This document shows positions 1-64,000 of a stretch of DNA of 64,000 bases, one piece after another. The translations under genes and the position numbers were made by a program. The DNA is from Selenomonas sp. AB3002. GTDB lineage: Bacteria > Bacillota > Negativicutes > Selenomonadales > Selenomonadaceae. How positions within the stretch are numbered: position 1 is the stretch's first letter; every line of letters starts with the position of its first letter. The notes under the pieces were generated by a model. That model was not told the origin of the DNA, did not search any database, and saw nothing but the letters and a program-made list of their open reading frames with translations. The stretch spans positions 62,001-126,000 of the forward strand of contig NZ_JNIO01000005.1 of assembly GCF_000702545.1 (NCBI RefSeq), read 5' to 3'.

Positions 1-347
1 TAGCCAAAGAGTACAACGAGCTGAGTTCCAAGCACAGGCAGCTCAAAGATTCTATCCGGCAGACCAAGTATCAATCCCAGCGTGTAGAGGCAAGGGCACC
101 GCTGGAGGCGGGAAACAAATTCCGTGCAGCACCACCATCACCTCCCTCAGGAGGCGGTGGTGGCGGTGCCAGCTACCCCACGCCATCACGTGATGCAGAC
201 CTCATCAGCAAAGCACTTTCCGGCGGAGCCAAGGAAGCCCAGCTGGTGGCAAGGTCAAAACCAGATGAGCCGGATGAGTGGAAGTGGCTCAGTGAGGCCG
301 AAAAGGATGACTTGCGAAATGACATGGCTACCATTGATAGGTATTAA
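1..347 (+). CDS. 3' end of a mobilisation/relaxase-like protein (partial)
   Basis: An open frame enters from the left edge (first complete codon at base 3) and runs 114 residues to TAA at 345-347. The first 30 residues are charged and look like the end of a coiled coil. A proline- then glycine-rich linker (PPSPPSGGGGGG) follows, and then a short acidic tail ending in DMATIDRY. Relaxases and mobilisation proteins of Firmicute plasmids often end this way, but no catalytic motif lies inside the window, so the assignment is a guess. The gene would originally have run into the palindromic terminator that the insertion sequence just downstream has split. Confidence 0.45.
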   Translation, partial: AKEYNELSSKHRQLKDSIRQTKYQSQRVEARAPLEAGNKFRAAPPSPPSGGGGGGASYPTPSRDADLISKALSGGAKEAQLVARSKPDEPDEWKWLSEAEKDDLRNDMATIDRY

Positions 348-487
348 AAATCCCATTTCCAAACGGAAATGAGATAAGTTGAAATATAATATATTTATTA
401 CATTCAGGGCGTGTTGAAAAACTCGACTAGAGAGGATTTACGGCGATTCATAATTAAATATAAATCGCCATCAATAAAAAGTCAGGC

Positions 488-1933
488 GAGGCTGTCCCAA
501 ATTCTGTGTAAACTCCATATCGTGATGTAAAATTGTTATTAAGCCAATAGGCTTAAGCCCTTGTCGCTAATACAAAACATATTTCTCTCTGCACGTCAAG
601 AAATCCTTGAACGTGCAGTTTTTTTATTCCGGAAGTCTGTCTTCAAAGTATACTGCCAGCTGGGCATGGATGATGCTCCAATCCTGGCGACGGCCTGTCC
701 ATTTCTTCGTTATATCTATCATGGCAAGATAGAGCATTTTCAGCAGACTGTCATCTGTCGGGAATACGGACTTGGACTTCGTCACCTTACGGAGCTGGCG
801 GTTGAAACCTTCTATGGTATTGGTGGTATAGATAAGCCGCCTGAGTTCAGGCGGGTACTTGAAATAGGTGCTGAGATTCGCCCAGTTGTCGCGCCAGGAC
901 TGGGAAATCTTGGGGTATTTCTTGTCCCACCTGTCGGAGAAACGCTCCAGCGCTGCCGTGGCAGAACCTTCATCAGGAGCGGCGTAAACCTCTTTCAGGT
1001 CAGCCATAAGCTCCTTCAAATCCTTGTAGCTCACGTACTTGCTGGAATTGCGGAGCTGGTGGATTATGCAGTTCTGCACCTCTGTCTTGGGAAACACTGC
1101 CTCTATTGCAGCGGAAAAGCCCGTGAGGTTGTCGGTACAGGCAATGAGGATGTCTTCTACGCCACGGTTCCTCATGCTGTTCAGAACACCGGCCCAGAAT
1201 TTGGCACTCTCGTTTTCGCCTACCCACATGCCCAATACGTCCTTGTGGCCCTCAAGGTTGATGCCAATGGCAATGTAGACGGCTTTCTTGACGATCTGGC
1301 CTTCACTACGCACATGGTAATGGATAGCATCCATAAATACCACGGCATACAGGCTTTCCAGAGGCCGCTGCTGCCATTCCCTGGCGAGAGGAAGCACCTT
1401 GTCCGTTATGCGGCTGATGGTCGTATCTGAAACAGAAAGGCCATAGATATCCTGAATGTGGCTTTCTATATCGCTGGTAGACATGCCCTTGGCATACATG
1501 GAAACTATCTTATCCTCAATGTCCTGGCTGATGCTGGTCTGATTCTTCTTGACGAGCTGCGGCTCAAATTCGCCTTTGCGATCACGGGGGACTGAAATCT
1601 CAACATCGCCAAAGCTGGTGCGGAGATTCTTGTGGCTGTGACCGTTACGGCTGTTGTCCGTCTCCTTGTTCTTGTAGTCATATTTACCGTAGCCAAGGGA
1701 GCCATCCAGCTCTGCCTCAAGGCCATTCTCCATGAACTCAGCTATGGTTTCCTTGAACAAGTTCTGGATGTCCTCCATGCTGGTGACGTTGCTTTCTTGC
1801 AACAGTGCCCGAATCTTCTCCCGGCGAGCCTGCTCTTCTGGGGTGCGTGATTTTCTGCTCATAAGAATACCTCCCAAGTGATGTTCTCATTTTACATCAC
1901 TTGGGAGGTTTACACAAAATCTGGGATAGACTC
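488..1933 (-). mobile_element. IS256-family insertion sequence with 8-bp target duplication
   Basis: A 1446-bp element bounded by imperfect inverted repeats. The left end at 488 (GAGGCTGTCCCAAATTCTGT) matches the reverse complement of the right end finishing at 1933 (GAGTCTATCCCAGATTTTGT), and the similarity continues for about 45 bp. AGTCAGGC occurs directly outside both ends (480-487 and 1934-1941), an 8-bp target duplication as expected for IS256. It carries a single transposase gene on the minus strand and looks complete and recent. The target is one arm of a terminator hairpin. Confidence 0.93.
624..1862 (-). CDS. IS256-family (mutator-type) DDE transposase
   Basis: A 412-residue protein of normal length for the family. 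The N-terminal third has the GYGKYDYKNKETDNSRNGHS-type block followed by the VEISVPRDRKGEFEP block that is typical of mutator-like transposases. The DDE core shows VVFMDAIHYHVR (first Asp), then IACTDNLTGFSAAIEAVFPK (second Asp) and a C-terminal TTNTIEGFNRQLRK segment carrying the Glu. I chose the ATG at 1860-1862 because GGGAGGT sits 6 bp upstream; an earlier in-frame start five codons upstream has no such site. It catalyses cut-and-paste or circle-mediated transposition of the element. The frame is intact, so the IS is probably active. Confidence 0.95.
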   Translation of the reverse strand: MSRKSRTPEEQARREKIRALLQESNVTSMEDIQNLFKETIAEFMENGLEAELDGSLGYGKYDYKNKETDNSRNGHSHKNLRTSFGDVEISVPRDRKGEFEPQLVKKNQTSISQDIEDKIVSMYAKGMSTSDIESHIQDIYGLSVSDTTISRITDKVLPLAREWQQRPLESLYAVVFMDAIHYHVRSEGQIVKKAVYIAIGINLEGHKDVLGMWVGENESAKFWAGVLNSMRNRGVEDILIACTDNLTGFSAAIEAVFPKTEVQNCIIHQLRNSSKYVSYKDLKELMADLKEVYAAPDEGSATAALERFSDRWDKKYPKISQSWRDNWANLSTYFKYPPELRRLIYTTNTIEGFNRQLRKVTKSKSVFPTDDSLLKMLYLAMIDITKKWTGRRQDWSIIHAQLAVYFEDRLPE

Positions 1934-1934
1934 A

Positions 1935-1966
1935 GTCAGGCAGTCCAAAATTGCCTGACCTTTTTA
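1935..1966. terminator. Terminator hairpin rebuilt at the right edge of the IS256 element
   Basis: GTCAGGCA (1935-1942) pairs with TGCCTGAC (1952-1959) across a 9-nt loop, with a T tract at 1960-1965. The 8-bp target duplication supplied almost the whole left arm again, so the hairpin is intact on this side. The A tract that would have been the T tract for minus-strand transcripts (AAAAA, 476-480) is now stranded beyond the left end of the IS. It was probably a bidirectional terminator between the mobilisation-like gene and the coiled-coil gene. Confidence 0.75.
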
Positions 1967-1984
1967 TTGCGCCATTTTACTGTC

Positions 1985-2896
1985 TTACTTTATCTGCCTT
2001 TCGGCCCGGCGCAGACGTTCCTCCAAAGCTTCATAGCGTCCCTGAAGCTTGCTATAACGCTCCTGCTGCTCCTCAATCTTGTTAGTTGCTTTCCTGGCCG
2101 CCTCTATCTCAGCTTCACGGACAGCATTCTCCTTGTCTTTCATCGCCGCTTCAAGCTTAACTTTGGCATCGGCCAGCTTCTCACGCAGCTCAGATGCACG
2201 GTCTTGTGCCACCTGCAAATCATCATTCGCCTTGGTCAGCCTCTGCTTGTAATCATCAAGATTTTCCAGCTTGGCCTTCAAAGACGCTATCTGCTCCCCA
2301 AGTTTGGCAATCTCAACAGCCTGATTCTCCTTGTCCTTGGCCAGCTCCTTAAGGTGCCGCTGACTCTCTGCCAGCTCACTGATGTGCTGGTCAATAATAT
2401 TCATCTGTTTGCGAATGGTGGCCTCACGCTCATCATGGTCACTGACAGCAGCATCACGCTCTTCTTTTGCTTTGGCTAATGCTTCCGCCTGAGCATCTAT
2501 CTTCGTCTGCCTGTCCTCAAGTTCCTTCTGCACAGCTTCTATCATTTCCTTACGCTCGGAGCACAAATCTCGCAGACGTTTAATCTCTTGCTCTTGATTC
2601 TCCATGCGGATAATAAAACCTTCCCTGATGCGTTCTTCGGCATCAGAGCACAGAGCCAATGAGGCCAAATACATATCCATAATGCGGTTGACGTGCTTGC
2701 GGAATTCATCAATTTCAGTCTCTCGCCCTGTCTTCTTGCGCCCTTCCTCGATGTTATAGAGGTTGACCAGATATTCCAGAGCCTCCCCTTGGTTCTCAAA
2801 GCCATCATCGCTCATCTGCTTCAACAGGTCAAAAGCCTCCTGCGGCCCTCGCACAGACCTGACGATGAACTTTTCCTTTGACTTCTCTTCTTCCAT
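1985..2896 (-). CDS. Coiled-coil protein with a ribbon-helix-helix-like N-terminus
   Basis: 303 residues. The first 50 (FIVRSVRGPQEAFDLLKQM... followed by a helical segment rich in Glu and Leu) could be a small DNA-binding ribbon-helix-helix domain. Almost all the rest, about residue 90 to the end, is one long heptad-rich coiled coil dominated by Glu, Lys, Ala and Gln (for example EELRERLADAK-like repeats). No enzymatic motif is visible. The arrangement recalls KfrA-type plasmid proteins, which have a DNA-binding head and a coiled-coil tail and take part in plasmid maintenance, but the resemblance is architectural only. ATG start with GAGGGGGG upstream. It is transcribed towards the terminator at 1935-1966. 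Confidence 0.75.
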   Translation of the reverse strand: MEEEKSKEKFIVRSVRGPQEAFDLLKQMSDDGFENQGEALEYLVNLYNIEEGRKKTGRETEIDEFRKHVNRIMDMYLASLALCSDAEERIREGFIIRMENQEQEIKRLRDLCSERKEMIEAVQKELEDRQTKIDAQAEALAKAKEERDAAVSDHDEREATIRKQMNIIDQHISELAESQRHLKELAKDKENQAVEIAKLGEQIASLKAKLENLDDYKQRLTKANDDLQVAQDRASELREKLADAKVKLEAAMKDKENAVREAEIEAARKATNKIEEQQERYSKLQGRYEALEERLRRAERQIK

Positions 2897-3020
2897 GTTG
2901 TCGCCCCCCTCATTTAAAGTTTCATAAATAGTTATAACACATTATACAATAATCTAATATAACACACAAGCCGATTAAAGCGAAATCATGCCCAGTCTGT
3001 CATCAGCAGTACATAGGCAA

Positions 3021-3046
3021 CAAAAAAGCGAGGCATAGCCTCGCTT
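3021..3046 (-). terminator. Rho-independent terminator
   Basis: AAGCGAGGC and GCCTCGCTT pair across a 3-nt loop (3026-3046). On the minus strand a TTTTTT tract follows at once (3022-3027). It ends the transcript of the small gene at 3077-3280 and its upstream ATPase. Confidence 0.85.
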
Positions 3047-3076
3047 GCATTCATTTCTCTTTTATATGCAATTTTA

Positions 3077-3280
3077 CTAACGAATGCCGCCTCTAAATCG
3101 CTCCAACGCCTCTTCTGCTGACATGGTGTGCAGCACATCCTCCAGAGCGGCCAGGAGGGGGACTACCTGCTCATTGTGTGTTTTCGCCTGTCTGGCGGCC
3201 ATGACAAAATAGGCATAGACAATATCATTGAACCTGCCGGTGTTGAAAAGCTGGCAGTCCTGTTGCTCGTAATCTTTCAT
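3077..3280 (-). CDS. Small hypothetical protein downstream of the AAA ATPase
   Basis: 67 residues beginning MKDYEQQDCQLFNTGRFNDI and ending EEALERFRGGIR. No family is recognised; the sequence looks like a short three-helix protein. I chose the ATG at 3278-3280 because AAGGAGG lies 11 nt upstream. A TTG eleven codons earlier overlaps the ATPase stop codon but lacks a ribosome binding site. It follows the ATPase with coupled translation likely and is closed by its own terminator, so the two form a two-gene unit. Confidence 0.65.
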   Translation of the reverse strand: MKDYEQQDCQLFNTGRFNDIVYAYFVMAARQAKTHNEQVVPLLAALEDVLHTMSAEEALERFRGGIR

Positions 3281-3309
3281 GTATCTGTATTCCTCCTTGT
3301 TTTCTGGCT

Positions 3310-4638
3310 TCAAATGAAGGGGGACATATAAATGGGCAATAGGCGTATATCCTGCTCTTTCTGGAAATCCTTAGTGTAGAGGATATATTTCTCAGCAATT
3401 TGGGCAGAATACTTCTGACAAAAGGCATCTAAAGAGGCGTGACGTTTGTAATTGGAGGACTTTACCTCTATCGGTACTACCTTGTTGCTTTTGGCGATGA
3501 GGAAATCTATTTCATAATTGGTTCCTTTGTCTTTGCTGGAGAAGGTATGGTAGTACAGCTCATACCCTTTGGCTGCCAGCATCTGGGCTGTGAGATTTTC
3601 AAACAGATACCCCAGATTGGCTGAAATCTTGTCACTCAGGAGTTTCTTGTAGATGTCGTTTTCGGTAAAAGCCTTGTTCTTGAACATCAGTGTGGTGAAA
3701 AGGCCGGTATCGGAGAGGAAGAGCTTGAATTTGGTCAGGTCTTTGTATGAGGCCATATCAGCCGAAGGCTGGCTGGTATGATAAGCTGCTAAGGCTGTTC
3801 TGGAATCAATCAGTTCGGCAATGAGATTCAGCGAACTGCCCGGCCTCAGAGCAGGTATGACGTTGGATACGGTATAGCGGGAAGCATTCCTGTTCAGCTG
3901 GGCAGGGATGGCATCGAAGAGCTGGGAAAGGCGGCCTGTGGGGTCAATCTTGTAGAAATCATCCTCATAGAGCTGAAGTATTTCACGTTTGACTTGGTCT
4001 ACGGATTCAAAATTATTTTCCTGCAGATAGGTTTCTACAGCTTGCGGCATACCACCGATGAGCATATAGAGCCGCAGGTTGCGCATGATTTTCCTGTGTG
4101 CCCCGTCACCTGCCGGTTTCTGCTTGCTGAACAGAAGATCCAGCATGGGGACAGTCACATCGTCCCCTATTGCCCAAAGAAATTCTTCGAAATCCATGGG
4201 GTACATATATATACGCTGCTCTTCGCTGGGGATTAGTATATCCTTGACATTTTTCTTGATGGAAATCAAGGAGCCGGTCTCTATGTAGTCATAGCGGTGA
4301 TCTTTGACAAGGCTTTTGATGGCCTGACGTGCCAAGGGGAAAAGCTGTACCTCATCGAAGATGATGACAGAGTTTCTTTCTTCAAGGCGTACATTGGTCA
4401 GCAGCTGCAGCTGCAGGAAGAAGAAATCCAAATCGGATATGTCATTGAACAGGCCGCGTATCTCTTGGGAACAGGTGGAAAAATCAATCAGTATGTAGCT
4501 TTTGTATGCTTGTTTGGCAAATTCTTCTACCACAGTGGACTTGCCCACACGCCGCTGGCCTTCCACCAGCAATGCAGTCTTCCCTGCTCGTGTGTCCTTC
4601 CACTGCTGAAGCTCACGATATATCTTACGCTTAAACAC
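3310..4638 (-). CDS. DUF4143-type AAA ATPase
   Basis: 442 residues. Walker A (GQRRVGKSTVVEEFA) lies near residue 30 and Walker B (SVIIFDEVQLF) near residue 95. The C-terminal third ends in YEIDFLIAKSNKVVPIEVKS, the PD-(D/E)xK-like signature of the DUF4143 region. These proteins are common in accessory regions of anaerobes; their cellular role is not established. I placed the start at the GTG at 4636-4638, giving MFKRKIYRELQQW, which fits the family's usual N-terminus. A longer TTG start at 4674 would extend into the repeat array upstream. The promoter region holds four regularly spaced 18-bp repeats. Confidence 0.88.
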   Translation of the reverse strand: MFKRKIYRELQQWKDTRAGKTALLVEGQRRVGKSTVVEEFAKQAYKSYILIDFSTCSQEIRGLFNDISDLDFFFLQLQLLTNVRLEERNSVIIFDEVQLFPLARQAIKSLVKDHRYDYIETGSLISIKKNVKDILIPSEEQRIYMYPMDFEEFLWAIGDDVTVPMLDLLFSKQKPAGDGAHRKIMRNLRLYMLIGGMPQAVETYLQENNFESVDQVKREILQLYEDDFYKIDPTGRLSQLFDAIPAQLNRNASRYTVSNVIPALRPGSSLNLIAELIDSRTALAAYHTSQPSADMASYKDLTKFKLFLSDTGLFTTLMFKNKAFTENDIYKKLLSDKISANLGYLFENLTAQMLAAKGYELYYHTFSSKDKGTNYEIDFLIAKSNKVVPIEVKSSNYKRHASLDAFCQKYSAQIAEKYILYTKDFQKEQDIRLLPIYMSPFI

Positions 4639-4655
4639 ATCATCACCAGCCTTTT

Positions 4656-4772
4656 TGCAAAATATGTAATTCAATTATAGCCCAATACTGCAAAATAGGC
4701 AAATCTATTATAGAGAATCTATGCAAAATAGCTAAATCTTAAATGGTCTGACACCGCAAAATAGGTAAATCT
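4656..4772 (-). repeat. Four 18-bp direct repeats with exact 33-bp spacing
   Basis: Copies begin at 4656, 4689, 4722 and 4755, each exactly 33 bp apart. Consensus on the plus strand is TGCAAAATAGGYAAATCT; the copy nearest the gene is the most divergent. They occupy the whole leader of the DUF4143 ATPase gene. A spacing of about three helical turns suggests cooperative binding of a protein on one DNA face, perhaps the ATPase itself. The 15-bp intervals show no sequence similarity. Confidence 0.85.
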
Positions 4773-4901
4773 TTTCTGTTCTTTTGGGAGGCGTACAGCA
4801 GCGTTGGCTTCTGCTGAGTGGTCTAAGTCCTGCATCCAGCAGTGGCTGCAGGTACGTCTCACGGGAGAAACCGCATTTTTGGCTAACACATGCCGGTTAT
4901 A

Positions 4902-4966
4902 CCCTTAAAGATTTACTTTTCCCTTAAAAATGGCTATAATATAAGGGAAAATAGAGGTGATAAGGG
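4902..4966 (+). promoter_or_regulatory. fic promoter inside a nested palindromic operator
   Basis: The promoter is TTTACT (4912-4917), 17 bp, TATAAT (4935-4940). Four copies of the hexamer CCCTTA surround it: direct at 4902 and 4921, inverted (TAAGGG) at 4942 and 4961. Both the inner and the outer pair are centred on base 4934, so the whole block is a two-tier palindrome covering -35, -10 and the ribosome binding region. The Fic protein ends in a winged-helix-like domain and could be the repressor. Confidence 0.75.
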
Positions 4967-4967
4967 T

Positions 4968-6014
4968 ATGCGTCAGTTCAATTATACAAACATCAAAGAA
5001 ATGACCTGGGATTCAGAAATTCTTGGCTATATTGCTGCCATCTACAAAGAAGCTGGAAAACAGGAGCTTTATCTGAAGCAAAGGCCAGAGGAACTGGAAA
5101 AACTGGTAGAGATAGCCAAAATACAGAGTACAGAGGCATCAAATGCCATTGAGGGCATTGTGACAACCAGCACACGCATCCGTCAGCTGGTGGAGGATAA
5201 AACCACGCCGAGGAACCGTGACGAGCAGGAAATAGCTGGCTATCGTGATGTGCTGAATATTATACACGAGAGTTTCGATGCCATCCCCATCACACAGAAC
5301 TTCATCCTGCAGCTGCATAAAATCATGTATAGCAATATGGGGAATTCTATGGGTGGCCGTACCAAAAATGTGCAGAATTACATCAGTGCTACTTATCCTG
5401 ACGGGCATACGGAAATATTATTCACCCCGCTGGCCCCTTTTGAGACGCCGGAAGCATTGGACAAAATCTGTGCAGAGTATAATCGTGTGATTGGCAATGC
5501 AGAGGTAGAACCACTTATTGCCATCCCCATCTTTATCCATGATTTCCTCTGCATACACCCTTTCAATGATGGCAATGGCCGTATGAGCAGGTTGCTGACC
5601 ACCCTTCTCTTGTATCGCAGCGGTTTTTACGTTGGGAAGTATATATCTTTGGAAGCTAAAATAGCCAAGCACAAAGATGCATATTATGATGCACTGGGGC
5701 AGTCTCAGCACGGCTGGCATGAAGAGTGCGAAAATGTTGTTCCTTTTATCAAATATCTTTTGGGTACCATAGTGGCTGCTTACAGGGACTTTGAAGACCG
5801 CTTCGCCATCGTAGAGAAAAAACTCCCTGCACTGGAAATGGTTAGGAAAGCATCTATGCAGAAGCTGGGACGCTTTTCCAAGCAGGATATCAGAGAACTG
5901 TGCCCCTCCTTAAGCGTAAGCTCGGTAGAAGGGGCACTACGAAAGTTGGTTGAGGAAGGGTATCTGGGCAGGGAAGGAACAGGACGTTCAACCCGTTATA
6001 TACATCTGAAATGA
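4968..6014 (+). CDS. fic: Fic-family protein with N-terminal inhibitory helix and C-terminal winged helix
   Basis: 348 residues. The catalytic Fic loop is HPFNDGNGRMSR (about residues 207-218), complete with His, acidic residue and NGR for AMP or other nucleotide transfer. A class II inhibitory motif (SNAIEG) sits near residue 65 and would autoinhibit the active site. The last 50 residues (FSKQDIRELCPSLSVSSVEG... ending RSTRYIHLK) look like a winged helix. The start is the ATG at 4968 with GAGGTGATAAGGG upstream; an upstream in-frame ATG at 4890 lies within the promoter. The arrangement is that of Fic/AMP-transferase proteins often linked with autoregulation. Its target is unknown. Confidence 0.93.
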   Translation: MRQFNYTNIKEMTWDSEILGYIAAIYKEAGKQELYLKQRPEELEKLVEIAKIQSTEASNAIEGIVTTSTRIRQLVEDKTTPRNRDEQEIAGYRDVLNIIHESFDAIPITQNFILQLHKIMYSNMGNSMGGRTKNVQNYISATYPDGHTEILFTPLAPFETPEALDKICAEYNRVIGNAEVEPLIAIPIFIHDFLCIHPFNDGNGRMSRLLTTLLLYRSGFYVGKYISLEAKIAKHKDAYYDALGQSQHGWHEECENVVPFIKYLLGTIVAAYRDFEDRFAIVEKKLPALEMVRKASMQKLGRFSKQDIRELCPSLSVSSVEGALRKLVEEGYLGREGTGRSTRYIHLK

Positions 6015-6027
6015 TTTCCTTTGACAA

Positions 6028-6057
6028 TGAAGGCGATGCCAAGCGGCATCGCCTTCA
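6028..6057. terminator. Hairpin between convergent fic and integrase genes
   Basis: TGAAGGCGATGCC pairs perfectly with GGCATCGCCTTCA around an AAGC loop. It separates two convergent genes and probably serves both strands, though neither side has a long T tract. Confidence 0.75.
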
Positions 6058-6081
6058 ATTTAGAATTAACCGTATCTGGAT

Positions 6082-7086
6082 TTAGTCATGAGGAACCAGC
6101 TTGGAGGTGTATCTCTTATCTAGTCGGTCAGCAACATGGGCATACCGGGCTGTTATTTTGGGATCCCGGTGGCGGAGCACATCCTGCACCAGTCGCAAAT
6201 CCTTGGTTTCATGGTAAAGGTTAGTGCCGCAACTGTGGCGGAAGACATGGCAGGAGTAGCCTGGATGCTTCAGGTCACAAGCATCCAGTGCCTTGTTCAT
6301 GATGGAGCGGAGGCCGTTCCTGGAGATACGCCCCAGCAGATTCCTATTAGATGAAGAAAGTATCAGCGGCGTAAGTACGCCGTCCTTCTTTATTTCCCGG
6401 TCTGTGGGGATGGCCTTCAGATATTCCTCCAGAACGGCAAAGGTTTCGTCACAGGGGTAGATAGGCTCCAGTCTGCCCTTGTGTCCCTTGCCCCGGATCA
6501 TGATGGCCCTGGCCTCCCAGTTGACATCTTCCACGCAGGCCCGGTGAACCTCAATGTTTCGCAGTCCTTCCACCCCCATCAGAAATAGAATGAGTTTATT
6601 TCTGTATCTGGTAAAAGGATCCTTATCTTCATCGAAGACATGGACTATTTCGTTCATCTGCTGGGGAGTATAGAAGTGTAGCAGGGCATCGCTGCTGCTG
6701 GAGGCGGTGGGTGCTTCAACCTCGGCAGCCGGATTGACCCGGATAAGCTCCAGTTTCCTGGCTGCAGCATAGAAAGCCCGGACAGCTATAAGCATGACTT
6801 TGATGCTTTCTGCCTTGTATTGCCGATTCAGCAAGAACTCCCGGTACATAAGTAACTGATATTCATTCAGGGCCAGTGGGTTCCGCTGATTGGCCAGACA
6901 CCAGCGGATGAAGAAGTCAATCTGGTTGCAGTAGTGCCGCATAGTATCGGAAGACGGATTGCCTTTGGCAATGACCCTCTGGATGAACTCCGGGTAATGT
7001 GCAATGAAATACTCCGGGGTAATCTGCTGGATGTCCAAAGTTTGGGATAAGTCTTTAGTTGCTATAGTCAAATTGTTATCAGACAC
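6082..7086 (-). CDS. Tyrosine recombinase/integrase
   Basis: 334 residues with an N-terminal SAM-like core-binding domain (residues 30-115) and a C-terminal catalytic domain. Catalytic residues are visible: Arg in GVEGLRNIEV, Lys region at GKGHKGRLEP, HxxR in CHVFRHSCG, His in LRHRDPKITA and the nucleophilic Tyr in ARYAHV. The start is GTG at 7084-7086 with AAGGAGG upstream. It probably acts in integration, excision or dimer resolution of the element. The 400-bp leader upstream contains several short inverted repeats where recombinase sites might lie, but I could not define an att site. Confidence 0.93.
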   Translation of the reverse strand: MSDNNLTIATKDLSQTLDIQQITPEYFIAHYPEFIQRVIAKGNPSSDTMRHYCNQIDFFIRWCLANQRNPLALNEYQLLMYREFLLNRQYKAESIKVMLIAVRAFYAAARKLELIRVNPAAEVEAPTASSSSDALLHFYTPQQMNEIVHVFDEDKDPFTRYRNKLILFLMGVEGLRNIEVHRACVEDVNWEARAIMIRGKGHKGRLEPIYPCDETFAVLEEYLKAIPTDREIKKDGVLTPLILSSSNRNLLGRISRNGLRSIMNKALDACDLKHPGYSCHVFRHSCGTNLYHETKDLRLVQDVLRHRDPKITARYAHVADRLDKRYTSKLVPHD

Positions 7087-7489
7087 GGGCGTCCCTCCTT
7101 CCTTAGATATCAGATAATTTATATTATTAAGGGAGAATGCTCGAGTTGTGTCTAATTATATTTTAATGTGGCTTTCTGGAATTAGCAATACTAAATTTAC
7201 AAAAAATTCTACACCTACGAAAACAGTCATAAGGTGTGCTTTTATGCTCATTTGAAACTGTGAAATCCACAGACCTGGTTTGAGCCGTCTAACAGCCTCT
7301 GTGAGCGGTTTTAGATTTTATGCGATAGTATATATGCAAAGAGTGGCTATCGTGGCATACAGGCGATTCTGAGAGGTCGTTTTTAATAAGATATGTACTA
7401 AAAATCTCAAATTTAGTTATCAAAGTATTCAAAGTCAATCAATTTTAAATTAATATCTATATCTTACATGGATAATTTGTACTATTTGA
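7087..7489. other. Intergenic region between integrase and metabolite operon
   Basis: No credible coding frame. Weak inverted repeats are visible: ACACCT/AGGTGT (7211-7237) and CGATAG/CTATCG (7323-7352). The 3' half is strongly A+T rich and marks the start of the low-GC block. A recombinase site or the metabolite operon's terminator could be here, but nothing decisive is visible. Confidence 0.4.
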
Positions 7490-7993
7490 TTAGTGATGTA
7501 AATCCATTTCTATTAAATATTTATCTAGTCGTTCCTGCATCGCATTTAAATTTCTACAATCCTCTGCTGAGAGTTTAATCATTGTATAGTTTTGATGGAA
7601 TCTACTATATGAAGGATAGCGAAATTTATTATTCATTATGGAAAAATCAGTATTCATAAAGACATGTTGATCCATCATGTCTTTCAATTGTTTACGCTTA
7701 ATTTGATCATTCCCCGAATAAATTTCAAGTAGTAAATCAATCGAATGATTCAAAGAATGACCTATTGTTTTTCTTATAGATTCGGCAAAATAGTCATTAA
7801 TAATATTAGTTCTTTTTGCAATATGATACTTTATCCGTTTTTCCATAGATTGAAAGTAATAATAGCCAGCTTGATTATATAAGCCACTATTTTCTAGTGC
7901 AATAGCAGCGCGTAAATCATCTTGTGATAATTTATTATACTCATCAGCTATATCCTCAGGCTTTGAAATAATAATTCTTTTACCGAAATACAT
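7490..7993 (-). CDS. HEPN-domain-like protein
   Basis: 167 residues, all helical in character. The segment AAIALENSGLYNQAGYYYFQ followed by SMEKRIKYHIAKR resembles HEPN helices 1-2, where a small-residue-rich helix is followed by E-K-x-x-K. RKTIGH further on has the R-x4-H spacing used in HEPN ribonucleases. It is the last gene of the A+T-rich operon and has a separate start 89 bp downstream of the HAD gene. HEPN proteins act either as RNases in defence and toxin systems or as non-catalytic partners of minimal nucleotidyltransferases; a nucleotidyltransferase gene lies in the same operon. The family call is by pattern only. Confidence 0.6.
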   Translation of the reverse strand: MYFGKRIIISKPEDIADEYNKLSQDDLRAAIALENSGLYNQAGYYYFQSMEKRIKYHIAKRTNIINDYFAESIRKTIGHSLNHSIDLLLEIYSGNDQIKRKQLKDMMDQHVFMNTDFSIMNNKFRYPSYSRFHQNYTMIKLSAEDCRNLNAMQERLDKYLIEMDLHH

Positions 7994-8082
7994 TTATAAT
8001 TCCTCATTTCCCCACATATAAATAGTCATATATCTTCGTGCGTAAAATAATTTTTACAATTTAGCCTTAACCAGTAATTTAA

Positions 8083-8760
8083 TCACTTCATTCCTTTGAA
8101 ACAATTCAATAATGAATTTAAATCATTAAAAGAACAAATAAAAGCATCCGTGTTTTTTGATATTAAAATTGGGAATAATCCACATTTACATGCACCTAAA
8201 TAATCCTTCTCGTAAGAATCACCAACATAGATTATTTTATCTGAGAATGATTTATTTATATCGTTTATAACGAAGTTAAATACATTCTTTGACGGTTTAC
8301 GAAATCCTATGTCAGCACTTGAGTAAATTTTTTTAAAATACCTACCTATCCTAAGCAAACTTAAATATTGCTTCAAACTATCTCCTGAAAAAAGACTGTT
8401 TGTCAGCACAAACATAGGATGACCTTTCTCGTGAAGAAAATCTAATAATTCATTAGCACCAGTCATCAATTTTTCGTTACGACAAATCTTAACAAATTGT
8501 TCTTCTATATATTTAAAATCACCAGTTATTCTAACTTGCATTAACTCTTCAAAAAAACTTAATTGTTCAAAGAAAGATGTTTCTACATATGAACGACCTC
8601 GTTCTGCCAAATATTTAGATTTAAATATGGAAGAAGCATTCAGTAAATCACTGTATTTATTTTGAAAATAATTATTTGCTAACCATTTAAGTGCCACATT
8701 GTAGTTATTTTTTTCATTAGTCAATAATGTGCCGACTAGATCAAATACAATAATAGACAT
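8083..8760 (-). CDS. HAD-superfamily hydrolase
   Basis: 225 residues. Motif I is FDLVGTLL (nucleophile Asp6), motif II is FVLTNS, motif III contains Lys in GFRKPSKNVF and motif IV is YVGDSYEKDYLG. A helical cap (residues 15-85) marks it as a subfamily I (GmhB/PGP-like) enzyme. The residue two after the nucleophile is Val rather than the usual Asp acid/base of phosphatases, so the reaction may not be ordinary phosphate hydrolysis. Start ATG abuts the stop of the upstream histidine phosphatase gene (one base between), indicating an operon. A role in processing a sugar phosphate made by the neighbouring isomerase is likely but inferred. Confidence 0.85.
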   Translation of the reverse strand: MSIIVFDLVGTLLTNEKNNYNVALKWLANNYFQNKYSDLLNASSIFKSKYLAERGRSYVETSFFEQLSFFEELMQVRITGDFKYIEEQFVKICRNEKLMTGANELLDFLHEKGHPMFVLTNSLFSGDSLKQYLSLLRIGRYFKKIYSSADIGFRKPSKNVFNFVINDINKSFSDKIIYVGDSYEKDYLGACKCGLFPILISKNTDAFICSFNDLNSLLNCFKGMK

Positions 8761-8761
8761 T

Positions 8762-9322
8762 TTATAACCTCAATATGTAACCGTCAAGATAATCAACCCA
8801 TTCCCTATCCGAGACCATATAATCTACTAATCCTAAAGAATAACCGGTACAAGCAATTGTTCCAGACTGACTAATATAAAGTGTAATGCCGTTGTTGATA
8901 GAAGTGCATGTAAAAAAATCAAGGATTTTGGTTCTTATTGTAGTAGGATTATACATAGCATCATAATGCATTCCGGTTTTCCATTCAGCGAAAATCTCTC
9001 TACATTTCATTAAATTTGTTAATTTTGCATATTCGATTTCATTTTTTACTTGGATACCAGGTTTGCCCAAATAATTTGACGTTATATAATCATATTTATT
9101 ATTTCCAATGGTAGAAGAAACAATCGTTGCTGTCTCGATACATCTATCCTCAGGGCTTGTGTAAATCAATATTGGCTTTTGTAAAGCGAGAAGTAATTTG
9201 CTAAAATTTATAACATTCTTTCTTCCTATATCCGTTAAAGAAAATTTTTCTACATCCTTCTCTCCATGCCTTATAAATGCACATATCCGATTGCCACTAT
9301 TAAACTGCTCAATATCAATCAT
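8762..9322 (-). CDS. Histidine-phosphatase (phosphoglycerate mutase-like) family protein
   Basis: 186 residues. The signature CAFIRHGEKD near residue 14 is the RHG motif with the phospho-accepting His. The second catalytic Arg and His plausibly lie in YTSPEDRCIETA (near residue 55) and in the ITLYISQSG region, although the usual second His of the fold (S-H-G) reads Q-S-G here. Only 8 bases overlap with the upstream isomerase gene, so translation is coupled. It probably dephosphorylates a small phosphorylated intermediate of the operon pathway; the substrate cannot be named from sequence. Confidence 0.75.
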   Translation of the reverse strand: MIDIEQFNSGNRICAFIRHGEKDVEKFSLTDIGRKNVINFSKLLLALQKPILIYTSPEDRCIETATIVSSTIGNNKYDYITSNYLGKPGIQVKNEIEYAKLTNLMKCREIFAEWKTGMHYDAMYNPTTIRTKILDFFTCTSINNGITLYISQSGTIACTGYSLGLVDYMVSDREWVDYLDGYILRL

Positions 9323-9884
9323 TGGTGTACCTTTCTCTTATTAGTGTCGAAATCATATGGCAAAACATTAAATGCATATCCTCTGAAATTTGCATATTAT
9401 TAACATTTACATGGAGTGAGTAGTTTGATAGTTGTTTTAGTTTACCACCATCGAATCCAACTAGAGAAACAATGGTATTTCCTCTTTGCTTAACAAATTC
9501 TGCTGCTTTTAAAATATTCATTGAGTTTCCACTACATGATATGGCAATAAATATATCAGAAGGCTTCAACATAAATTTCAATTGATGTACATACACATCA
9601 TCATACGAAATATCGTTAGATATAGCTGTTAACATAGACAAATTATCGGCTAAACAAATTGCTGGCATCGTACCTTTAGAAAGGGAAAATGCCATATTTA
9701 AATCATTTTGAAAATGTGAAGCAGTAGATGCCGAACCTCCATTACCACAAATATAAATCCTGCCACCGACATCGTTTGTGGAATTGAAAACATCGCAGAT
9801 TTTCAAAATGTTATCGTGATTAATATTTTGGCAAGATCCTACCACAATATTAACATATGTCTTTAGTATATTTATATACTTCAT
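9315..9884 (-). CDS. SIS-domain phosphosugar isomerase, GmhA/DiaA-like
   Basis: 189 residues, the full length of a GmhA-type SIS protein. The hallmark ICGNGGSASTASHFQNDL (about residues 45-62), then ISCSGNSMNIL and the C-terminal SEDMHLMFCHMI match the sedoheptulose-7-phosphate isomerase pattern. In the known pathway this enzyme makes D-glycero-D-manno-heptose 7-phosphate for nucleotide-activated heptoses. The HAD, histidine phosphatase and nucleotidyltransferase beside it would suit the next steps. It overlaps the upstream gene by 4 bp (ATGA). DiaA, a non-enzymatic relative, is an alternative. Confidence 0.85.
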   Translation of the reverse strand: MKYINILKTYVNIVVGSCQNINHDNILKICDVFNSTNDVGGRIYICGNGGSASTASHFQNDLNMAFSLSKGTMPAICLADNLSMLTAISNDISYDDVYVHQLKFMLKPSDIFIAISCSGNSMNILKAAEFVKQRGNTIVSLVGFDGGKLKQLSNYSLHVNVNNMQISEDMHLMFCHMISTLIRERYTND

Positions 9885-11092
9885 ATTTTATCATCCCCAC
9901 ATATAAAGCTTAAAAGTTCACTAAACATTTCTTTATAGTAGCCACTTTGATAATGAGATGGTGAAGCACCGCCAATTAATGGAGTGTTAATATCACTTTT
10001 CCAATTTGTTTTTCTCTTATCTAAATATATTGCAGATGAAAATTCTCGCAGAAAAGCCTGATCTACATAATCCCATGCACAATTAGTATCTGATATCCAC
10101 TCCATCTTGTCATTCCATACAGTTGTAGTTTGTGTATCAGTATCAATTTTATATTTACAGAGTCTACCCCCAACCAAAACAATATTCCTTATTTTAAATA
10201 CCGATAAAAGTGAATGAAATTTTTTAACACTTTTCTTATATAGATGTAAATGTTCTTTTGAGCCTGGATATATAACTTTGCACGAAGAGAAAAAACGCTT
10301 AAAAATGGACTCTGAAAAATATTTATTATAAGTCAAGTAACTGTTATCTTGAAACTTTATGACTGGGCAAGTTGCATCTATATAATTATCAACAACGATT
10401 AATTGGCAGTTGTAAGATTCTAGAATTTTTTTTAAGTCCTTATTAAATTCTACATTTACATACTTTCCAGCATCTCCAGTTATCAAATCGTCTATATTTA
10501 AATAATCGTATTTAATTGGAGCAGATAAAAGAGAAATGAAAGAATTATGAAATAAAGTTTTCCTCACGGAAAAATACTGTTTGTACGATGGATTGAAGAA
10601 AGAATCGGATTTAAATATGCTCCTACTAAAGCATGAACTTATGCATAAAACATTAATAGGCAAGTTTTTAACATCCTCAAAGAAAGGCTTGTTTATGTGT
10701 TGAAACTCTAACATTTTCTTTTCTGTATATACAGCACTTTTATATACATTGTACTTTACAGAAAAATGTATACTGTTTTCAACAACAAAAACAATAATAT
10801 TATTTATATCTACGTTATAAATCTTATCAGAAATTGAATAAAATATTCTCTTGCTTTTGTTGCAAATAGAAAGTTTGAACTCATGATTCGGAAACTGTTC
10901 AAAAAATCTTAGCAGAGTAGATATCTTCGTCATTATAATTTTCTTTGTATTATCAACAAACAAAGAAAAAATATATGGATAGTGCTTATTGACATCTTCA
11001 AGCCATCCCTCAATTTTTTCAAATCCAGAAAATCGAAGCATAAGTTCTTCAGAATTAAATTCAATACCTTGGATTTGTACATCAAACATCAT
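9881..11092 (-). CDS. DUF6270-like protein (SGNH-type fold suspected)
   Basis: 403 residues. The middle holds VLCISSCFSRSIFKSD (near residue 150), resembling the G-S-C-x-x-R-D block at the start of DUF6270 domains. The C-terminus has the conserved-looking NTPLIGGASPSHYQSGYYKE. DUF6270 proteins occur in surface-glycan and secondary-metabolite clusters and are thought to be SGNH/GDSL-like hydrolases or acyltransferases. The N-terminal 130 residues are a separate beta-rich region with no recognised family. It overlaps the upstream nucleotidyltransferase gene by 11 bp. Function in this operon is not known. Confidence 0.6.
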   Translation of the reverse strand: MMFDVQIQGIEFNSEELMLRFSGFEKIEGWLEDVNKHYPYIFSLFVDNTKKIIMTKISTLLRFFEQFPNHEFKLSICNKSKRIFYSISDKIYNVDINNIIVFVVENSIHFSVKYNVYKSAVYTEKKMLEFQHINKPFFEDVKNLPINVLCISSCFSRSIFKSDSFFNPSYKQYFSVRKTLFHNSFISLLSAPIKYDYLNIDDLITGDAGKYVNVEFNKDLKKILESYNCQLIVVDNYIDATCPVIKFQDNSYLTYNKYFSESIFKRFFSSCKVIYPGSKEHLHLYKKSVKKFHSLLSVFKIRNIVLVGGRLCKYKIDTDTQTTTVWNDKMEWISDTNCAWDYVDQAFLREFSSAIYLDKRKTNWKSDINTPLIGGASPSHYQSGYYKEMFSELLSFICGDDKI

Positions 11093-12254
11093 TTTTATTA
11101 ATCAGCTCCCAGCCTCTTGAAACTATATTACTTAAACTGTTAATTGAATCGATTATCTGGAAAGTCATATTATCTATGTGATATTCGTTATATAACATAT
11201 CATCTAATTCTTTAGTTGAAAACATTAGATGACATTTAGTACTCAACGGAATATTTATTCTCTTTAATAATAATTCTATTTTGTCCCAGTAGAAAATCAT
11301 GTTTATGAAATTTTTTCTTAAATCCTCTATATATTTTTCTCCAAAATATTCGCAGAGTACACGGCTGTAAAAAACATCATTCATATTCATGGAATATCCG
11401 CTTAGCCAATCAAGTTTTCTGCGAAGAAAAGAAATCATAATATACATTGATACTATTGTATCTTTAAATGCTCTTTTTAAGTATGATACCTCTACCTCTC
11501 CATCAAAATAATAAATATGCTGATAATACTTGTAATCTAAGAAAATGTCATTTTGTATTTCCAAATTTGATAAATCACCCAAAAAATCATGTGGAGTTGT
11601 ATTTTCTAAAATCTCAATGGAATATAAACAGTCAATATTACAACGCAGTTTATATTTCTCTTCATAGCCTTCAATCAAAGCATCATAGTTTCTAACATTT
11701 TTTATGCTCATTATATTTTCACTAAGTGACTCCTGCCGACACTTATATTGGATGTTGCCATTATCAAATTTTAGTATATACAGATTGTCGCTTTCCGATA
11801 AATAATCATATTCATGTGTTATCGGATAATGTTGGAATTTACCGTGTATATGATCAATAGGATGTTCAAAAATATTAATTATCGAATAGTTAATTAGTTC
11901 CTCAACATTCTCATATATCTCCTTTTTCTTTTCGTCATAACAAATAGTCAAATCGGTATCGCTCTCTATACGATCCGTGTGCTTTGTAAGACTGCCAAAC
12001 TCATATATCAAACATTTATCAGGTAAAAATGCGCGGAATTTACTTAGCACAGTCTTTATAACATACTGCCTTAAATCACGGTACATATCTCTAAATTCAA
12101 AGTAGTATTCCTTGTTTGGAAGCACGATATCACTAATGATGTTGTAATTGTCGAAAAGAATTTTCTTCTTAGCATTAAAATCATTTTTCAACGAAGTAAG
12201 AAAGATGACATAGTCATCATAATCTATAATATTTTCACAATTAAATACAAACAT
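11082..12254 (-). CDS. Minimal nucleotidyltransferase-fold protein
   Basis: 390 residues. Near residue 85, YEFGSLTKHTDRIESDTDLT carries the polymerase-beta-type signature: G-S followed by D-x-D (SDTDL). The remainder is helical and A+T-rich in codon choice. The layout resembles DUF294-like or PII-uridylyltransferase-like proteins, which transfer a nucleotide to protein or small molecule. In this operon a plausible role is nucleotide activation of a sugar phosphate. An alternative is a toxin-type transferase paired with the HEPN protein at 7490-7993, as in MNT/HEPN systems, although those are usually much shorter. Start ATG with AGGATGAG upstream, 3 bases after the carbamoyltransferase stop. 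Confidence 0.7.
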   Translation of the reverse strand: MFVFNCENIIDYDDYVIFLTSLKNDFNAKKKILFDNYNIISDIVLPNKEYYFEFRDMYRDLRQYVIKTVLSKFRAFLPDKCLIYEFGSLTKHTDRIESDTDLTICYDEKKKEIYENVEELINYSIINIFEHPIDHIHGKFQHYPITHEYDYLSESDNLYILKFDNGNIQYKCRQESLSENIMSIKNVRNYDALIEGYEEKYKLRCNIDCLYSIEILENTTPHDFLGDLSNLEIQNDIFLDYKYYQHIYYFDGEVEVSYLKRAFKDTIVSMYIMISFLRRKLDWLSGYSMNMNDVFYSRVLCEYFGEKYIEDLRKNFINMIFYWDKIELLLKRINIPLSTKCHLMFSTKELDDMLYNEYHIDNMTFQIIDSINSLSNIVSRGWELINKNDV

Positions 12255-12257
12255 AAC

Positions 12258-13937
12258 TCATCCTTTTTCAATTATCAAATTACCTATCACTAAAACATCT
12301 AAGTTCATTTTCAAAAAGCACTCAATAGCATCCTTAGGTGTATTCACCAGAGGTTCACCACGATTATTAAAAGATGTGTTGCATAAAACGGGAACACCTG
12401 TTAATTTATAAAAAGCATTTAATAGGGAATAATATCTAATTTGTGCGGGAGTAACTGCCTGCGGCCGTGCAGTATTATCAACATGAACAGTAGCAGCAAT
12501 ATCCCTACGCTTATTCTCTTTAACCATTGCTGCTACATTCATGAAGTATTTTGATTCAGGTTGACCATCAAAATACTCGGTATATTTTTCAATCATAATA
12601 CTCGGTGCGATTGGGCGCCACATTTCTCTTTGTTTAATTGTATTTAATTTTATTAAACTACGTCTATTTCTTGGATCAGCCAATATACTACGATAACCTA
12701 AAGCCCTGGGGCCAGCTTCAAAAGCACCTTGCATCCATCCAACAATTTTTTCTTCAGCTATCAATTTGGCTACATAATCATATAGTTCTTTATCTTCAAG
12801 TGAAAAGTATTTTACTTTATCATTATAGTTTTTTAAAACTATTTTTGTGTAATCATCTGTATACGAGATACCTAAACCTGATAGTACGAGCGGTGTATTA
12901 GTAAATGGTTTGCCATACAGCTGGTAATACAATTCAAGAGCAGACCCAACTGCGGTTCCCGCATCTGATGCAAAAGGAGGAATAAATATATTCTTAAACA
13001 AACCAGATTGCTCGATTTTTCCATTAGCCGAACAGTTTAAAGCAATCCCACCAGCTATAACCAAGCTGTCAAAAGTGGTGACATCCTTTAGCTCGGCAAC
13101 AAAATCTAGCAAAACATCCTCTAAAGCCTTCTGAGCAGAAGCTGCAAAGTTTGCATAACTCATTATTTCATCATTATTGCCTGATTGATATGGAAAACAA
13201 TTTTCCAAAAAATATTTTGCTAATTGCTCAGTCCTTATATTAATCGAATTGAATATTCCTTCATTTTCGACACTCGGTAGGCATTTAAACAGAAGTTTAT
13301 CTCTTGAAGGCTCAAGCGGCATCTTCATAGTAGGTTTACCATATGATGCCAGTCCCATGAACTTACCGACTTCTCTGTACTTTCCATATAGACCAGCATA
13401 TCTAGCTGCTCTATTGTAAAATATTCCCAATGAGTTTTGTATATTTACTTGCTTAAAAAAACTTATTTCTCCATTGTTATTGACTAAGCCGAGAGACGTA
13501 GATGCATCTTCTCCTCTATTATCTACGACTAGAATAGCACACTCCTTATATCCACTCAATCTATACGCACTTGCTGCATGTGAGAGATGGTGTCTAATCG
13601 GGTATATCGGGGGTAATTTCTCCCCAAATATATGTCTTGGTAAAAATCTATTCTTATCTTCAAAAATAGTATACTTCGCCTTTTCCTCCTCAGACATTTC
13701 GTACACTTTATTTCTATAGTTCCAATCCATACCGATGGAAATTGCAGAGACATCATTCATTGATATACCTGCACTATTTAGGCATTCCATAATAGCTTCT
13801 ACCGGAGCTTCGCCTAATGCTAATTTGTTGCGACTTATACGTTCCTGCTCAATAAAACTAATCAATTCGCCGTTCCTTATCAATGCTGCCGCAGAGTCAT
13901 GATTTCCTATATTTAATCCTAATACAAATGTTTCCAT
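12258..13937 (-). CDS. NodU/CmcH-family O-carbamoyltransferase
   Basis: 559 residues, complete. The N-terminal Kae1-like domain starts LGLNIGNHDSAAALIRNGE and contains the metal-binding HHLSHAASAY (near residue 118). The C-terminal YrdC-like-associated domain has GWMQGAFEAGPRALGYRSIL and REMWRPIAPS, both hallmark motifs. The enzymes use carbamoyl phosphate and ATP to carbamoylate a hydroxyl on a sugar or antibiotic. Here the acceptor may be the activated sugar built by neighbouring enzymes. It sits 13 bp after the large HAD gene. The family assignment is firm; the acceptor is unknown. Confidence 0.95.
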   Translation of the reverse strand: METFVLGLNIGNHDSAAALIRNGELISFIEQERISRNKLALGEAPVEAIMECLNSAGISMNDVSAISIGMDWNYRNKVYEMSEEEKAKYTIFEDKNRFLPRHIFGEKLPPIYPIRHHLSHAASAYRLSGYKECAILVVDNRGEDASTSLGLVNNNGEISFFKQVNIQNSLGIFYNRAARYAGLYGKYREVGKFMGLASYGKPTMKMPLEPSRDKLLFKCLPSVENEGIFNSINIRTEQLAKYFLENCFPYQSGNNDEIMSYANFAASAQKALEDVLLDFVAELKDVTTFDSLVIAGGIALNCSANGKIEQSGLFKNIFIPPFASDAGTAVGSALELYYQLYGKPFTNTPLVLSGLGISYTDDYTKIVLKNYNDKVKYFSLEDKELYDYVAKLIAEEKIVGWMQGAFEAGPRALGYRSILADPRNRRSLIKLNTIKQREMWRPIAPSIMIEKYTEYFDGQPESKYFMNVAAMVKENKRRDIAATVHVDNTARPQAVTPAQIRYYSLLNAFYKLTGVPVLCNTSFNNRGEPLVNTPKDAIECFLKMNLDVLVIGNLIIEKG

Positions 13938-13950
13938 TTCTCTCTCCTAA

Positions 13951-15834
13951 TTATTCATTTTTATACAGAAAAGATAACCATGTTTCTTCAGATACATCAT
14001 CTGCATCATACAATTTACCACGTGCAATTATCAATTTTGCAAGGATGCTATCCATTCTTTTACTTGAATTCTTTAATTCGTTAAATGGCAAATATGCATC
14101 ATAGGCCGAAATATTCAATATAAATGAATCACGACTAAAAAATTCTATATATTGTTTAACAAAATCTGTTACGCCCTTTGTAATATCTCGTATTAACGAA
14201 TAATTCTCTTTTTCCTCGCGATCAAAGGATAATCCATGGCTAGTATAACCAAGGAATGATGGTGTACATGACTGGGTGAAGATCTCTAGCAGTAAATTGT
14301 TTTTTTTCGTACCCATATTAATATGGATATCCATTAAGTCTCGGTTTAAATTTGATGAAAAAAGATATGAATGTATTGTTTTATCCATGGTATATAAAGC
14401 GGCCATATTGTCGATGGGTTGTTTATATCCAGCAAGTAACGCATATACTTTGCATTCTAAATTTAAGTATTTATTTATAATTTTTTTTATTATTAAAGGC
14501 CCGGTACCAGCCCAGCCCACATCTACAATAGCAATTTGTTTTGAATTACCAACGGCATTTCTAACAGCATCAAATGTAGCTACTATATCCTTACGAAAAG
14601 CATCAATAATAAATGTTTTATTATCATAAAAGAGTTTTTCAACAATTGGAGCGGTTGTAGTTGTTAATAAAGTGTCCCTTGTCAGTGAATATTCTTTAAG
14701 TTTATATATTAATTCATCGATATCAAAGAATTCTAATAAATGTTCGATTTTAATATTGTAAAGGCCTCGTGATTTATGCCAAATCATTCTTTGACAAAAT
14801 TCATAGAAATTTTCAAGTGCAGTGATTTTCATACCAGCAAGACGAGACCAATAGAAGTATTCCCATTGTTTGTGACAAGGAAGTAAATCATACATTTTAC
14901 TGTATACATCCCCGTCTCTAGATAAAAACAATATCTTATCAATATCCAAATCATTTACGAAATTATTTATCCATTGAACAAATCCTAGAACATATATACC
15001 TCCGTAAATAAATCCTAATTTATATGCCTCACTATACATATTATTGCTAGTATAGAGGTGCCTATTTACTATAGCTGAATAAACTCTACTAGTGATATAT
15101 GACATATTGGGAATTCTTGTTCTACCACCAATATCATTTACATTTCTATAATAGTATGAATCAAGACCAGCTTCTAATGCATTTTTTACATCACTATCAT
15201 AATTATCACCGACATGAATGATTTTTTTCCCTTGGTATACTTGCTTTAGATAATGAAATAAATCTCCATATTTTTTTGACTTATTTAATTCAGATGAAAC
15301 ATACACGTTTTCAAAATATGGATACTTATTTATTTTAAGTAACTCCGCAATTTGTTGTGATGACAAATACATATCCGAGCATATGACAATTTTTTTCTTG
15401 GAAGCAACACATAAATCGACAATTTCTTTCATGTATTGATTTGCTATACAGTAATGTTTTTCCAATTCATATTCTAACTGTGCAGTTTTTTTAGGGTCCA
15501 AGTTAGTTTTATGCGAAATCAGGTGGTATATTTCATCTATTGTCACATTATCATGAGAATATTTTCGATTTTTTTCAGTTCTGACCTCATTTTCCGAATC
15601 TACTCTTATCTTGGAAAATTTATAGATACCTAGTTTTTCTTCCATGATTGAAAATAATACTCTAGGGCTTGTAAACGGGCGCATAATTAACGTACCGAAA
15701 ACATCAAATGAAATTACATCGTATTCACATAACCTCTCTACTAGCTCCATGACAGGCAATCTGCTATTTTCTTGAGAATAAAATGGATCAATACTGTTTA
15801 ACTCTGTGGGAGCGATATTTTCATAATTATACAT
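13951..15834 (-). CDS. Large HAD-like protein (COG5610-type)
   Basis: 627 residues. A HAD domain occupies the first 230: motif I is SFDVFGTLIMRP with Phe at the usual acid/base position, motif II is VICSDMYLSSQQI and motif IV is IHVGDNYDSDVKNALEAG. Residues 260-620 form a second domain with KILFLSRDGDVYSKMYDL and IAIVDVGWAGTGPLIIKK. This two-domain build matches proteins found in capsule and glycan clusters. The second Asp of motif I is missing, so the HAD part may not be a simple phosphatase. First gene of the A+T-rich operon, with GGGGAGAG before the ATG. Confidence 0.8.
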   Translation of the reverse strand: MYNYENIAPTELNSIDPFYSQENSRLPVMELVERLCEYDVISFDVFGTLIMRPFTSPRVLFSIMEEKLGIYKFSKIRVDSENEVRTEKNRKYSHDNVTIDEIYHLISHKTNLDPKKTAQLEYELEKHYCIANQYMKEIVDLCVASKKKIVICSDMYLSSQQIAELLKINKYPYFENVYVSSELNKSKKYGDLFHYLKQVYQGKKIIHVGDNYDSDVKNALEAGLDSYYYRNVNDIGGRTRIPNMSYITSRVYSAIVNRHLYTSNNMYSEAYKLGFIYGGIYVLGFVQWINNFVNDLDIDKILFLSRDGDVYSKMYDLLPCHKQWEYFYWSRLAGMKITALENFYEFCQRMIWHKSRGLYNIKIEHLLEFFDIDELIYKLKEYSLTRDTLLTTTTAPIVEKLFYDNKTFIIDAFRKDIVATFDAVRNAVGNSKQIAIVDVGWAGTGPLIIKKIINKYLNLECKVYALLAGYKQPIDNMAALYTMDKTIHSYLFSSNLNRDLMDIHINMGTKKNNLLLEIFTQSCTPSFLGYTSHGLSFDREEKENYSLIRDITKGVTDFVKQYIEFFSRDSFILNISAYDAYLPFNELKNSSKRMDSILAKLIIARGKLYDADDVSEETWLSFLYKNE

Positions 15835-15939
15835 CTTAGTTCTCTCCCCAATAATATACGCACATGAATCGATTGATTTGATAATTAAGTGTGCATCTTT
15901 AGGTCAGCATTCATTTAAGTCACTTAATTAATTTATCCG

Positions 15940-16512
15940 TCATATATCTATCGGCCATCCATTTATCCCAATAATATTTGTCGAAACCCTAATTTCTGTA
16001 CTGTGTACACCGTGCTCATACTCTACTCCCTCATTATAGCGATTGCTGAGGAACATCACACGCTGATTGGTAGAGCCAACCCAATCTCGATTTCCATCGT
16101 AAAGAGCTTCGACAAATTCTCCGTCCACCAAAATGTCAGTATTTTTTAATAGCAAATCGATGCTATTATCGTTCATTATCAATAAATCTTGGTATTTGTA
16201 TCCAGTAAAGAGCAATACAGAAAGTCCTGCATCTTGACATTTAAGCGCAAGCTCAGCAAATCCTTCTGCTTGCAGTATTGGTTCACCACCTATAAAAGAC
16301 ACCCCCTCGATATCATTCTCAGTTTTGGAATTTAAGATGACCTCCATTAATTTATTAACATCTACGAGGTGCTTACGCTTCATCGGCTGCATATGAGGAT
16401 TACAACAGCCCGGGCAACGTCGCAAGCACCCCTGACACCATATGGCGAAACGTTTGCCCGGACCTTCTGCTTCAGTACACGGACGAATCGCTGATAAATT
16501 TAAGTATGCCAT
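15940..16512 (-). CDS. Radical SAM 4Fe-4S single-cluster protein (NrdG-like)
   Basis: 190 residues. The cluster ligands are the C-x3-C-x2-C in CLRRCPGC (near residue 29), and the S-adenosylmethionine motif GGEP follows in SFIGGEPILQAEGF. The length and the start (LNLSAIRPCTEAEGPGKR) match activating enzymes like NrdG, but no glycyl-radical partner is encoded nearby. It follows the ClpB-like gene by 5 bp, so the pair belongs to the 16-32 kb operon. In this setting it may modify a protein or small molecule made by the island. The target is unknown. Confidence 0.9.
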   Translation of the reverse strand: MAYLNLSAIRPCTEAEGPGKRFAIWCQGCLRRCPGCCNPHMQPMKRKHLVDVNKLMEVILNSKTENDIEGVSFIGGEPILQAEGFAELALKCQDAGLSVLLFTGYKYQDLLIMNDNSIDLLLKNTDILVDGEFVEALYDGNRDWVGSTNQRVMFLSNRYNEGVEYEHGVHSTEIRVSTNIIGINGWPIDI

Positions 16513-16517
16513 AGTAC

Positions 16518-18356
16518 CTAATCCAACGAGAAGTCAAATTCAACGTCCCCTCTTGGCGTTGTGTCGATGTCCACTTTGATTGTTCTTCCACCACGCATGA
16601 GTTTCTCCATTTTCTCAAATACAAAGTCCGACAAAGGATTGATGAGCTTCTGCTCCATTGCATTGAGCATACCTCGTCCTCCGTTGGCTTTATTTGCGCC
16701 ACTTCCTAATGCGGCAAATGCTCTATCTTCATCTTCAAAACAAATTTCAGCCTTGTATCGTTCCTTTATGAAGTCTCTGATTGGCTTAAATTTTGATTTT
16801 CCAATGGCTATCAAAACATCATCATTTTGAATAAAATTGAAGGGCACGATATTGGCTTCGCCGATACGGTTGAGAATTTCAGGTCGTTTAAGCTCAGTTA
16901 CAAAATGCTCCGAGACTTTATCTATGAAATGCTTTCGTGTTAGCTCGGCACTCAAGGAAATATCAGCATCGGCGGCTCCAATATTTGAAGTGAAGATTAT
17001 AAACGTCTCGGAGAAATATACTGTCTCTCCTTTGCCGTCAGTCAGCCGTCCGTCCTCAAGAATTTGTAGGAACTTGTCCATAATGCGTCCGTGAGCTTTT
17101 TCAATCTCATCGAAGAGGAGAACGCAGAAGGGCTTTTCCTTGACTGCATTGGTGAGTTCGCCTCCTTTTTCATACCCCACATAGCCTGGAGGAGCACCTA
17201 CCAAACGCTGGTCGCTTTGCTCATGGGCATATTCGCTCATGTCAAATCTGCGGTAGGCGCTTTCATCGCCAAAGACAAACTCCGCCAACGACTTTGCTAA
17301 TTCCGTCTTACCTACACCGGTAGGTCCTACAAAGAAAAGTGCCCCCTTCGGTTTCTTTTGCTTGGTGGAATGCTGAAGCCCTGCAAATCCCGTATAGGCA
17401 CGGATAATAACGTCCCGCACTTTTTGCACGGCTTCGTCCTGTCCCTTGACACGCTGACCAAGAAATTCCTTGGTGGCTCTGAGTTTCTCATAGGATAATT
17501 CCTCCCAAGGGCTTTTCTTTTCACCGTAGCGATAAAGGTTTATGAGTTTTTCAAAACTCATACGCTCCGGCATTTGATTGGACAATTTGATAATCTGAGC
17601 GATATTTTTCAGGCTGAAGCTGTCAAGAGCGTCGATAAAATTATCCATGACGGTTTTATCTTCTATGCCAGGATCTAAATGTAGGAGGTTCTTGTCCTTT
17701 TCCACGTACTTTGCTCTCTCGTCTCGTGAAGGCATGGGGACATTAATTGTAGCTACTAAAGGATTATCAACATACACGGATGGGGGAAGCATAGCAGTGG
17801 TTTTAGCAATGAGCACCAGCAGATTACCATTATCGCTCACGAATTTAAGGCCGTAGTCCTGGCTTTTGGTAATTGCAATCATCATATTGGTGATGTTATT
17901 GCGTTCTTCATCCGATAAGCTACGTCCATCACCGAATAGATAATCAGAGTAATCCACGATAGCTGCTGTACCGCCGCTTTTATTTTCCAGCCATGTCCGA
18001 AGCTGGGGGAAAAATTCTTTAGGTTCAGCGTATTTATTGGTATTGGGCTGCTGGACATCATCGCCAAGACCCATATCATACTCGGTGCCACCCTCCGGCT
18101 CATCAACTTTTATGCCTTCAAGACCGGATGGAGCGGATGCGCCCCTTTCCCAGGAACTGCCCCCCTCCGCTCTATTCCACATAATTACACGTTCATAACC
18201 GCATTTAAAGGCCATGTCGCGAACACAATCCACCACTGAAGTGTATTGCCCAGATCTTTGAGGATTAAGTATAATGTCATTAGTATTGCCAGAGAGGATT
18301 ACTGCTCCGCGAAGTTTCATCTCCCGCTCAAGTCGGTCAAGCCACATATCGCTCAT
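16518..18356 (-). CDS. ClpB-like AAA+ ATPase
   Basis: 612 residues. The second half is a Clp/Hsp100 D2-type module: Walker A FVGPTGVGKTELAKSLA near residue 340, pore loop GAPPGYVGYEKGG, Walker B CVLLFDEIEKAH and sensor 1 FIIFTSNIG. A Clp small-domain follows, ending with VDIDTTPRGDVEFDF. The first 280 residues look like a second, degenerate AAA domain without a Walker A, preceded by a GNTNDIIL segment. Such proteins unfold or remodel client proteins. The start overlaps the upstream stop (TAATG). It may disassemble complexes formed by the coiled-coil neighbour or by the FtsZ homologues; that is inference. Confidence 0.92.
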   Translation of the reverse strand: MSDMWLDRLEREMKLRGAVILSGNTNDIILNPQRSGQYTSVVDCVRDMAFKCGYERVIMWNRAEGGSSWERGASAPSGLEGIKVDEPEGGTEYDMGLGDDVQQPNTNKYAEPKEFFPQLRTWLENKSGGTAAIVDYSDYLFGDGRSLSDEERNNITNMMIAITKSQDYGLKFVSDNGNLLVLIAKTTAMLPPSVYVDNPLVATINVPMPSRDERAKYVEKDKNLLHLDPGIEDKTVMDNFIDALDSFSLKNIAQIIKLSNQMPERMSFEKLINLYRYGEKKSPWEELSYEKLRATKEFLGQRVKGQDEAVQKVRDVIIRAYTGFAGLQHSTKQKKPKGALFFVGPTGVGKTELAKSLAEFVFGDESAYRRFDMSEYAHEQSDQRLVGAPPGYVGYEKGGELTNAVKEKPFCVLLFDEIEKAHGRIMDKFLQILEDGRLTDGKGETVYFSETFIIFTSNIGAADADISLSAELTRKHFIDKVSEHFVTELKRPEILNRIGEANIVPFNFIQNDDVLIAIGKSKFKPIRDFIKERYKAEICFEDEDRAFAALGSGANKANGGRGMLNAMEQKLINPLSDFVFEKMEKLMRGGRTIKVDIDTTPRGDVEFDFSLD

Positions 18357-19471
18357 TACATTTTCCCTCCTATATTGGAATCGGTTTGCCCCTGTCGTCG
18401 CAAAATACGGTCAGGATTCTGCCATTTGACAACTTCATCCGATAGTTTGATTCCATATACCGATTCCCAATCGGCCTTTGCCGAGGAAATATCTTTCAGG
18501 CAGCTTTGCCCTTCGTAACCATCAAGTCGATACCACACTTTGTTGTCAAGGGTCAGCCTAAATTGAGCTTTGTTGCCGGATGGTCTTTGCGCCGTTATTA
18601 CTACGGCACCGTCGATCAACTTAGGCTTGCTGAGAGTGAAATCATGGTCGTTAAACCATTTATAGATGGCTTTGACTTTTTCCCGGCGTTCCTCTTCATC
18701 AATCAAGGCCTCATCCGTTTCTTTTGCCACAGCCTTAATCTGCTCTTGGACTTCCCTGACGCTGACCGTACCTGTAGCGGCTCTCGATCTAATCTCCTCC
18801 AGTTTATCCAGCAGAGCTTTTGATTTCGAGTTATCCTCAAATTTCTCTGCTGCGACAGACTTCTTTATATCATCTATCTGTTTGGCAACTACACGACTCT
18901 CCTGTTCCTTTTGCTTCATTGCTTTCCACTCGTTGGCCTCCGTCTTTGCTTTCTCAATAATCGCCGTCAGTTTTGTTTCAATCTCCTGCGTTGAGGCAAT
19001 GGAGCCGGACAAAATATCATTTTTGATATCGTTCAATTTGTCTGCGGCGAAATTGGCCACTATCGAATCTAAACCGCCGAGTATCTCGTAATAGCGAGAC
19101 ATAGCTGCATTCTGCGCCGTTGCCTTTTCACGCTTGGCTTCAAGGCGAGCTATACGAGCCGATTCCTGAAATACTTGCCGAGCCTCCCTGCCTAGGCCCC
19201 AAAGGCTGTGGATATAACTCCCCACCTCTTGGCTAACTTCTCTGGCGGCCACCGGATTACTTGAAAGCAGATTGCCGATGGTATCCAAATCCTGTGCCAA
19301 ACGGCTCATTTCCTCAGGAATGTAATCTAGATAACCTTGGGAACACATATCATTATATTGGTCTTGGTAACGCATATAAAATTCCCGTGTCTTATTGCTG
19401 ACTCGAGCACGGAAAAGTTCCTCACGCCGTCTCTGTTCCAATGCAAAGACGAGTTCTGCTTCTTGACTCAT
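18356..19471 (-). CDS. Coiled-coil protein of the TerY-P-type island
   Basis: 371 residues, no recognised family. Residues 1-250 are almost wholly helical, with long Glu/Lys/Ala-rich stretches (EAKREKATAQNAAMSRY, EVETKLTAIIEKAKTEA-like). The last 110 residues become mixed alpha/beta with TLSKPKLIDGAVVITAQRPS and conserved-looking Trp residues (WESVYGIKL, VKWQNPDRIL), perhaps a small beta domain. It lies 12 bp after the PIN gene and overlaps the ClpB-like gene through TAATG, so it probably forms a complex with one of them. A structural adaptor is the most I can say. Confidence 0.7.
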   Translation of the reverse strand: MSQEAELVFALEQRRREELFRARVSNKTREFYMRYQDQYNDMCSQGYLDYIPEEMSRLAQDLDTIGNLLSSNPVAAREVSQEVGSYIHSLWGLGREARQVFQESARIARLEAKREKATAQNAAMSRYYEILGGLDSIVANFAADKLNDIKNDILSGSIASTQEIETKLTAIIEKAKTEANEWKAMKQKEQESRVVAKQIDDIKKSVAAEKFEDNSKSKALLDKLEEIRSRAATGTVSVREVQEQIKAVAKETDEALIDEEERREKVKAIYKWFNDHDFTLSKPKLIDGAVVITAQRPSGNKAQFRLTLDNKVWYRLDGYEGQSCLKDISSAKADWESVYGIKLSDEVVKWQNPDRILRRQGQTDSNIGGKM

Positions 19472-19482
19472 GCTGTCACCCC

Positions 19483-21507
19483 TTATTTTTTCTTCTTTTT
19501 GTTTTTCCCTTTTCCCTTGGGAGATTGTGCGCTTGTCAGTTTTTCGTGGAGATTATGTGCCGTGATGGCCTCCACTCCCTCTGATTGAGCGAAATTTTGG
19601 AGGTTTTCATCGTCCGTTACCATGACGGCATTTTTCACACGATATTTAACCGCAACAGACAGAATGTAAACATCTTTAATCCCCGATTCCCTGAAACTCT
19701 CCGAGAGCAATTCCAGATAATTATCCTCGTTCTGCTTCAGCCATGGCTCCTCACCGAGTTCATTGATTTTCCGTATGGCTTTCCGAGCTTGATATTGCTT
19801 CTTTTCGTCATTGGCTGTCTTAAGACCGTCCAATTCCACCAAAACCTGTTTGGGGATAATTACCAAAGCCTGATTGTTGGTAAAATCATCCAATACATCA
19901 GAAAAATGCATCAAAGCACAAGTGTCAAAGACATACACTTTGCTGTATCTGCTTGCGGCATCATCATAGAAAATAGCTACGGCATCTGAAGCTTGTTCCA
20001 TACGTTCCAAGAGCAGACCAAAGTTGGTGTTTTTCCAATCTATGGTTTTTACATCTACATCTGTATTGTTTTTGATAGATTCCAAGGCTTCCCGCCATTG
20101 TGTCGTCCACTCACGGACATCGCCGAGGATTCCAACTTCCTTGTTTAAGAGTACAGAGCGAATAGTTTCAGTACTTGCAGGAATAGGTACATCTCCTAAC
20201 AGCTTTTGCAATTTGTCATTTAGCTTTAAGAGCTTGTCCAATTTTTTATCTACGGGTGTGAGTTGCAGTATCTCTGAAGAATTTAGCAAATCCCGTATGT
20301 AATCGGCAGTATAAAATTCTTTATACGGCACATCTCCAACAAGATCCAAGAGTTTCAGCATACGTCGATCCAGTAAATAGTATCTTTTTACCAGATTTAT
20401 GACGAATTCGGAGAAATCGCTCGTATCTTCGTATATATACGGTATCAAACGAGAAACTGTACCGATATGTCCTTCGATAGCAGCGGCATATACGCTACGG
20501 ACGCTGTCCTGATAGCACAGCCCTTCTGGAAAGTCATTCGGGATGTTTATTACTGTATTTTTTCCCGCATCATCGAACCCGAACGTGGGCTGACCCAACA
20601 GTAAACAAACCTTATTTTCTTTTCCCTCCATTATATTAGAAAACTGCGGAACAATGGCGAAAATTTTGGATTTTGCCGCATAGCTTTCGATAGTATCCGA
20701 AGCCTTGGTATATACCGCATGCTTTCGCTTACCCTGAAGCGTATCAACGCCAATCATCGGCAATTCATAGTCGGGCATCGTTCCTAAATCCGTATCTTTA
20801 AGTACGGTTTCGGAAATTTCCGCATTAGGTGCATTCAAAAGACTTAAATTGCCTTCGCTGTCCATAGAAATTTCATGGCTGGTATTTTGCCACTTTATTT
20901 TGGCATCACCTTCCGGGGCAATATCGTCTATACGAGAATTCCTTTGCAGCCACGAGGGAGCGTTTTTACCCTCCGCTTGCCATTTTTCAATTCGTGATGC
21001 GATTAAGGAGCCGGGGAAACCGGGCATATTTCCTTCATTGATGTCTTTTGCCTTTGGATTTGTTGTGTTGTCCAAAAGACCTTTACTGCTGTTCACAAGA
21101 CGATTATTGACCACGTCATAGATAACGGTAATTTTTTGAGTTTGCGACTTTGCCGGAAGTTTTCCTTCCTTTTGTAGGCGTCGGCCGTTATCCGTCAGCC
21201 GTAAATAGCCGCATCGCAGTTGCTTCCATTCGCTTTGATCGCTAAAACCCGGAATTTGCTCTAGGGCATTGACATCTACAAGGTCTGTCAGGACTTGCCG
21301 AAGAAGTGTATTTCCATCCGCTACTGAGAAAATCGCTGTAAGAATGCTTTCCAAGGGAGTGGACGCATATTCTGGATACGACTCGGCTTTCTGAGCAATT
21401 TCCAAAAGCATCCATTCCATTGCCGTGGATTTGCGCTCGGTATGATGAGTCACTTGAACCGAATATTCCACAAAAGGATAAGCTATCCTTGCTTTCCCTA
21501 TATTCAC
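19483..21507 (-). CDS. PIN-domain ribonuclease-like protein with long N-terminal region
   Basis: 674 residues. The last 150 form a PIN domain: first acid in YVFDTCALMHF (near residue 525), then VLVELDGLKTA, and the C-terminal acids in MVTDDENLQNFA. All four expected acidic positions can be placed. Residues 1-120 resemble a helical, winged-helix-like module. The middle is unrecognised and ends in a low-complexity basic tail (GKGKNKKKKK). GTG start overlaps the helicase stop by 4 bp. Together with the helicase it may be an RNA or DNA processing pair, as in described Ter-associated DNA-processing gene sets. Confidence 0.85.
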   Translation of the reverse strand: MNIGKARIAYPFVEYSVQVTHHTERKSTAMEWMLLEIAQKAESYPEYASTPLESILTAIFSVADGNTLLRQVLTDLVDVNALEQIPGFSDQSEWKQLRCGYLRLTDNGRRLQKEGKLPAKSQTQKITVIYDVVNNRLVNSSKGLLDNTTNPKAKDINEGNMPGFPGSLIASRIEKWQAEGKNAPSWLQRNSRIDDIAPEGDAKIKWQNTSHEISMDSEGNLSLLNAPNAEISETVLKDTDLGTMPDYELPMIGVDTLQGKRKHAVYTKASDTIESYAAKSKIFAIVPQFSNIMEGKENKVCLLLGQPTFGFDDAGKNTVINIPNDFPEGLCYQDSVRSVYAAAIEGHIGTVSRLIPYIYEDTSDFSEFVINLVKRYYLLDRRMLKLLDLVGDVPYKEFYTADYIRDLLNSSEILQLTPVDKKLDKLLKLNDKLQKLLGDVPIPASTETIRSVLLNKEVGILGDVREWTTQWREALESIKNNTDVDVKTIDWKNTNFGLLLERMEQASDAVAIFYDDAASRYSKVYVFDTCALMHFSDVLDDFTNNQALVIIPKQVLVELDGLKTANDEKKQYQARKAIRKINELGEEPWLKQNEDNYLELLSESFRESGIKDVYILSVAVKYRVKNAVMVTDDENLQNFAQSEGVEAITAHNLHEKLTSAQSPKGKGKNKKKKK

Positions 21508-24500
21508 CGCTCCTTCGCCTCCTTATCGTATTCTTCCATAATCTTCGGCACATCGTTTGGGGTAATCAGTGTCTCCCCCGCTATCAAAGCTCCATTGCGA
21601 GCTATATCGTCAATTATGTTTTGATAGATGCGAGCACTCCTGATTTCGCCCGTGTCCATATTGGGAATAGGAACAGCCAATCTGCCATAGAGTTCTCTAG
21701 CTCCCACAATGATCAACAGATTTTGCGCACGGGAGAAGGCAACATTGATTCGTTCAAAAGCTGCCACATGACGGCTAGCATTACCGTGTTTGGTATTACA
21801 GACTAAACTGGTGATAATAATCTGCTTTTCTTTGCCTTGGAACCGATCCACCGTATTTACATCCACCTTTAGCGCCTTGAGTTTGCCATGACTGCGCATA
21901 TCTTTTACGGCTTTTCTCAGATCGCCTACTTGAGAGCCATAGAAAGATATGACACCTACTGTTATGCCTGACTGCCCCATAGTGGCATAGGCATCGTTGA
22001 TTTTTGAGAGCATAGACAAAATTATGTACCTCTCGAAAATATTATGGAGCGAAGTGCTGCCGGGGTATCGGCTCTGCTCCATCAGCTTACCTTGCAACTT
22101 GGAGGAATCCACCCAATAAGCATGACAGTCGGGACGTAGAAAACTTTCACCCTTGTCAGTAGTAACTTTTAGCCCGTGGGCTTTTGTCTTGTTTTCAACC
22201 TCCATAACACCGCTTTCCAATTTTCCGTCATAAAAGCGATTAATGACTTTTTGAATGTCCGAGTGCATACGATATTGGGTAAGCAAGGAATGCTTGATAC
22301 GTTCGTCTGCATTCTCGAAATACTCACGGAACAGAGAGGATGTAACCATTGTGCGATAATTATTCAAATCCTCTTCGTGAAGTACCATTTCCGAACTGTT
22401 GTCATCGTCGTCATCACCTGTTTCGGCTTTTATTTCTTCCAGCAGTTCATTATAAGATTTTTCGTATTCATTGAACACTGGCGGTAACTGCCTGTGGTCG
22501 CCCACCAATATCGTCTTTCTCGCCCGCATTAGTGGTGGCAAGAGTTCCGGAGGAGTCGCCTTGCTGACCTCGTCGATAATGACCACATCGAAGTCCGGGA
22601 ATTTCTCGTCAAGATCCCTCATATTTGCCGTGCAAGTAATGCCCACCACATTGCAAGAGGAAATATAAATGTCTTCGTAGTATTCTTTGTCATACTTGGC
22701 GGTTTTAGGATCGCCCAACTGCTCAGTAAATTTTTCTAGTGTCCCCTGCCAAACCTGCCGAATGGAAGCATCATTATTCCACTCCTCCTTCAGCCGATTC
22801 ATCTCTGCTTCGATACAGGATTCGATTTCACCTCTTTCGCAGTTGTATTTAACGGAGAGTGTCTCACCCAATTTTTCTTTAATGGCGATTTCTTCCCGCT
22901 TACGCTGCATTTCTTCTTTTAACTGTTTGATTTGTCCCTTATAAGATTTTACTATCTCGGACAACGATTCAATATCCTTAGACTGAAAGGAATCAATGAC
23001 GTTGCCCATACTATTTAATGATTCTTGAATTGCGCTTTGATACGCCGACTCTATATCAGAGAGCAATTGCGCCATTTGGATCTGTCCTTCGGAAGACTGA
23101 ATTTTTGCTTTCTGCTCTTCGTTAAACAGAGCAAACTCCTCTGGAGACAACGTAAAGACTCCGCTTTCACCTAACTTTTCTCTTTCGTCACGCAGACAGT
23201 TTCGCTTATCTTTGAGCACTTTCCTTATCTCTGCGTCATCTTCCTCTGCCAACTGCTCGGTAATCTTTCTTATCTGCTCGTCGATATCCTGCATTTTCAA
23301 TTTTGCAATGTCTGCATCCGTATTTGCATTTTGAGCAACCGCTTGCAGCTTATCACGTAAGACAAAAAGTATGCCACAGGACGTAGCTATCCTACTTATC
23401 GATAAAACGGGTTCACGCCGTATCACATCCTCGCTTACGGAAGGTGCAAGAATAATGCCCTGCTCTGCAGCGGTACTAATAAGTCGCCAAAAGATAGGTG
23501 CAACTACGTTACCCATGGTCCCTGGAATAAAGAAATCTCCGCCGGAAATTTCGTTTCGCTCCGCCATCCCTTTGAAATTCATATATTGGCGTTTGGTATT
23601 TTCGTGTTCGCTACTTTCTTCTAATGCCTTTTGAAGATTGTTTTCTGCTAATGTAAGGTTGCGACGGCAATCTTCAAAATTTTGACTTTGCATCGTAAGC
23701 TCATGGTTCAAATATTCCAAATCAGCAGTAACGTGCTGTATATCACGTAGCTCCCTTTCGCAATTGCTATAGTCTTGACGATTTTTATTCCACGGTGTTA
23801 AGAACTTGTCCATAACCGATTGGCGTAAAGTCTCGTAATATGTGGAAAGCACCTTAGATGAGCCAAATTTGCTGCGCTCTTCATCACGATCCCTATCCCT
23901 TTCGCTTAGGCGGATAGCTCGAATTTCTGAGCGATTTGCCAGTCTGTCCAACGCATTGTCTACGGCATCATGGGATTGGGATGCCAGAAGGACTCGATTA
24001 CCCTGGCGAGCAAGCTGATATATGGCCTCTGCAATTACGGTTGTCTTGCCGGTTCCTGGGGGACCTTGTATTAAGCACAAATCCGGAGTTTCCAACATTT
24101 TGAATATGGCTTCACGCTGATTGAGATTATTGGCAACGCTGATATTGAGCCAGTTATCGCCTACGAGCTTTTCCCATTCCTCTCGGTCTTGGGGCTGAGG
24201 CAGCCTCGCCCGCGTCACATCGAAAATCCACATTGCCATATTTGGCGAACGGCAGTCACGATCCTGCTGTAAATCAGATACAGCTCTGTCTAGCCGTTTA
24301 AAGAGGGACAAATCCTTGATAACGAGTGGAGCAAGAAAACCTGTCTGCGAATAACGAGGAAGCAGTTGATTTTGCACATACTCGTCCCGCTCTTCATCCG
24401 TCATTTCTTCAACTTCATCATTATCAGGGATGGCGTACACCAATTCTATCTCGTAATGACCATCTACCTCGCGTCCTTCTTTGGAAAGACGGCGTATCTG

Positions 24501-25562
24501 ACTTCCTATCGGCTCGAATTTTTCATTCCAGCGATGACGTTCTTCGTTATACACGAAATTGCCATTCTCATCGGAATATTCCTTGTCGTCGTATGCTGCT
24601 AACTCACCGCGTTTCAACCACTTGGCTTCTGTTTCATATGAATCCTTATTCGGAAACTGCACCGTAAAGACTAGATTGCCGTCCTTATTTTCTATATTTA
24701 TATACCGTGCACCATGCATACGCTTTTTGACAATGGTGCGCCGCCACTTTATGTAATCTTTCCATTCCTTCAGCCGTTCTTTGGTGTGTTCGTTTAGTGA
24801 TGCAGCAGCATCCGCTAAATCGTACATAAAATTGCCGCCACTGCCTTTAACTCTTGAGGCATCGTCATAACGAGTAATTCTGCACGGCACCTCATAAGCA
24901 AGCAATTCTTCATCATATTGTTCTGTTACGCTATCAACCACAAAATAGTCGCCACTTACATAACCTTTGAAGAGCAATGTCTTATTTAAAGGGAGAATGT
25001 TAGACAAGTAATCGTAAGGAACTCGCTTGTATCTTATCGCTAATTTGAGATTTTTTGTACTACTATCATCAAAAGTGTAATTTCGGACGAAAGTATCTTG
25101 GGTTATACCGTCCCTGAATAAACTCTTGATAACTGCGTCGAAGAAATCTGCGGCAACGTAATCTTCCATTCCGAATCCTTGATATTTCTGAATTAGATCT
25201 TTCTGATCTTTCTGGAGATAATTGGAACGATTATTTGCTCTGATACACAAAGCATTAGGCGAATTTTGGTATTGGGTTATCTCGCTGTTTTCCGTAATAT
25301 TCTCTGCCACGCTTTTTTCTCCTTTTTCGATATTTGACGAATTTACCTTCCGGGATTCATGGTCATTATTCTGTCTGAAATTAATACTAGAGGCTGTCCG
25401 AATACTTCGTTGAGGATTGACGGACGTTTGTCGCCTACTACGAAATGGGATATCCGAATGGCCTTGACCGAATTCTTCTCTTAGGCCGTCTGCAATAGCT
25501 CTTTTGGCCTCTTTTTTGGCAATATCTACAATACCCCCTATTAATTCATCAAAAATCCCCAC
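21504..25562 (-). CDS. UPF1/Dna2-like superfamily 1 helicase
   Basis: 1352 residues. Walker A LIQGPPGTGKTTVIAEA is near residue 500 and is followed by motif Ia VLLASQSHDAVDNALDR. A long coiled-coil insertion (about residues 560-950) separates it from motif II VVIIDEVSKATPPELLP and motif III ILVGDHRQLPPVF. The C-terminal RecA half carries VDRFQGKEKQIIITS and NVAFSRAQNLLII. The N-terminal 480 residues include a beta-rich region but no nuclease motif I can see. GTG start preceded by AGGAGGTG. The domain order is that of AAA_11/AAA_12 helicases often found in defence islands. It unwinds nucleic acid; the substrate is unknown. Confidence 0.93.
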   Translation of the reverse strand: MGIFDELIGGIVDIAKKEAKRAIADGLREEFGQGHSDIPFRSRRQTSVNPQRSIRTASSINFRQNNDHESRKVNSSNIEKGEKSVAENITENSEITQYQNSPNALCIRANNRSNYLQKDQKDLIQKYQGFGMEDYVAADFFDAVIKSLFRDGITQDTFVRNYTFDDSSTKNLKLAIRYKRVPYDYLSNILPLNKTLLFKGYVSGDYFVVDSVTEQYDEELLAYEVPCRITRYDDASRVKGSGGNFMYDLADAAASLNEHTKERLKEWKDYIKWRRTIVKKRMHGARYINIENKDGNLVFTVQFPNKDSYETEAKWLKRGELAAYDDKEYSDENGNFVYNEERHRWNEKFEPIGSQIRRLSKEGREVDGHYEIELVYAIPDNDEVEEMTDEERDEYVQNQLLPRYSQTGFLAPLVIKDLSLFKRLDRAVSDLQQDRDCRSPNMAMWIFDVTRARLPQPQDREEWEKLVGDNWLNISVANNLNQREAIFKMLETPDLCLIQGPPGTGKTTVIAEAIYQLARQGNRVLLASQSHDAVDNALDRLANRSEIRAIRLSERDRDRDEERSKFGSSKVLSTYYETLRQSVMDKFLTPWNKNRQDYSNCERELRDIQHVTADLEYLNHELTMQSQNFEDCRRNLTLAENNLQKALEESSEHENTKRQYMNFKGMAERNEISGGDFFIPGTMGNVVAPIFWRLISTAAEQGIILAPSVSEDVIRREPVLSISRIATSCGILFVLRDKLQAVAQNANTDADIAKLKMQDIDEQIRKITEQLAEEDDAEIRKVLKDKRNCLRDEREKLGESGVFTLSPEEFALFNEEQKAKIQSSEGQIQMAQLLSDIESAYQSAIQESLNSMGNVIDSFQSKDIESLSEIVKSYKGQIKQLKEEMQRKREEIAIKEKLGETLSVKYNCERGEIESCIEAEMNRLKEEWNNDASIRQVWQGTLEKFTEQLGDPKTAKYDKEYYEDIYISSCNVVGITCTANMRDLDEKFPDFDVVIIDEVSKATPPELLPPLMRARKTILVGDHRQLPPVFNEYEKSYNELLEEIKAETGDDDDDNSSEMVLHEEDLNNYRTMVTSSLFREYFENADERIKHSLLTQYRMHSDIQKVINRFYDGKLESGVMEVENKTKAHGLKVTTDKGESFLRPDCHAYWVDSSKLQGKLMEQSRYPGSTSLHNIFERYIILSMLSKINDAYATMGQSGITVGVISFYGSQVGDLRKAVKDMRSHGKLKALKVDVNTVDRFQGKEKQIIITSLVCNTKHGNASRHVAAFERINVAFSRAQNLLIIVGARELYGRLAVPIPNMDTGEIRSARIYQNIIDDIARNGALIAGETLITPNDVPKIMEEYDKEAKER

Positions 25563-25672
25563 AAGACAACACCTCCTATCCTTATATAATCTCTATTTTC
25601 AAATATAAAATAATTGTTTCAAATTCTATTCTTATATTACATATTCTCAATGATAAGGAAAAAGTACATTGT

Positions 25673-25945
25673 CTATTTGAACAAACTGAATATTTTGCTT
25701 ATAGTTCGCTCTGCATTATTGCGGACATAATCAGGTACGGTTCTCACCATGTGGTCACTTTTACGAGAGTTGCAGGGGCGACACATCGGTTGTAGATTAT
25801 CCGGGCTATCCCAGCCGCCGTAATGTTGCGGCCAGCAATGATCCACTGTAGTTTCATCGAACCGCATCTTTTTCCCGCATCCGGCACAAGTATACCAACC
25901 ATGATTTCCACGCTTGTCATTTCTAAAGTTATCTCTGTACCCCAT
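25673..25945 (-). CDS. HNH endonuclease
   Basis: 90 residues, a minimal HNH domain. Zinc ligands are CAGCGKK and CRPCNSRKSDH, and between them VDHCWPQHYGGWD supplies the catalytic DH and NLQPMCRPCN the Asn. ATG start with GAGGAGG 6 bp upstream. It precedes the helicase gene in the same direction with a 110-bp gap. It may cut DNA exposed by the helicase, but stand-alone HNH proteins also serve in many other roles. Confidence 0.9.
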   Translation of the reverse strand: MGYRDNFRNDKRGNHGWYTCAGCGKKMRFDETTVDHCWPQHYGGWDSPDNLQPMCRPCNSRKSDHMVRTVPDYVRNNAERTISKIFSLFK

Positions 25946-25975
25946 ATGAATCCTCCTCTAGGGTTTTACATATAT

Positions 25976-26113
25976 AGAGACAACGAGATTTTTATGCCTT
26001 CTTTATCGACTCCACCATTTCCTGTTTATTATTATTTCGACACGTTTTATCGTATTCCTCTGTATATGCATGATTTTTCAAGGTATATATCCTGCTAAAA
26101 TCTCGTTATCTCT
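25976..26113. repeat. 17-bp inverted repeat spanning the gap before the HNH gene
   Basis: AGAGACAACGAGATTTT (25976-25992) is repeated in reverse complement with one mismatch at 26097-26113. The 104 bp between hold no open frame longer than about 22 codons. It could be an attenuator-like fold in the operon mRNA, a protein-binding site or the trace of a small mobile element. Confidence 0.6.
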
Positions 26114-26131
26114 TATTCTATTCACTCGAAT

Positions 26132-26548
26132 CTAGCAATAGGCACTTTCATTACCGTCTAACCGTGCCAAGGCTTTATCACCAAACAAGCTGTGAATCTT
26201 GTTTCTGGCCATTGCCTTGATATCTTCGGTTATATACATCTGCGCCAAGAGCAGTGCCATCCCAATAGCCGTGGCATCATCTGCATATCCGGCAATAGGT
26301 GTAAAATCTGGGATTAGGTCAATAGGGGAAATCAGATACCCCAAAGCTGCATAGATACCAGCCTTTACTTTAGCAGGGCAGTTCGGGGACTGTGCCACAT
26401 AATAGAGCTGTAAGGCCTTGTATATCAAGGTAAGTCCTATATTGGCCACATTATCCTGTATCTTAGTCCAAAGACCATCCTCTGAGTAGTCTTCAGCATA
26501 CTTGTCCATATCAACGTTATTGAAATCTTCTACACTTACAGTTTTCAT
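26132..26548 (-). CDS. YkvA-family (DUF1232) protein
   Basis: 138 residues. The family core is GYLISPIDLIPDFTPIAGYADDATAIG (the SPIDLIPD block), followed by a helix. DUF1232 proteins are small, probably membrane-associated; their biochemical role is unclear. I chose the ATG at 26546-26548, with GAGGGATT upstream, because the longer form overlaps the upstream gene by 20 bp. It sits between the FHA/PH-like protein and the HNH gene in the triad operon, and YkvA proteins are recurrent partners of kinase/phosphatase islands. Confidence 0.85.
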   Translation of the reverse strand: MKTVSVEDFNNVDMDKYAEDYSEDGLWTKIQDNVANIGLTLIYKALQLYYVAQSPNCPAKVKAGIYAALGYLISPIDLIPDFTPIAGYADDATAIGMALLLAQMYITEDIKAMARNKIHSLFGDKALARLDGNESAYC

Positions 26549-26558
26549 ACTCAATCCC

Positions 26559-27485
26559 TCACATATCCTTGATAGCACGCAGGAAATTGGCTAAGTCGGA
26601 GATATTGTCATGAACTGGGGTTGCCATCATTTCATGCTCATTTAAAACATAACGTCTGCCGTTCCTAAGAGAAATCGTCATAGTATCTGTAAATAAGCCG
26701 CGTTCAGAATCTACATCGTCAATTTCTTCATATGGTATCACTGCATCCGTACCACAGGAAATAATGATACTGTCATAAGTAACTCCCCATGAGTGAGTCA
26801 TATCTGTACTGGTTCTGATATAAGCAAAATCCGTCTCTTGATATAATCCTTTGCCCAGTTTTTTGATAATGAGATTCTTCTCTAGTTGCGAAGGCCTCCT
26901 GCTGTAGTGGATATTGTTATGTATATCTACAATATCCCATGTTTCCATATCCTGACTGCGACTTATTAAACATTTACGCATCAGCTTTTCCTTAGTGCGG
27001 AAAAACACCTCCCGCACATCCGCCACAGACAGACTCTGTAAAGTAGTACACTGAATGCTTTGTAGTGACTGCGCCCAGGTCGGTGGCTTTCCTGCTTGCT
27101 CCTGCATACTGATAGATGAAGGACCAAACACTCTTTTCAACCTATTAAGAAACTCCCTACCGTCCTCATACTGGTTGCCGAATCCCTCTGGGAGACTTTC
27201 CCCAAATACCATTCCAAGCCAAGTTTCAAGGACATAAACGGCATTCTGTTCTCCCACACCGTAATTATCTGCTATAGTACGTACCAGCTTAGCCAGCCGA
27301 TCCTCAGTGAGTTCAGTTCCCAACAGTGAGAAGATATCTTCATCAAAGCCTATCAGCAGCAAATTCACTTTCAATTTGTCCTGAGGGAAAATATCCCTCA
27401 GAGTTCCTTGGAGTAAGGTACGGCTTCTCATTATGTCGGGATTCTTTCGGAGATATTCACCTAATGTCGATAAATCAAGCATCAT
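26559..27485 (-). CDS. Two-domain helical plus PH-like protein of the triad operon
   Basis: 308 residues. Residues 1-105 (LRKNPDIMRSRTLLQGTLRD ... AVYVLETWLGMVFGE) look like the helical domain seen at the ends of many bacterial signalling proteins, where R-x-L-L-x-D-hydrophobic is followed by a conserved Trp. Residues 200-300 (VTYDSIIISCGTDAVIPYEE ... SLRNGRRYVL) suggest a bacterial PH-like domain. No catalytic motif. Tandem ATG codons begin it, with GGGGAAG upstream. Its place next to PP2C suggests an adaptor or phosphorylation target. The domain calls are from pattern alone. Confidence 0.65.
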   Translation of the reverse strand: MMLDLSTLGEYLRKNPDIMRSRTLLQGTLRDIFPQDKLKVNLLLIGFDEDIFSLLGTELTEDRLAKLVRTIADNYGVGEQNAVYVLETWLGMVFGESLPEGFGNQYEDGREFLNRLKRVFGPSSISMQEQAGKPPTWAQSLQSIQCTTLQSLSVADVREVFFRTKEKLMRKCLISRSQDMETWDIVDIHNNIHYSRRPSQLEKNLIIKKLGKGLYQETDFAYIRTSTDMTHSWGVTYDSIIISCGTDAVIPYEEIDDVDSERGLFTDTMTISLRNGRRYVLNEHEMMATPVHDNISDLANFLRAIKDM

Positions 27486-27502
27486 TCTACTTCCCCGCCT
27501 TC

Positions 27503-28423
27503 TTAATCGTCAGGTTCCAGAGGCACCTGGGGCAAACTTATACTCTGCCATACCTTATTCAAAAGCTTCCTGTCTGCCGACATCATTATCCCCAAGGAAA
27601 TGTCATCATGGCTACCCTTGGCAGACATTTCGGCCAATGCGTTGTTATTCAGCTCAGTAAAAAGAGCCTCGGCATTCTCTTTTGCCGCAGTTTCTACAAG
27701 GACTTTGTAAAAATTGAATAGATATTCTTCGTTCTGATAAGTCGGGAAGCAATCATCTACCCCATCGCTGGACAAGAAAACGGCCACAGGGTAGGTGCAG
27801 GATGTTGTATCTAGCGATAACACGGCATGACGGATTTTCTGGTCAGCATCATCCTCGGATAGGCTAGTTGTGACATTGAGATAGTTTTCCTCATCACGGG
27901 GAACCGGCAGCGTGAAGAGTCCGTCAGCGCATAGCACCACTGCAGAACCATCCCCTATCTGGAGCAAAAGCAGTTCGCTTTCTATAGCAATGGCAGCTAT
28001 CAATGTGGTACCGTAGGCGGTATAGAGGTACTTATCGCTTTCACACTGGTAGCGCTGTTTGTATTTCTCACTGACGAACTCATAACGGGTTTCTTTATCG
28101 TCCAACCCCCGTCTGCTGTCCCAGTCTTTCTTCACCGCCTCCCGCCAACTTTGCCATAACTTGTATTTGAAGTTCCTGATACCCTGATCACTGAAGGGAA
28201 GGTTTGTATCATACAAGAGGGGCAGAGCTTCGCAGAAAAGCGTGTCGATAGCAATACTTGCACCAATTTCACTTCTAAAACAGTCATTGGCACCGTGCCC
28301 ATCTGCCACAGCCACTATCTGCACACCGTTCTTTGTACAATTGCCAGAGCTGTCCTGACATCTGAAGCCGCGCTGTGCGTACTTCTGCCCCGGTCTGGAC
28401 AGGGAAAAGACTTTATATGGCAT
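27503..28423 (-). CDS. PP2C-type protein phosphatase (triad member)
   Basis: 306 residues. Metal-binding motifs are all present: CQDSSG, VAVADGHGAND (near residue 45), LLQIGDGSAVVL, FLSSDGVDDCF and SHDDISLG near the end. PP2C enzymes remove phosphate from Ser/Thr with two Mn or Mg ions. The start at ATG 28421-28423 has AAGGAGGGG upstream; a longer frame overlaps the VWA gene. With the VWA and kinase genes it makes the PP2C part of a TerY-P triad, where it would reverse the kinase's action. Confidence 0.95.
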   Translation of the reverse strand: MPYKVFSLSRPGQKYAQRGFRCQDSSGNCTKNGVQIVAVADGHGANDCFRSEIGASIAIDTLFCEALPLLYDTNLPFSDQGIRNFKYKLWQSWREAVKKDWDSRRGLDDKETRYEFVSEKYKQRYQCESDKYLYTAYGTTLIAAIAIESELLLLQIGDGSAVVLCADGLFTLPVPRDEENYLNVTTSLSEDDADQKIRHAVLSLDTTSCTYPVAVFLSSDGVDDCFPTYQNEEYLFNFYKVLVETAAKENAEALFTELNNNALAEMSAKGSHDDISLGIMMSADRKLLNKVWQSISLPQVPLEPDD

Positions 28424-28452
28424 ATTTCGCCCCTCCTTCCTTTTTTCCTGCC

Positions 28453-29181
28453 TTACCACTCTTCATCGGCAGAAGCTGCAGTCATCTCACCGCCTTGTGC
28501 TTCCAGCTCTTCAGCCAGGGCTGCTGTATTGTCATCAGGGGCATCCTCATTTGCATTGGTAGCAACCTTGCGGCTGGCAACCATGGAAGAGGTGATGGAA
28601 ACGAAGCGGATCATCTTCTTCAAATCCTCTGGAGAATTGGTGTGCAGTACAGTCTCTCTGTTCCCTGTGAATTCAGCCAGGATATTGTCATCTGCATCGC
28701 CATAGCCAATTGCTACTCTTACCGCCACCTTATACCAGTTGTTCTCCTTCAGCTTTGCTAGTGCCGACTGGTAATCATCAGTGGGAGCCCCGTCGGAGAG
28801 AAGGAACAGCACCGGGGCTACGGAACCACTGGCACGGCGCATGAAGCCAGTCTCTATGGAAAGTTTTTTGTTCAGTTCACGGAAAGCTGCTCCCATCTCG
28901 GTGGGCCCCATGGCGTCCATACCGTTCCAGGCTACATTCTGTGGGGAGACAAGCTTGTCCCCCGTCACCCAGTCTGTGCCCCCGGAAAAGCTCATGATAG
29001 CTGTCTTGATTTCCGCATCTGCATTCTCGTCATTCATGGCGCAAAGCTCGGGAAGCACTCCCTCAATGGCCGAATTAACTGCTCCAATAGGTGCACCATC
29101 CATGCTGCCGGAAGTGTCCACCAGAAAAATCACAGGGCACATACGTCTGGTCATCTCTACCTTATCCAAAATACCTGCCAT
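28453..29181 (-). CDS. terY: TerY-like von Willebrand A domain protein (triad member)
   Basis: 242 residues forming one VWA domain. The metal-ion-dependent adhesion site is complete: PVIFLVDTSGSMDG (DxSxS) near residue 18, the Thr in GGTDWVTG and the Asp in FLLSDGAPTDD. A short Ala/Glu-rich tail follows. TerY proteins are VWA proteins of tellurium-resistance-type stress systems. Here the gene lies between kinase (14 bp gap) and PP2C genes, the diagnostic triad order. The metal site suggests ligand or metal sensing, or a scaffold for the phospho-switch. Confidence 0.93.
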   Translation of the reverse strand: MAGILDKVEMTRRMCPVIFLVDTSGSMDGAPIGAVNSAIEGVLPELCAMNDENADAEIKTAIMSFSGGTDWVTGDKLVSPQNVAWNGMDAMGPTEMGAAFRELNKKLSIETGFMRRASGSVAPVLFLLSDGAPTDDYQSALAKLKENNWYKVAVRVAIGYGDADDNILAEFTGNRETVLHTNSPEDLKKMIRFVSITSSMVASRKVATNANEDAPDDNTAALAEELEAQGGEMTAASADEEW

Positions 29182-29194
29182 TGTTATATCCTCC

Positions 29195-30496
29195 TTAACC
29201 TTTCACTACTTCGCCAACTACACCATGACCGAAATCCAGCTTGAAGCCATCACCGATAACGGCCACATCCTCAGGATTCTTCACGGCCTGTGAGCCATCG
29301 GGAGCCGTAATCGTCCACTTGCAGCCCGATTCATTCTTCAGCCCAATCTTGCCCGGCTTCTCCAGCACATGAGCAGCCACCTTTGCCTCTTCCTTGGCAT
29401 TCTCGTACAAGTGATACTCGAAAAGCCTCGACCCACCTATGACGGGAACCAGAACCTCCGTGTTCGCCCGCTTGGGGAATTTGATATATCCGGCTGGCTT
29501 TATGCCTTTGCCACAGGCGGGACATGCGAACTCCCCTGTCTCGACAAAAACAGCCTCATGACAATGGGGACACTTCACCAGTGACGCTTTCAACCGCATC
29601 AGCACATGCTTCCACATGGCTTCCAGCAAACGACCGTTTCCCTCCTGCAAGCTTTCCTGGCTGAAGGAGGTTATGAACGCCTCCTGAACATAACTGGGGA
29701 AATAGGGCCACTTGGCTATAGCGTTGCGATGCAACCCAGGCACCGGACGATTGCTTTCATCCTTGGGGTCGAAGATGAACAAGGGGTTCTCCCCGAAGAA
29801 TCGCTTTTCGTATTTGCTGGTTAGTGCCGGTACATTGGTGCGTTTCCCCTCCAGCGGATGGTCACCCATGAGAAGGATGAAGAGTATCACTGCCAGGGAG
29901 AATCTATCCGTCAGCTTGTCCGGCTTCTTCTCCTTCCGTACCACCTCAGGAGCCATGTAACGCGCCTTGCCCAATATCCCTGATTCAAAGCCGTGACCAC
30001 CTACGTTGTCATTGTCACAGATCAGGACATGGCCATTGGCCGGATTGATGGAAAAGTTACCATCGTTCAAGTCCTGGTAATTGTAGCCCTTGTTGTGCAA
30101 ATCCATAAATGCAGTGACAATGTTCAATGCGGCATTCACCATGGCATCAATGCTTCTGAATTTCACCCTTGCCGTGATGAACTTGGAAAAACCCTCGTAG
30201 CCCTGCGGATAGAGTGGCATGATATAGCCAAAGGTGCCATTGCACCACTCTGTTAGTTCCTCTGGCCAGATAAAAGCAGGGGATGGGCTTCCTGCCTCGA
30301 TGTTCTGGTCTAGGTGCCGGTAGAAAGTCTCAGGATTTCCAAGTTTCTCACCAAAGTACCATTTGAGTGCCCTTACCTCGCCTGAATCCAAGCTAACCTT
30401 GTAGACAACGCCCTGTCCGCCAATGCCCAACTTGTCTGTGACGGTAATGCACCTGCCATCCCGCAAGAGGATCTGCTGATTTCTCTTCAGTTGCAT
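29195..30496 (-). CDS. Protein kinase with zinc ribbon and C-terminal beta domain (triad member)
   Basis: 433 residues. The kinase domain starts LGIGGQGVVYKVSLD (glycine loop) with ALKWYF giving the ATP-binding Lys. The catalytic loop is YNYQDLNDGNF, with Tyr-Gln in place of His-Arg, and the metal Asp motif is CDNDNVGG rather than DFG. ARYMAPEVV is the APE motif. Then come a zinc ribbon (CPHCHEAVFVETGEFACPAC) and a beta-rich domain resembling FHA (residues 350-433). This architecture fits kinases of the TerY-P triad. It should phosphorylate Ser/Thr on a partner. Activity is likely since the key Lys and both Asp are kept. Confidence 0.92.
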   Translation of the reverse strand: MQLKRNQQILLRDGRCITVTDKLGIGGQGVVYKVSLDSGEVRALKWYFGEKLGNPETFYRHLDQNIEAGSPSPAFIWPEELTEWCNGTFGYIMPLYPQGYEGFSKFITARVKFRSIDAMVNAALNIVTAFMDLHNKGYNYQDLNDGNFSINPANGHVLICDNDNVGGHGFESGILGKARYMAPEVVRKEKKPDKLTDRFSLAVILFILLMGDHPLEGKRTNVPALTSKYEKRFFGENPLFIFDPKDESNRPVPGLHRNAIAKWPYFPSYVQEAFITSFSQESLQEGNGRLLEAMWKHVLMRLKASLVKCPHCHEAVFVETGEFACPACGKGIKPAGYIKFPKRANTEVLVPVIGGSRLFEYHLYENAKEEAKVAAHVLEKPGKIGLKNESGCKWTITAPDGSQAVKNPEDVAVIGDGFKLDFGHGVVGEVVKG

Positions 30497-30508
30497 AATC
30501 TTTCTCCC

Positions 30509-30946
30509 TTAAACAGATGGTTCTGGCTTAATGGAAGCCAGCATTTCATCCAACGCCTTGGTTAAGTCCTCCATGCTGCCCTTGAAGTTACGAACAGCAG
30601 TTTCACAATCTTCCTCTTCCTCGAGCTCACTACCGTTAAGAGCCTTTTCTTTGAGATCTGCAATTATTTCCTCCCCACGTTGCTTCAATGTAGCCTGCAG
30701 TTCTCTGATGGCGGATTCCACCTCTGTATAGACCTTCTCTCTATCCTCTTCAGTGTTACATCCTTCCATGGCCGCTTCCGCCTCTTGACGTATCTTATCT
30801 ACCAGAAGTTCCATGCCGTCGGCCTGTCCATCTTGACCCTCAGTGAAGTTGCCGCTCTTCTCACATTCCGATTCCAGCCATGCCGCCAAGGCCAAACCAG
30901 CGACCCCTCCTGCAGCCAGCAGCAATCCATTTTTCCACCAGGTCAT
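30509..30946 (-). CDS. One-pass membrane protein 1, partner of FtsZ-like 1
   Basis: 145 residues. A single transmembrane helix (GLLLAAGGVAGLALAAWLES) begins seven residues from the N-terminus, which reads MTWWKN. After an acidic linker, residues 45-135 form a helical, coiled-coil-like cytosolic domain (KVYTEVESAIRELQATLKQR). It is clearly paralogous to the protein at 38714-39184: the first 27 residues are nearly identical. The ATG at 30944-30946 has GGAGGAG upstream, in the tail of the FtsZ-like gene's downstream sequence. Its position right after an FtsZ homologue in both modules suggests a tether joining filament to membrane, like ZipA in cell division (analogy only). Confidence 0.8.
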   Translation of the reverse strand: MTWWKNGLLLAAGGVAGLALAAWLESECEKSGNFTEGQDGQADGMELLVDKIRQEAEAAMEGCNTEEDREKVYTEVESAIRELQATLKQRGEEIIADLKEKALNGSELEEEEDCETAVRNFKGSMEDLTKALDEMLASIKPEPSV

Positions 30947-30969
30947 ACCTATCTCCTCCAGTCTCTGCC

Positions 30970-32133
30970 TTACCACTCGTCAATATCATTATTTCCATCA
31001 CGCATTTCTTTAAGCGTTATCCGCAGTTCTCGCATAAGTTCTATACACTCTGCTACGGTGGTAGCAGGATTGTGCATTCTTTTTACACCTTCATCAATAA
31101 TTTGTTTGTAAATTTCTCTTTCGTGGTCGCTCAATTTTACGTCTTTCATTGCAAAATCAGGTTCTTTGAGCGTATCAAATCCAGAAGCAATTACTATTGC
31201 TTTGACTGTATCGCCAAGATCATTGTTCACCGTTGCTCCCCAAAGGATATTGCAGTTTCCATCAGTCATTTTCTGGATAACCTCGACCGCTTCGTTTATT
31301 TTAAACATGCTCAGTTTTTCTTCACTGCCAGTGATATTAATGAGAATAGATTTTGCATCTTTAATCTTTTCGTCAAACAAAGGAAATGAGGCAGCTTCTT
31401 CCGCAGCTTCCATCGCAGCCTTTTCTCCTATGCCAACACCAACACCTATAGCTGATGTACCTGCATTCTTCAAAATCAACTTCACATCAGCAAAATCCAA
31501 ATTGATTAGTCCAGGCTCTCCAATAAGATTTACAATGCTTTGTATTGCTTGGGCTATCAGCACATCAACAACTTCAAAGTTCGGTTTTTGATCGTATTCC
31601 TTCTTTTTTTCCTCCGTCAATGTACGATCGTTATATATGACAATAACTGCGTCTGCATATTCTTTCAGTTTTGCAATACTCTCTTCAGCCCGCTGTTTGC
31701 GCCGAGTTCCTTCAAAAGAGAAGGGAACGGTAACAATAGCTACGGTCAAGGCTCCTATATCATTTTTTGCATATGAGGCAACTACCGGGGCTGCACCTGA
31801 TCCAGTGCCACCACCAAGACCGGCGATGACAAATACCATGTCTGGCTGTCCAAGAGCCTCTATGATATCCTCACGGCTCTCCTTTGCAGCCATCTCACCA
31901 ATTATCGAGTTGCTACCAGTTCCCAATCCACGGGTGACCTTTTCTCCAATCTGTACTTTCGTTGAAGCAGTGGATTTCAAAAGAGCTTGGGCATCAGTGT
32001 TTATCGCAATAAAAGCCGCATCTTTAAGCCCCATCTTAATCAAACGATTTAAAGAATTACCACCACCTCCGCCTACACCTACAACTTTTACATGTGCAAA
32101 TTCATTGATGTTAGAATCGTTTAATTCAAACAT
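30970..32133 (-). CDS. FtsZ homologue 1 (canonical GTPase motifs)
   Basis: 387 residues. Nucleotide-binding motifs are intact: VVGVGGGGGNSLNRLI, IAINTDAQAL, and the tubulin signature LGGGTGSGAAPV (near residue 105). The catalytic T7 loop NLDFADVKLIL is also intact, so it should polymerise and hydrolyse GTP. After the globular core comes a 60-residue helical tail ending RDGNNDIDEW, without the D-I-P-x-F-L peptide that recruits FtsA in division FtsZ. I chose ATG 32131-32133 with AAGGAG 9 nt upstream. Being linked to the triad operon and not to division genes, it is likely a specialised filament of this system. Confidence 0.93.
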   Translation of the reverse strand: MFELNDSNINEFAHVKVVGVGGGGGNSLNRLIKMGLKDAAFIAINTDAQALLKSTASTKVQIGEKVTRGLGTGSNSIIGEMAAKESREDIIEALGQPDMVFVIAGLGGGTGSGAAPVVASYAKNDIGALTVAIVTVPFSFEGTRRKQRAEESIAKLKEYADAVIVIYNDRTLTEEKKKEYDQKPNFEVVDVLIAQAIQSIVNLIGEPGLINLDFADVKLILKNAGTSAIGVGVGIGEKAAMEAAEEAASFPLFDEKIKDAKSILINITGSEEKLSMFKINEAVEVIQKMTDGNCNILWGATVNNDLGDTVKAIVIASGFDTLKEPDFAMKDVKLSDHEREIYKQIIDEGVKRMHNPATTVAECIELMRELRITLKEMRDGNNDIDEW

Positions 32134-32255
32134 AACTATCTTCTCCTTTTGCATAAAGCATTCTTTAATTGGCATAATCAACTTGCTTTTTGGTTTAGCT
32201 GTCAGGACAATTTGAGGATTTTCCTTTGCTGTGTTTAGTATATGCCCTATTGCTA

Positions 32256-32288
32256 TCCCAAAGGTTGCCTGTCAGGCAACCTTTGGGA
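32256..32288. terminator. 33-bp perfect palindrome, copy 1 of the GGTTGCCTG family
   Basis: A 16-bp arm starting TCCCAAAGGTTGCCTG, one unpaired base, then the exact reverse complement. It starts 11 nt after the stop of the HTH gene at 32300-32704 and separates it from the FtsZ-1 operon. A GC-rich stem suits termination but no long T tract follows on the minus strand, so an operator or recombination role is also open. Confidence 0.7.
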
Positions 32289-32299
32289 AAATTTCATCC

Positions 32300-32704
32300 T
32301 CACGCACTAAGCCGGTTAGTCAAAGGTTTCGCTCCATTTGTGTATAGTATAATGTTGATTTCATCAACATCATGTTTTCCATCCTTGATATAGCTGGCTA
32401 TAATCATATCCTCTGCTATGCTCCGAGAAAGGATGTACCCGGCACGATATAACAAATCATTTGTTTCATCAATGGTGAGCTTCAAGGCTAAAGCTAGTGC
32501 CAGAGCAGTTTCCTTACGGGGACGGTAGTCATTCTTCTTTTTTATCTTGGAGAAGTGAGCCTTGGTTATGCCAGCTTTAGTGTAGACTTCGGCAGGCTTA
32601 ATCCCCTTTTGAGCAATTAGCTGCATCAGTTTTCCCGAAAATGTCAATTCCAACGTTTTAACGATGGTATTTAGAGTCTGCTGAATTTTGCTTGGGTGAG
32701 CCAT
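32300..32704 (-). CDS. HTH protein A (family usually found with macro-domain and stress genes)
   Basis: 134 residues. The core LTFSGKLMQLIAQKGIKPAE ... YTKAGITKAHFSKIKKKNDY ... RPRKETALALALALKLTI is a compact helix-turn-helix with the K-A-x-I-x-x-x-x-F-S-K-I recognition helix. It is clearly homologous to the gene at 41338-41874. Members are small regulators or adaptors in Firmicutes, often beside macro-domain proteins. The ATG at 32702-32704 is preceded by GGAGG. It lies upstream of the FtsZ-1 operon in the same direction and may regulate it. Specific target sites are unknown. Confidence 0.82.
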   Translation of the reverse strand: MAHPSKIQQTLNTIVKTLELTFSGKLMQLIAQKGIKPAEVYTKAGITKAHFSKIKKKNDYRPRKETALALALALKLTIDETNDLLYRAGYILSRSIAEDMIIASYIKDGKHDVDEINIILYTNGAKPLTNRLSA

Positions 32705-32764
32705 GATTACCGCCTCCATACTATAATGCTCATAAATCGTACGGATAGACATTATAAATATCAC

Positions 32765-33007
32765 TCATGCAAATTCCTTCCTGACATATGTGATATAAAT
32801 CGGAAGCTTTTCTATTGTCTTGTCGAGCCGGGGGTTACGTGACCAATGTTTGAAAGAGAGGATTTCCGATTCCGATCGCCCTTTGATGAAGAAATGGTAA
32901 ACTCCCTTGCTAAACCTTTGGGTGAACAGGTAGAAACGTCCTTTGGATGATACGAGATAGAAATGAAGTTTGTTGTTGAGCTTGGAAATTTGAATCTTAT
33001 CCTTCAT
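32765..33007 (-). CDS. Small basic hypothetical protein
   Basis: 80 residues from ATG 33005-33007, with GGAGG upstream. Sequence is rich in Lys, Phe and Tyr (KLHFYLVSSKGRFYLFTQRF) and shows no recognised family, membrane helix or metal motif. It could be a small nucleic-acid-binding or beta-barrel protein. It has its own strong promoter and a palindrome in the leader, and is probably cotranscribed with HTH protein A, 60 bp downstream. Confidence 0.7.
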   Translation of the reverse strand: MKDKIQISKLNNKLHFYLVSSKGRFYLFTQRFSKGVYHFFIKGRSESEILSFKHWSRNPRLDKTIEKLPIYITYVRKEFA

Positions 33008-33055
33008 GATAAAAACCTCCATGAAATTTGACATCAATTCTTTTTTAATCTAGTT

Positions 33056-33074
33056 CGTAGTATTTCTTACTACG
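33056..33074 (-). promoter_or_regulatory. Palindromic operator candidate CGTAGTA-n5-TACTACG
   Basis: A perfect 7+7-bp inverted repeat, located between the -10 box at 33091 and the start of the gene at 33007. The position, just after the expected transcription start, suits a repressor site, perhaps for HTH protein A or the divergent DUF1836 protein. Confidence 0.55.
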
Positions 33075-33090
33075 TCTTTTCGTTAAGTAT

Positions 33091-33119
33091 ATTATATGAT
33101 ATAGCGTTATGACATTCAA
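33091..33119 (-). promoter_or_regulatory. Sigma-70-type promoter for the 33007 gene and HTH protein A
   Basis: On the minus strand TTGAAT (33114-33119) is followed after exactly 17 bp by TATAAT (33091-33096). Confidence 0.75.
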
Positions 33120-33254
33120 TACAGAATATAGATTATTTTCTGATAAAGATGCCTAAATATGGCAGTGTAGCTAAATTATCTTATTGGTTCTTCGTTTTTC
33201 GTATTATATTATGTTTTATCGTTCGATTTAATCTTTAATGCTATTATTTTTATC

Positions 33255-33283
33255 TTGTAATGTAGTTTGAAATATTATATAAT
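33255..33283 (+). promoter_or_regulatory. Sigma-70-type promoter for the DUF1836 gene
   Basis: TTGTAA (33255-33260), 17-bp spacer, TATAAT (33278-33283), about 50 bp before the ATG. The region 33008-33331 between the divergent genes holds this and the minus-strand promoter and nothing else coding. Confidence 0.7.
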
Positions 33284-33331
33284 ATAGTTAAAGATAAACG
33301 ATGCTACAGCTCTATACATTAGGGAGGGATA

Positions 33332-33970
33332 ATGATGTCGCAAATAGTAGAAATTGACAAAGCATTTATCGAGGATAGTGTAAGAAAGCTGGATAGGGCT
33401 GATGTTGAGATCAGTGAAATCCCGGATATGCAATTTTACATGGAACAACTTACTGAATTCCTCAACAAAAAAGCAGGGGGGGCTAAGCGGGCAGACACTA
33501 CTGACAATCAGTCCGATGTCTTTACCAAGGCGATGATTAACAACTACACCAAAAACGGTGTACTAAATCCTCCTGATAAAAAAAAGTATAATCGCGAACA
33601 TATATTGCTTCTGCTTATCATCAACCAATTAAAGAATATTCTAACAATGAAGGATATAAAGACTTTGTTTGAACCCGTACTCAAAAACATGAGCGGAATA
33701 GAGGTTGATGATAATATCATCTCCTTGGAAGACATATATACAACCTTTTTGAAGCTCAAAGATGATGAGTATAAAAACGCAGCCACTGACTTTGATAAAA
33801 AATTCAGCATTATCAAGGAAAAAACCAGCAAGATCAGTGATGAAAAAAACCAAGACCTTGCAGAAGCCTTCTTGATTGTTATGATGTTAGTAGCCGAAGC
33901 AAATATTGCTAAGAGACTGGCTGAAAGCATTATTGATAATCTTCCATCTATCACACAACGCAAAAATTAA
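33332..33970 (+). CDS. DUF1836-domain regulator
   Basis: 212 residues. The segment MINNYTKNGVLNPPDKKKYN followed by REHILLLLIINQLKNILTMK is the DUF1836 signature, a MerR-like winged helix (turn with N-G-V-L, then the K-x-Y-x-x-E-H block). The C-terminal 90 residues are helical with an alanine-rich hydrophobic segment near residue 190. Preceded by GGGAGGGA and a strong promoter. DUF1836 proteins are predicted transcription factors. It is divergent from the HTH-A operon and is the only plus-strand gene in this area, so it may control that operon. A long perfect hairpin follows. Confidence 0.85.
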   Translation: MMSQIVEIDKAFIEDSVRKLDRADVEISEIPDMQFYMEQLTEFLNKKAGGAKRADTTDNQSDVFTKAMINNYTKNGVLNPPDKKKYNREHILLLLIINQLKNILTMKDIKTLFEPVLKNMSGIEVDDNIISLEDIYTTFLKLKDDEYKNAATDFDKKFSIIKEKTSKISDEKNQDLAEAFLIVMMLVAEANIAKRLAESIIDNLPSITQRKN

Positions 33971-34012
33971 AGAAATCCCGGTGTTTCGTATCATTCGAAA
34001 CACCGGGATTTC
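33971..34012. terminator. Strong bidirectional terminator after the DUF1836 gene
   Basis: AGAAATCCCGGTGTTTCG pairs perfectly with CGAAACACCGGGATTTCT across six bases. T-rich sequence follows on both strands. Confidence 0.9.
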
Positions 34013-34111
34013 TTGCTTCTTTCTTTGTATCACCAGCCGTTTGAGCAGAGACAGCCACCAAAGTTCCTTCAATTGCCTCACGCCTAAGCCAAAGCCAAGG
34101 CGTTTGGTATA

Positions 34112-35690
34112 ACTCAAACTTCGCACAAGAGAAACAGGCCAGCACCTATGTGCGGTGTAGAGCCATGACTCCTAGAAAGTCTGCCTCATGCACAGCGTTT
34201 CAAACACTTGTTCCATAAATTCGGCAGATTTTCCAAGAACAAATCGAGCATCATGTCCAGTTCCTTTTCCATAAAAAACGTCTTTCCCTTTACCGTAGCA
34301 ATAAGTTCTTTCAAGAGCAACACCAAGGCATCGAGATAACGCAGATCCTGCAATTCGTCATAAGCGAGATAGAATAGCTCACCTATGCTCCGTTTATCGA
34401 CATTCCGGCGCTGCTCTAGTGACAACATCATATACCTTGCAAATACAACGGATACATGTGATGTCATTGCATCATAAGACAGAGCGTGGCTTTCTTTCCC
34501 AAGTTTCAGGAATGACTTGCATATCTTGAAGAAAACCTCGATATTCCAGCGCTTTCCATAAGTCTGGATGATGTCTTCCTCAGACAAACAGGTATCTGTG
34601 GATACCAAGATTAGATAGTCCTTGGGGTTGCTTCTGTTCCTAACGAAAACGAGTTTGACTGGCAGAGTTTTTCCTTCCTTTACCACCGCCGCCTCTACTG
34701 AAAGCAGATACTTTGAGCAACCAGGACGCTTTTTAGACTGGCGAAAGATTGCCATTACACTCTTCATGCGTTCGTCATGAAGGAAATGACTGTTTTCAGA
34801 CTTTTTTACCATAGCAATGGCATCGAAGCCGAGTTCCTTGACTTGAACAAGGGAAGACGGTGAACAGAACCAGGTGTCAAAAAGAACGTAGCGGGCTGGA
34901 ATCTCCATAGATTTTGCCTCAGCCAAGAGCTTCTGCATAACAACGGTAGCCTTAGTCTGTGCCAGCTTGCGCTGTTTCCCGCCGTTGCTACGCGAGTCGA
35001 TCTTATCCGAAGACTCCTGCAGCCGATTGACACGATTGGCAGATGAAAGCAGACAGTGGCTGAGTGGCAGAAACGAATTCCCATCACTCCAGCCGAGAGT
35101 CAGCATGCGGAACCCCCGCGTATACTTGTGCTCGACGTGGTCAAACACCTTGGCAAGCAGCTCCACATTCTTGGAACGTGCCCTGCTTAACAAGGAGTCA
35201 TCGATGATAAGCACGTTGCGCCGGTTTTCATTGGTAAGAGGTACAATTTTTTGAATGATGGATTTACCAAGCTGCAGAGTGAATTTGCGCCAGTTGACAC
35301 AACTGGAATTCATGAAACGGTAAAAGGTATCTTTAGCAAAGGGAATAACAGATGAATCCATCTTTTCCTGCTGATAAAAGGACTTGTTGCGAAAGGCATT
35401 CTCGAACGCAACCTTAAACACATTGCTTACAGAGAAACCGCGAACCTTATAGGCATTGCAGGCCTTGAGTATCTTGCCAACATGGAATTCTTCCAGGAAA
35501 CAAGATATTTTTGAAGAAAGTTGTTCACCAAAGATATGATTCTGTGATACAATGTTCATGGCATAAGCCCTCCGTTTATGTTATGATTGCTGTCACTTTC
35601 ATTATACAAAACGGAGAGAGCTTATGCTATTTTTTTAGGAAATGGTACAAGTCGAATAATTTGGCAGTTTCACAACTGCGAAGTTTGAGT
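34112..35690 (-). mobile_element. IS4-like insertion sequence
   Basis: 1579 bp. Left end ACTCAAACTTCGCA (34112) matches the reverse complement of the right end (finishing at 35690) for 14 bp exactly and then imperfectly to about 28 bp. GGTATA stands directly outside both ends (34106-34111, 35691-35696), an apparent 6-bp target duplication. One intact transposase gene. Joining the flanks gives GGTATAAT, so the insertion may have split a -10 box. It separates the DUF1836 gene from the second module. Confidence 0.85.
34186..35559 (-). CDS. IS4-family DDE transposase
   Basis: 457 residues, complete. The catalytic acids can be placed: Asp in VLIIDDSLLSRAR (near residue 115), Asp in YVLFDTWFCSPSSL (near residue 225) and Glu in the Y-(2)-R-(3)-E-(6)-K-like block YGKRWNIEVFFKICK (near residue 335). 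Such transposases move by cut and paste. The gene fills nearly the entire element between the inverted repeats and starts with ATG at 35557-35559. Confidence 0.93.
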   Translation of the reverse strand: MNIVSQNHIFGEQLSSKISCFLEEFHVGKILKACNAYKVRGFSVSNVFKVAFENAFRNKSFYQQEKMDSSVIPFAKDTFYRFMNSSCVNWRKFTLQLGKSIIQKIVPLTNENRRNVLIIDDSLLSRARSKNVELLAKVFDHVEHKYTRGFRMLTLGWSDGNSFLPLSHCLLSSANRVNRLQESSDKIDSRSNGGKQRKLAQTKATVVMQKLLAEAKSMEIPARYVLFDTWFCSPSSLVQVKELGFDAIAMVKKSENSHFLHDERMKSVMAIFRQSKKRPGCSKYLLSVEAAVVKEGKTLPVKLVFVRNRSNPKDYLILVSTDTCLSEEDIIQTYGKRWNIEVFFKICKSFLKLGKESHALSYDAMTSHVSVVFARYMMLSLEQRRNVDKRSIGELFYLAYDELQDLRYLDALVLLLKELIATVKGKTFFMEKELDMMLDLFLENLPNLWNKCLKRCA

Positions 35691-35696
35691 GGTATA

Positions 35697-36004
35697 ATTA
35701 ATTTCTCCCTATGAGGGAATTAAGAAAGTGGCGAATCGTAGATACGAGGCGTTCCTGCGGAGCTTTCGGCCTTGCCGCAAATTGCGTCTTATCGAACTAC
35801 AGACTTATCGTAGGATGAATGGCGATAGCACGGTTGCATGATACGTACTGGCGTAGAAAAATGAGACTTGTGTCTCTATGCCTTATTTATCATATGCATG
35901 GCTCTGAACCATTCTATTTTATGTGTGGGCTCATAGTTCATCCACACCTGAACCGAATTCCCCTCGATGCCTGTCCCTGCTCAAGCGGCTGATGCCGCTC
36001 GTAA
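35697..36004. other. Intergenic region right of the IS4-like element
   Basis: No credible frame on either strand. It contains AGCGGC/GCCGCT with a 4-nt loop (about 35985-36000), which may end transcripts of the gene at 36005. The rest is unexplained; it begins with the second half of a split TATAAT-like sequence. Confidence 0.4.
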
Positions 36005-36634
36005 TTATTTCTCCATCAATTCCTCAATGATAAAGCTTTCTTCCCCTGCCAAATCGAACTTCGGCTCATAATCTACCTGGGTGTGCAAAAGAGCTTCGTC
36101 TATCTTGATGGATACCTCATCAGACTCACGTGTCAGTTCCTTTACCATTGCTCGTACCTTGTTCCTGTCGTAGTCTATGGTCATGATACGGTCAATATCG
36201 TAGCAGTAGGTGGTCTGGTTGCCGTCATTGTTGAAGACGTAGCCCCGGCCTTCGCCCTTCTGCAATACGTGGGAACTCTTGCGGTTGGCAAGCAGCTGCA
36301 TAGTCATGAGGAATGACCGGCGGCTCTTGTTTGCATCCACTGCAGCATCAAGGTTGAAGGACATACCAGCCTTGGCCTTGCCGATGGCCAGACCAAGCTG
36401 TTCTTTCTCATGCATCAGTTGCTGCCATATATCTATTAGCTTCCCTACCTCAAACATTTCTTCGGATTTGCGGCTGACATCTACGCTTTCATCCTGCTGC
36501 CCGGCCAAGGCTTTGCTGCGGAGGTGTTTTTCCATGACAGTCATCACATTGTCTATACCAGATAGATAATGGCCTATGTAGTCCAAAAGCTCACCTATTT
36601 TGTTCTGTGCCTGAAAGGCTTCCTTTAAATTCAT
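36005..36634 (-). CDS. Hypothetical helical protein of module 2
   Basis: 209 residues, no recognised family. Two helical stretches (ELLDYIGHYLSGIDNVMTVM, WQQLMHEKEQLGLAIGKAK) flank a short beta-like section with GRGYVFNNDGNQTTYCYDID. The C-terminus is again helical and acidic. ATG with GGAGG 9 nt upstream. It is the last gene of the second module and may be a cytoskeletal or toxin accessory; nothing in the sequence decides this. Confidence 0.7.
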   Translation of the reverse strand: MNLKEAFQAQNKIGELLDYIGHYLSGIDNVMTVMEKHLRSKALAGQQDESVDVSRKSEEMFEVGKLIDIWQQLMHEKEQLGLAIGKAKAGMSFNLDAAVDANKSRRSFLMTMQLLANRKSSHVLQKGEGRGYVFNNDGNQTTYCYDIDRIMTIDYDRNKVRAMVKELTRESDEVSIKIDEALLHTQVDYEPKFDLAGEESFIIEELMEK

Positions 36635-36763
36635 AGTATCATGCCTCCTATGAGATTATCTCTTCTACCCAATTACCCAATATACGTGCACGCATATCTA
36701 TGTGTCATAACTTTCGATGTCTGGCTCCAATCTTTCTGAATAATATTCTCTATCTAGTCCAGA

Positions 36764-37405
36764 CTAATTGCTCTGCCATATATTCCCTGTAAGAACGTCC
36801 ATACAAGAAAGTTTGCCTTCAGTCTTTTTGGCAGATGTATCCATCATGATTACCTTTCCTCTGATCAACGGCGTGTATCTTCCAGGAATCAGTTTGCATA
36901 TCTGGGTATGCCCCACCACAAGCACGGCCTCACCGTTATAACTGGATTTTATTATCTCTTCATTGTAAATAAGCAGGTCTCTGGGGGTCTGGTCATCTAA
37001 AGACCTCGCAGAATTGACGCCTGCATGACAGAAGAAGAAACGCATGTTCCCAACCGTTGCTTCATAGCTGAATGGCATGGTTGCGAGGAAATCATGATAC
37101 ACAGGTGCCATTTCCCAGCGTTTCTCTCTGGAAATCCATAGTACAGAACCAGCATCTGAACGCCTGTATGCATCTAATATCACTTGGTCTGTATTTCCCC
37201 GCAGGAATACAGTGTTCTGTTGTTGGTGCTGCATGAGCCAATCCAGCACTTCGCAGGGCTTGTCTCCTCCTTGTATGTAATCCCCAAGGAATATCAGCAG
37301 GTCTTCTTCTGGGTTGAAGTACAGCTGAGAGTAAAGCGACACCAATTTATCATATTGGCCATGGACATCGCCTACGGCTAGTATACGCCTATATTCCACC
37401 GTCAT
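36764..37405 (-). CDS. Calcineurin-like metallophosphoesterase lacking the GNH histidine
   Basis: 213 residues from ATG 37403-37405 (AGGAGG very close upstream; GTG at 37397-37399 is an alternative). The fold's motifs are AVGDVHGQYD (first), FLGDYIQGGD (usually GDYVDRG), LRGNTDQV (usually GNHE), FFCHAGVNS and VVGHTQIC. Two changes stand out: the acid-catalysis His of GNH is Thr, and the D-R of GDYVDRG is Q-G. The metal ligands mostly remain. It resembles PrpA-type Ser/Thr phosphatases. It may be a weakened phosphatase or a nucleotide- or phosphopeptide-binding protein. Confidence 0.82.
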   Translation of the reverse strand: MTVEYRRILAVGDVHGQYDKLVSLYSQLYFNPEEDLLIFLGDYIQGGDKPCEVLDWLMQHQQQNTVFLRGNTDQVILDAYRRSDAGSVLWISREKRWEMAPVYHDFLATMPFSYEATVGNMRFFFCHAGVNSARSLDDQTPRDLLIYNEEIIKSSYNGEAVLVVGHTQICKLIPGRYTPLIRGKVIMMDTSAKKTEGKLSCMDVLTGNIWQSN

Positions 37406-37494
37406 TCCCTCCTGTCCAGTACTACTTCGACATCTTCCGTTTTGTTCCTTCATTATAGTGAAAGAAACACACGCTGTCGTTAATCTCAAGTTAT

Positions 37495-38037
37495 TTAGTA
37501 TACTATGATCTTATCCCAAAAGTCCCGCATGGCCTCCAGCTCATGGGATTCAGCAATGCCGGTCTTGCACCACACCGCAAAATGTTCGCTGCTGGTGTAA
37601 CCAGTCTTCCCTAGTGCCTGTTCTGCCCTGTATGCTGTCTCTTCATGGGTATACCGCTTATAACGCCGGGCCTTTTCTGCTTGTTCCAACAACCGCCATA
37701 GTTTGTGTTGTGGCATCACAAAGCTGCTTATCGGTGAGAGCAATTGGAATTTCCTCATACGTCCATAGGTCTTAGGGAACTCACAGATAGTGCAGCTTTC
37801 TGCTTCCTGCAAGAAATCTCTAAGAGAACGCTTATGAACCTGTTTGGTGCCTTCGGGGCTTTTGCCGTATAGGATGATGGCCTCACCTGTCCAGATGCCA
37901 TAGCGGTTAAAGAGGCCATTTCTCACACATAGAACATCACCACGTACAAGTTCGCGCCGTCGATGGCGGGAAGAGCCTGAACAAAATCCCTGTCCCAAGA
38001 GGCCTTTTAACAGGATGTTTAATAATTGGTCAGTCAT
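37495..38037 (-). CDS. LRAT-like protein with apparently missing catalytic residues
   Basis: 180 residues. Resemblance to lecithin:retinol acyltransferase-like NlpC/P60 relatives comes from LVRGDVLCVRNGLFNRYGIW near residue 30 and EEHFAVWC-type SSEHFAVWCKTG near residue 160. In active members this last block is NCEHF, with catalytic Cys; here the two residues before EHF are Ser-Ser. The usual His of H-Y-G-I-Y is Arg (FNRYGIW), and the second His (V-I-H-Y) is Leu in AIILYG. All three catalytic positions seem lost. It could be a binding protein for lipid or membrane. ATG with GGAGGGAG upstream. Confidence 0.6.
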   Translation of the reverse strand: MTDQLLNILLKGLLGQGFCSGSSRHRRRELVRGDVLCVRNGLFNRYGIWTGEAIILYGKSPEGTKQVHKRSLRDFLQEAESCTICEFPKTYGRMRKFQLLSPISSFVMPQHKLWRLLEQAEKARRYKRYTHEETAYRAEQALGKTGYTSSEHFAVWCKTGIAESHELEAMRDFWDKIIVY

Positions 38038-38063
38038 TTGGCTCCCTCCATCTATACGGGCTT

Positions 38064-38690
38064 TTATGCCGATTGTGCCAACATCTTCATGACGTTCTTT
38101 CTTAGGCTGCGGAGATATGAACGCAACGGAATCATAATGTCTGCCCCATTGTACAACATAGCTGTATGAATGAAATATGATTCTGCCATGTTCATAAGCA
38201 GTTCGTTGTTGGCCAATAGGTAATGTGTTTCTTCAAATGGATTCCACCAATCCACCTTTTCCAATGAATCGAACCTTGCCTTGTCTACCAGCCGACTGCC
38301 CAACCCACCAATATTGGCCACGATATCATCGTGTGCGGCAATAACCTCCTGCCTGACCTTCCTGAAACTTGGAGATGGCTCCACATAAGTCTTTTGAGCT
38401 TCTTTGAATATAGCCTCATATTCCTCTTGCAAGTCTTCCAGTTCATTCAGATGTTGTCGGACATTCTCTGCATAGGCATCACGCATACGGGTCTCATACT
38501 GCTTTGCGGCCTCTCGAATGGCTCTATTGATGTCCTTTTTGCTGTGTTCCAGTTCATCACGAACAAACAACACAGTAATACAACTTGGCTCTGACCAGTT
38601 TTGATGGTAGTCAGCATCTACATTGGTTAGGAACGCTTCTCCCCTTGTCTGTATGCTCTCTGCTGACTGATTGTTCTTTTCGACACTCAT
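38064..38690 (-). CDS. Coiled-coil hypothetical protein of module 2
   Basis: 208 residues. Residues 45-125 are strongly helical (INRAIREAAKQYETRMRDAY, LNELEDLQEEYEAIFKEAQ), a likely coiled coil. The C-terminal third has aromatic and hydrophobic stretches (VDWWNPFEETHYLLANNELL) but no clear membrane helix. No recognised family. I chose ATG 38688-38690, with GAGGTG upstream; a longer GTG form overlaps the membrane protein stop by 4 bp. Cotranscribed with FtsZ-like 2. Confidence 0.68.
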   Translation of the reverse strand: MSVEKNNQSAESIQTRGEAFLTNVDADYHQNWSEPSCITVLFVRDELEHSKKDINRAIREAAKQYETRMRDAYAENVRQHLNELEDLQEEYEAIFKEAQKTYVEPSPSFRKVRQEVIAAHDDIVANIGGLGSRLVDKARFDSLEKVDWWNPFEETHYLLANNELLMNMAESYFIHTAMLYNGADIMIPLRSYLRSLRKNVMKMLAQSA

Positions 38691-38713
38691 GATGATATAC
38701 ACCTCATTGTAAA

Positions 38714-39184
38714 TCACACTCCAGTGGGAGCAACACTCGGCTTCAGGGAGGCCAGCGTCTCATCCAGCGATTTGGTTAAGTCCTCCATGGAACTTTTGAA
38801 GTTGATGATGGCACCAGTGCTTTCATCTAAATCATCCAGGCTGCCGCCGGGCAGTGCCTGCTCCCGCAGATCAGCAATGATTTCTTCTCCCCGCTTCTCC
38901 AGAGTGGCTTGCAATTCCTTGATGGAGGCACTTACCTCAGCGTATACCTTTTCCCGTTGCTCATCAGTGGTGCATTCTTCCATTGCCCACTCAGCATCAC
39001 GGCGTACCTTCTCCACCAGAAGCTCCATGCCGTCTGTCTCTGTCTTGGGGGCTTTAATGCGAGGCCTTTCATCGTAATCCTCCTCATAGTCATTAGACTT
39101 GCATTCAGACTCCAGCCAAGCGGCCAATGCCAATCCGGCCACGCCACCTGCTGCCAACAAAAGCCCATTTTTCCACCATGTCAT
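38714..39184 (-). CDS. One-pass membrane protein 2, paralogue of protein 1
   Basis: 156 residues. The N-terminus MTWWKNGLLLAAGG and the glycine/alanine-rich transmembrane helix that follows are nearly identical to the protein at 30509-30946. The middle is a more charged, variable linker (KSNDYEEDYDERPRIKAP), then the same coiled-coil-like domain (EKVYAEVSASIKELQATLEK) and a short C-terminal tail. ATG with GGAGGAG upstream. It follows FtsZ-like 2 by 104 bp, so the FtsZ-plus-tether pair is duplicated as a unit. Confidence 0.78.
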   Translation of the reverse strand: MTWWKNGLLLAAGGVAGLALAAWLESECKSNDYEEDYDERPRIKAPKTETDGMELLVEKVRRDAEWAMEECTTDEQREKVYAEVSASIKELQATLEKRGEEIIADLREQALPGGSLDDLDESTGAIINFKSSMEDLTKSLDETLASLKPSVAPTGV

Positions 39185-39288
39185 ACCAATCTCCTCCAAT
39201 CTTTACTATTCGCAGGGTTACTTATTAACCTCAAGAATTTTAAAAGCATTATCTTCGTATAATTCTTACTTTCAAAGCCATTTTTTGT

Positions 39289-40257
39289 TCATTTCGATAG
39301 AACAAGATTCATCTTCTCTGTAGACTCAAAACCAGATGCTATTATAGTTGCTTTTACAGTATCACCGAGACTGTTATCTATAGCGGCACCCCAAATTATG
39401 TTGACGTTATCAGTAGTCATTTTATGAATTGTCTCAATTGCTTCGTTTATTTCAAACATGCTTAGTTTATTATCGGAACCTGTTATATTGATAATGATGG
39501 ATTTGGCATCTTTGATACTCTCATCAAACATTGTAAGTGCAGCTGCCTCCGTCACTGCTTCCATTGATGCATTTTCCCCTGTGCCAGTACCTATGCCTAC
39601 AGCTGCTGTGCTTGCATTCCTTAAAATCAATTGCACATCTGCAAAATCAAGGTTAATAAGCTCTGGCTCTATAAGGAGACTTTCTATGCTTTGAATCACT
39701 TCAGCTATAAGCTTATCAATCTCTAAGCTAAGATTAGAAGTATCTTCGTTATCCTTTTTAACTGAAAGAATTCGGTCACTATTTATGGCAATAACTGCAT
39801 CTGCACATCCCTTAAGCTTTGAAAGCCTCTCTTTAACTTTGCGTTTCCGAAATGGGTCTTCATCTGTACCTGTAAATTTGACAATGGCAACAGTCAAAGC
39901 TTTTGTATCTTTTACCAATGAGGTTATCATTGGTGTAATTTCCGAACCCGTATTGTCACCTAAGTCAGCTATGATAAATGTCATATCTGAATTATCAATT
40001 GCCGCCAAAATATCATCATGACTTTCCTTGGCAGACTGCACATAAGCAAATCCACTATCAATCTTTTCTCCAAGCTGTAATCTCGTGGGAGCAAGTGACC
40101 TCGAAAGACCTTTAGCATCCGTATTTATAGCTATGAATTTCACACCTTTAATCCCCATATTTATAAAACGATTCAAAGAAATGCAGCCATCATCGCCAAT
40201 GCCAATGACTTGTATATAAGCCAAGGTATCCAAGCCGTAATCATCTAGCTCAAACAT
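39289..40257 (-). CDS. FtsZ homologue 2 with degenerate nucleotide-binding motifs
   Basis: 322 residues. Overall alignment to FtsZ homologue 1 is clear (IAINTDAKGL, NLDFADVQLILRNAST, GENASMEAV), including the catalytic T7 loop NLDFADV. The GTP-binding tubulin signature GGGTGSG has become GDNTGSE (LGDNTGSEITPM). The glycine-rich first loop is VIGIGDDGCISLNR instead of VVGVGGGGGN. So it likely binds GTP poorly, while its T7 loop could still serve a neighbour's GTP site or cap a filament of homologue 1. It also lacks the C-terminal tail. ATG 40255-40257, AAGGAGG 6 nt upstream. Confidence 0.88.
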   Translation of the reverse strand: MFELDDYGLDTLAYIQVIGIGDDGCISLNRFINMGIKGVKFIAINTDAKGLSRSLAPTRLQLGEKIDSGFAYVQSAKESHDDILAAIDNSDMTFIIADLGDNTGSEITPMITSLVKDTKALTVAIVKFTGTDEDPFRKRKVKERLSKLKGCADAVIAINSDRILSVKKDNEDTSNLSLEIDKLIAEVIQSIESLLIEPELINLDFADVQLILRNASTAAVGIGTGTGENASMEAVTEAAALTMFDESIKDAKSIIINITGSDNKLSMFEINEAIETIHKMTTDNVNIIWGAAIDNSLGDTVKATIIASGFESTEKMNLVLSK

Positions 40258-40291
40258 ATTATTATCCTCCTTATACATGGTAGGCTAATCT

Positions 40292-41194
40292 TTATACTCC
40301 TAATGAGTACGCCACATACTTTTTACGACACTCTCTGCAAAATTTTCTTAATTTATCATTTTTGATAACAGCACTGATATCGTTTAAATGATTACTTATG
40401 CGATAATATATTATCCCTTCCTGGTTGTTATCGATAAAGTTTTTTACATCCCTTAGTATTTGTCTGTATAAAAGAACCGCCTTTATTACTTCAGGATTGT
40501 AACCGATTCTGGCATTTCTTTCAGCAGATAAATCTACATTATCAATTCCTAAATATGAATCAGCTAAAGCTATTACTGAACTGCAGTAGTTATCAAAACA
40601 TTCATCTCGAAGCAATATTAAATCTTTATTATCAACATCTAAGTCAATATGACGAATGTGTTTTATTATAAACCGATATGCTTTTGTCGCTAATGTGATA
40701 TCTTTAATTTCATTTGCTTTTTTTGCGGCCAATTTATACCAATACAATCCTTTTTCAACGTCAAATTCTCTTGTTACATATGCCACACCAATATATGCTG
40801 TGTCCTTTGGACACTTGAAATCACGTAATATATACGAATTACCTACCTCCAGCATAGCCTTAATATTCCCTTTTTCAGCAGCTTTCTCAAACCAATCAAG
40901 TGCTTTATAGCCATCTATTTCTACCGCATATCCATAGGAATATGCACGTCCTAAACGGTACATACCATTATCATTCCCTAATTTTGCCGCCTCTCTAAAG
41001 TATTTTAACGATATTTCAAGGTCACGTTTGCAAGCAAATCCCTCATTGTATATTTCTCCCAAGCATACCATTGCTTCGCTACTGCCCATTGCTGCAGCCG
41101 TTTTATAAGCTTCCATGGCTACACCATAATCTCTGTTGTCCAGAGAAACCTTTCCCTTAATCAACAGTTCATCAATTTGCTTGTCCTTATCCAT
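40292..41194 (-). CDS. Sel1-repeat (TPR-like) protein
   Basis: 300 residues. About four Sel1-type helical repeats occur between residues 25 and 135, with repeat hallmarks AMVCLGEIYNEGFACKRDLE, ISLKYFREAAKLGNDNGMYR, LGRAYSYGYAVEIDGYKALD and WFEKAAEKGNIKAMLEVGNS. The remainder is helical. Sel1 proteins mediate protein-protein contacts in signalling and stress complexes. ATG with TTAGGAGGATT upstream. It is the first gene of the FtsZ-2 operon, 34 bp before the FtsZ gene, so it probably scaffolds or targets that protein. Confidence 0.88.
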   Translation of the reverse strand: MDKDKQIDELLIKGKVSLDNRDYGVAMEAYKTAAAMGSSEAMVCLGEIYNEGFACKRDLEISLKYFREAAKLGNDNGMYRLGRAYSYGYAVEIDGYKALDWFEKAAEKGNIKAMLEVGNSYILRDFKCPKDTAYIGVAYVTREFDVEKGLYWYKLAAKKANEIKDITLATKAYRFIIKHIRHIDLDVDNKDLILLRDECFDNYCSSVIALADSYLGIDNVDLSAERNARIGYNPEVIKAVLLYRQILRDVKNFIDNNQEGIIYYRISNHLNDISAVIKNDKLRKFCRECRKKYVAYSLGV

Positions 41195-41305
41195 GAGTTA
41201 ATCCTCCTAAGCTATCAATGCCAACCGATTAACTGAGGGTATGCCATTGTCCTCAACATGTATATGCTTGGTAATGATTTCAGTATATCTAATAGTGAAA
41301 TAGAA

Positions 41306-41328
41306 AAGGTTGCCTGCTAGGCAACCTT
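41306..41328. terminator. GGTTGCCT palindrome, copy 2
   Basis: AAGGTTGCCT pairs with AGGCAACCTT across three bases (GCT). It lies 9 nt after the HTH-B stop and is followed on the minus strand by TTCTATTTC, so it can act as terminator before the Sel1/FtsZ-2 operon. Confidence 0.7.
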
Positions 41329-41337
41329 CAAATTTTT

Positions 41338-41874
41338 TTATTCTGTTTTTGACTTACGCCAGTTTGTTAGTGGTTTGAAGCCCCTCAAATCCAACTGTAT
41401 GTTGAGATCATCAATGCTATATATCCTGTTTTTGATAAAATATTCCACGATAAGGTCGCTCTTGCTACTGTGTGACAGCGTATATCCGGCTCTTCCTATC
41501 AGATCTGTTGTCTCTTCCAGATTCAGATGCAGAGCTATGGCAAAGGCTAATGCAGTTTCTTTAGACGGATGGTAGTCATCATCCCCTTTGATTTTAGAGA
41601 AATGGGATTTTGTAAGACCAGCTTTGGTATATATATCTGCCGGTTTCCTTCCTTTCTCTGCTATTAGGCGAAGTAGTTTCTCAGAAAAACTAAGCTCTAA
41701 TTTCTTCATCAGGAAATCCAATGCCCACTTGGCACCACTTATACGGCTGCCTCCTGTGGAATACATTGGCCCCATGGATTCAAAAAAATCCTTTATCTTT
41801 ATACTGCTTCGATGAAGGTGCTTTTTTATATAGGCATCTACTTTTGCGGTAATATCTAAATTCTCTTTGACCAT
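41338..41874 (-). CDS. HTH protein B, paralogue of HTH protein A
   Basis: 178 residues. Residues 70-145 match HTH protein A closely (LSFSEKLLRLIAEKGRKPAD, YTKAGLTKSHFSKIKGDDDY, HPSKETALAFAIALHLNLEE). An extra 65-residue N-terminal region (HLHRSSIKIKDFFESMGPMY) is unique to this copy. The C-terminus SLDDLNIQLD-like RGFKPLTNW corresponds to GAKPLTNRL in protein A. ATG 41872-41874 with GGGAGGGT upstream. It precedes the second FtsZ module just as HTH-A precedes the first, which suggests regulation of each. Confidence 0.82.
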   Translation of the reverse strand: MVKENLDITAKVDAYIKKHLHRSSIKIKDFFESMGPMYSTGGSRISGAKWALDFLMKKLELSFSEKLLRLIAEKGRKPADIYTKAGLTKSHFSKIKGDDDYHPSKETALAFAIALHLNLEETTDLIGRAGYTLSHSSKSDLIVEYFIKNRIYSIDDLNIQLDLRGFKPLTNWRKSKTE

Positions 41875-41956
41875 GGTTACACCCTCCCAGACAGGCTGAA
41901 AACCCGCCTGACAATACGCCAAAGCGGGCTTACATCATACGCTCTTTTCTGCTATA

Positions 41957-42451
41957 TCATTCTTGTGCTTTATCCTTTAACCTCCTGGCTGCCATCCTCT
42001 TTTTGGCTTCTTCTAATGTAATTACCTCAATATCTTCCGATTCAGTCTTAGGATGCGTTATAACGGCATTATAGAATTTTACTGCTTCTTCACTGCCACT
42101 GAACGCATACTCTTCATTCCAATGCTCTATATGTTTCTGAAGGAATTTAATGATATGTTCTTGAAACAATTCTCGAATGAAATTGAATATATATTTTTTC
42201 TTTTTTGTATCTATAGTCATAGTACAAGGAGTCATGCCGTTGTACTCAAACTCGATTACTATATCTCCATATGCTTTTGTAGGTAGCCATGCTATAAGCT
42301 TATAATTCATCCAGTCATAATCATCGAGCACAACTGATGTAGCAAATTCATCTATTTTATTTCTGAAATTAAATGATGATTTATTATATACGATTGGCTC
42401 AAACACTGTGTTGTCTTTGAGAGCATACTTTCTAAATTTCCTTCTTCTCAT
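41957..42451 (-). CDS. Hypothetical protein, paralogue of the 42537 gene
   Basis: 164 residues, no recognised family. The central block with DYDWMNYKLIAWLPTKAYGD, the following C-T-M-T strand and FQEHIIKFLQKHIEHWNEEY aligns with the neighbouring gene, where about half the residues are shared. The start of the protein is basic (MRRRKFRKY). ATG 42449-42451 with GGAGATGAG upstream. The pair seems a tandem duplication of an accessory gene. Confidence 0.72.
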   Translation of the reverse strand: MRRRKFRKYALKDNTVFEPIVYNKSSFNFRNKIDEFATSVVLDDYDWMNYKLIAWLPTKAYGDIVIEFEYNGMTPCTMTIDTKKKKYIFNFIRELFQEHIIKFLQKHIEHWNEEYAFSGSEEAVKFYNAVITHPKTESEDIEVITLEEAKKRMAARRLKDKAQE

Positions 42452-42536
42452 ACTATCTCATCTCCGCTTAATTTGTTTTGTTATCATCTACCCTCTAAAT
42501 AGTCTTCCAAGCCGATTATGCCAGCCTGATATGCAG

Positions 42537-42986
42537 CTAATATTTCCTTCGTCTTATTACCTGTCTGCTTTCCTCTACTGTATATGGAGAACTTAGAACA
42601 TCATTATAGAAGTCTATCACTTCTTCTGCCCCGTTGAATGTATACGTTTCTCCCCAGCTTTTAATGTGTTTTTGAATATAGCTGACAATATGCTCCTGAA
42701 ATATGGCCGAAATAAATTCGAAAGAGTATATTACATTTTCATTTTCAACTTTCATAAAACAAGGTTCGATTCCTAAATCTGTAAACTCAATTTTTAGTTC
42801 TCCGTACTCTTTGGTTGACATCTTCGCCGATAGTTTATAATTATTCCAATCATAGTCATGAAGTTCAAGTTTTGTATATAGCACATCAACATAATTACGC
42901 CATTCAGAAGCAGATAACCCTTCGCTATATAGGAGAGGTTCCAGTTTTGTGATTTGAGGACTTCTCAAACTCTTTTTTTTAGCCAT
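42537..42986 (-). CDS. Hypothetical protein, paralogue of the 41957 gene
   Basis: 149 residues from ATG 42984-42986 (GGAG upstream). Conserved with its neighbour through DYDWNNYKLSAKMSTKEYGE, IQKHIKSWGETYTFNGAEEV and the FYNDVL motif. The last residues VIRRRKY end at TAG, but a shifted frame on the same strand goes on through NKTKEILAAYQAGIIGLEDY to a stop near 42490, ending LEGR; this may be the true C-terminus lost or reached by frameshift. Confidence 0.7.
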   Translation of the reverse strand: MAKKKSLRSPQITKLEPLLYSEGLSASEWRNYVDVLYTKLELHDYDWNNYKLSAKMSTKEYGELKIEFTDLGIEPCFMKVENENVIYSFEFISAIFQEHIVSYIQKHIKSWGETYTFNGAEEVIDFYNDVLSSPYTVEESRQVIRRRKY

Positions 42987-43065
42987 ATGCTTCAACTCCG
43001 TTGTTATCAGTGGTCTGGCTCTGAAATATAGTTTATGTTGCCAGTATACAGGAGTGATAGATGGA

Positions 43066-43090
43066 AAAGGTTGCCTGACAGGCAACCTTT
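43066..43090. terminator. GGTTGCCTG palindrome, copy 3
   Basis: AAAGGTTGCCTG, one base, then the exact complement AGGCAACCTTT preceded by C: a 25-bp perfect palindrome starting 2 nt after the stop of the XRE gene. On the minus strand TTCCATC follows, so a weak T tract only. Confidence 0.7.
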
Positions 43091-43092
43091 AT

Positions 43093-43422
43093 TTAGAATT
43101 TTTTGTAGAACTCCTTTTCGTAAACGGCATTCAGGGTTATATCTACTATGTTCTTCCCCATGCTACTGAGAGCCATATACTTCTGGTAGAATTCATCTTT
43201 TCCCAGGGCAACAGGTGCCTGTGCTTCATCTTGCCCCAATATGTAGTCGGTAGTCACTCCAAAGAGCTGGGACAGCTCCGTGAGCTTTCTCACGGGCTTT
43301 ATAGCACCACTTTCATATTTGTTGTAAGCAGTGCGTGAAATACATATGATATTGGCTACTTCTTCCTGCGACATGCCCTTCTCTTTCCTAAGCTTCCGCA
43401 ATCTGTCTCCAGTGATGTTCAT
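43093..43422 (-). CDS. XRE-family transcriptional regulator
   Basis: 109 residues. The Cro/CI-type HTH is plain: LRKLRKEKGMSQEEVANIIC then ISRTAYNKYESGAIKPV and LTELSQLFGVTTDYILG. The C-terminal 35 residues (EFYQKYMALSSMGKNIVDIT) are a short helical tail. I chose ATG 43420-43422, with GGGGATAG upstream. A decayed copy of this gene lies at 46060-46267, again beside the palindrome. It likely represses its own or the following operon. Confidence 0.9.
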   Translation of the reverse strand: MNITGDRLRKLRKEKGMSQEEVANIICISRTAYNKYESGAIKPVRKLTELSQLFGVTTDYILGQDEAQAPVALGKDEFYQKYMALSSMGKNIVDITLNAVYEKEFYKKF

Positions 43423-43728
43423 ATCTATCCCCACTTTAGCTGCTTATCATACTCATCTGCTTGATAATTCTCCACAGTCCGTGCTGAATCCTTTACATCC
43501 ACCATAATTACCGTTACTGTCCAATAGCAGAAAACATATTATCACTCAGAATACATACGAAATGAATTTATATTTATGAGCATAGCATTTAGCATGGCTA
43601 GATTTTATCCTACCATTGGCAATAACATCCATGGCAGTGACGATGGGCAATTGATCGGCGATGCCCTACGACAACAATCTTTCATCCAAATCATTGACAA
43701 ATCCATGTATATGCGGTAAATTCTACCC
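43423..43728. other. Intergenic region with a possible 47-codon ORF
   Basis: Between divergent genes. An ORF at 43576-43719 (+) encodes 47 residues (MSIAFSMARFYPTIG...) but lacks a ribosome binding site and any recognisable family, so it is not claimed as a gene. The rest is A+T rich and should hold the promoters of the flanking genes. Confidence 0.35.
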
Positions 43729-43998
43729 ATGAAAAAAATAATTCAAACAACCATCCAAGAGGAAGGCAAGTCATATCAAGATACCCTCCGAGCTATCGAA
43801 GATGAGCTTCTTGCTACCTATGGCTGTCTGCTGCCCTCCGGGGAGGTAACGGTCACCCTTGTCATGCCATGGACGAAAGAGGGCGTTCTAGGCGAACTCA
43901 AACGGCAGGGGAAGATTCTGGCGTGGAAGCTGGATAAGGCCTACGAGGAAGGCAATAATCGCCGATACCTCATCACGCTGGATGCAGACAGGATATGA
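43729..43998 (+). CDS. Small hypothetical protein
   Basis: 89 residues, mixed alpha/beta: an N-terminal helix (YQDTLRAIEDELLATYGCLL), strands VTVTLVMPW, then KILAWKLDKAYEEG. Codon usage looks coding and a strong terminator follows at once, but the ribosome binding site is weak. It is one of few plus-strand genes here. No family recognised. Confidence 0.6.
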   Translation: MKKIIQTTIQEEGKSYQDTLRAIEDELLATYGCLLPSGEVTVTLVMPWTKEGVLGELKRQGKILAWKLDKAYEEGNNRRYLITLDADRI

Positions 43999-44006
43999 AG
44001 ACGGCG

Positions 44007-44047
44007 AAAAGCCCCGACATACACCGAGATTGATGTATGCCGGGGTT
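44007..44047 (+). terminator. Terminator after the 43729 gene
   Basis: AAAAGCCCCGACATAC pairs with GTATGCCGGGGTTTT across a 12-nt loop; the T tract is TTTTC. It belongs to the duplicated block also seen at 46399-46440. Confidence 0.85.
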
Positions 44048-44051
44048 TTCG

Positions 44052-44092
44052 CTATTTACTTCTGTCTGTATTGCTCTCTCTGGCAGCCTCTC
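44052..44092 (-). pseudogene. Remnant of the 3' end of a 46442-type gene
   Basis: The last codons here read EAARESNTDRSK-stop on the minus strand, against EAAKESNTDRSR-stop at the real gene end (46442). Silent changes show divergence from an ancient copy. Only the final 12-13 codons remain; the body has been replaced by the toxin/immunity cassette. Confidence 0.65.
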
Positions 44093-44156
44093 CTTTGCAT
44101 TAGCAATACTAGATTTAAATATTATTGCAACTGACCTGCATGAAGAATTTTAAACG

Positions 44157-44564
44157 TCAATACAATTCTTTTTCTAAATCACCAACATTTTCAGCTATAT
44201 ACTCTATTTTCCCTGTTTCCATTCTATATAAAACAAATTTATTATTGTCACCATAATTTACACAAATCATGTCACCTGCAGGATCCATGCCTATAGGGAA
44301 CAACCCATCCTTTTTTAAATTGTCTCTAAGTTCTCCTTCATATATTTTAAATATACATTCGGAATCATCAGCGTTATATGAGAATAAACCATCAAATACA
44401 TATTCTCTACCTTTATCTGTATCAAATAAACTTTTTTCAGGTCTACCTCCATTATGACAGACTATAAAATCAATCACATCTCGAGGAATAGTTATATGCT
44501 CCTTTTCTAAAAATGTAACTACTGCATTAGGATTTATTAGCGGCTCAACATATTTCCACTTCAT
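44157..44564 (-). CDS. SMI1/KNR4 (SUKH)-family immunity protein
   Basis: 135 residues. The pattern FLEKEHITIPRDVIDFIVCH, NGGRPEKSLFDTDKGREY, GLFPIGMDPAGDMICVNY and the YVLYRMETGKIEYIAENV-like ending matches SUKH superfamily proteins. These neutralise nuclease toxins of contact-dependent systems. It begins 13 bp after the toxin stop, with GAGGTGATG, so it follows the toxin in the same transcript. It should protect the host from the WHH nuclease encoded upstream. Confidence 0.9.
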   Translation of the reverse strand: MKWKYVEPLINPNAVVTFLEKEHITIPRDVIDFIVCHNGGRPEKSLFDTDKGREYVFDGLFSYNADDSECIFKIYEGELRDNLKKDGLFPIGMDPAGDMICVNYGDNNKFVLYRMETGKIEYIAENVGDLEKELY

Positions 44565-44576
44565 GGTAACATCACC

Positions 44577-45890
44577 TCATCTATATTCACTTCCACCGCC
44601 CCAGATACTTCTTCCTCCAGTATGAGGGGTTTTGCTGTGTATTTCAGTAGGAACCAGTTGTAGTAATCCAGACTCTTCATTATGGTGCCAAGTATATCCG
44701 CTTGGTCTGTCTCCATTTGCAATTTGCTCCAATTGTTTTGCATTGAATTTACTACGCAGAACATGGTTACTTTTTACAGCTTCCTGCAATGCCTTATTGC
44801 ATGCATTAAATTGAACAGCATCTGTCGCATTATACATTTCTAGTGGAATTTCCGTATCATATATACTTGGAAAATCAGGAAACACCCCTTCTATCTTTAT
44901 ACCACTTGGAGTTACAACAGTACGTTTTAGATATTTCACTCCAGTGTCAGGGTGAACCTGATTTACCAAATCCTCACGTATAGTAGTTATATGCTCAACA
45001 TTAGATTTTTTATTCACTGCGGTAGAACCTGTGTTTTTCTTTACATTATTTGGGACACTTGTGGCATTATTATATGACTTAGCACCTCTTTCTACTATTT
45101 TTTCAGCTTGTCCTGTTCCATTATCAAATATATCTACAAGTTTTGCTCCTTCCTTAACTGCCGCTTTAGTTCCATTTGAACCTTCTTCCATTAAGCTTTC
45201 TGCTGCTTTTGCCCCCTCAGATGATATTGATTTTGTTACTTTCCCACCTTTGCCTGTAACTGATTCTACAGCATTTGTTATCACTTTTCCTTCATTGGAG
45301 AGGATTCGCCTTTCTGTACTTGATACCAATCTACTTTCCACTGCCAACGCAGAACTTTCTATCCTTGATAAAACCATTACTTCCGGACTCAGTATAGGAA
45401 TAAAGGCCAATATAGGTCCCATTTTAACAAGTACAAATGTAAAAACAGCTGTAATAGTACTAGCTGCGACAAACCTGGCTGGTAACGGCATATCTCCACC
45501 TATAGCAAATGCTAGTCCAAATACCCCTATAATCAAAAAGCTGGTAATTAATAGGAATATTATTTCTGCTATAGCTGCATATAAATCTGCAACATATAAT
45601 CCGATTAAAACTATTCCAAGAATGCAACTCGCTACTGCGACACCACCTTCCATTTCACCACTTAATCCAACTACTATAAATAGTATTCCAACGATTAGTA
45701 GAGCTATTTCTATCAAATGTCCTACTGCACTTAATAACATATCGAAAAGATATCCTATCATTTCATTTACCAACATAGCAATATCAAATATTGTTGTTAC
45801 TATCCCAAATAATATCATCCCAATAATACTAATAACAATCAGTACACCTATACTCTCTATTACTCGCATTGTCTTCCACACACCTTTCAT
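44577..45890 (-). CDS. Polymorphic toxin with WHH-type nuclease domain
   Basis: 437 residues. The N-terminal 170 contain four or five hydrophobic segments (VLIVISIIGMILFGIVTTIF, HLIEIALLIVGILFIVVGL, AEIIFLLITSFLIIGVFGL), a membrane-spanning delivery module. A Ser/Gly/Lys-rich repeat-like linker follows. The last 70 residues carry GYTWHHNEESGLLQLVPTEI and HSKTPHTGGRSIWGGG, the WHH motif of the HNH/Endo VII nuclease family. The ATG immediately follows the stop of a 34-codon ORF, so translation is coupled. The cognate SUKH immunity gene lies downstream. It likely kills neighbouring cells or competing mobile elements. Confidence 0.9.
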   Translation of the reverse strand: MKGVWKTMRVIESIGVLIVISIIGMILFGIVTTIFDIAMLVNEMIGYLFDMLLSAVGHLIEIALLIVGILFIVVGLSGEMEGGVAVASCILGIVLIGLYVADLYAAIAEIIFLLITSFLIIGVFGLAFAIGGDMPLPARFVAASTITAVFTFVLVKMGPILAFIPILSPEVMVLSRIESSALAVESRLVSSTERRILSNEGKVITNAVESVTGKGGKVTKSISSEGAKAAESLMEEGSNGTKAAVKEGAKLVDIFDNGTGQAEKIVERGAKSYNNATSVPNNVKKNTGSTAVNKKSNVEHITTIREDLVNQVHPDTGVKYLKRTVVTPSGIKIEGVFPDFPSIYDTEIPLEMYNATDAVQFNACNKALQEAVKSNHVLRSKFNAKQLEQIANGDRPSGYTWHHNEESGLLQLVPTEIHSKTPHTGGRSIWGGGSEYR

Positions 45891-45995
45891 TCACATTATT
45901 TCTGATTTTTTCGCAATTGCATCCTTTGCTGTAAGAAAATCGTTATAATAATTATCCACTTCTTCAATCCCAAAGAATAAGTGTGATTTATTCAT
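45891..45995 (-). CDS. 34-residue peptide translationally coupled to the toxin gene
   Basis: ATG 45993-45995 to TGA 45891-45893, directly followed by the toxin's ATG. The peptide MNKSHLFFGIEEVDNYYNDF ends AKKSEIM; it has no hydrophobic segment. A TATAAT-like box stands upstream. It may be a leader or export adaptor, or the relict of a larger protein. A short ORF so placed is unlikely to be chance, but no function is visible. Confidence 0.5.
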   Translation of the reverse strand: MNKSHLFFGIEEVDNYYNDFLTAKDAIAKKSEIM

Positions 45996-46029
45996 TATAT
46001 ATCCTATTATATAAAAGTTAGGTATTGCC

Positions 46030-46052
46030 AAGGTTGCCTGCCAGGCAACCTT
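46030..46052. terminator. GGTTGCCTG palindrome, copy 4
   Basis: AAGGTTGCCTG, one base, then its perfect complement. It lies 8 nt from the end of the decayed XRE copy and upstream of the toxin operon, the same relation as for copies 1-3. Confidence 0.7.
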
Positions 46053-46059
46053 CAGAAAA

Positions 46060-46267
46060 AATTTGAAAAGTCCCTATTGTACACGGTATCCAAAGTTATA
46101 TCTACTATATTCTTTTCGCCGATACTAATGGATATATATTTCAGGTAGATTATTTTTAGAATCTACATTGTTGTAAGCGGTGTGTGGTACCAAGATGTTT
46201 TAGCACAGCCTCTTGCGATGACCTTTCTAAAAGCTTAGCTTCTTCAATCCGTCCCTGTAATATTCAT
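46060..46267 (-). pseudogene. Decayed copy of the XRE regulator gene
   Basis: Both ends align with the gene at 43093-43422: the 3' part (GTTATATCTACTAT...) and the 5' part (TTGTTGTAAGC..., then ...GTCCCTGTAATATTCAT). About 150 bp of the middle, including part of the HTH, are missing, and frame is lost. The start codon position (46265-46267) is kept. It shows that palindrome plus XRE gene was copied as a unit. Confidence 0.75.
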
Positions 46268-46398
46268 GGTTTAATCTCATTTCAGTAGCTTACAATATGT
46301 CTTAAGCCATATTTCGCCATCAAATTCGTTGAATCCTTTATCTACGTTCAGTATTGCATATATATGTGCACCAAATAACTAACACTTTGAAAACGGCG

Positions 46399-46440
46399 AA
46401 AAACCCCGATATACACCAAATGATGTATGCCGGGGCTTTT
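46399..46440 (-). terminator. Terminator after the 46442 gene
   Basis: On the minus strand AAAAGCCCCGGCATAC and GTATATCGGGGTTTTT form the hairpin. Near-identical to the terminator at 44007-44047, it marks the other edge of the duplicated sequence. Confidence 0.85.
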
Positions 46441-46441
46441 G

Positions 46442-48112
46442 CTATCTGCTTCTGTCTGTATTGCTCTCCTTGGCAGCCTCCCTTTCCCTGTTCACCTCCC
46501 CAACCGTCCTGATGGCGTACTGCCCATCCTTCTCCCAAACGGCCATGGGAGCTTTAGCATCCACCAGCTCAAGCACCTGGCTCTGAGTGGCCCCCACGTC
46601 CAAACAGTGTCGGATAGCCTTACAGCAAGCAGCTTCGTGGTCATCTTTACTTGTCATATTGTGGCTGTTGTAGGCGTTCCAGTAGACCTGCATGAACTGG
46701 TTGGATATGCTCGATGAAACGGTACGGATGGTCGTGGCTGTTTCGTACATGGCATCCAGCCTTTCTCTGGCCTCCTTCATCTTCGGCAACAATTCCTTTG
46801 CTTTTTTGTGAACCTCTTCAAAGCGATTGCTGGAAGCTAGTGCCCCATTCACCGGGCAGTTGCTGGCCAGGTCTCCCAGAGCCTTACAGCTCATTTCCGC
46901 ATCTTTGAGGACAAGGCGGTATCTAGCGTGTATGTCAGCAGATTCCTTATGCCAAGAATCCTCTTCGATATAGAGAAAATCATCGTTGTCAGCAATGACC
47001 GGGTAAGTATCAGTACCAGGTTCGGTTTCATCGTGGAAGCCAGGTGGGATTATCTCCACATCATCATAGCGGTCTGCAGCACTGTTGTGGACAAAATCCG
47101 TGGGCGATGGCATTACAGTATAGCTCGGCCACTCTTCCTTGGCTCTCATGCACTGCCAGAATCGTTCCTTGGACAGCAAGGCATCCACCCCCTTCTGGGG
47201 GATATTGTCCGCTATGTGTTCTTGGGCATAAATTTCAAGCTGGCACTGCAACTCCTGCTTAAACATACCAAAATTCTCTGTCTCAGTGCATACTTCCAGT
47301 TCTATAGCTTCCTTCAGACCGAAATCATCATAGAATTCTTCGTAGGGATAGCCTTTAACAGGCTCGGCATAAGCTGAGTTAGGCCCTTTGTCAGAGGGAA
47401 TGCAGCAGGTGAACTTGATGTCAGGACGATCTTCCTGCCAGTTGTAGCAGGGATCTATATAGATACATACATCCCCTGCCCGCACCATACCGAAGAATTC
47501 ATGCTCAGAACTGGTCTCCTGTTTCATATATTTGCAAAGATGCTTGAAGTCAAATTCCGTAAAGTCCGAGGTGTCCACATATATGAGCTTGTCTGTCATG
47601 ACATCAATCTTTTTGCCAAAGAAACTGCCAAGATGGGTATAGCTGAGTATCAATGGCTCCCCAGTGGGGCAGTACTCGTCCGGGCTATAGTATTCAATGC
47701 AGTCCCGAAGAGCTGGGTATTTTTTCAAATCCATTTCCAAGCTCATGATGGCAGCCGCAAAGCTTTTAAGGCTGCTGTCATACTCCTGCAATTCTGCCAG
47801 GAAGCCCTCTACCTCATCTGGATTCCTGTCTACTGATACCATGCCGGAATTGTCACTGAGGGATCTGTTGACCAAGCATCTGATAACCGGGCCTGCCTCC
47901 TCCAGTCTCGGCAAGTCTTTGAGACTTGGCACCTCTTTCCCATGCCTATCCACATATTCTTGGGCTGCCTTCAAAAAGTTCTTGCCTGGTATATCTATGG
48001 CTTCCTGGGGTACGAGCATATTTCCGGCCAAATCGCCCTGACGGTAGTAAACGGTATAGTGCTCACCATCGTTGGGGCGTTCTACGTCTATATCTGTTGC
48101 AATTGTTCTCAT
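46442..48112 (-). CDS. Hypothetical conjugation-region protein
   Basis: 556 residues, no recognised family. The sequence is acidic, with several Cys (KFTCCIPSDKGP, AACCKAIRHCLD) and Trp, and a helical final 150 residues. No membrane helix or ATPase motif. It follows the ArdC-like gene by 12 bp in one operon with other conjugation-region genes and ends at its own terminator. ATG with AGAGGAA upstream. Possibly an accessory transfer or host-takeover protein. Confidence 0.65.
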   Translation of the reverse strand: MRTIATDIDVERPNDGEHYTVYYRQGDLAGNMLVPQEAIDIPGKNFLKAAQEYVDRHGKEVPSLKDLPRLEEAGPVIRCLVNRSLSDNSGMVSVDRNPDEVEGFLAELQEYDSSLKSFAAAIMSLEMDLKKYPALRDCIEYYSPDEYCPTGEPLILSYTHLGSFFGKKIDVMTDKLIYVDTSDFTEFDFKHLCKYMKQETSSEHEFFGMVRAGDVCIYIDPCYNWQEDRPDIKFTCCIPSDKGPNSAYAEPVKGYPYEEFYDDFGLKEAIELEVCTETENFGMFKQELQCQLEIYAQEHIADNIPQKGVDALLSKERFWQCMRAKEEWPSYTVMPSPTDFVHNSAADRYDDVEIIPPGFHDETEPGTDTYPVIADNDDFLYIEEDSWHKESADIHARYRLVLKDAEMSCKALGDLASNCPVNGALASSNRFEEVHKKAKELLPKMKEARERLDAMYETATTIRTVSSSISNQFMQVYWNAYNSHNMTSKDDHEAACCKAIRHCLDVGATQSQVLELVDAKAPMAVWEKDGQYAIRTVGEVNREREAAKESNTDRSR

Positions 48113-48124
48113 GGGCGATTCCTC

Positions 48125-50125
48125 TTATCTCACAACGGCTTCCTCTTTCGGAGCCGGGTAATCCTTGCAGAAGCTGCCAGACAATACATTCTCCTTAAGT
48201 TTTCGGGGATATTCCTGCTTATCTCCTTCCAGCACCGCCATGCGCGGGCTGAGCTTGAACAGGGTAATAGTGGCTCGGTCAAGGTCAGTCTTGTCCACAT
48301 AGCCTTTCTGTTTACAGCTCTTGTGAGCCACTTCCATAAGAAAAGCCTCATCTGCCTTTTCCCAACCAGCCTGATCCGCAGAGCGAAGGCTGGAGAGGCT
48401 GTATTTCTGGGCGTTTTCGAAGATGAACTTCTGGTAATCTTCCTCCACTGTTCCGCTACCGGCGGCATTTACTGTAGATCCAGCATAATAGGCCTCATTG
48501 AAGCTCTTCTGGTAGTCATCATGTTTCTCGGCTCCTATAGCCTCCCGGTCTGCAGCAATGGTCTTTTCTATTTTCTCATTGGAAATCGGGGTCATAAGCT
48601 CCTTGTCTTTGAAGGGCTTGACATTCAACTCCTGAAAGCCAATGCTGTCCACATAGAAATATCGCTCGTTGATCTGAACCACATCGCTCATAGACAGGGA
48701 GGACATAACCTGACCGGAAGGACGGTCATCGGCATTATGCTCTGTATAGATGTTTTCAAGGATGGCAGACACATTCTCCCCTTTGGCTTCATAGGTTTCC
48801 TGCCATTTCTGCTCGTATGCCTTGAAGTCTAAGGGATTCTTTGCAGAATGGGTCTTGCTGGCTTCCTCCCAGCTGGAGAAATGCCAGTCGCTCCCCTCTT
48901 TCAGCTGATGGATAGCCACATACAGTTTGCCGGCTGCCTTGGCTGGAGTGGGAGATTCCGGGGCAGGTGTTTCTTTGACTGTTTCCGCTACCACAGGCTT
49001 CTCTTTGGTGACCTGGGCTTTTTCTGCTTCGGCAGCCTTCACTTCTTCCTTTGTTTCCTCAACATCTTTATGCTGCGATTTCTCTTTCATCAAATCCCGC
49101 ACAAAGTCCTCAAGGTAACGGGCAATCTTGGAAGCATCGTTGGCCGCTTTAAAGATTTCCGTCTTGTCGTTCTTCAGGGCTTGCAGCCAGCTTTTCACAT
49201 AGGCAGCGTGGTTCTGGGTGTTCATGGGAATGCCCAGGTCTGCAGACAGGAAGGTGGAGGCCAGCTCTGCCCGCAGTTCTTCCTTGGCATAGGTGGATGA
49301 ACCAAAGTTAGTACTTCCCGCACCAAAGCGGTTCAAGCGGCTGCTATGGCCTGTCCAGTGCCCCAGTTCATGGAGAGCAGTGGCGTAATAATTGGCTATC
49401 TCCGGGAAAGCTTCTGCCTTAGGCAGGTGGATTTCATCCTGGCTGGGGCTGTAATAAGCACGGTTGGCCTGGTCATTGAAGATTTTAGCCCCGGAGTTCT
49501 TCAGCATGGCCTCGGCAATCTCGATCTGGTCATCATGGGTGTAGCCTACGGCTTTGGGGACATATTCCGGGATAGGCTCATACTTGATGACAGGCTCCAT
49601 CTTCGGCTCCATAATGGTATTGCCGTCCTTGTCCTTCCCCGGCACCAATACAGGCTTGCCCTCCTTGTCATAGACCGGGGCATATTCCTGATTTCCCTGC
49701 TCGTCCTTCACATAGGTCATGCCAAGGCAGCAGTCGGAGGCGTGGAAGACACGGTAGTACCTGTTCGTCCAATGCTTCTCATCCTCCGGCAGTTCATTGC
49801 CCTCAAGGTCTTTATCAGCATAGAATCCCATGCGGATGAGGGTGGACTTGGCTCCCTTCTTGATGGAGTAACCCATGTCCTTGGCCTGTTTAAAGGTGAA
49901 GAAACGGGGGTCTTGGCTGTCCCCATGCTTCTTCATCACGATGGAAAGGCGAAGGAGATTATCTTTGTAATAGGGCCTCTCAGTCTTGCCATTCATGGGC
50001 ACGGCGGCAATGGCAGCCCCTACCTTGCTATCCCAGCCCTGCTGCCAAGGGGTGGTTCCTTCTTCGATAGCCTTGATGATGTCATTGGTGACTTCCTGAT
50101 AGTAATCCATCTTTTCGGTTGCCAT
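48125..50125 (-). CDS. ArdC-like antirestriction/zincin metalloprotease protein
   Basis: 666 residues. The N-terminal 90 residues (YQEVTNDIIKAIEEGTTPWQ, FFTFKQAKDMGYSIKKGAKS) match the ssDNA-binding N-domain of ArdC-type proteins. The zinc-protease motif HELGHWTGH lies near residue 253, with downstream Glu (AKEELRAELAS). The last 330 residues (a Glu/Ala-rich linker, then an unrecognised domain) are extra relative to ordinary ArdC. ArdC proteins guard incoming plasmid ssDNA during transfer. ATG with GGAGGACTG upstream. Confidence 0.9.
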   Translation of the reverse strand: MATEKMDYYQEVTNDIIKAIEEGTTPWQQGWDSKVGAAIAAVPMNGKTERPYYKDNLLRLSIVMKKHGDSQDPRFFTFKQAKDMGYSIKKGAKSTLIRMGFYADKDLEGNELPEDEKHWTNRYYRVFHASDCCLGMTYVKDEQGNQEYAPVYDKEGKPVLVPGKDKDGNTIMEPKMEPVIKYEPIPEYVPKAVGYTHDDQIEIAEAMLKNSGAKIFNDQANRAYYSPSQDEIHLPKAEAFPEIANYYATALHELGHWTGHSSRLNRFGAGSTNFGSSTYAKEELRAELASTFLSADLGIPMNTQNHAAYVKSWLQALKNDKTEIFKAANDASKIARYLEDFVRDLMKEKSQHKDVEETKEEVKAAEAEKAQVTKEKPVVAETVKETPAPESPTPAKAAGKLYVAIHQLKEGSDWHFSSWEEASKTHSAKNPLDFKAYEQKWQETYEAKGENVSAILENIYTEHNADDRPSGQVMSSLSMSDVVQINERYFYVDSIGFQELNVKPFKDKELMTPISNEKIEKTIAADREAIGAEKHDDYQKSFNEAYYAGSTVNAAGSGTVEEDYQKFIFENAQKYSLSSLRSADQAGWEKADEAFLMEVAHKSCKQKGYVDKTDLDRATITLFKLSPRMAVLEGDKQEYPRKLKENVLSGSFCKDYPAPKEEAVVR

Positions 50126-50128
50126 AGA

Positions 50129-50329
50129 TCAGTCCTCCTTCTGCTGGGCGTGGTATGCTGCCATAATGTCCTGGGTATACTGGGCTTCCGTGACCATCTT
50201 CTCCCCGTCCCAAATGTTCTTTTCAGAGGCCTCGGCGTAGTTTTCATCGGTTATGGCATCTTCTGCTTCCTCGGCGATGCCCTGTGCCTTGATTTCCTCT
50301 TCGGTCATGGTGTATATGCTGTCGCTCAT
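50129..50329 (-). CDS. Small acidic hypothetical protein
   Basis: 66 residues, strongly acidic (TEEEIKAQGIAEEAEDAITD), perhaps a single helix pair. ATG with GGGAGC upstream and 3-bp spacing to the ArdC-like gene. No function is visible; its acidity recalls DNA mimics, but that is speculation. Confidence 0.65.
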   Translation of the reverse strand: MSDSIYTMTEEEIKAQGIAEEAEDAITDENYAEASEKNIWDGEKMVTEAQYTQDIMAAYHAQQKED

Positions 50330-50357
50330 TTTAATTGCTCCCTTCTCGTGCTATGAA

Positions 50358-51890
50358 TTATCTTACTGCAGCTGCCTCGGCCTGAACGGCCTTGTATTCC
50401 GGCTTCTTCATTTCGGCCATGGCTTTTACCTTGACCTCGGACAAGAGATTTGTGATGCCCTCTTCCTTCTTCCCAGCCTTCACCAGAAAATCCACCAGCT
50501 GGCTCACTGCCTTGTCCCGGTTTTCGTCCTTCAAGAGGCTGTTCAGGTCAAGGAGGTGGTTATCTGCCTTTTCCTCTGCCGGTTTCTCGCTCTGGCCCGG
50601 GGCACTCGTCCTGCCGTAGATGGCATCCCGCTTTTCCTTGATGGCCACAGATTTTTCCATGAGCTTGTCCTTTTTCTCCTGCAAACTCTGGAGGCCTTTG
50701 TCAAAGACCCGGGCAATCTTGCGAATGCCGCTGTCTACTACGCTGTAGGCCTTGTCCTTGGCAGCATTGCGGATACGCTTGGGGGTGTCAATCACATCCC
50801 GGTATACCTTGTGAACGGTACGGCGGGTGTGCTTGAAGAGCTTGCCATAGTTCCGTCCGGGCTGCTGGGCATGGTTGTAGATGATATTGGCTTCCTCCAA
50901 AAATTTGATGGCCACCGCCATGCTCTGGGCAAACTGCTCCGGGGAATAGCCCTGCACGGAAGAACGCATATCGGCCAGCTCCTGCCGGAGTTCCTGCATT
51001 TCCCGTAGCATATCCTGATTACGCCGTTCCACGGCAGTCAGCTGCTCCACAAGATAGTTGTTGGCGTTCTTCAAGGCCGCCGTGCTGTGGTCTAAGGCCA
51101 CGGCTCTGTCTTCCGTTGAGGCATTTTCCGACTGGTAGGTGCGGGAAAGATGGTTCAAGCTGTCGCACACTGCCTCATGCCTGGGCTGATACCCCTCCCA
51201 AATAGCCGGTTCCGGCCCGAAGCATTCTTCGGCAGTCCGGCAGTCTTCAAGATGCTGTTTAAGTTCCTCGGCAGGGGCAGCAATCTGCTCATAGGCCGCT
51301 ACCGGGGCAGATTCCTTCACATCTTCCATATACCCTTCCATGGTGGCAACCAAGCTGGCAAAGTTCGCTTCATCCAGCTCCGGCTCTTCATTCTGATACT
51401 CATTCATAGCGACATCCTCCTTTGGTGCTGTCTCGTGGTAATCACGACCAAATATCTCCTTGTAAGCGGTGTCAATATCTCGCCCCTCCAATAGAGGCGA
51501 GGCTTTGGAGTATATGCAATTTGTCCTGTACTCGCTTATCACGGCATTGTCTATTTCTTCCGTGAGTTCGTTGGCCATGTGGCCATCATCCAGCCAAGCC
51601 TGCATCGCTATCTTGGCCTCTTCCTTCGGCAAGCCATAGAACTGACTGTCTTTCCTGAATCCCAGCCCCGGCGTGGAAGTGATGAAATCCACTACTTCTG
51701 CTTCACTGGTAACAATGTAGTGGGAGCCATCCACGGCATCAATGGTGAAAACATAATCCCCTGCAGCCGCTCCGGCATTGGACACTTCTTCGATATTATC
51801 GTCAATGAGTGCCCGCAGGTTCTCAGCGGTGACCGGGTTATCACAGATGGCTGTGATGCCCCCGGCACCATCCCTTGCAACATATAGCAT
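50358..51890 (-). CDS. Hypothetical conjugation-region protein with coiled coil
   Basis: 510 residues. The first 120 residues are beta-rich (YVARDGAGGITAICDNPVTA, DYVFTIDAVDGSHYIVTSE). The central part, about 190-320, is helical (YLVEQLTAVERRNQDMLREM) and basic segments follow (KHTRRTVHKVYRDVIDTPKR). No recognised catalytic motif. The start has AGGAGG upstream and lies 26 bp from a 43-bp box shared with the promoter region of the large methylase-helicase gene. It probably heads a conjugation operon. Confidence 0.65.
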   Translation of the reverse strand: MLYVARDGAGGITAICDNPVTAENLRALIDDNIEEVSNAGAAAGDYVFTIDAVDGSHYIVTSEAEVVDFITSTPGLGFRKDSQFYGLPKEEAKIAMQAWLDDGHMANELTEEIDNAVISEYRTNCIYSKASPLLEGRDIDTAYKEIFGRDYHETAPKEDVAMNEYQNEEPELDEANFASLVATMEGYMEDVKESAPVAAYEQIAAPAEELKQHLEDCRTAEECFGPEPAIWEGYQPRHEAVCDSLNHLSRTYQSENASTEDRAVALDHSTAALKNANNYLVEQLTAVERRNQDMLREMQELRQELADMRSSVQGYSPEQFAQSMAVAIKFLEEANIIYNHAQQPGRNYGKLFKHTRRTVHKVYRDVIDTPKRIRNAAKDKAYSVVDSGIRKIARVFDKGLQSLQEKKDKLMEKSVAIKEKRDAIYGRTSAPGQSEKPAEEKADNHLLDLNSLLKDENRDKAVSQLVDFLVKAGKKEEGITNLLSEVKVKAMAEMKKPEYKAVQAEAAAVR

Positions 51891-51915
51891 CTTTATCGCC
51901 TCCTATGGGGGTATT

Positions 51916-51958
51916 GTAAATCTGGTTAGGGGTTGGAAAACTATACAATGTTTTACTC
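51916..51958 (-). repeat. 43-bp leader box, copy 1
   Basis: 41 of 43 bases match 60095-60137, in the same orientation to the start of its operon. On the minus strand it contains TTGTATAGT, a possible -10 region. It probably holds a shared promoter or regulator-binding site. Confidence 0.75.
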
Positions 51959-51962
51959 AACG

Positions 51963-51989
51963 AAAAAAAAGACTGCCATCTTGGCAGTC
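51963..51989 (-). terminator. Terminator after the small membrane protein gene
   Basis: GACTGCC and GGCAGTC pair across a short loop (51971-51989), with an eight-base T tract on the minus strand (51963-51970). Confidence 0.88.
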
Positions 51990-51991
51990 TT

Positions 51992-52189
51992 TCAGCTTGT
52001 TAACCCCCTTATATCGTCAGATGTCCATAATTTGATTTTTCCCGTTGCAAACAGATAGGTAAGCAATACTTTTGTAAACATCACCAAAATTATAATCTGC
52101 AAAGGGGTGATTGATGACAAAAAGGCGATGACAATATCCTTTAATGTTACGATAGTAGAGATAAAGCTAATAAGTTTGTAAATGGACAT
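51992..52189 (-). CDS. Small membrane protein
   Basis: 65 residues with two hydrophobic segments (LISFISTIVTLKDIVIAFL, IIILVMFTKVLLTYLFATG), so probably two membrane helices. ATG 52187-52189 with a full GGAGG upstream, and a strong terminator right after the stop, mark it as real. It has its own place between the methylase-helicase gene and the 50-52 kb operon. It may help the mating channel or be a holin-like protein. Confidence 0.75.
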   Translation of the reverse strand: MSIYKLISFISTIVTLKDIVIAFLSSITPLQIIILVMFTKVLLTYLFATGKIKLWTSDDIRGLTS

Positions 52190-52292
52190 AATGGGACCTC
52201 CTATATTTCTGCCTTCAACCGCTTATTACCTGCGGTTACAAGCGAAATATAGTAAGAATCCATATTTATTCTAAATTATGGAGTTTCTCATA

Positions 52293-52330
52293 AAAAATGA
52301 GGGCCGAACTTCTCTGAAGTTCGGCCCTCA
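52293..52330 (-). terminator. Terminator of the methylase-helicase gene
   Basis: TGAGGGCCGAACTTC and GAAGTTCGGCCCTCA pair across two bases; TTTTTT follows on the minus strand (52292-52297). Confidence 0.9.
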
Positions 52331-52341
52331 TCTGCAAAGCT

Positions 52342-55300
52342 TTATCTGCCAATAGCCATAGCCCTATTTTCGTTATTTTCCCCTACCAGTCGCTTCACAT
52401 CGACTACTTTTATCATGCTGGGAGACAGTTCCTCGATGGTCTTGTAGATGTCTTCGAGGTCGTAGCCCTTCGCTATCATGACATCGGCTATCCCCTTGTC
52501 TGTGCTCATGGCATTATCCGGGGAATAGGCGTTGTCGTTTCTGGTCAGGGCTTCGGCTGCCCGGAAGAGGAATGTCCTTTCGATGTCGCTCTTGCCCTCC
52601 AGTTTGGTGAAGTCCATATGGCCATCCTTGTCCACCAGCTTCAGGATGCGGCTCCGGCGTACATCACCCTCGATGTCCTTGGCCTCAGTGAGGCCTTTTT
52701 CCTTGGCGGCCAGTATCATGTCTATTTCTTCTGACCTTGCCTTGAGCCGCTGGAATTCATCTTCCCTGGGGTAGGGAGCCTCCAAGGAATTCTTGGCCAC
52801 CTCAAGGTTGTGCTTCAAGGTTTCCAGATTTTCCTTTTCTTCCGTGATTTTCTCGTCCACCTTCTTGCCAATGTCCTTGATAGCCGTCAAGATACGTTTC
52901 TTGCTACCGTAGATGTCGATGCGGAAATCAGTGGCATTAACCGCCTGAATGTAGGGGCAGTTGTTCATCCAGTCAAAAGCCGTTGAAAGCTTGAATCCCT
53001 TATATTCCCCGGTGAAATTCTTGGTAGCCGTGGGGGCAAGGGCTTTGCTCAAGGCCTCCACGGCCTCTTTCTCGTCCAGATACTTCACGCCATTGATGGT
53101 CATGGCAAAGGCTTCCTGTGGCTCCCCATCCAGCCCCGTTGTCTTGTGGGTGTTGTTCTGCCACGTTTCCTTGTTCTTCAGCTGGGCCTCCAAGTGGCTC
53201 TCACTCTGGGCAATACGGTTTGGCAAGTCTATCTTTACCTGTTTTGCCATACTCTCACGGTTTTTCAGGTAATTGCCCTTGTCCAGCTTCAAGCGGTTAT
53301 AGGCGTTATCAACGTCCATTTTTTCCTTAATCAGGGGATCACCTGCCGCCAGTGCCTTGATTTCAGCAGCACTCAAAACTACCTCATCACAATCCTCAGC
53401 CTCTCGTGTGGGGACTTTGGAGGACATAATCTGCGAGATAAACCGTTGCTTATTCTCTATGAGCTGCCACATGTAGGCATCAAAGGTGCCTTTGGTAACA
53501 TACCTGAATACCTTCACATCCTTGTTCTCATTGCCCCGGCGGACAATACGCCCCATACGTTGCTCAAGGTCAGCTGGCCGCCATGGCACATCGAGGTCAT
53601 GTGTGGCAATGAGCTTGTCCTGCACATTGGTGCCCACTCCAAGGTTGTCCGTGCGGCCTAAGAGTACCCGCACCTTCCCAGCTCTGACCTTGGCAAAAAG
53701 CTGTTCCTTGGCTTCATCGTCCTTGGCTTCCTGCACAAAGGCGATTTCTTCCCTTGGCACACCTGCCTCCACCAGTTTGTTGCGGATATCATCGTAGACA
53801 TTGAACTTATGTGGCTCTTTCTTATTGGGCACTGACTGGTCGCAGAAAATCAACTGAGTGGATTTCTTGTCCCCGGTGGCCTTGTAGATGTCCAAGACAT
53901 TCTTGATGCACTTGTTGACCTTGCTGTTGGGATTATCTGGCAGGGTTGGGTCGATGATGCGTTCATCCAAGGCCAGACTGCGGCCTTCATTGGTAATTTT
54001 CAGCATATTATCTTCGCTGGGGTCAATACCACCATTGCGGATAGATTCAGCCCGGATAGCCAGCTCGTTCACAAGGTCTGACTGAGTTTCCGTAGGCTCT
54101 ATCTGGTCTACCACCATTTCGCAGTTGGGCACATCCAAATCAAGCATGTCGGCAGTCTTGATATCGGCGGTCATTTTGAATATGGCCATCAACTCCGGCA
54201 GATTGTAGAACCGGGAGAATCTGGTCTTTTCCGTAAAGCCCTTACCCTCCGGCTTCAGCTCAAAACCAGTTACTGCCTCCCCGAAGGTGGCTGCCCAGTC
54301 ATCAAAGCTGTGGATGCCCGCATCCTTCAGCACATTGGGCTGGAGGAATTTCTGCATGGTGTAGAGTTCCGTCATGGAGTTTGACACTGGGGTGCCGGTG
54401 GCAAAGACGAGACCTTTGTAATTGGTTTTCTCGTTGATGTACTGGCACTTGTCCATCAGGTCATTGGCACGGACAGAATCAGAGTTGCCGATACCAGCCA
54501 CGTTGTTCATCTTGGTCATAACGTAGAGATTCTTGAAGTTATGAGCCTCATCCACATAAAGCCTGTCAATGCCCAACTCTTCGAAGTAGATAGGCATGTC
54601 ATCCTTGTTCTTCTCCACTTCATCCTGTGCCTTTTCCAGCCGTTCCCTGGCTTTTTTCAGCATCAGCTCCACCTGCTTGATGGAATACTTGGAATCATCA
54701 CTTCCCCGAAGTTCATCCAGCATATCCTCATATTCCCCTATACGCTGCTCCTGCAGGGCAATCCGGCGTTCCGGGGTAATGGGAATACGCTCAAACTGGG
54801 TATATCCCATGATAACCGCATCCCAATTCTGGGTAGCTACCTTGGCCACAAAAACCTTGCGATTTTTCTTCTCGAAGTCGCTTGGCTGGGCAACAAGGAT
54901 TTTGGCCTTGGGGTAAAGCTTCATAAAAGCTGCCCCAGTCTGCTCGGTGAGGTGCTTTGGTACCACCATCAGGGCTTTCTGTGAAAGCCCCAGCCGCTTG
55001 GCTTCCATGGCAGAGGCTATCATTTCATAAGTCTTGCCCGCACCTACCGCATGAGCAAAGAGAGTATTGCCGCCGTAGAGCGTGTGGGCGATGGCTGCTT
55101 TCTGATGGTCTTTCAGTTCGATGGCCGGGTTCATGCCGGGGAAGCGGAGGTATTCGCCGCTATACTCCCGGGGCACGATGGCATTGAACTTCTCATTGTA
55201 GAGGGCTGTCACTCTGTCGGCTCTCTGCTCATCCTTCATGATCCACTCGGCAAAAGCCCGCTTCAAGTCCTCCTGCTTCATCTGAGCTGCAGAAGTAGCC

Positions 55301-58300
55301 TCCGGGTTGATTACCCGCTTGCCATCAGCTGTGTTCTTGTACACATGGGGCTGCTTGAGGTTTAAGGCCAGCTCGGCAAGGTTCAGGGCATTCACATCAC
55401 TGGTGCCGTAAATCTGGTCTATCTTGGTATTGGAAAAATCTCCCTTCTTGTCAATATGCCACTTGCCAGAGGCCTGTGAATACTCGATTTTCAGCTTTCT
55501 CGCCTCGCTATAAGACAGGTCAAGCTCCTGGGCAAGAAAGTCCCTCACATACTGGATGGGAAGCCATGTAGCCCCAAGTGTAACTCGAATATCCTCAGAG
55601 GGAATATCTGCGGGCTTCACATCTTCCAAAGCCTCGATATTTGCCTCAATGTCCCTGAGCTTATCATCGTAGATACTCAACTGCTCATGCTGGCGGCTGC
55701 TGATGAGGTCTTCCACCTGCTTGTCATAGGCCGTCTTGTAAGCTGGCCATGCTGCTATGATTCCCTTCTTGCAGTCTTCCTTACCCTGCTTATCCAGATG
55801 GACGTAATCGGCAGCAGTGAGTTTTTCATGCAGGAATTTGTAGTAAGGCACGAAATCCGGCTGGAAGTAGGAATTCACCTTGACTTGCGGCTCCATGTGC
55901 TCCAGCATATCCCGTATGTCTGCCCCGGCTTCATCCTGACTGGAAATGCTCTTAATGCCATGACGGAAAGCCTCCAGCACAAAGACCGGGTCATCCCTAT
56001 ATTCCGAAGGGCAGTTGTAGCCAATCTGTCGCATGGCCCCTGCCATGTGCAGCATAAACTCCCGGTCAGACTTATGATTCTCATAGTATTCACGCTCATC
56101 GCCATTCAGCTGGTACAAGCCGTAGATGGCACTCTGATACTGGTTACCTGCCCGGATAAGACCATTGCCGGAACGTACATACTGCTGGGTGTCCTTCAAG
56201 ATGGCGTGTATCTTCTTCTCAAAATCATTCCCCGGGGCGTAATCAGGCTGCCAGTCAGGCATCATGATCCCCGCTACAGCCAGTTCCTTGTCCAGCAGCA
56301 GCTTCTTCCGCTCTTCCTGCAAATGGTGGATTTTAGCCCGGACATTGCCGGAAAGATATTCATCGGCAATTTTGTAATCGCCATCCTTGTAATCTTGGAA
56401 GATGAGCTTCTTGTCCGTCAGTTCCCTGAGGATATCCGTTACATTGGCCTCCGGCATCAGGCTGGCCATGTAGCTGACATCCACCCTGCCCTTTTCCTGC
56501 ATGGAGAAAGCCAAGGCATCCATGGCAGTCTCGGCCTTTTCCGGGGAGAAGGTAGGCATGACTGTGCGGGCTGTGAAAATATCTGCTTTGCCAAGGAACA
56601 CGCCGGTTTCTTCATCCACGTTTTCCAGAACTTCCATCAGGGGGCAGGTGGGGTCCTGCCTGAAGGTAGATAGCAATTCCGTGTCCCTGTAGATATGCCC
56701 GTAGTTCTTCACATGCTGGTCGTAGACCTTATTCAATGTGTCCTGCAGAGCAGACAGTTCTTCATTGGAGCAAGCATTGGTCTGGGCATCAAAGACATCC
56801 CGGACGGCATCCCGAATGTGGATAAGGGAAAGCACTTTCTTCTCAAGTTCCGGGGCTTTAGCCAGAACGGCGTTTATTTTCTTACGCCGTCCAGCGGTCA
56901 AATCTTCTTCTCCCCTAACTTCCCCCGAGACTTTCTTATCTTCCTGCTGGCTCACTATGGCATCCCTTACCAGCTGCTGATGAAGATATAGCTGGAAATC
57001 ATGGGTTGCACCATAAACATCATGGTAGACCACCTTGCCATTCTCATAGGCATAGCCATAACCGTTACTGGCCTGTATGTTTTCCTGCACCGGCGGCTCC
57101 AAGGGTTCCTGAGCTTTTTCATAGCTGCCCTCAAAGTTTGCGATGGTCTCGGCGATTTTATCGCCCAAATCCATCCCCGCTTCCGGCTCACAGGTAACCA
57201 CATTACCATGGGGTCCAGAGGTCAAAGCCAGCTTCCCCAGTACATTTTCCGGGTGCTTGTCAAAATATCTGTTGATGGCCTTGTATTCAAGCTCCTTTGG
57301 TGAAGCAGTTTCCACCCAGCTATTGAAGTTATCGTCTCCACCCTGAGTAAAGCCCTGCTTGTCCTTGGTAATAGTCAAGGGCACTTCCCGCTTCTTCAAG
57401 ATAAGAATATCCGAAGTGACACTGGTACCAGAGGCATTGAAAGCCGTGTTAGGCAGACGGATAGCTCCTACCAGTTCAGCCTTAGCAGCAATATCCTCCC
57501 TGACCTTGGCTGACCGCTTGTCCATGGTGCCGGAGCTGGTCATGGCCACCACATAGCCACCGGGACGCACTTCATCCACCATCTTGCTGATGAAGTAGTC
57601 ATGAATATAGGGACGCTGCTTCTTGTAGCGTACATCGCTGGTAATGCGGTACTCGCCAAAGGGCACATTGCTGATGGCAAGGTCAAAGGAGTTATCCGCA
57701 TAGGTCGTACGCTCAAAGGGCTGGTTGGAAATCTCTGCATCCGTATAGATATGGGCAGCAATTCGAGCAGTGATGGGGTCAAGCTCCACACCATGGATAT
57801 TGCTGGCTTCCCTGATGCCTTCCGGCATATTCTCCAAGAACCTGCCGTTGCCGCAGGATGGCTCCAGGACATTGCCCCCGGCAAAGCCCCGCTTCTCCAG
57901 CCCTTCATAAATCCCCTTGATAAGCTCCGGCGGGGTAAAGTGGGCATTCAAGGTGGAAGCACGAGCAGAACTGTACTCGGCATCCGTGAGGGTATTCCGC
58001 AACTCGTTATATTCCTTCTGCCATGTAGCATTGTACTGGTCAAAGGCTTCAGGCAGGCCACCGAAGCCGGAAAAGCTCTTCAAGACCTTGAGTTCTTCCG
58101 GCGTGGCCTCCCTCTCTTCTTCCTCCAGCCGCTTGACAGTGCGGATGGCAGCCATGTTCCGCTCAAATACCTTACGCTTGCCAGAAGTAGTGGACATATC
58201 TGCCGTAAAGTCCAAATGACTGAAATCATCGGTGGTAATGGGCTTTTCAGGCTGAGGCTCTGCTTCCACAGCAGGAGTTGGAGCTACCTCTTCTACCTTC

Positions 58301-60057
58301 GTTTCTGCCGGTTTCTCTGCCTGTGGAGAATCTGCTGCCTCCACCAGTTCCGTTTTATATGCTTCTATTTCTGGAGGCAGTTCGTGAACAAGGTTTTCAA
58401 TGGTGCTCTTGGAAAAGAATTTCACACGATGATCATAGTTCCTCGTGCCCAGCTTCATGTAGTTCTCCGGGGCTTCCGGGGGAAGGGACCAGTTTTCTGA
58501 TTCTGGCAGTTTGAGGCCATGCTCCTCAAGACCCTTGGCTGCAAATATGATGTGATTGCGAACAAGGTTCATGGCCATGCCATCAGTTTCAAACATCCCA
58601 CCACCAAATTCCCGAATTTGGTGCCACCGATAAAGCTCTAAATGAATATTAGCGATAGTGTATTCAAGGAACTTATCCTTAGGCACACGCCCCATATTCA
58701 GCTTTTGAGCCATGGTCATTTCAGCCTGTGATGGCTTGGGAAATCCCTGTACAACTTCTTCCTCAACAGAAGGGGTGTCCTTGCTGTCCTTAGTTTCCTC
58801 CACGGCTTCGGGGTGACTCTCCTCGGTAACTCTCCCGGAGCCGTCTACGGAAACTTCCTTTTCAGTTACATCCTCCGGCACCCATTTAATCCCACCCTCT
58901 GGCGTTCTTACGGGCTTTAGGGTAGCGGAAGTAACCGTGACCGTGGTTGGATTTTCCTCAGTTACGCCTGTCCCGTCAGCTGCTGGGTCAGAAGATACGT
59001 TATCTCGTTCTCCATCGCCATTATCGCCCTCGTGTACCCCATCCAGTCCTTCTGCTGGAATATGTGGTTCAGGCCCCTCTGCTTCTTCATTTCCTGCTTC
59101 ATCTGCTCGTACTTCTGGTTGTACTCCCTGTCCACCAGTCCCAGCCTCAGCTGTATCTCCCCGCTCTGGAGAATGGCTATCCACTGCGCCGGTTTCTCTT
59201 CCTCCATGTACTTCGCCCAAATCCCTGACCACCGTCCGGGGATTATCTGCATCTGCTCCCTCATTGCCTTTGCTTTCGCCGTCAGCTGGTCTAACTCGTC
59301 CAGCTCCTTCATCCGATCTTCCCTCGCCTTGTCCTCCATGTCCCAACGGGTGAGCATTTCCTGATATTCCTGTTCCTTTGCCAGAAACTCGTCCATTTTC
59401 ATTGCGTCTCTCTTCCTTTCTGATGAAATCTCCAATCTGACTTAAAACCATCTTGCTGGCATCATTTACCGTGGCAAGGGTCTTCTCGACATCCACATCC
59501 TCCCAATCGTGAAGCATCAGCTCAAGGCCAAGCTCATCCTCGGCATCGTAGCCCAGCCGCTCCATGATTACGTAGGCTGTACTGAGGGCCGCAAGCTCTT
59601 TGTCCTCAACCCAAGGCAGAGCATCGGTGTAGCTTTTGGTGAAATTCAGGATTCGCTGAGGCATAGACAGGTCACTGGGTCCGGGAAAATGCTCATCCAT
59701 ATAGGCCTTGCACTTCTGCTCGTTATATTCCCATGTGAGCTTTTCTCCCTGATACCCTTCGGTGGCCGAGACATCAAAGACTTCCTCAACGTGTTCCTGA
59801 TACTCGCTGCCTGCGATGATGGGGATAGGTTTGGCGTTATCTGCCACCTTCCTCCCCAGCTTCTCCCAGATGGCCTTGGTAGCCACCGCACCGCTAGCAC
59901 CTGCCGGGGCGTGGAAAAAGAGATTGATTTGCTGGGTAAGACCATATTTGTGATACTTGCCCATGGTAGACAGAAAGTCGATATAGCGTTGCTGGTTCGA
60001 CTTCATATCTAGGATGAAGCGGTCTGCTTCTGTCATCAAAGCATTTTTGCTTATCAT
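52342..60057 (-). CDS. Giant methylase-SNF2 helicase of a conjugative element
   Basis: 2571 residues. N-terminus: an ArdC-like or zincin-free helical region to about residue 215. Residues 219-365 are a Gly/Glu/Asp-rich low-complexity linker that coincides exactly with an out-of-frame gene (58962-59402). An adenine methylase follows: LEPSCGNGRFLENMPEG near 734 and the SNVPFGEY form of NPPY near 800. Helicase motifs are HAVGAGKTYEMIAS near 1672, VDEAHNFKNL near 1837 and RMGRIVRRGNEN near 2172. This layout is typical of plasmid-borne 'helicase/methylase' proteins that protect and process transferred DNA. ATG with AAGGAGG upstream. Confidence 0.92.
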   Translation of the reverse strand: MISKNALMTEADRFILDMKSNQQRYIDFLSTMGKYHKYGLTQQINLFFHAPAGASGAVATKAIWEKLGRKVADNAKPIPIIAGSEYQEHVEEVFDVSATEGYQGEKLTWEYNEQKCKAYMDEHFPGPSDLSMPQRILNFTKSYTDALPWVEDKELAALSTAYVIMERLGYDAEDELGLELMLHDWEDVDVEKTLATVNDASKMVLSQIGDFIRKEERRNENGRVSGKGTGISGNAHPLGHGGQGEGRSDEGAGRVRPADGESKGNEGADADNPRTVVRDLGEVHGGRETGAVDSHSPERGDTAEAGTGGQGVQPEVRADEAGNEEAEGPEPHIPAEGLDGVHEGDNGDGERDNVSSDPAADGTGVTEENPTTVTVTSATLKPVRTPEGGIKWVPEDVTEKEVSVDGSGRVTEESHPEAVEETKDSKDTPSVEEEVVQGFPKPSQAEMTMAQKLNMGRVPKDKFLEYTIANIHLELYRWHQIREFGGGMFETDGMAMNLVRNHIIFAAKGLEEHGLKLPESENWSLPPEAPENYMKLGTRNYDHRVKFFSKSTIENLVHELPPEIEAYKTELVEAADSPQAEKPAETKVEEVAPTPAVEAEPQPEKPITTDDFSHLDFTADMSTTSGKRKVFERNMAAIRTVKRLEEEEREATPEELKVLKSFSGFGGLPEAFDQYNATWQKEYNELRNTLTDAEYSSARASTLNAHFTPPELIKGIYEGLEKRGFAGGNVLEPSCGNGRFLENMPEGIREASNIHGVELDPITARIAAHIYTDAEISNQPFERTTYADNSFDLAISNVPFGEYRITSDVRYKKQRPYIHDYFISKMVDEVRPGGYVVAMTSSGTMDKRSAKVREDIAAKAELVGAIRLPNTAFNASGTSVTSDILILKKREVPLTITKDKQGFTQGGDDNFNSWVETASPKELEYKAINRYFDKHPENVLGKLALTSGPHGNVVTCEPEAGMDLGDKIAETIANFEGSYEKAQEPLEPPVQENIQASNGYGYAYENGKVVYHDVYGATHDFQLYLHQQLVRDAIVSQQEDKKVSGEVRGEEDLTAGRRKKINAVLAKAPELEKKVLSLIHIRDAVRDVFDAQTNACSNEELSALQDTLNKVYDQHVKNYGHIYRDTELLSTFRQDPTCPLMEVLENVDEETGVFLGKADIFTARTVMPTFSPEKAETAMDALAFSMQEKGRVDVSYMASLMPEANVTDILRELTDKKLIFQDYKDGDYKIADEYLSGNVRAKIHHLQEERKKLLLDKELAVAGIMMPDWQPDYAPGNDFEKKIHAILKDTQQYVRSGNGLIRAGNQYQSAIYGLYQLNGDEREYYENHKSDREFMLHMAGAMRQIGYNCPSEYRDDPVFVLEAFRHGIKSISSQDEAGADIRDMLEHMEPQVKVNSYFQPDFVPYYKFLHEKLTAADYVHLDKQGKEDCKKGIIAAWPAYKTAYDKQVEDLISSRQHEQLSIYDDKLRDIEANIEALEDVKPADIPSEDIRVTLGATWLPIQYVRDFLAQELDLSYSEARKLKIEYSQASGKWHIDKKGDFSNTKIDQIYGTSDVNALNLAELALNLKQPHVYKNTADGKRVINPEATSAAQMKQEDLKRAFAEWIMKDEQRADRVTALYNEKFNAIVPREYSGEYLRFPGMNPAIELKDHQKAAIAHTLYGGNTLFAHAVGAGKTYEMIASAMEAKRLGLSQKALMVVPKHLTEQTGAAFMKLYPKAKILVAQPSDFEKKNRKVFVAKVATQNWDAVIMGYTQFERIPITPERRIALQEQRIGEYEDMLDELRGSDDSKYSIKQVELMLKKARERLEKAQDEVEKNKDDMPIYFEELGIDRLYVDEAHNFKNLYVMTKMNNVAGIGNSDSVRANDLMDKCQYINEKTNYKGLVFATGTPVSNSMTELYTMQKFLQPNVLKDAGIHSFDDWAATFGEAVTGFELKPEGKGFTEKTRFSRFYNLPELMAIFKMTADIKTADMLDLDVPNCEMVVDQIEPTETQSDLVNELAIRAESIRNGGIDPSEDNMLKITNEGRSLALDERIIDPTLPDNPNSKVNKCIKNVLDIYKATGDKKSTQLIFCDQSVPNKKEPHKFNVYDDIRNKLVEAGVPREEIAFVQEAKDDEAKEQLFAKVRAGKVRVLLGRTDNLGVGTNVQDKLIATHDLDVPWRPADLEQRMGRIVRRGNENKDVKVFRYVTKGTFDAYMWQLIENKQRFISQIMSSKVPTREAEDCDEVVLSAAEIKALAAGDPLIKEKMDVDNAYNRLKLDKGNYLKNRESMAKQVKIDLPNRIAQSESHLEAQLKNKETWQNNTHKTTGLDGEPQEAFAMTINGVKYLDEKEAVEALSKALAPTATKNFTGEYKGFKLSTAFDWMNNCPYIQAVNATDFRIDIYGSKKRILTAIKDIGKKVDEKITEEKENLETLKHNLEVAKNSLEAPYPREDEFQRLKARSEEIDMILAAKEKGLTEAKDIEGDVRRSRILKLVDKDGHMDFTKLEGKSDIERTFLFRAAEALTRNDNAYSPDNAMSTDKGIADVMIAKGYDLEDIYKTIEELSPSMIKVVDVKRLVGENNENRAMAIGR
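58962..59402 (-). CDS. TnpV-like protein overprinted inside the methylase-helicase gene
   Basis: 146 residues in a different frame of the same strand. It has a normal amino-acid composition: a helical N-terminus (MKMDEFLAKEQEYQEMLTRW) and a C-terminal pattern RWSGIWAKYMEEEKPAQWIA, then DWMGYTRAIMAMENEITYLL, which resembles TnpV-type proteins of Firmicute mobile elements. ATG 59400-59402 has AAGGAAGAG upstream. The host gene's frame here is low-complexity GDG-rich filler, as expected when one frame is constrained by another. The TnpV call is by similarity of pattern, moderate only. Confidence 0.6.
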   Translation of the reverse strand: MKMDEFLAKEQEYQEMLTRWDMEDKAREDRMKELDELDQLTAKAKAMREQMQIIPGRWSGIWAKYMEEEKPAQWIAILQSGEIQLRLGLVDREYNQKYEQMKQEMKKQRGLNHIFQQKDWMGYTRAIMAMENEITYLLTQQLTGQA

Positions 60058-60094
60058 GGATATGCCTCCTTCATATGGTGATTACATATCCATG

Positions 60095-60137
60095 GTAAAT
60101 CTGCTTAGGGGTTGAAAAACTATACAATGTTTTACTC
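60095..60137 (-). repeat. 43-bp leader box, copy 2
   Basis: Matches 51916-51958 at 41 of 43 bases and stands 38 bp before the methylase-helicase start. Likely coordinates expression of the two conjugation-linked operons. Confidence 0.75.
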
Positions 60138-60217
60138 TACGGTTTTCCAGTAAAATATTAACATATATTAATATATATCGCAAGAATTTTCTGTTATTAT
60201 TCTAGGAGAAGAGTTTC

Positions 60218-60246
60218 TTGACTAACCCTATTTAATAGGGTATGAT
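60218..60246 (+). promoter_or_regulatory. higBA promoter with 17-bp palindromic operator
   Basis: TTGACT (60218-60223), 17-bp spacer, TATGAT (60241-60246). The spacer holds the perfect palindrome ACCCTATT-T-AATAGGGT (60225-60241), the obvious site for the antitoxin. Confidence 0.85.
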
Positions 60247-60266
60247 ATCAGCAAAGGAGAAATGAA

Positions 60267-60617
60267 ATGCAGATATCACGAGAATTTATACATGGCAAGA
60301 AGTTTGACGAACAATGGAAAGCTCTCGGCCTTAACGATGAACACCTCAAAGAGTTACAATCCACTCTACTCGACAATCCAAAGGCCGGTGCAGTTATACA
60401 GGGAACAGGAAGACTTCGGAAAATGCGATTTTCCTATGGAAACAGAGGGAAATCACACTGTGCCCGTGTGTGTTATGTTGATTTTGAAATACATGGTCGA
60501 ATTGTCCTTATCATGGTATTTGCCAAGAACGAAATGGAAAATCTCTCCAAGGCCGAACGTAATAGCTTAAAAGCTTTGATTGAGCGTCTGGAAAAAAGTA
60601 TGCAGAAAGGAGCATAG
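60267..60617 (+). CDS. higB: HigB/RelE-type toxin
   Basis: 116 residues with the RelE/HigB pattern: an N-terminal helix (FDEQWKALGLNDEHLKELQ), then the beta-core including VIQGTGRLRKMRFSYGNRGK and ARVCYVDFEIHGRIVLIMVF and a last helix (NLSKAERNSLKALIERLEK). Such toxins cut mRNA on the ribosome. ATG with AGGAGA upstream. The order toxin then antitoxin is that of higBA. Two bases separate it from the antitoxin gene. Likely a plasmid-maintenance module. Confidence 0.9.
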   Translation: MQISREFIHGKKFDEQWKALGLNDEHLKELQSTLLDNPKAGAVIQGTGRLRKMRFSYGNRGKSHCARVCYVDFEIHGRIVLIMVFAKNEMENLSKAERNSLKALIERLEKSMQKGA

Positions 60618-60619
60618 AA

Positions 60620-60931
60620 ATGAGCAGGACTTATGATATGTTAGCTGATTCGCTGAATGAACTGATTACGGACTTCGAGGAAAATGATGGAAAAAATCTC
60701 TCTCATACTGTATTGACCGTTGATATTGCTCCAGCCCGCAAATTCAGCAGCGAGGATATTCGCTCCATCCGCCAGAAGAATCACTTAACCCAGTCTATCC
60801 TTGCAAAATACCTATGTGTCAGCAAAAAGACCATCGAAGCATGGGAATCTGGCCGGAATACCCCTAACGGGCCATCCAGCCGTCTGCTGGAACTTTTAGA
60901 CCGGCAAGCGGTGTCCATAGTTACAGCTTAA
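60620..60931 (+). CDS. higA: HigA-type HTH antitoxin
   Basis: 103 residues. The HTH is IRSIRQKNHLTQSILAKYLC then VSKKTIEAWESGRNTPN, of Cro/CI type with the W-x-x-G-R-x-x-P ending typical of HigA and MqsA-like antitoxins. ATG with AAGGAG upstream. It would bind and neutralise the toxin and repress the promoter through the palindrome at 60225-60241. Confidence 0.92.
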   Translation: MSRTYDMLADSLNELITDFEENDGKNLSHTVLTVDIAPARKFSSEDIRSIRQKNHLTQSILAKYLCVSKKTIEAWESGRNTPNGPSSRLLELLDRQAVSIVTA

Positions 60932-60976
60932 AAAAACAGGTCTGAATCCTTTGTTGTGGATTCAGACCTGTTTTTT
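60931..60976. terminator. Bidirectional terminator after higBA
   Basis: AAAAAACAGGTCTGAATCC pairs with GGATTCAGACCTGTTTTTT around a short loop. A/T tracts flank both sides. Confidence 0.92.
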
Positions 60977-61067
60977 ATCGTTAATAGGTTTGATTTTTCC
61001 TCATAATGACATATATTTTATGTATTTTGTAGCTAAAAATAAACCGTATACAGATATTTCATGCTAT

Positions 61068-61110
61068 CCTCAATGACCCCATGTACGTTATGTACACGGG
61101 GTCATTGAGG
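61068..61110. terminator. Long perfect-stem hairpin after the VirB5-like gene
   Basis: CCTCAATGACCCC and GGGGTCATTGAGG form the outer stem, extended inwards by TGTAC/GTACA pairing; the single odd pair is a G-U in RNA. No T tract on the minus strand, so it may act as an mRNA-protecting or partial terminator. Confidence 0.65.
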
Positions 61111-61111
61111 T

Positions 61112-61975
61112 TCAGAACCTCACAAATCCCTTCGGCTCCGACTTCTCATAGAGTTTTTTCGACCTCTCAGTGCGGTGATACGGGTCTTCAATACTTACTT
61201 GGGCTGCCTGTACCTGGCGCCGGAAGGCTAAATCTTCGTTTTGCTTGATTTTCCCTTCCACGGCTCTAATACTGGCAAGGTTGCCCAGCAGGGTGTTTCG
61301 CCTTGCGACTTCGGCTTCCAGTATGGCCATGGCATCTGCCTTTGCTTGATCTGCTTGCATTTCACCTTCGGCGTTGTTGCTGGCCTCCACTATAGCAGCA
61401 ATATTGGCCTGTTCGCTGCTGGCGGTGTCTATGAAGCCTTTGGCATTGTTGCCGTAATGCTTATAGATTTCTGCTGCCGCCTGATACTGTTCTTGTGCAT
61501 TGAAGGATTTTTCATCCTCATAGCCTTCTGTACTACGGAAAATCCTGCTCTTCCAGAAATCTAAGGTCTGCTCCCCCATACTGCTGCTATTGGTGTCCCC
61601 GTTTAGGCTGGCAATGTTCCTTTGCAAGGTGGTCAGGATGCCTTTGTCCCAAGGGGTTATATTCTTGACCTGAATGCCGAACCGCTCCATGGCAGTGGCC
61701 AGCCATTCCTCCATATTCTGTGTGGTAAGTATGGCTTTCATGTGCCGTGCGTAGTCGTAGACATTGCCCTTCTGCCTTGCCAAGTCCTTCAGTGCAAAGG
61801 GTGACGGGGCACTGTCGGCATAAGATATGCTGGTCATGCTGTAGTAGTTTGCCGGGTCAAAGGGTTCATCCACACCGGGGATGGTCCGGGCGAATCCTAC
61901 GCCATAGGCTCCCACACCACAGATGCAACAAGCTGTCAGCACACCAAGGCAGTAAATCACTTTTCCTTTTTTCAT
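61112..61975 (-). CDS. VirB5/TrbJ-like exported conjugation protein
   Basis: 287 residues. A signal peptide occupies the first 29 (MKKGKVIYCLGVLTACCICG...), followed by a mature domain with many helices (AEIYKHYGNNAKGFIDTASS, ADAMAILEAEVARRNTLLGN). This all-helical exported protein, downstream of a TrbL-like gene, fits VirB5/TrbJ pilus-tip or channel proteins of type IV secretion systems. ATG with GGGAGGTGAG upstream. The assignment is by context and shape since this family has low sequence conservation. Confidence 0.7.
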   Translation of the reverse strand: MKKGKVIYCLGVLTACCICGVGAYGVGFARTIPGVDEPFDPANYYSMTSISYADSAPSPFALKDLARQKGNVYDYARHMKAILTTQNMEEWLATAMERFGIQVKNITPWDKGILTTLQRNIASLNGDTNSSSMGEQTLDFWKSRIFRSTEGYEDEKSFNAQEQYQAAAEIYKHYGNNAKGFIDTASSEQANIAAIVEASNNAEGEMQADQAKADAMAILEAEVARRNTLLGNLASIRAVEGKIKQNEDLAFRRQVQAAQVSIEDPYHRTERSKKLYEKSEPKGFVRF

Positions 61976-61992
61976 AGTCTCACCTCCCTTCG

Positions 61993-63930
61993 TTACTGCT
62001 CATTGGTGAGCTTGAAACCCATGCCGCCGAACTGCTTATTGATAACTTTCTCCATGTGGTCTGCTATCTTAATGAAGAGCAAAACTATCAGGAGAAGCTG
62101 GAAGAGTACGGCGATATTGGCCACACGGCTGCTCTTGTTGGCTCCACGATGGCCAAGGACTGCCGCCTGATACTCGTAGGCAGCGGCGTTATTCATGCCT
62201 CCCTCCCCCTGATTCCATGCCCGGCAAGCAGCTTCCCATGAGCCGTATTTGTTGTAGTAACCCTCAATTATGAACGCTGCCACCCTATCCTGATTGATTG
62301 GTGCCCACGGATATTCTGTGCTTGGCTCTGGTGCCGTGTCCTTGTCTCCGTAGGAACTCCAGCGGGTATAGTTTTCCCCGTCATGGATAAGCGTTCCGCC
62401 ACTGTTCTCATAGTCCTGGCACCAGTGGTCCCAGTTGTTGTAATTCCCGTAATCTATCTGATAGGCTCCATAATACCCCTGCCCATTGTCGCAATGATAA
62501 TTGCCACCGTAGGATTCCACAGCCCGGATGCGGGCGAGGCAGTCTTCCTCGCTGATAATCTTGGCAGAGCTTCCTGTTTCAGATACAGTAGTTTGGGTTT
62601 CGACCAAATTCCCCACCACAAGATTCTGCATGGTCACTTGGAGCATCACTGTGAAGATAACGAAGAACATGAGGTTCAGGGATGAAGCGAAAATACCATT
62701 AATGCCGTTGGAAGCCCATTTCCTTGTCTGTTTCAGTCCAGCGAACATGAAGGAGACAAAGGAGAAAAGAATGGTAAAGTAGAAGAAGAGGTATGCTTTC
62801 GCCACATGGATGCCAATGATTACGAAGAGGACGAGGAAAACCGCTCCGAATACGGCACAAATTATGAAGGTATACCCTTCCATAATCAAGTCTAGCAGTC
62901 CGTGAGCCTTCAACGCCTCATTGATGAGGGGGGTAATTATCTCCATGCCCTTCTGTACTATCTTGGTGGGGTCAGAGACTGTTTTACCTGCCGAATCCAG
63001 AGATTCACCCACGGCCAAGGCTCCCAGCTGCGGAAAACCTTCCAAGGCCAGATTTCCAATGAAGTCTCCCCAGTTCATCAGCATGAAGATCAGGACACCA
63101 TAAGTAATGATTTTGTATAAAAACCAGCTGGTGAAGCTATGCTCATCATTATCCCCCCATGCCCCAAGGGCTTTATACATGGCTGACATGGCCAGGTCTA
63201 TGGCCATCAGGCAAGCGAATAACTGCCAGATGTAATTTTTCAGTATCTCCAGAGCCCTGGTCAGCAAGTCCACGAAGGTATCTATGACATCCTTCAGGGG
63301 CTTGGCGAAATCAGCGGAAATTTCCAAGGACACATCGCTATCATCAAAATCTGTTGCTACTGTCGGATCCCCGCCATCTACACGACTGCCAAATTTCTCC
63401 GCCTCCATCTGTGCCATGCCTGACACAAATAGTCCCGGATCTACCCACTTACCATTCAATTGTGTGCCGAAATGACAGTGCGGCCCTGTAGAATTACCTG
63501 TAGAACCCATCGTAGCTATTGGTTGACCTGCACTTACAGTATCACCAATAGAAACATCCACCGTGCTGTTGTGCCCGTAGTAAGTCTTCAATCCATTGCC
63601 GTGGTCGATGATAACAAGATTTCCAAAACCGTCATTAAAACCATAAGCGGCATAATCCACAGTACCGGCTCCGGCTGATTTTACAATGTCACCATAGTCT
63701 CCAGCAAGATCAACACCATTGTGGTGCCTGACATCACCTGTGATAGGATGTATGCGGTAGCCAAAAGCCGAGGTCATAACTGACGGTGGCGTAGGCACCG
63801 GCCATTCCAGCGTTCCGGCTCCCCTTACTTCATTCCCCATGGATTCTGTATCTTCGGTGTACGCCAGTGCTGTGCCGAACATACACAGCTGAAAAATTAT
63901 GCATAATAGCAGTGCGACACGCCTTAACAT
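61993..63930 (-). CDS. M23 endopeptidase - TrbL/VirB6 channel - lytic transglycosylase fusion
   Basis: 645 residues. After a signal peptide, an M23/LytM domain (residues 40-170) has zinc ligands in HHNGVDLAG and HCHFG. Residues 230-450 carry five or more membrane helices (YIWQLFACLMAIDLAMSAMY, IITYGVLIFMLMNWGDFIG, and others), a TrbL/VirB6-like region. Residues 460-600 start CLARIRAVESYGGNYHC and read GQGYYGAYQIDYGNY, a lytic-transglycosylase-like fold with catalytic Glu in VESYG. A last membrane helix follows. Fusing two wall hydrolases with the channel is unusual. It should open the peptidoglycan for the mating channel. ATG with GGGAGGT upstream. Confidence 0.88.
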   Translation of the reverse strand: MLRRVALLLCIIFQLCMFGTALAYTEDTESMGNEVRGAGTLEWPVPTPPSVMTSAFGYRIHPITGDVRHHNGVDLAGDYGDIVKSAGAGTVDYAAYGFNDGFGNLVIIDHGNGLKTYYGHNSTVDVSIGDTVSAGQPIATMGSTGNSTGPHCHFGTQLNGKWVDPGLFVSGMAQMEAEKFGSRVDGGDPTVATDFDDSDVSLEISADFAKPLKDVIDTFVDLLTRALEILKNYIWQLFACLMAIDLAMSAMYKALGAWGDNDEHSFTSWFLYKIITYGVLIFMLMNWGDFIGNLALEGFPQLGALAVGESLDSAGKTVSDPTKIVQKGMEIITPLINEALKAHGLLDLIMEGYTFIICAVFGAVFLVLFVIIGIHVAKAYLFFYFTILFSFVSFMFAGLKQTRKWASNGINGIFASSLNLMFFVIFTVMLQVTMQNLVVGNLVETQTTVSETGSSAKIISEEDCLARIRAVESYGGNYHCDNGQGYYGAYQIDYGNYNNWDHWCQDYENSGGTLIHDGENYTRWSSYGDKDTAPEPSTEYPWAPINQDRVAAFIIEGYYNKYGSWEAACRAWNQGEGGMNNAAAYEYQAAVLGHRGANKSSRVANIAVLFQLLLIVLLFIKIADHMEKVINKQFGGMGFKLTNEQ

Positions 63931-64000
63931 TTGCTAATTTACCTCCCGTGCTTTACTATATTGGATTTTAACGAGGAATTTGCTCCGCAAACTATCCAAT

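Follow-up and report, generated by a model that had tools for sequence, protein, structure and literature searches.

What use would a cell have for an FtsZ that can offer its T7 loop to a neighbour but has lost the pocket that receives one? In an FtsZ filament the T7 loop of each subunit completes the GTP site of the next. The protein that raises the question, H2, is encoded in a 64,000-nucleotide stretch (the window) of the 3.67-Mb genome of Selenomonas sp. AB3002, part of a 140-kb contig (G000:C5). Four genes of this genome exceed the Pfam Tubulin cut-off: H2, a second paralogue in the window, H1, and two ordinary FtsZs on another contig. On balance we lean towards H2 being a one-faced FtsZ, which would use its T7 side to dock on an intact FtsZ at the GTP face, and so cap the GTP-exposed filament end or sequester monomers; this reading is drawn from sequence comparison. 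The features on which the argument turns are collected in Table 1.

Table 1. Features of the H1 and H2 gene neighbourhoods (positions in the window)
Feature	Position	Strand	Basis
PP2C phosphatase	27503..28459	-	Pfam PP2C_2
vWA-domain protein	28453..29181	-	Pfam VWA
Protein kinase, sub-threshold zinc-ribbon match, downstream of H1	29195..30496	-	Pfam Pkinase
Small membrane protein downstream of H1	30509..30949	-	relative of the one downstream of H2
H1, 387-aa intact FtsZ paralogue and sister of H2	30970..32133	-	Pfam, alignment, C-part tree
Cro/C1-type HTH protein upstream of H1	32300..32764	-	Pfam HTH_26
Small protein with one N-terminal hydrophobic stretch, downstream of H2	38714..39184	-	no Pfam match
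H2, 322-aa FtsZ paralogue whose GTP pocket is lost	39289..40257	-	ORF, ribosome site, Pfam, AlphaFold2 model
Intact T7 loop of H2 (NLDFADV)	39634..39654	-	alignment and interface table
Degenerate T4 signature of H2 (GDNTGSE)	39940..39960	-	alignment
Degenerate T1 loop of H2 (GDDGCI)	40180..40197	-	alignment
Sel1-repeat protein directly upstream of H2	40292..41194	-	Pfam Sel1
Putative regulator upstream of H2, without Pfam match	41338..41922	-	relative of the H1-side HTH gene

The H2 frame begins at an ATG at 40257, preceded by the ribosome site AAGGAGG; the alternative start proposed by the ORF lister, the ATG at 40278, has no ribosome site in the 22 bases upstream. In its 329-aa form H2 exceeds both relevant Pfam cut-offs (Tubulin, 63.8 bits; FtsZ_C, 70.8 bits). 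Its motifs were read from an alignment with the three other FtsZ proteins of the same genome. The T1 loop, GVGGGGSN in the housekeeping FtsZ and GVGGGGGN in H1, has become GIGDDGCI, and the T4 signature, GGGTGTG or GGGTGSG in the others, GDNTGSE, leaving H2 with neither the GGGTG(S/T)G signature nor the glycine-rich T1 loop of FtsZ. T3 carries a 7-residue deletion in the alignment of the four proteins, the T5 motif PFSFEG is gone (TGTDED in H2), and the ND of T6 is SD. The T7 loop is identical among H2, H1 and the housekeeping FtsZ, and includes both aspartates, the equivalents of D210 and D213. The original prediction, that T1 and T4 are lost in H2 and T7 kept, is thus borne out, with coordinates that proved exact. 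Its more general claim, that the GTP loops are lost, holds for the T1, T3, T4 and T5 motifs, although for individual residues the loss is incomplete: of the seven GTP-side interface residues (S. aureus/B. subtilis numbering) H2 retains N44, D46 and R143, and because of these weak nucleotide binding is possible. H2 ends 12 residues past the GF that closes the core and so has no C-terminal conserved peptide, the anchor of ordinary FtsZ; the housekeeping protein runs on beyond the core to ...FIDIPVWMRKK.

The two parts of H2 have not diverged equally. Where H1 and the two ordinary FtsZs all have the same residue, H2 shares it at 34 of 66 N-domain sites but at 30 of 36 sites between helix H7 and the end of the core (Fisher p 0.0014). 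H2 is 45% identical to H1 over the N-domain and 67% over the C-part, whereas between H1 and the housekeeping FtsZ the N-domain is the more similar part (59%, against 50% for the C-part). These figures suggest that the nucleotide domain ran free and that the T7 side did not. An AlphaFold2 model of H2, built on an alignment of 23 rows all taken from the window and the fetched loci, has a mean pLDDT of 87.6 and a pTM of 0.87. The best 50 matches listed by Foldseek for this model are all FtsZ structures, the first with a TM-score of 0.85 on the query, and Pfam, model and Foldseek agree on a tubulin/FtsZ fold with an FtsZ_C domain. As modelled, then, H2 has lost the pocket, not the fold: it shares fold, T7 loop and C-terminal domain with FtsZ (PF00091 + PF12327), the source of its top sequence and structure matches, but lacks T1, T3, T4, T5 and the C-terminal conserved peptide.

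H2 is one of a class. A search of 60 relatives with H2 returned ordinary FtsZs and many matches to the second half of FtsZ alone, and most of the half-length matches that were read proved to be whole genes of about 240-280 aa, here termed half-FtsZs. A six-sequence half-FtsZ model run against 189 Selenomonadaceae genomes gave 13 matches covering at least 230 of its 244 positions, confined to two genera (g1 and g16); among the matches listed for a 12-row model run against 300 genomes of the class there were at least 12 such matches, again in g1 and g16. Of 32 FtsZ-type rows aligned, we called 25 pocket-damaged, H2 included: FtsZ-derived proteins of Selenomonadaceae with a lost or damaged GTP pocket, falling into 15 clusters that are not all independent. 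The rows omitted from the 25 are H1, the two ordinary FtsZs, L033 (T4 intact), L041 (T7 lost) and two fragments, L052 and L049 (110 aa). L094_16342 and L104 are counted despite partly kept pockets, and counts are given also without both. Outside the 32-row alignment stand second copies (L032, L036, L038, L039, L042, L044, L047) and pieces of ordinary FtsZ (L034, L037, L046). The figure of 25 is no census, because shorter FtsZ-like matches in other genera (e.g. g12) were left aside.

The predicted structure of the half-FtsZ of S. ruminantium HD4 (G185, L101; pLDDT 87.9), which likewise has FtsZ structures as its top matches, is that of a trimmed FtsZ, with a reduced N-domain, a long helix, T7 and the C-domain. 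Another half-FtsZ is found in G020, one contig of which also belongs to strain ATCC 12561, so that the idea can be tested in named strains.

Other FtsZ-like arrangements were seen in the same loci. A second type of stub, consisting of T7 and C-domain, is represented by L031 (G000:C8, 2621-3370, minus strand), L040, L048 and L049; L031, L040 and L049 have almost no N-domain, L031 and L040 have a C-terminal extension in common, and L049 also contains a 110-aa FtsZ piece. L041 (G004:C174, 4913-6076, plus strand) is the reverse case: an N-domain with part of T4/T5, the T7 motif lost, and a C-terminal part that does not align as an FtsZ C-domain. L094 (G181) encodes a half-FtsZ with intact T7 (9152-9907, plus strand) and a longer FtsZ-like protein (16342-17331, plus strand) whose pocket is largely kept and whose second T7 aspartate is Cys; the two possibly present complementary faces. 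G180 (contigs C11, C20, C22 and C46) has five FtsZ GTPase-domain genes as well as two half-FtsZs.

Which face has the class kept? Residues of S. aureus FtsZ that meet at the filament interface, from either subunit, are named in the excerpted text of PMC8936486; one of them, D97, lies in the N-domain but belongs to the T7 side and forms a salt bridge with the R67 of the adjoining subunit. Of the GTP-side residues, N25 is kept in 2 of the 25 proteins, N44 in 1, D46 in 3, Q48 in none, R67 in 2, G72 in none and R143 in 3. Of those on the T7 side, D97 is kept in 17, N208, a neighbour contact, in just 12, D210 in 24 (S in L141) and D213 in 22 (E in L031_2621, C in L094_16342, T in L132). Without L094_16342 and L104 (n=23) the GTP-side counts are 0-2, and those for D97, N208, D210 and D213 are 15, 10, 22 and 21. 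Over the N-domain, the placing of the shortest proteins in the alignment is uncertain. The GTP-side residues are not independent of one another, because many of the 25 lack the region holding several of them at once, and to judge from the alignment the loss of that region is itself the loss of that face. Retention in the C-part is partly expected, because the 25 were found mostly by C-part similarity. The informative items, as we read the alignment, are the D97 result and the ranking within the C-part: with weighting over the 15 clusters, the two T7 aspartates come 2nd and 6th among the 132 sites of the C-part. When only the 23 of these sites are ranked at which 19 intact FtsZs (a set with H1 and the second FtsZ but without L023) do not vary, they come first and third.

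The same conservation would be expected if the face were kept as a target of inhibitors. H2 and the half-FtsZs might offer a T7/H10 face to SulA, MciZ, MinC and perhaps phage proteins, soaking them up or sensing them for defence. We rate this, the main rival to docking, as unlikely: most of the 25 retain D97, the partner of R67 across the subunit boundary, and this fits an FtsZ-FtsZ contact better.

On the C-part tree the pocket-damaged rows occur in several places, though 21 of its 37 inner branches are open and several are long. L045, whose pocket is lost, groups with L033, whose T4 is intact (81/83), and at least six changes of state are needed. A single clade for all 25 was rejected (p-AU 0.0046, with a tool warning on long branches). 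The original suggestion that a T7-only FtsZ could dock on a neighbour's GTP site has thereby gained comparative backing, the T7 side being kept and the GTP side mostly gone in 25 derivatives for which a single origin is rejected.

In eight half-FtsZ pairs from two clusters dN/dS ranges from 0.13 to 0.43 (synonymous distance >1 in three), and the half-FtsZ genes of these clusters are therefore under constraint; between H1 and H2 it is 0.205, with synonymous changes near saturation. A duplicate in decay, its T7 loop left by chance or recency, would account for the fast evolution of the H2 N-domain, and a related chromosomal cassette (L029) does contain an FtsZ remnant beside a transposase gene. 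Decay nevertheless seems very improbable to us, given the intact frame, good ribosome site and C-part constraint of H2, the retention of D210 in all but one of the 14 other clusters, and purifying selection in both clusters tested, H2 itself being without a close relative. A viral origin of H2 was considered and found no support: viral contigs contained no relative of H2 in a search for close relatives only, and none of the membrane protein in a scan with its alignment, and the plasmid and phage matches listed are FtsZ-type, with at most 38% identity.

How would a one-faced FtsZ act? Filaments are argued to grow from the T7-exposed end (PMC8936486, in excerpt). Because H2 would be unable to load GTP, it could not receive a further subunit's T7 loop. 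Its own T7 face would dock on the GTP-loaded face of the housekeeping FtsZ, H1, or both, and H2 would be the terminal subunit at the GTP-exposed end of the filament, which is not the growing end. Alternatively, GTP-FtsZ monomers might be held by H2 in dimers unable to join the growing end. Having no C-terminal peptide, H2 would perhaps be held at the membrane by the adjoining small protein. The effect would be local control of division filaments, through a cap, a seed or sequestration, and a protein whose top is broken would act as a mild regulator rather than a poison.

The identity of the partner is a separate matter. The original prediction had singled out H1, and several facts would suit a filament of their own, in which H2 capped or seeded H1 alone and left the housekeeping FtsZ untouched: H1 and H2 are sisters on the C-part tree (support 100/99) and lie 7 kb apart, each with its own regulator and membrane protein, and H1 keeps 7/7 GTP-side interface residues. 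So exclusive a pairing appears improbable. The two genes belong to separate gene runs, and 7 of the 11 other half-FtsZ genomes (G002, G005, G020, G183, G184, G185 and G195) have two FtsZ GTPase-domain genes only, both of them ordinary FtsZs; the rest (G003, G004, G180 and G181) have more than two. H1 as the specific partner also gives way on the residues themselves, since the GTP face of the housekeeping FtsZ is equally intact (7/7). The comparison leaves H1 as a possible partner of the docking T7 face, with the housekeeping FtsZ at least as plausible.

The surroundings of H1 and H2 are related. The small proteins that follow them are 65% identical, the label "membrane protein" for the one downstream of H2 having been assigned by eye. 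The regulators on the two sides match the same genes of other loci, with the Sel1 gene intervening on the H2 side. From H1 the cassette runs on into the kinase, vWA and PP2C genes, a set also reported beside GTPase conflict systems (PMC7159879, in the text available). A chromosomal relative of this set, at L029, encodes a vWA protein 97.5% identical and retains only the FtsZ remnant; the adjoining transposase gene was taken, by eye, for IS30-type. The run of genes that holds the kinase-vWA-PP2C set of the window also includes a large helicase gene (21504-25562) that PADLOC matches to MkoA (E 9.5e-104). Elsewhere, the AAA ATPase at 16518-18356 gives a PADLOC match to PDC-M37B. A weak PADLOC match of H1 to KwaB (E 2e-4) was set aside.

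For a bait, such a neighbourhood would not be out of place: after the H1 cassette come the kinase-vWA-PP2C set and, at a greater distance, the MkoA-matching helicase. There is precedent as well, in a CapRel immune protein that FtsZ and a phage inhibitor of FtsZ jointly activate (PMC13423816, in excerpt), and in inactive enzyme copies of vWA conflict systems that the available part of PMC7159879 proposes as decoys. PADLOC, however, matches neither H2 nor the two proteins encoded beside it, the small membrane protein and the Sel1 protein.

The gene for the small membrane protein is found in 46 of 189 Selenomonadaceae genomes. At the level of the class, 35 of the 300 genomes have it, and every one of these belongs to the Selenomonadaceae. 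A contig scan with the protein gave eight named loci, in Selenomonas, Schwartzia and Anaerovibrio, four of which are sequence-identical to stretches of G003, G004, G020 and G185. The gene lies within 10 kb on the same contig for 9 of the 13 near-full-length half-FtsZ matches (in one of them, G005, its frame has a stop) and is absent from the vicinity of the other 4. Of 53 stretches examined, 49, a fetched subset of the membrane-protein loci, contain the gene, and four (L131, L132, L133 and L136) had been fetched for a half-FtsZ instead. An FtsZ-like hit is present in 13 of the 49, in one case just the L029 remnant, and in 36 there is none; FtsZ-like proteins are thus one of several kinds of neighbour, the others including the kinase-vWA-PP2C set, Sel1 proteins, metallophosphatase and DUF1232. 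The C-terminal tail of H1 was tried as a mark of membrane-protein partners and rejected, as elsewhere in the fetched loci it occurs in only one protein. This protein (L030, 2478-3311, minus strand; 277 aa), encoded near a membrane-protein gene, shares the tail at 37% over 51 aa and has no match to the rest of H1.

Several described systems resemble parts of this picture. The extra FtsZ-like genes FtsZl1 and FtsZl2 include, for FtsZl1, operons with vWA and kinase genes like the H1 cassette, but the text available (PMC2875224) defines them by a GGGTG(S/T)G loop kept in a diverged FtsZ domain, whereas in H2 this loop is lost and T7 kept. The FtsZ of Nitrosopumilus maritimus, like H2, is without the conserved GTP motif, and formed no polymers in yeast; from the excerpt of PMC3684127 it seems, unlike H2, to be without T7 too. 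SulA, MciZ and MinC cap or sequester FtsZ, the role proposed for H2, but they bind the T7-side face according to the accessible part of PMC11938149, whereas a one-faced FtsZ is FtsZ-derived and predicted to bind the GTP-side face. The toxin CbtA inhibits FtsZ at the H6/H7 loop, not at the SulA/MciZ/MinC site, and is a small protein that, unlike H2, is not derived from FtsZ (PMC5624674, in excerpt). The vWA conflict systems have predicted inactive MinD/ParA and FtsK effectors, copies of division proteins that accompany vWA genes; FtsZ/tubulin is a rare effector there, and the available text of PMC7159879 contains no T7-only FtsZ. Nor is the class described in the text available to us of the open-licence literature on FtsZs without the GTP motif, FtsZ-like families, caps, Selenomonas FtsZ and plant ARC3, or of that on vWA-PP2C-kinase-FtsZ sets.

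Gamma-tubulin is a specialised family member that sits at the filament end and binds GTP. The role proposed for H2 is likened to it in being at a filament end, though the pocket that binds GTP in gamma-tubulin is lost in H2. A wider reading, which we put forward tentatively and hold to be rather unlikely in full, is that FtsZ has repeatedly been turned in Selenomonadaceae into one-faced terminal subunits that would cap or seed the GTP-exposed end under membrane-anchored signalling cassettes. The full-length, pocket-less H2 would stand at one extreme and the stubs of T7 plus C-domain at the other, with half-FtsZs between them, and together they would be a bacterial counterpart of end-specific tubulins. 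That one face was lost repeatedly while the other was kept amounts to a natural experiment on the FtsZ interface. If docking by the T7 face is true, these proteins would be regulators made from FtsZ itself that act on the GTP-side face, opposite that used by SulA, MciZ and MinC, and they would provide a natural tool for asking which filament end controls treadmilling and whether end-capping alone regulates division.

Three further stretches of the window drew attention. At 44157-45890 a gene for a Colicin-DNase/WHH-type nuclease is followed by a SUKH-family immunity-like gene. The 2571-aa protein encoded at 52342-60057 has methyltransferase (weak) and SNF2-type helicase matches. The stretch at 8001-16000, low in G+C (28-35%), carries HAD, SIS and carbamoyltransferase genes, adjoins an integrase gene at 6082-7086, and looks acquired.
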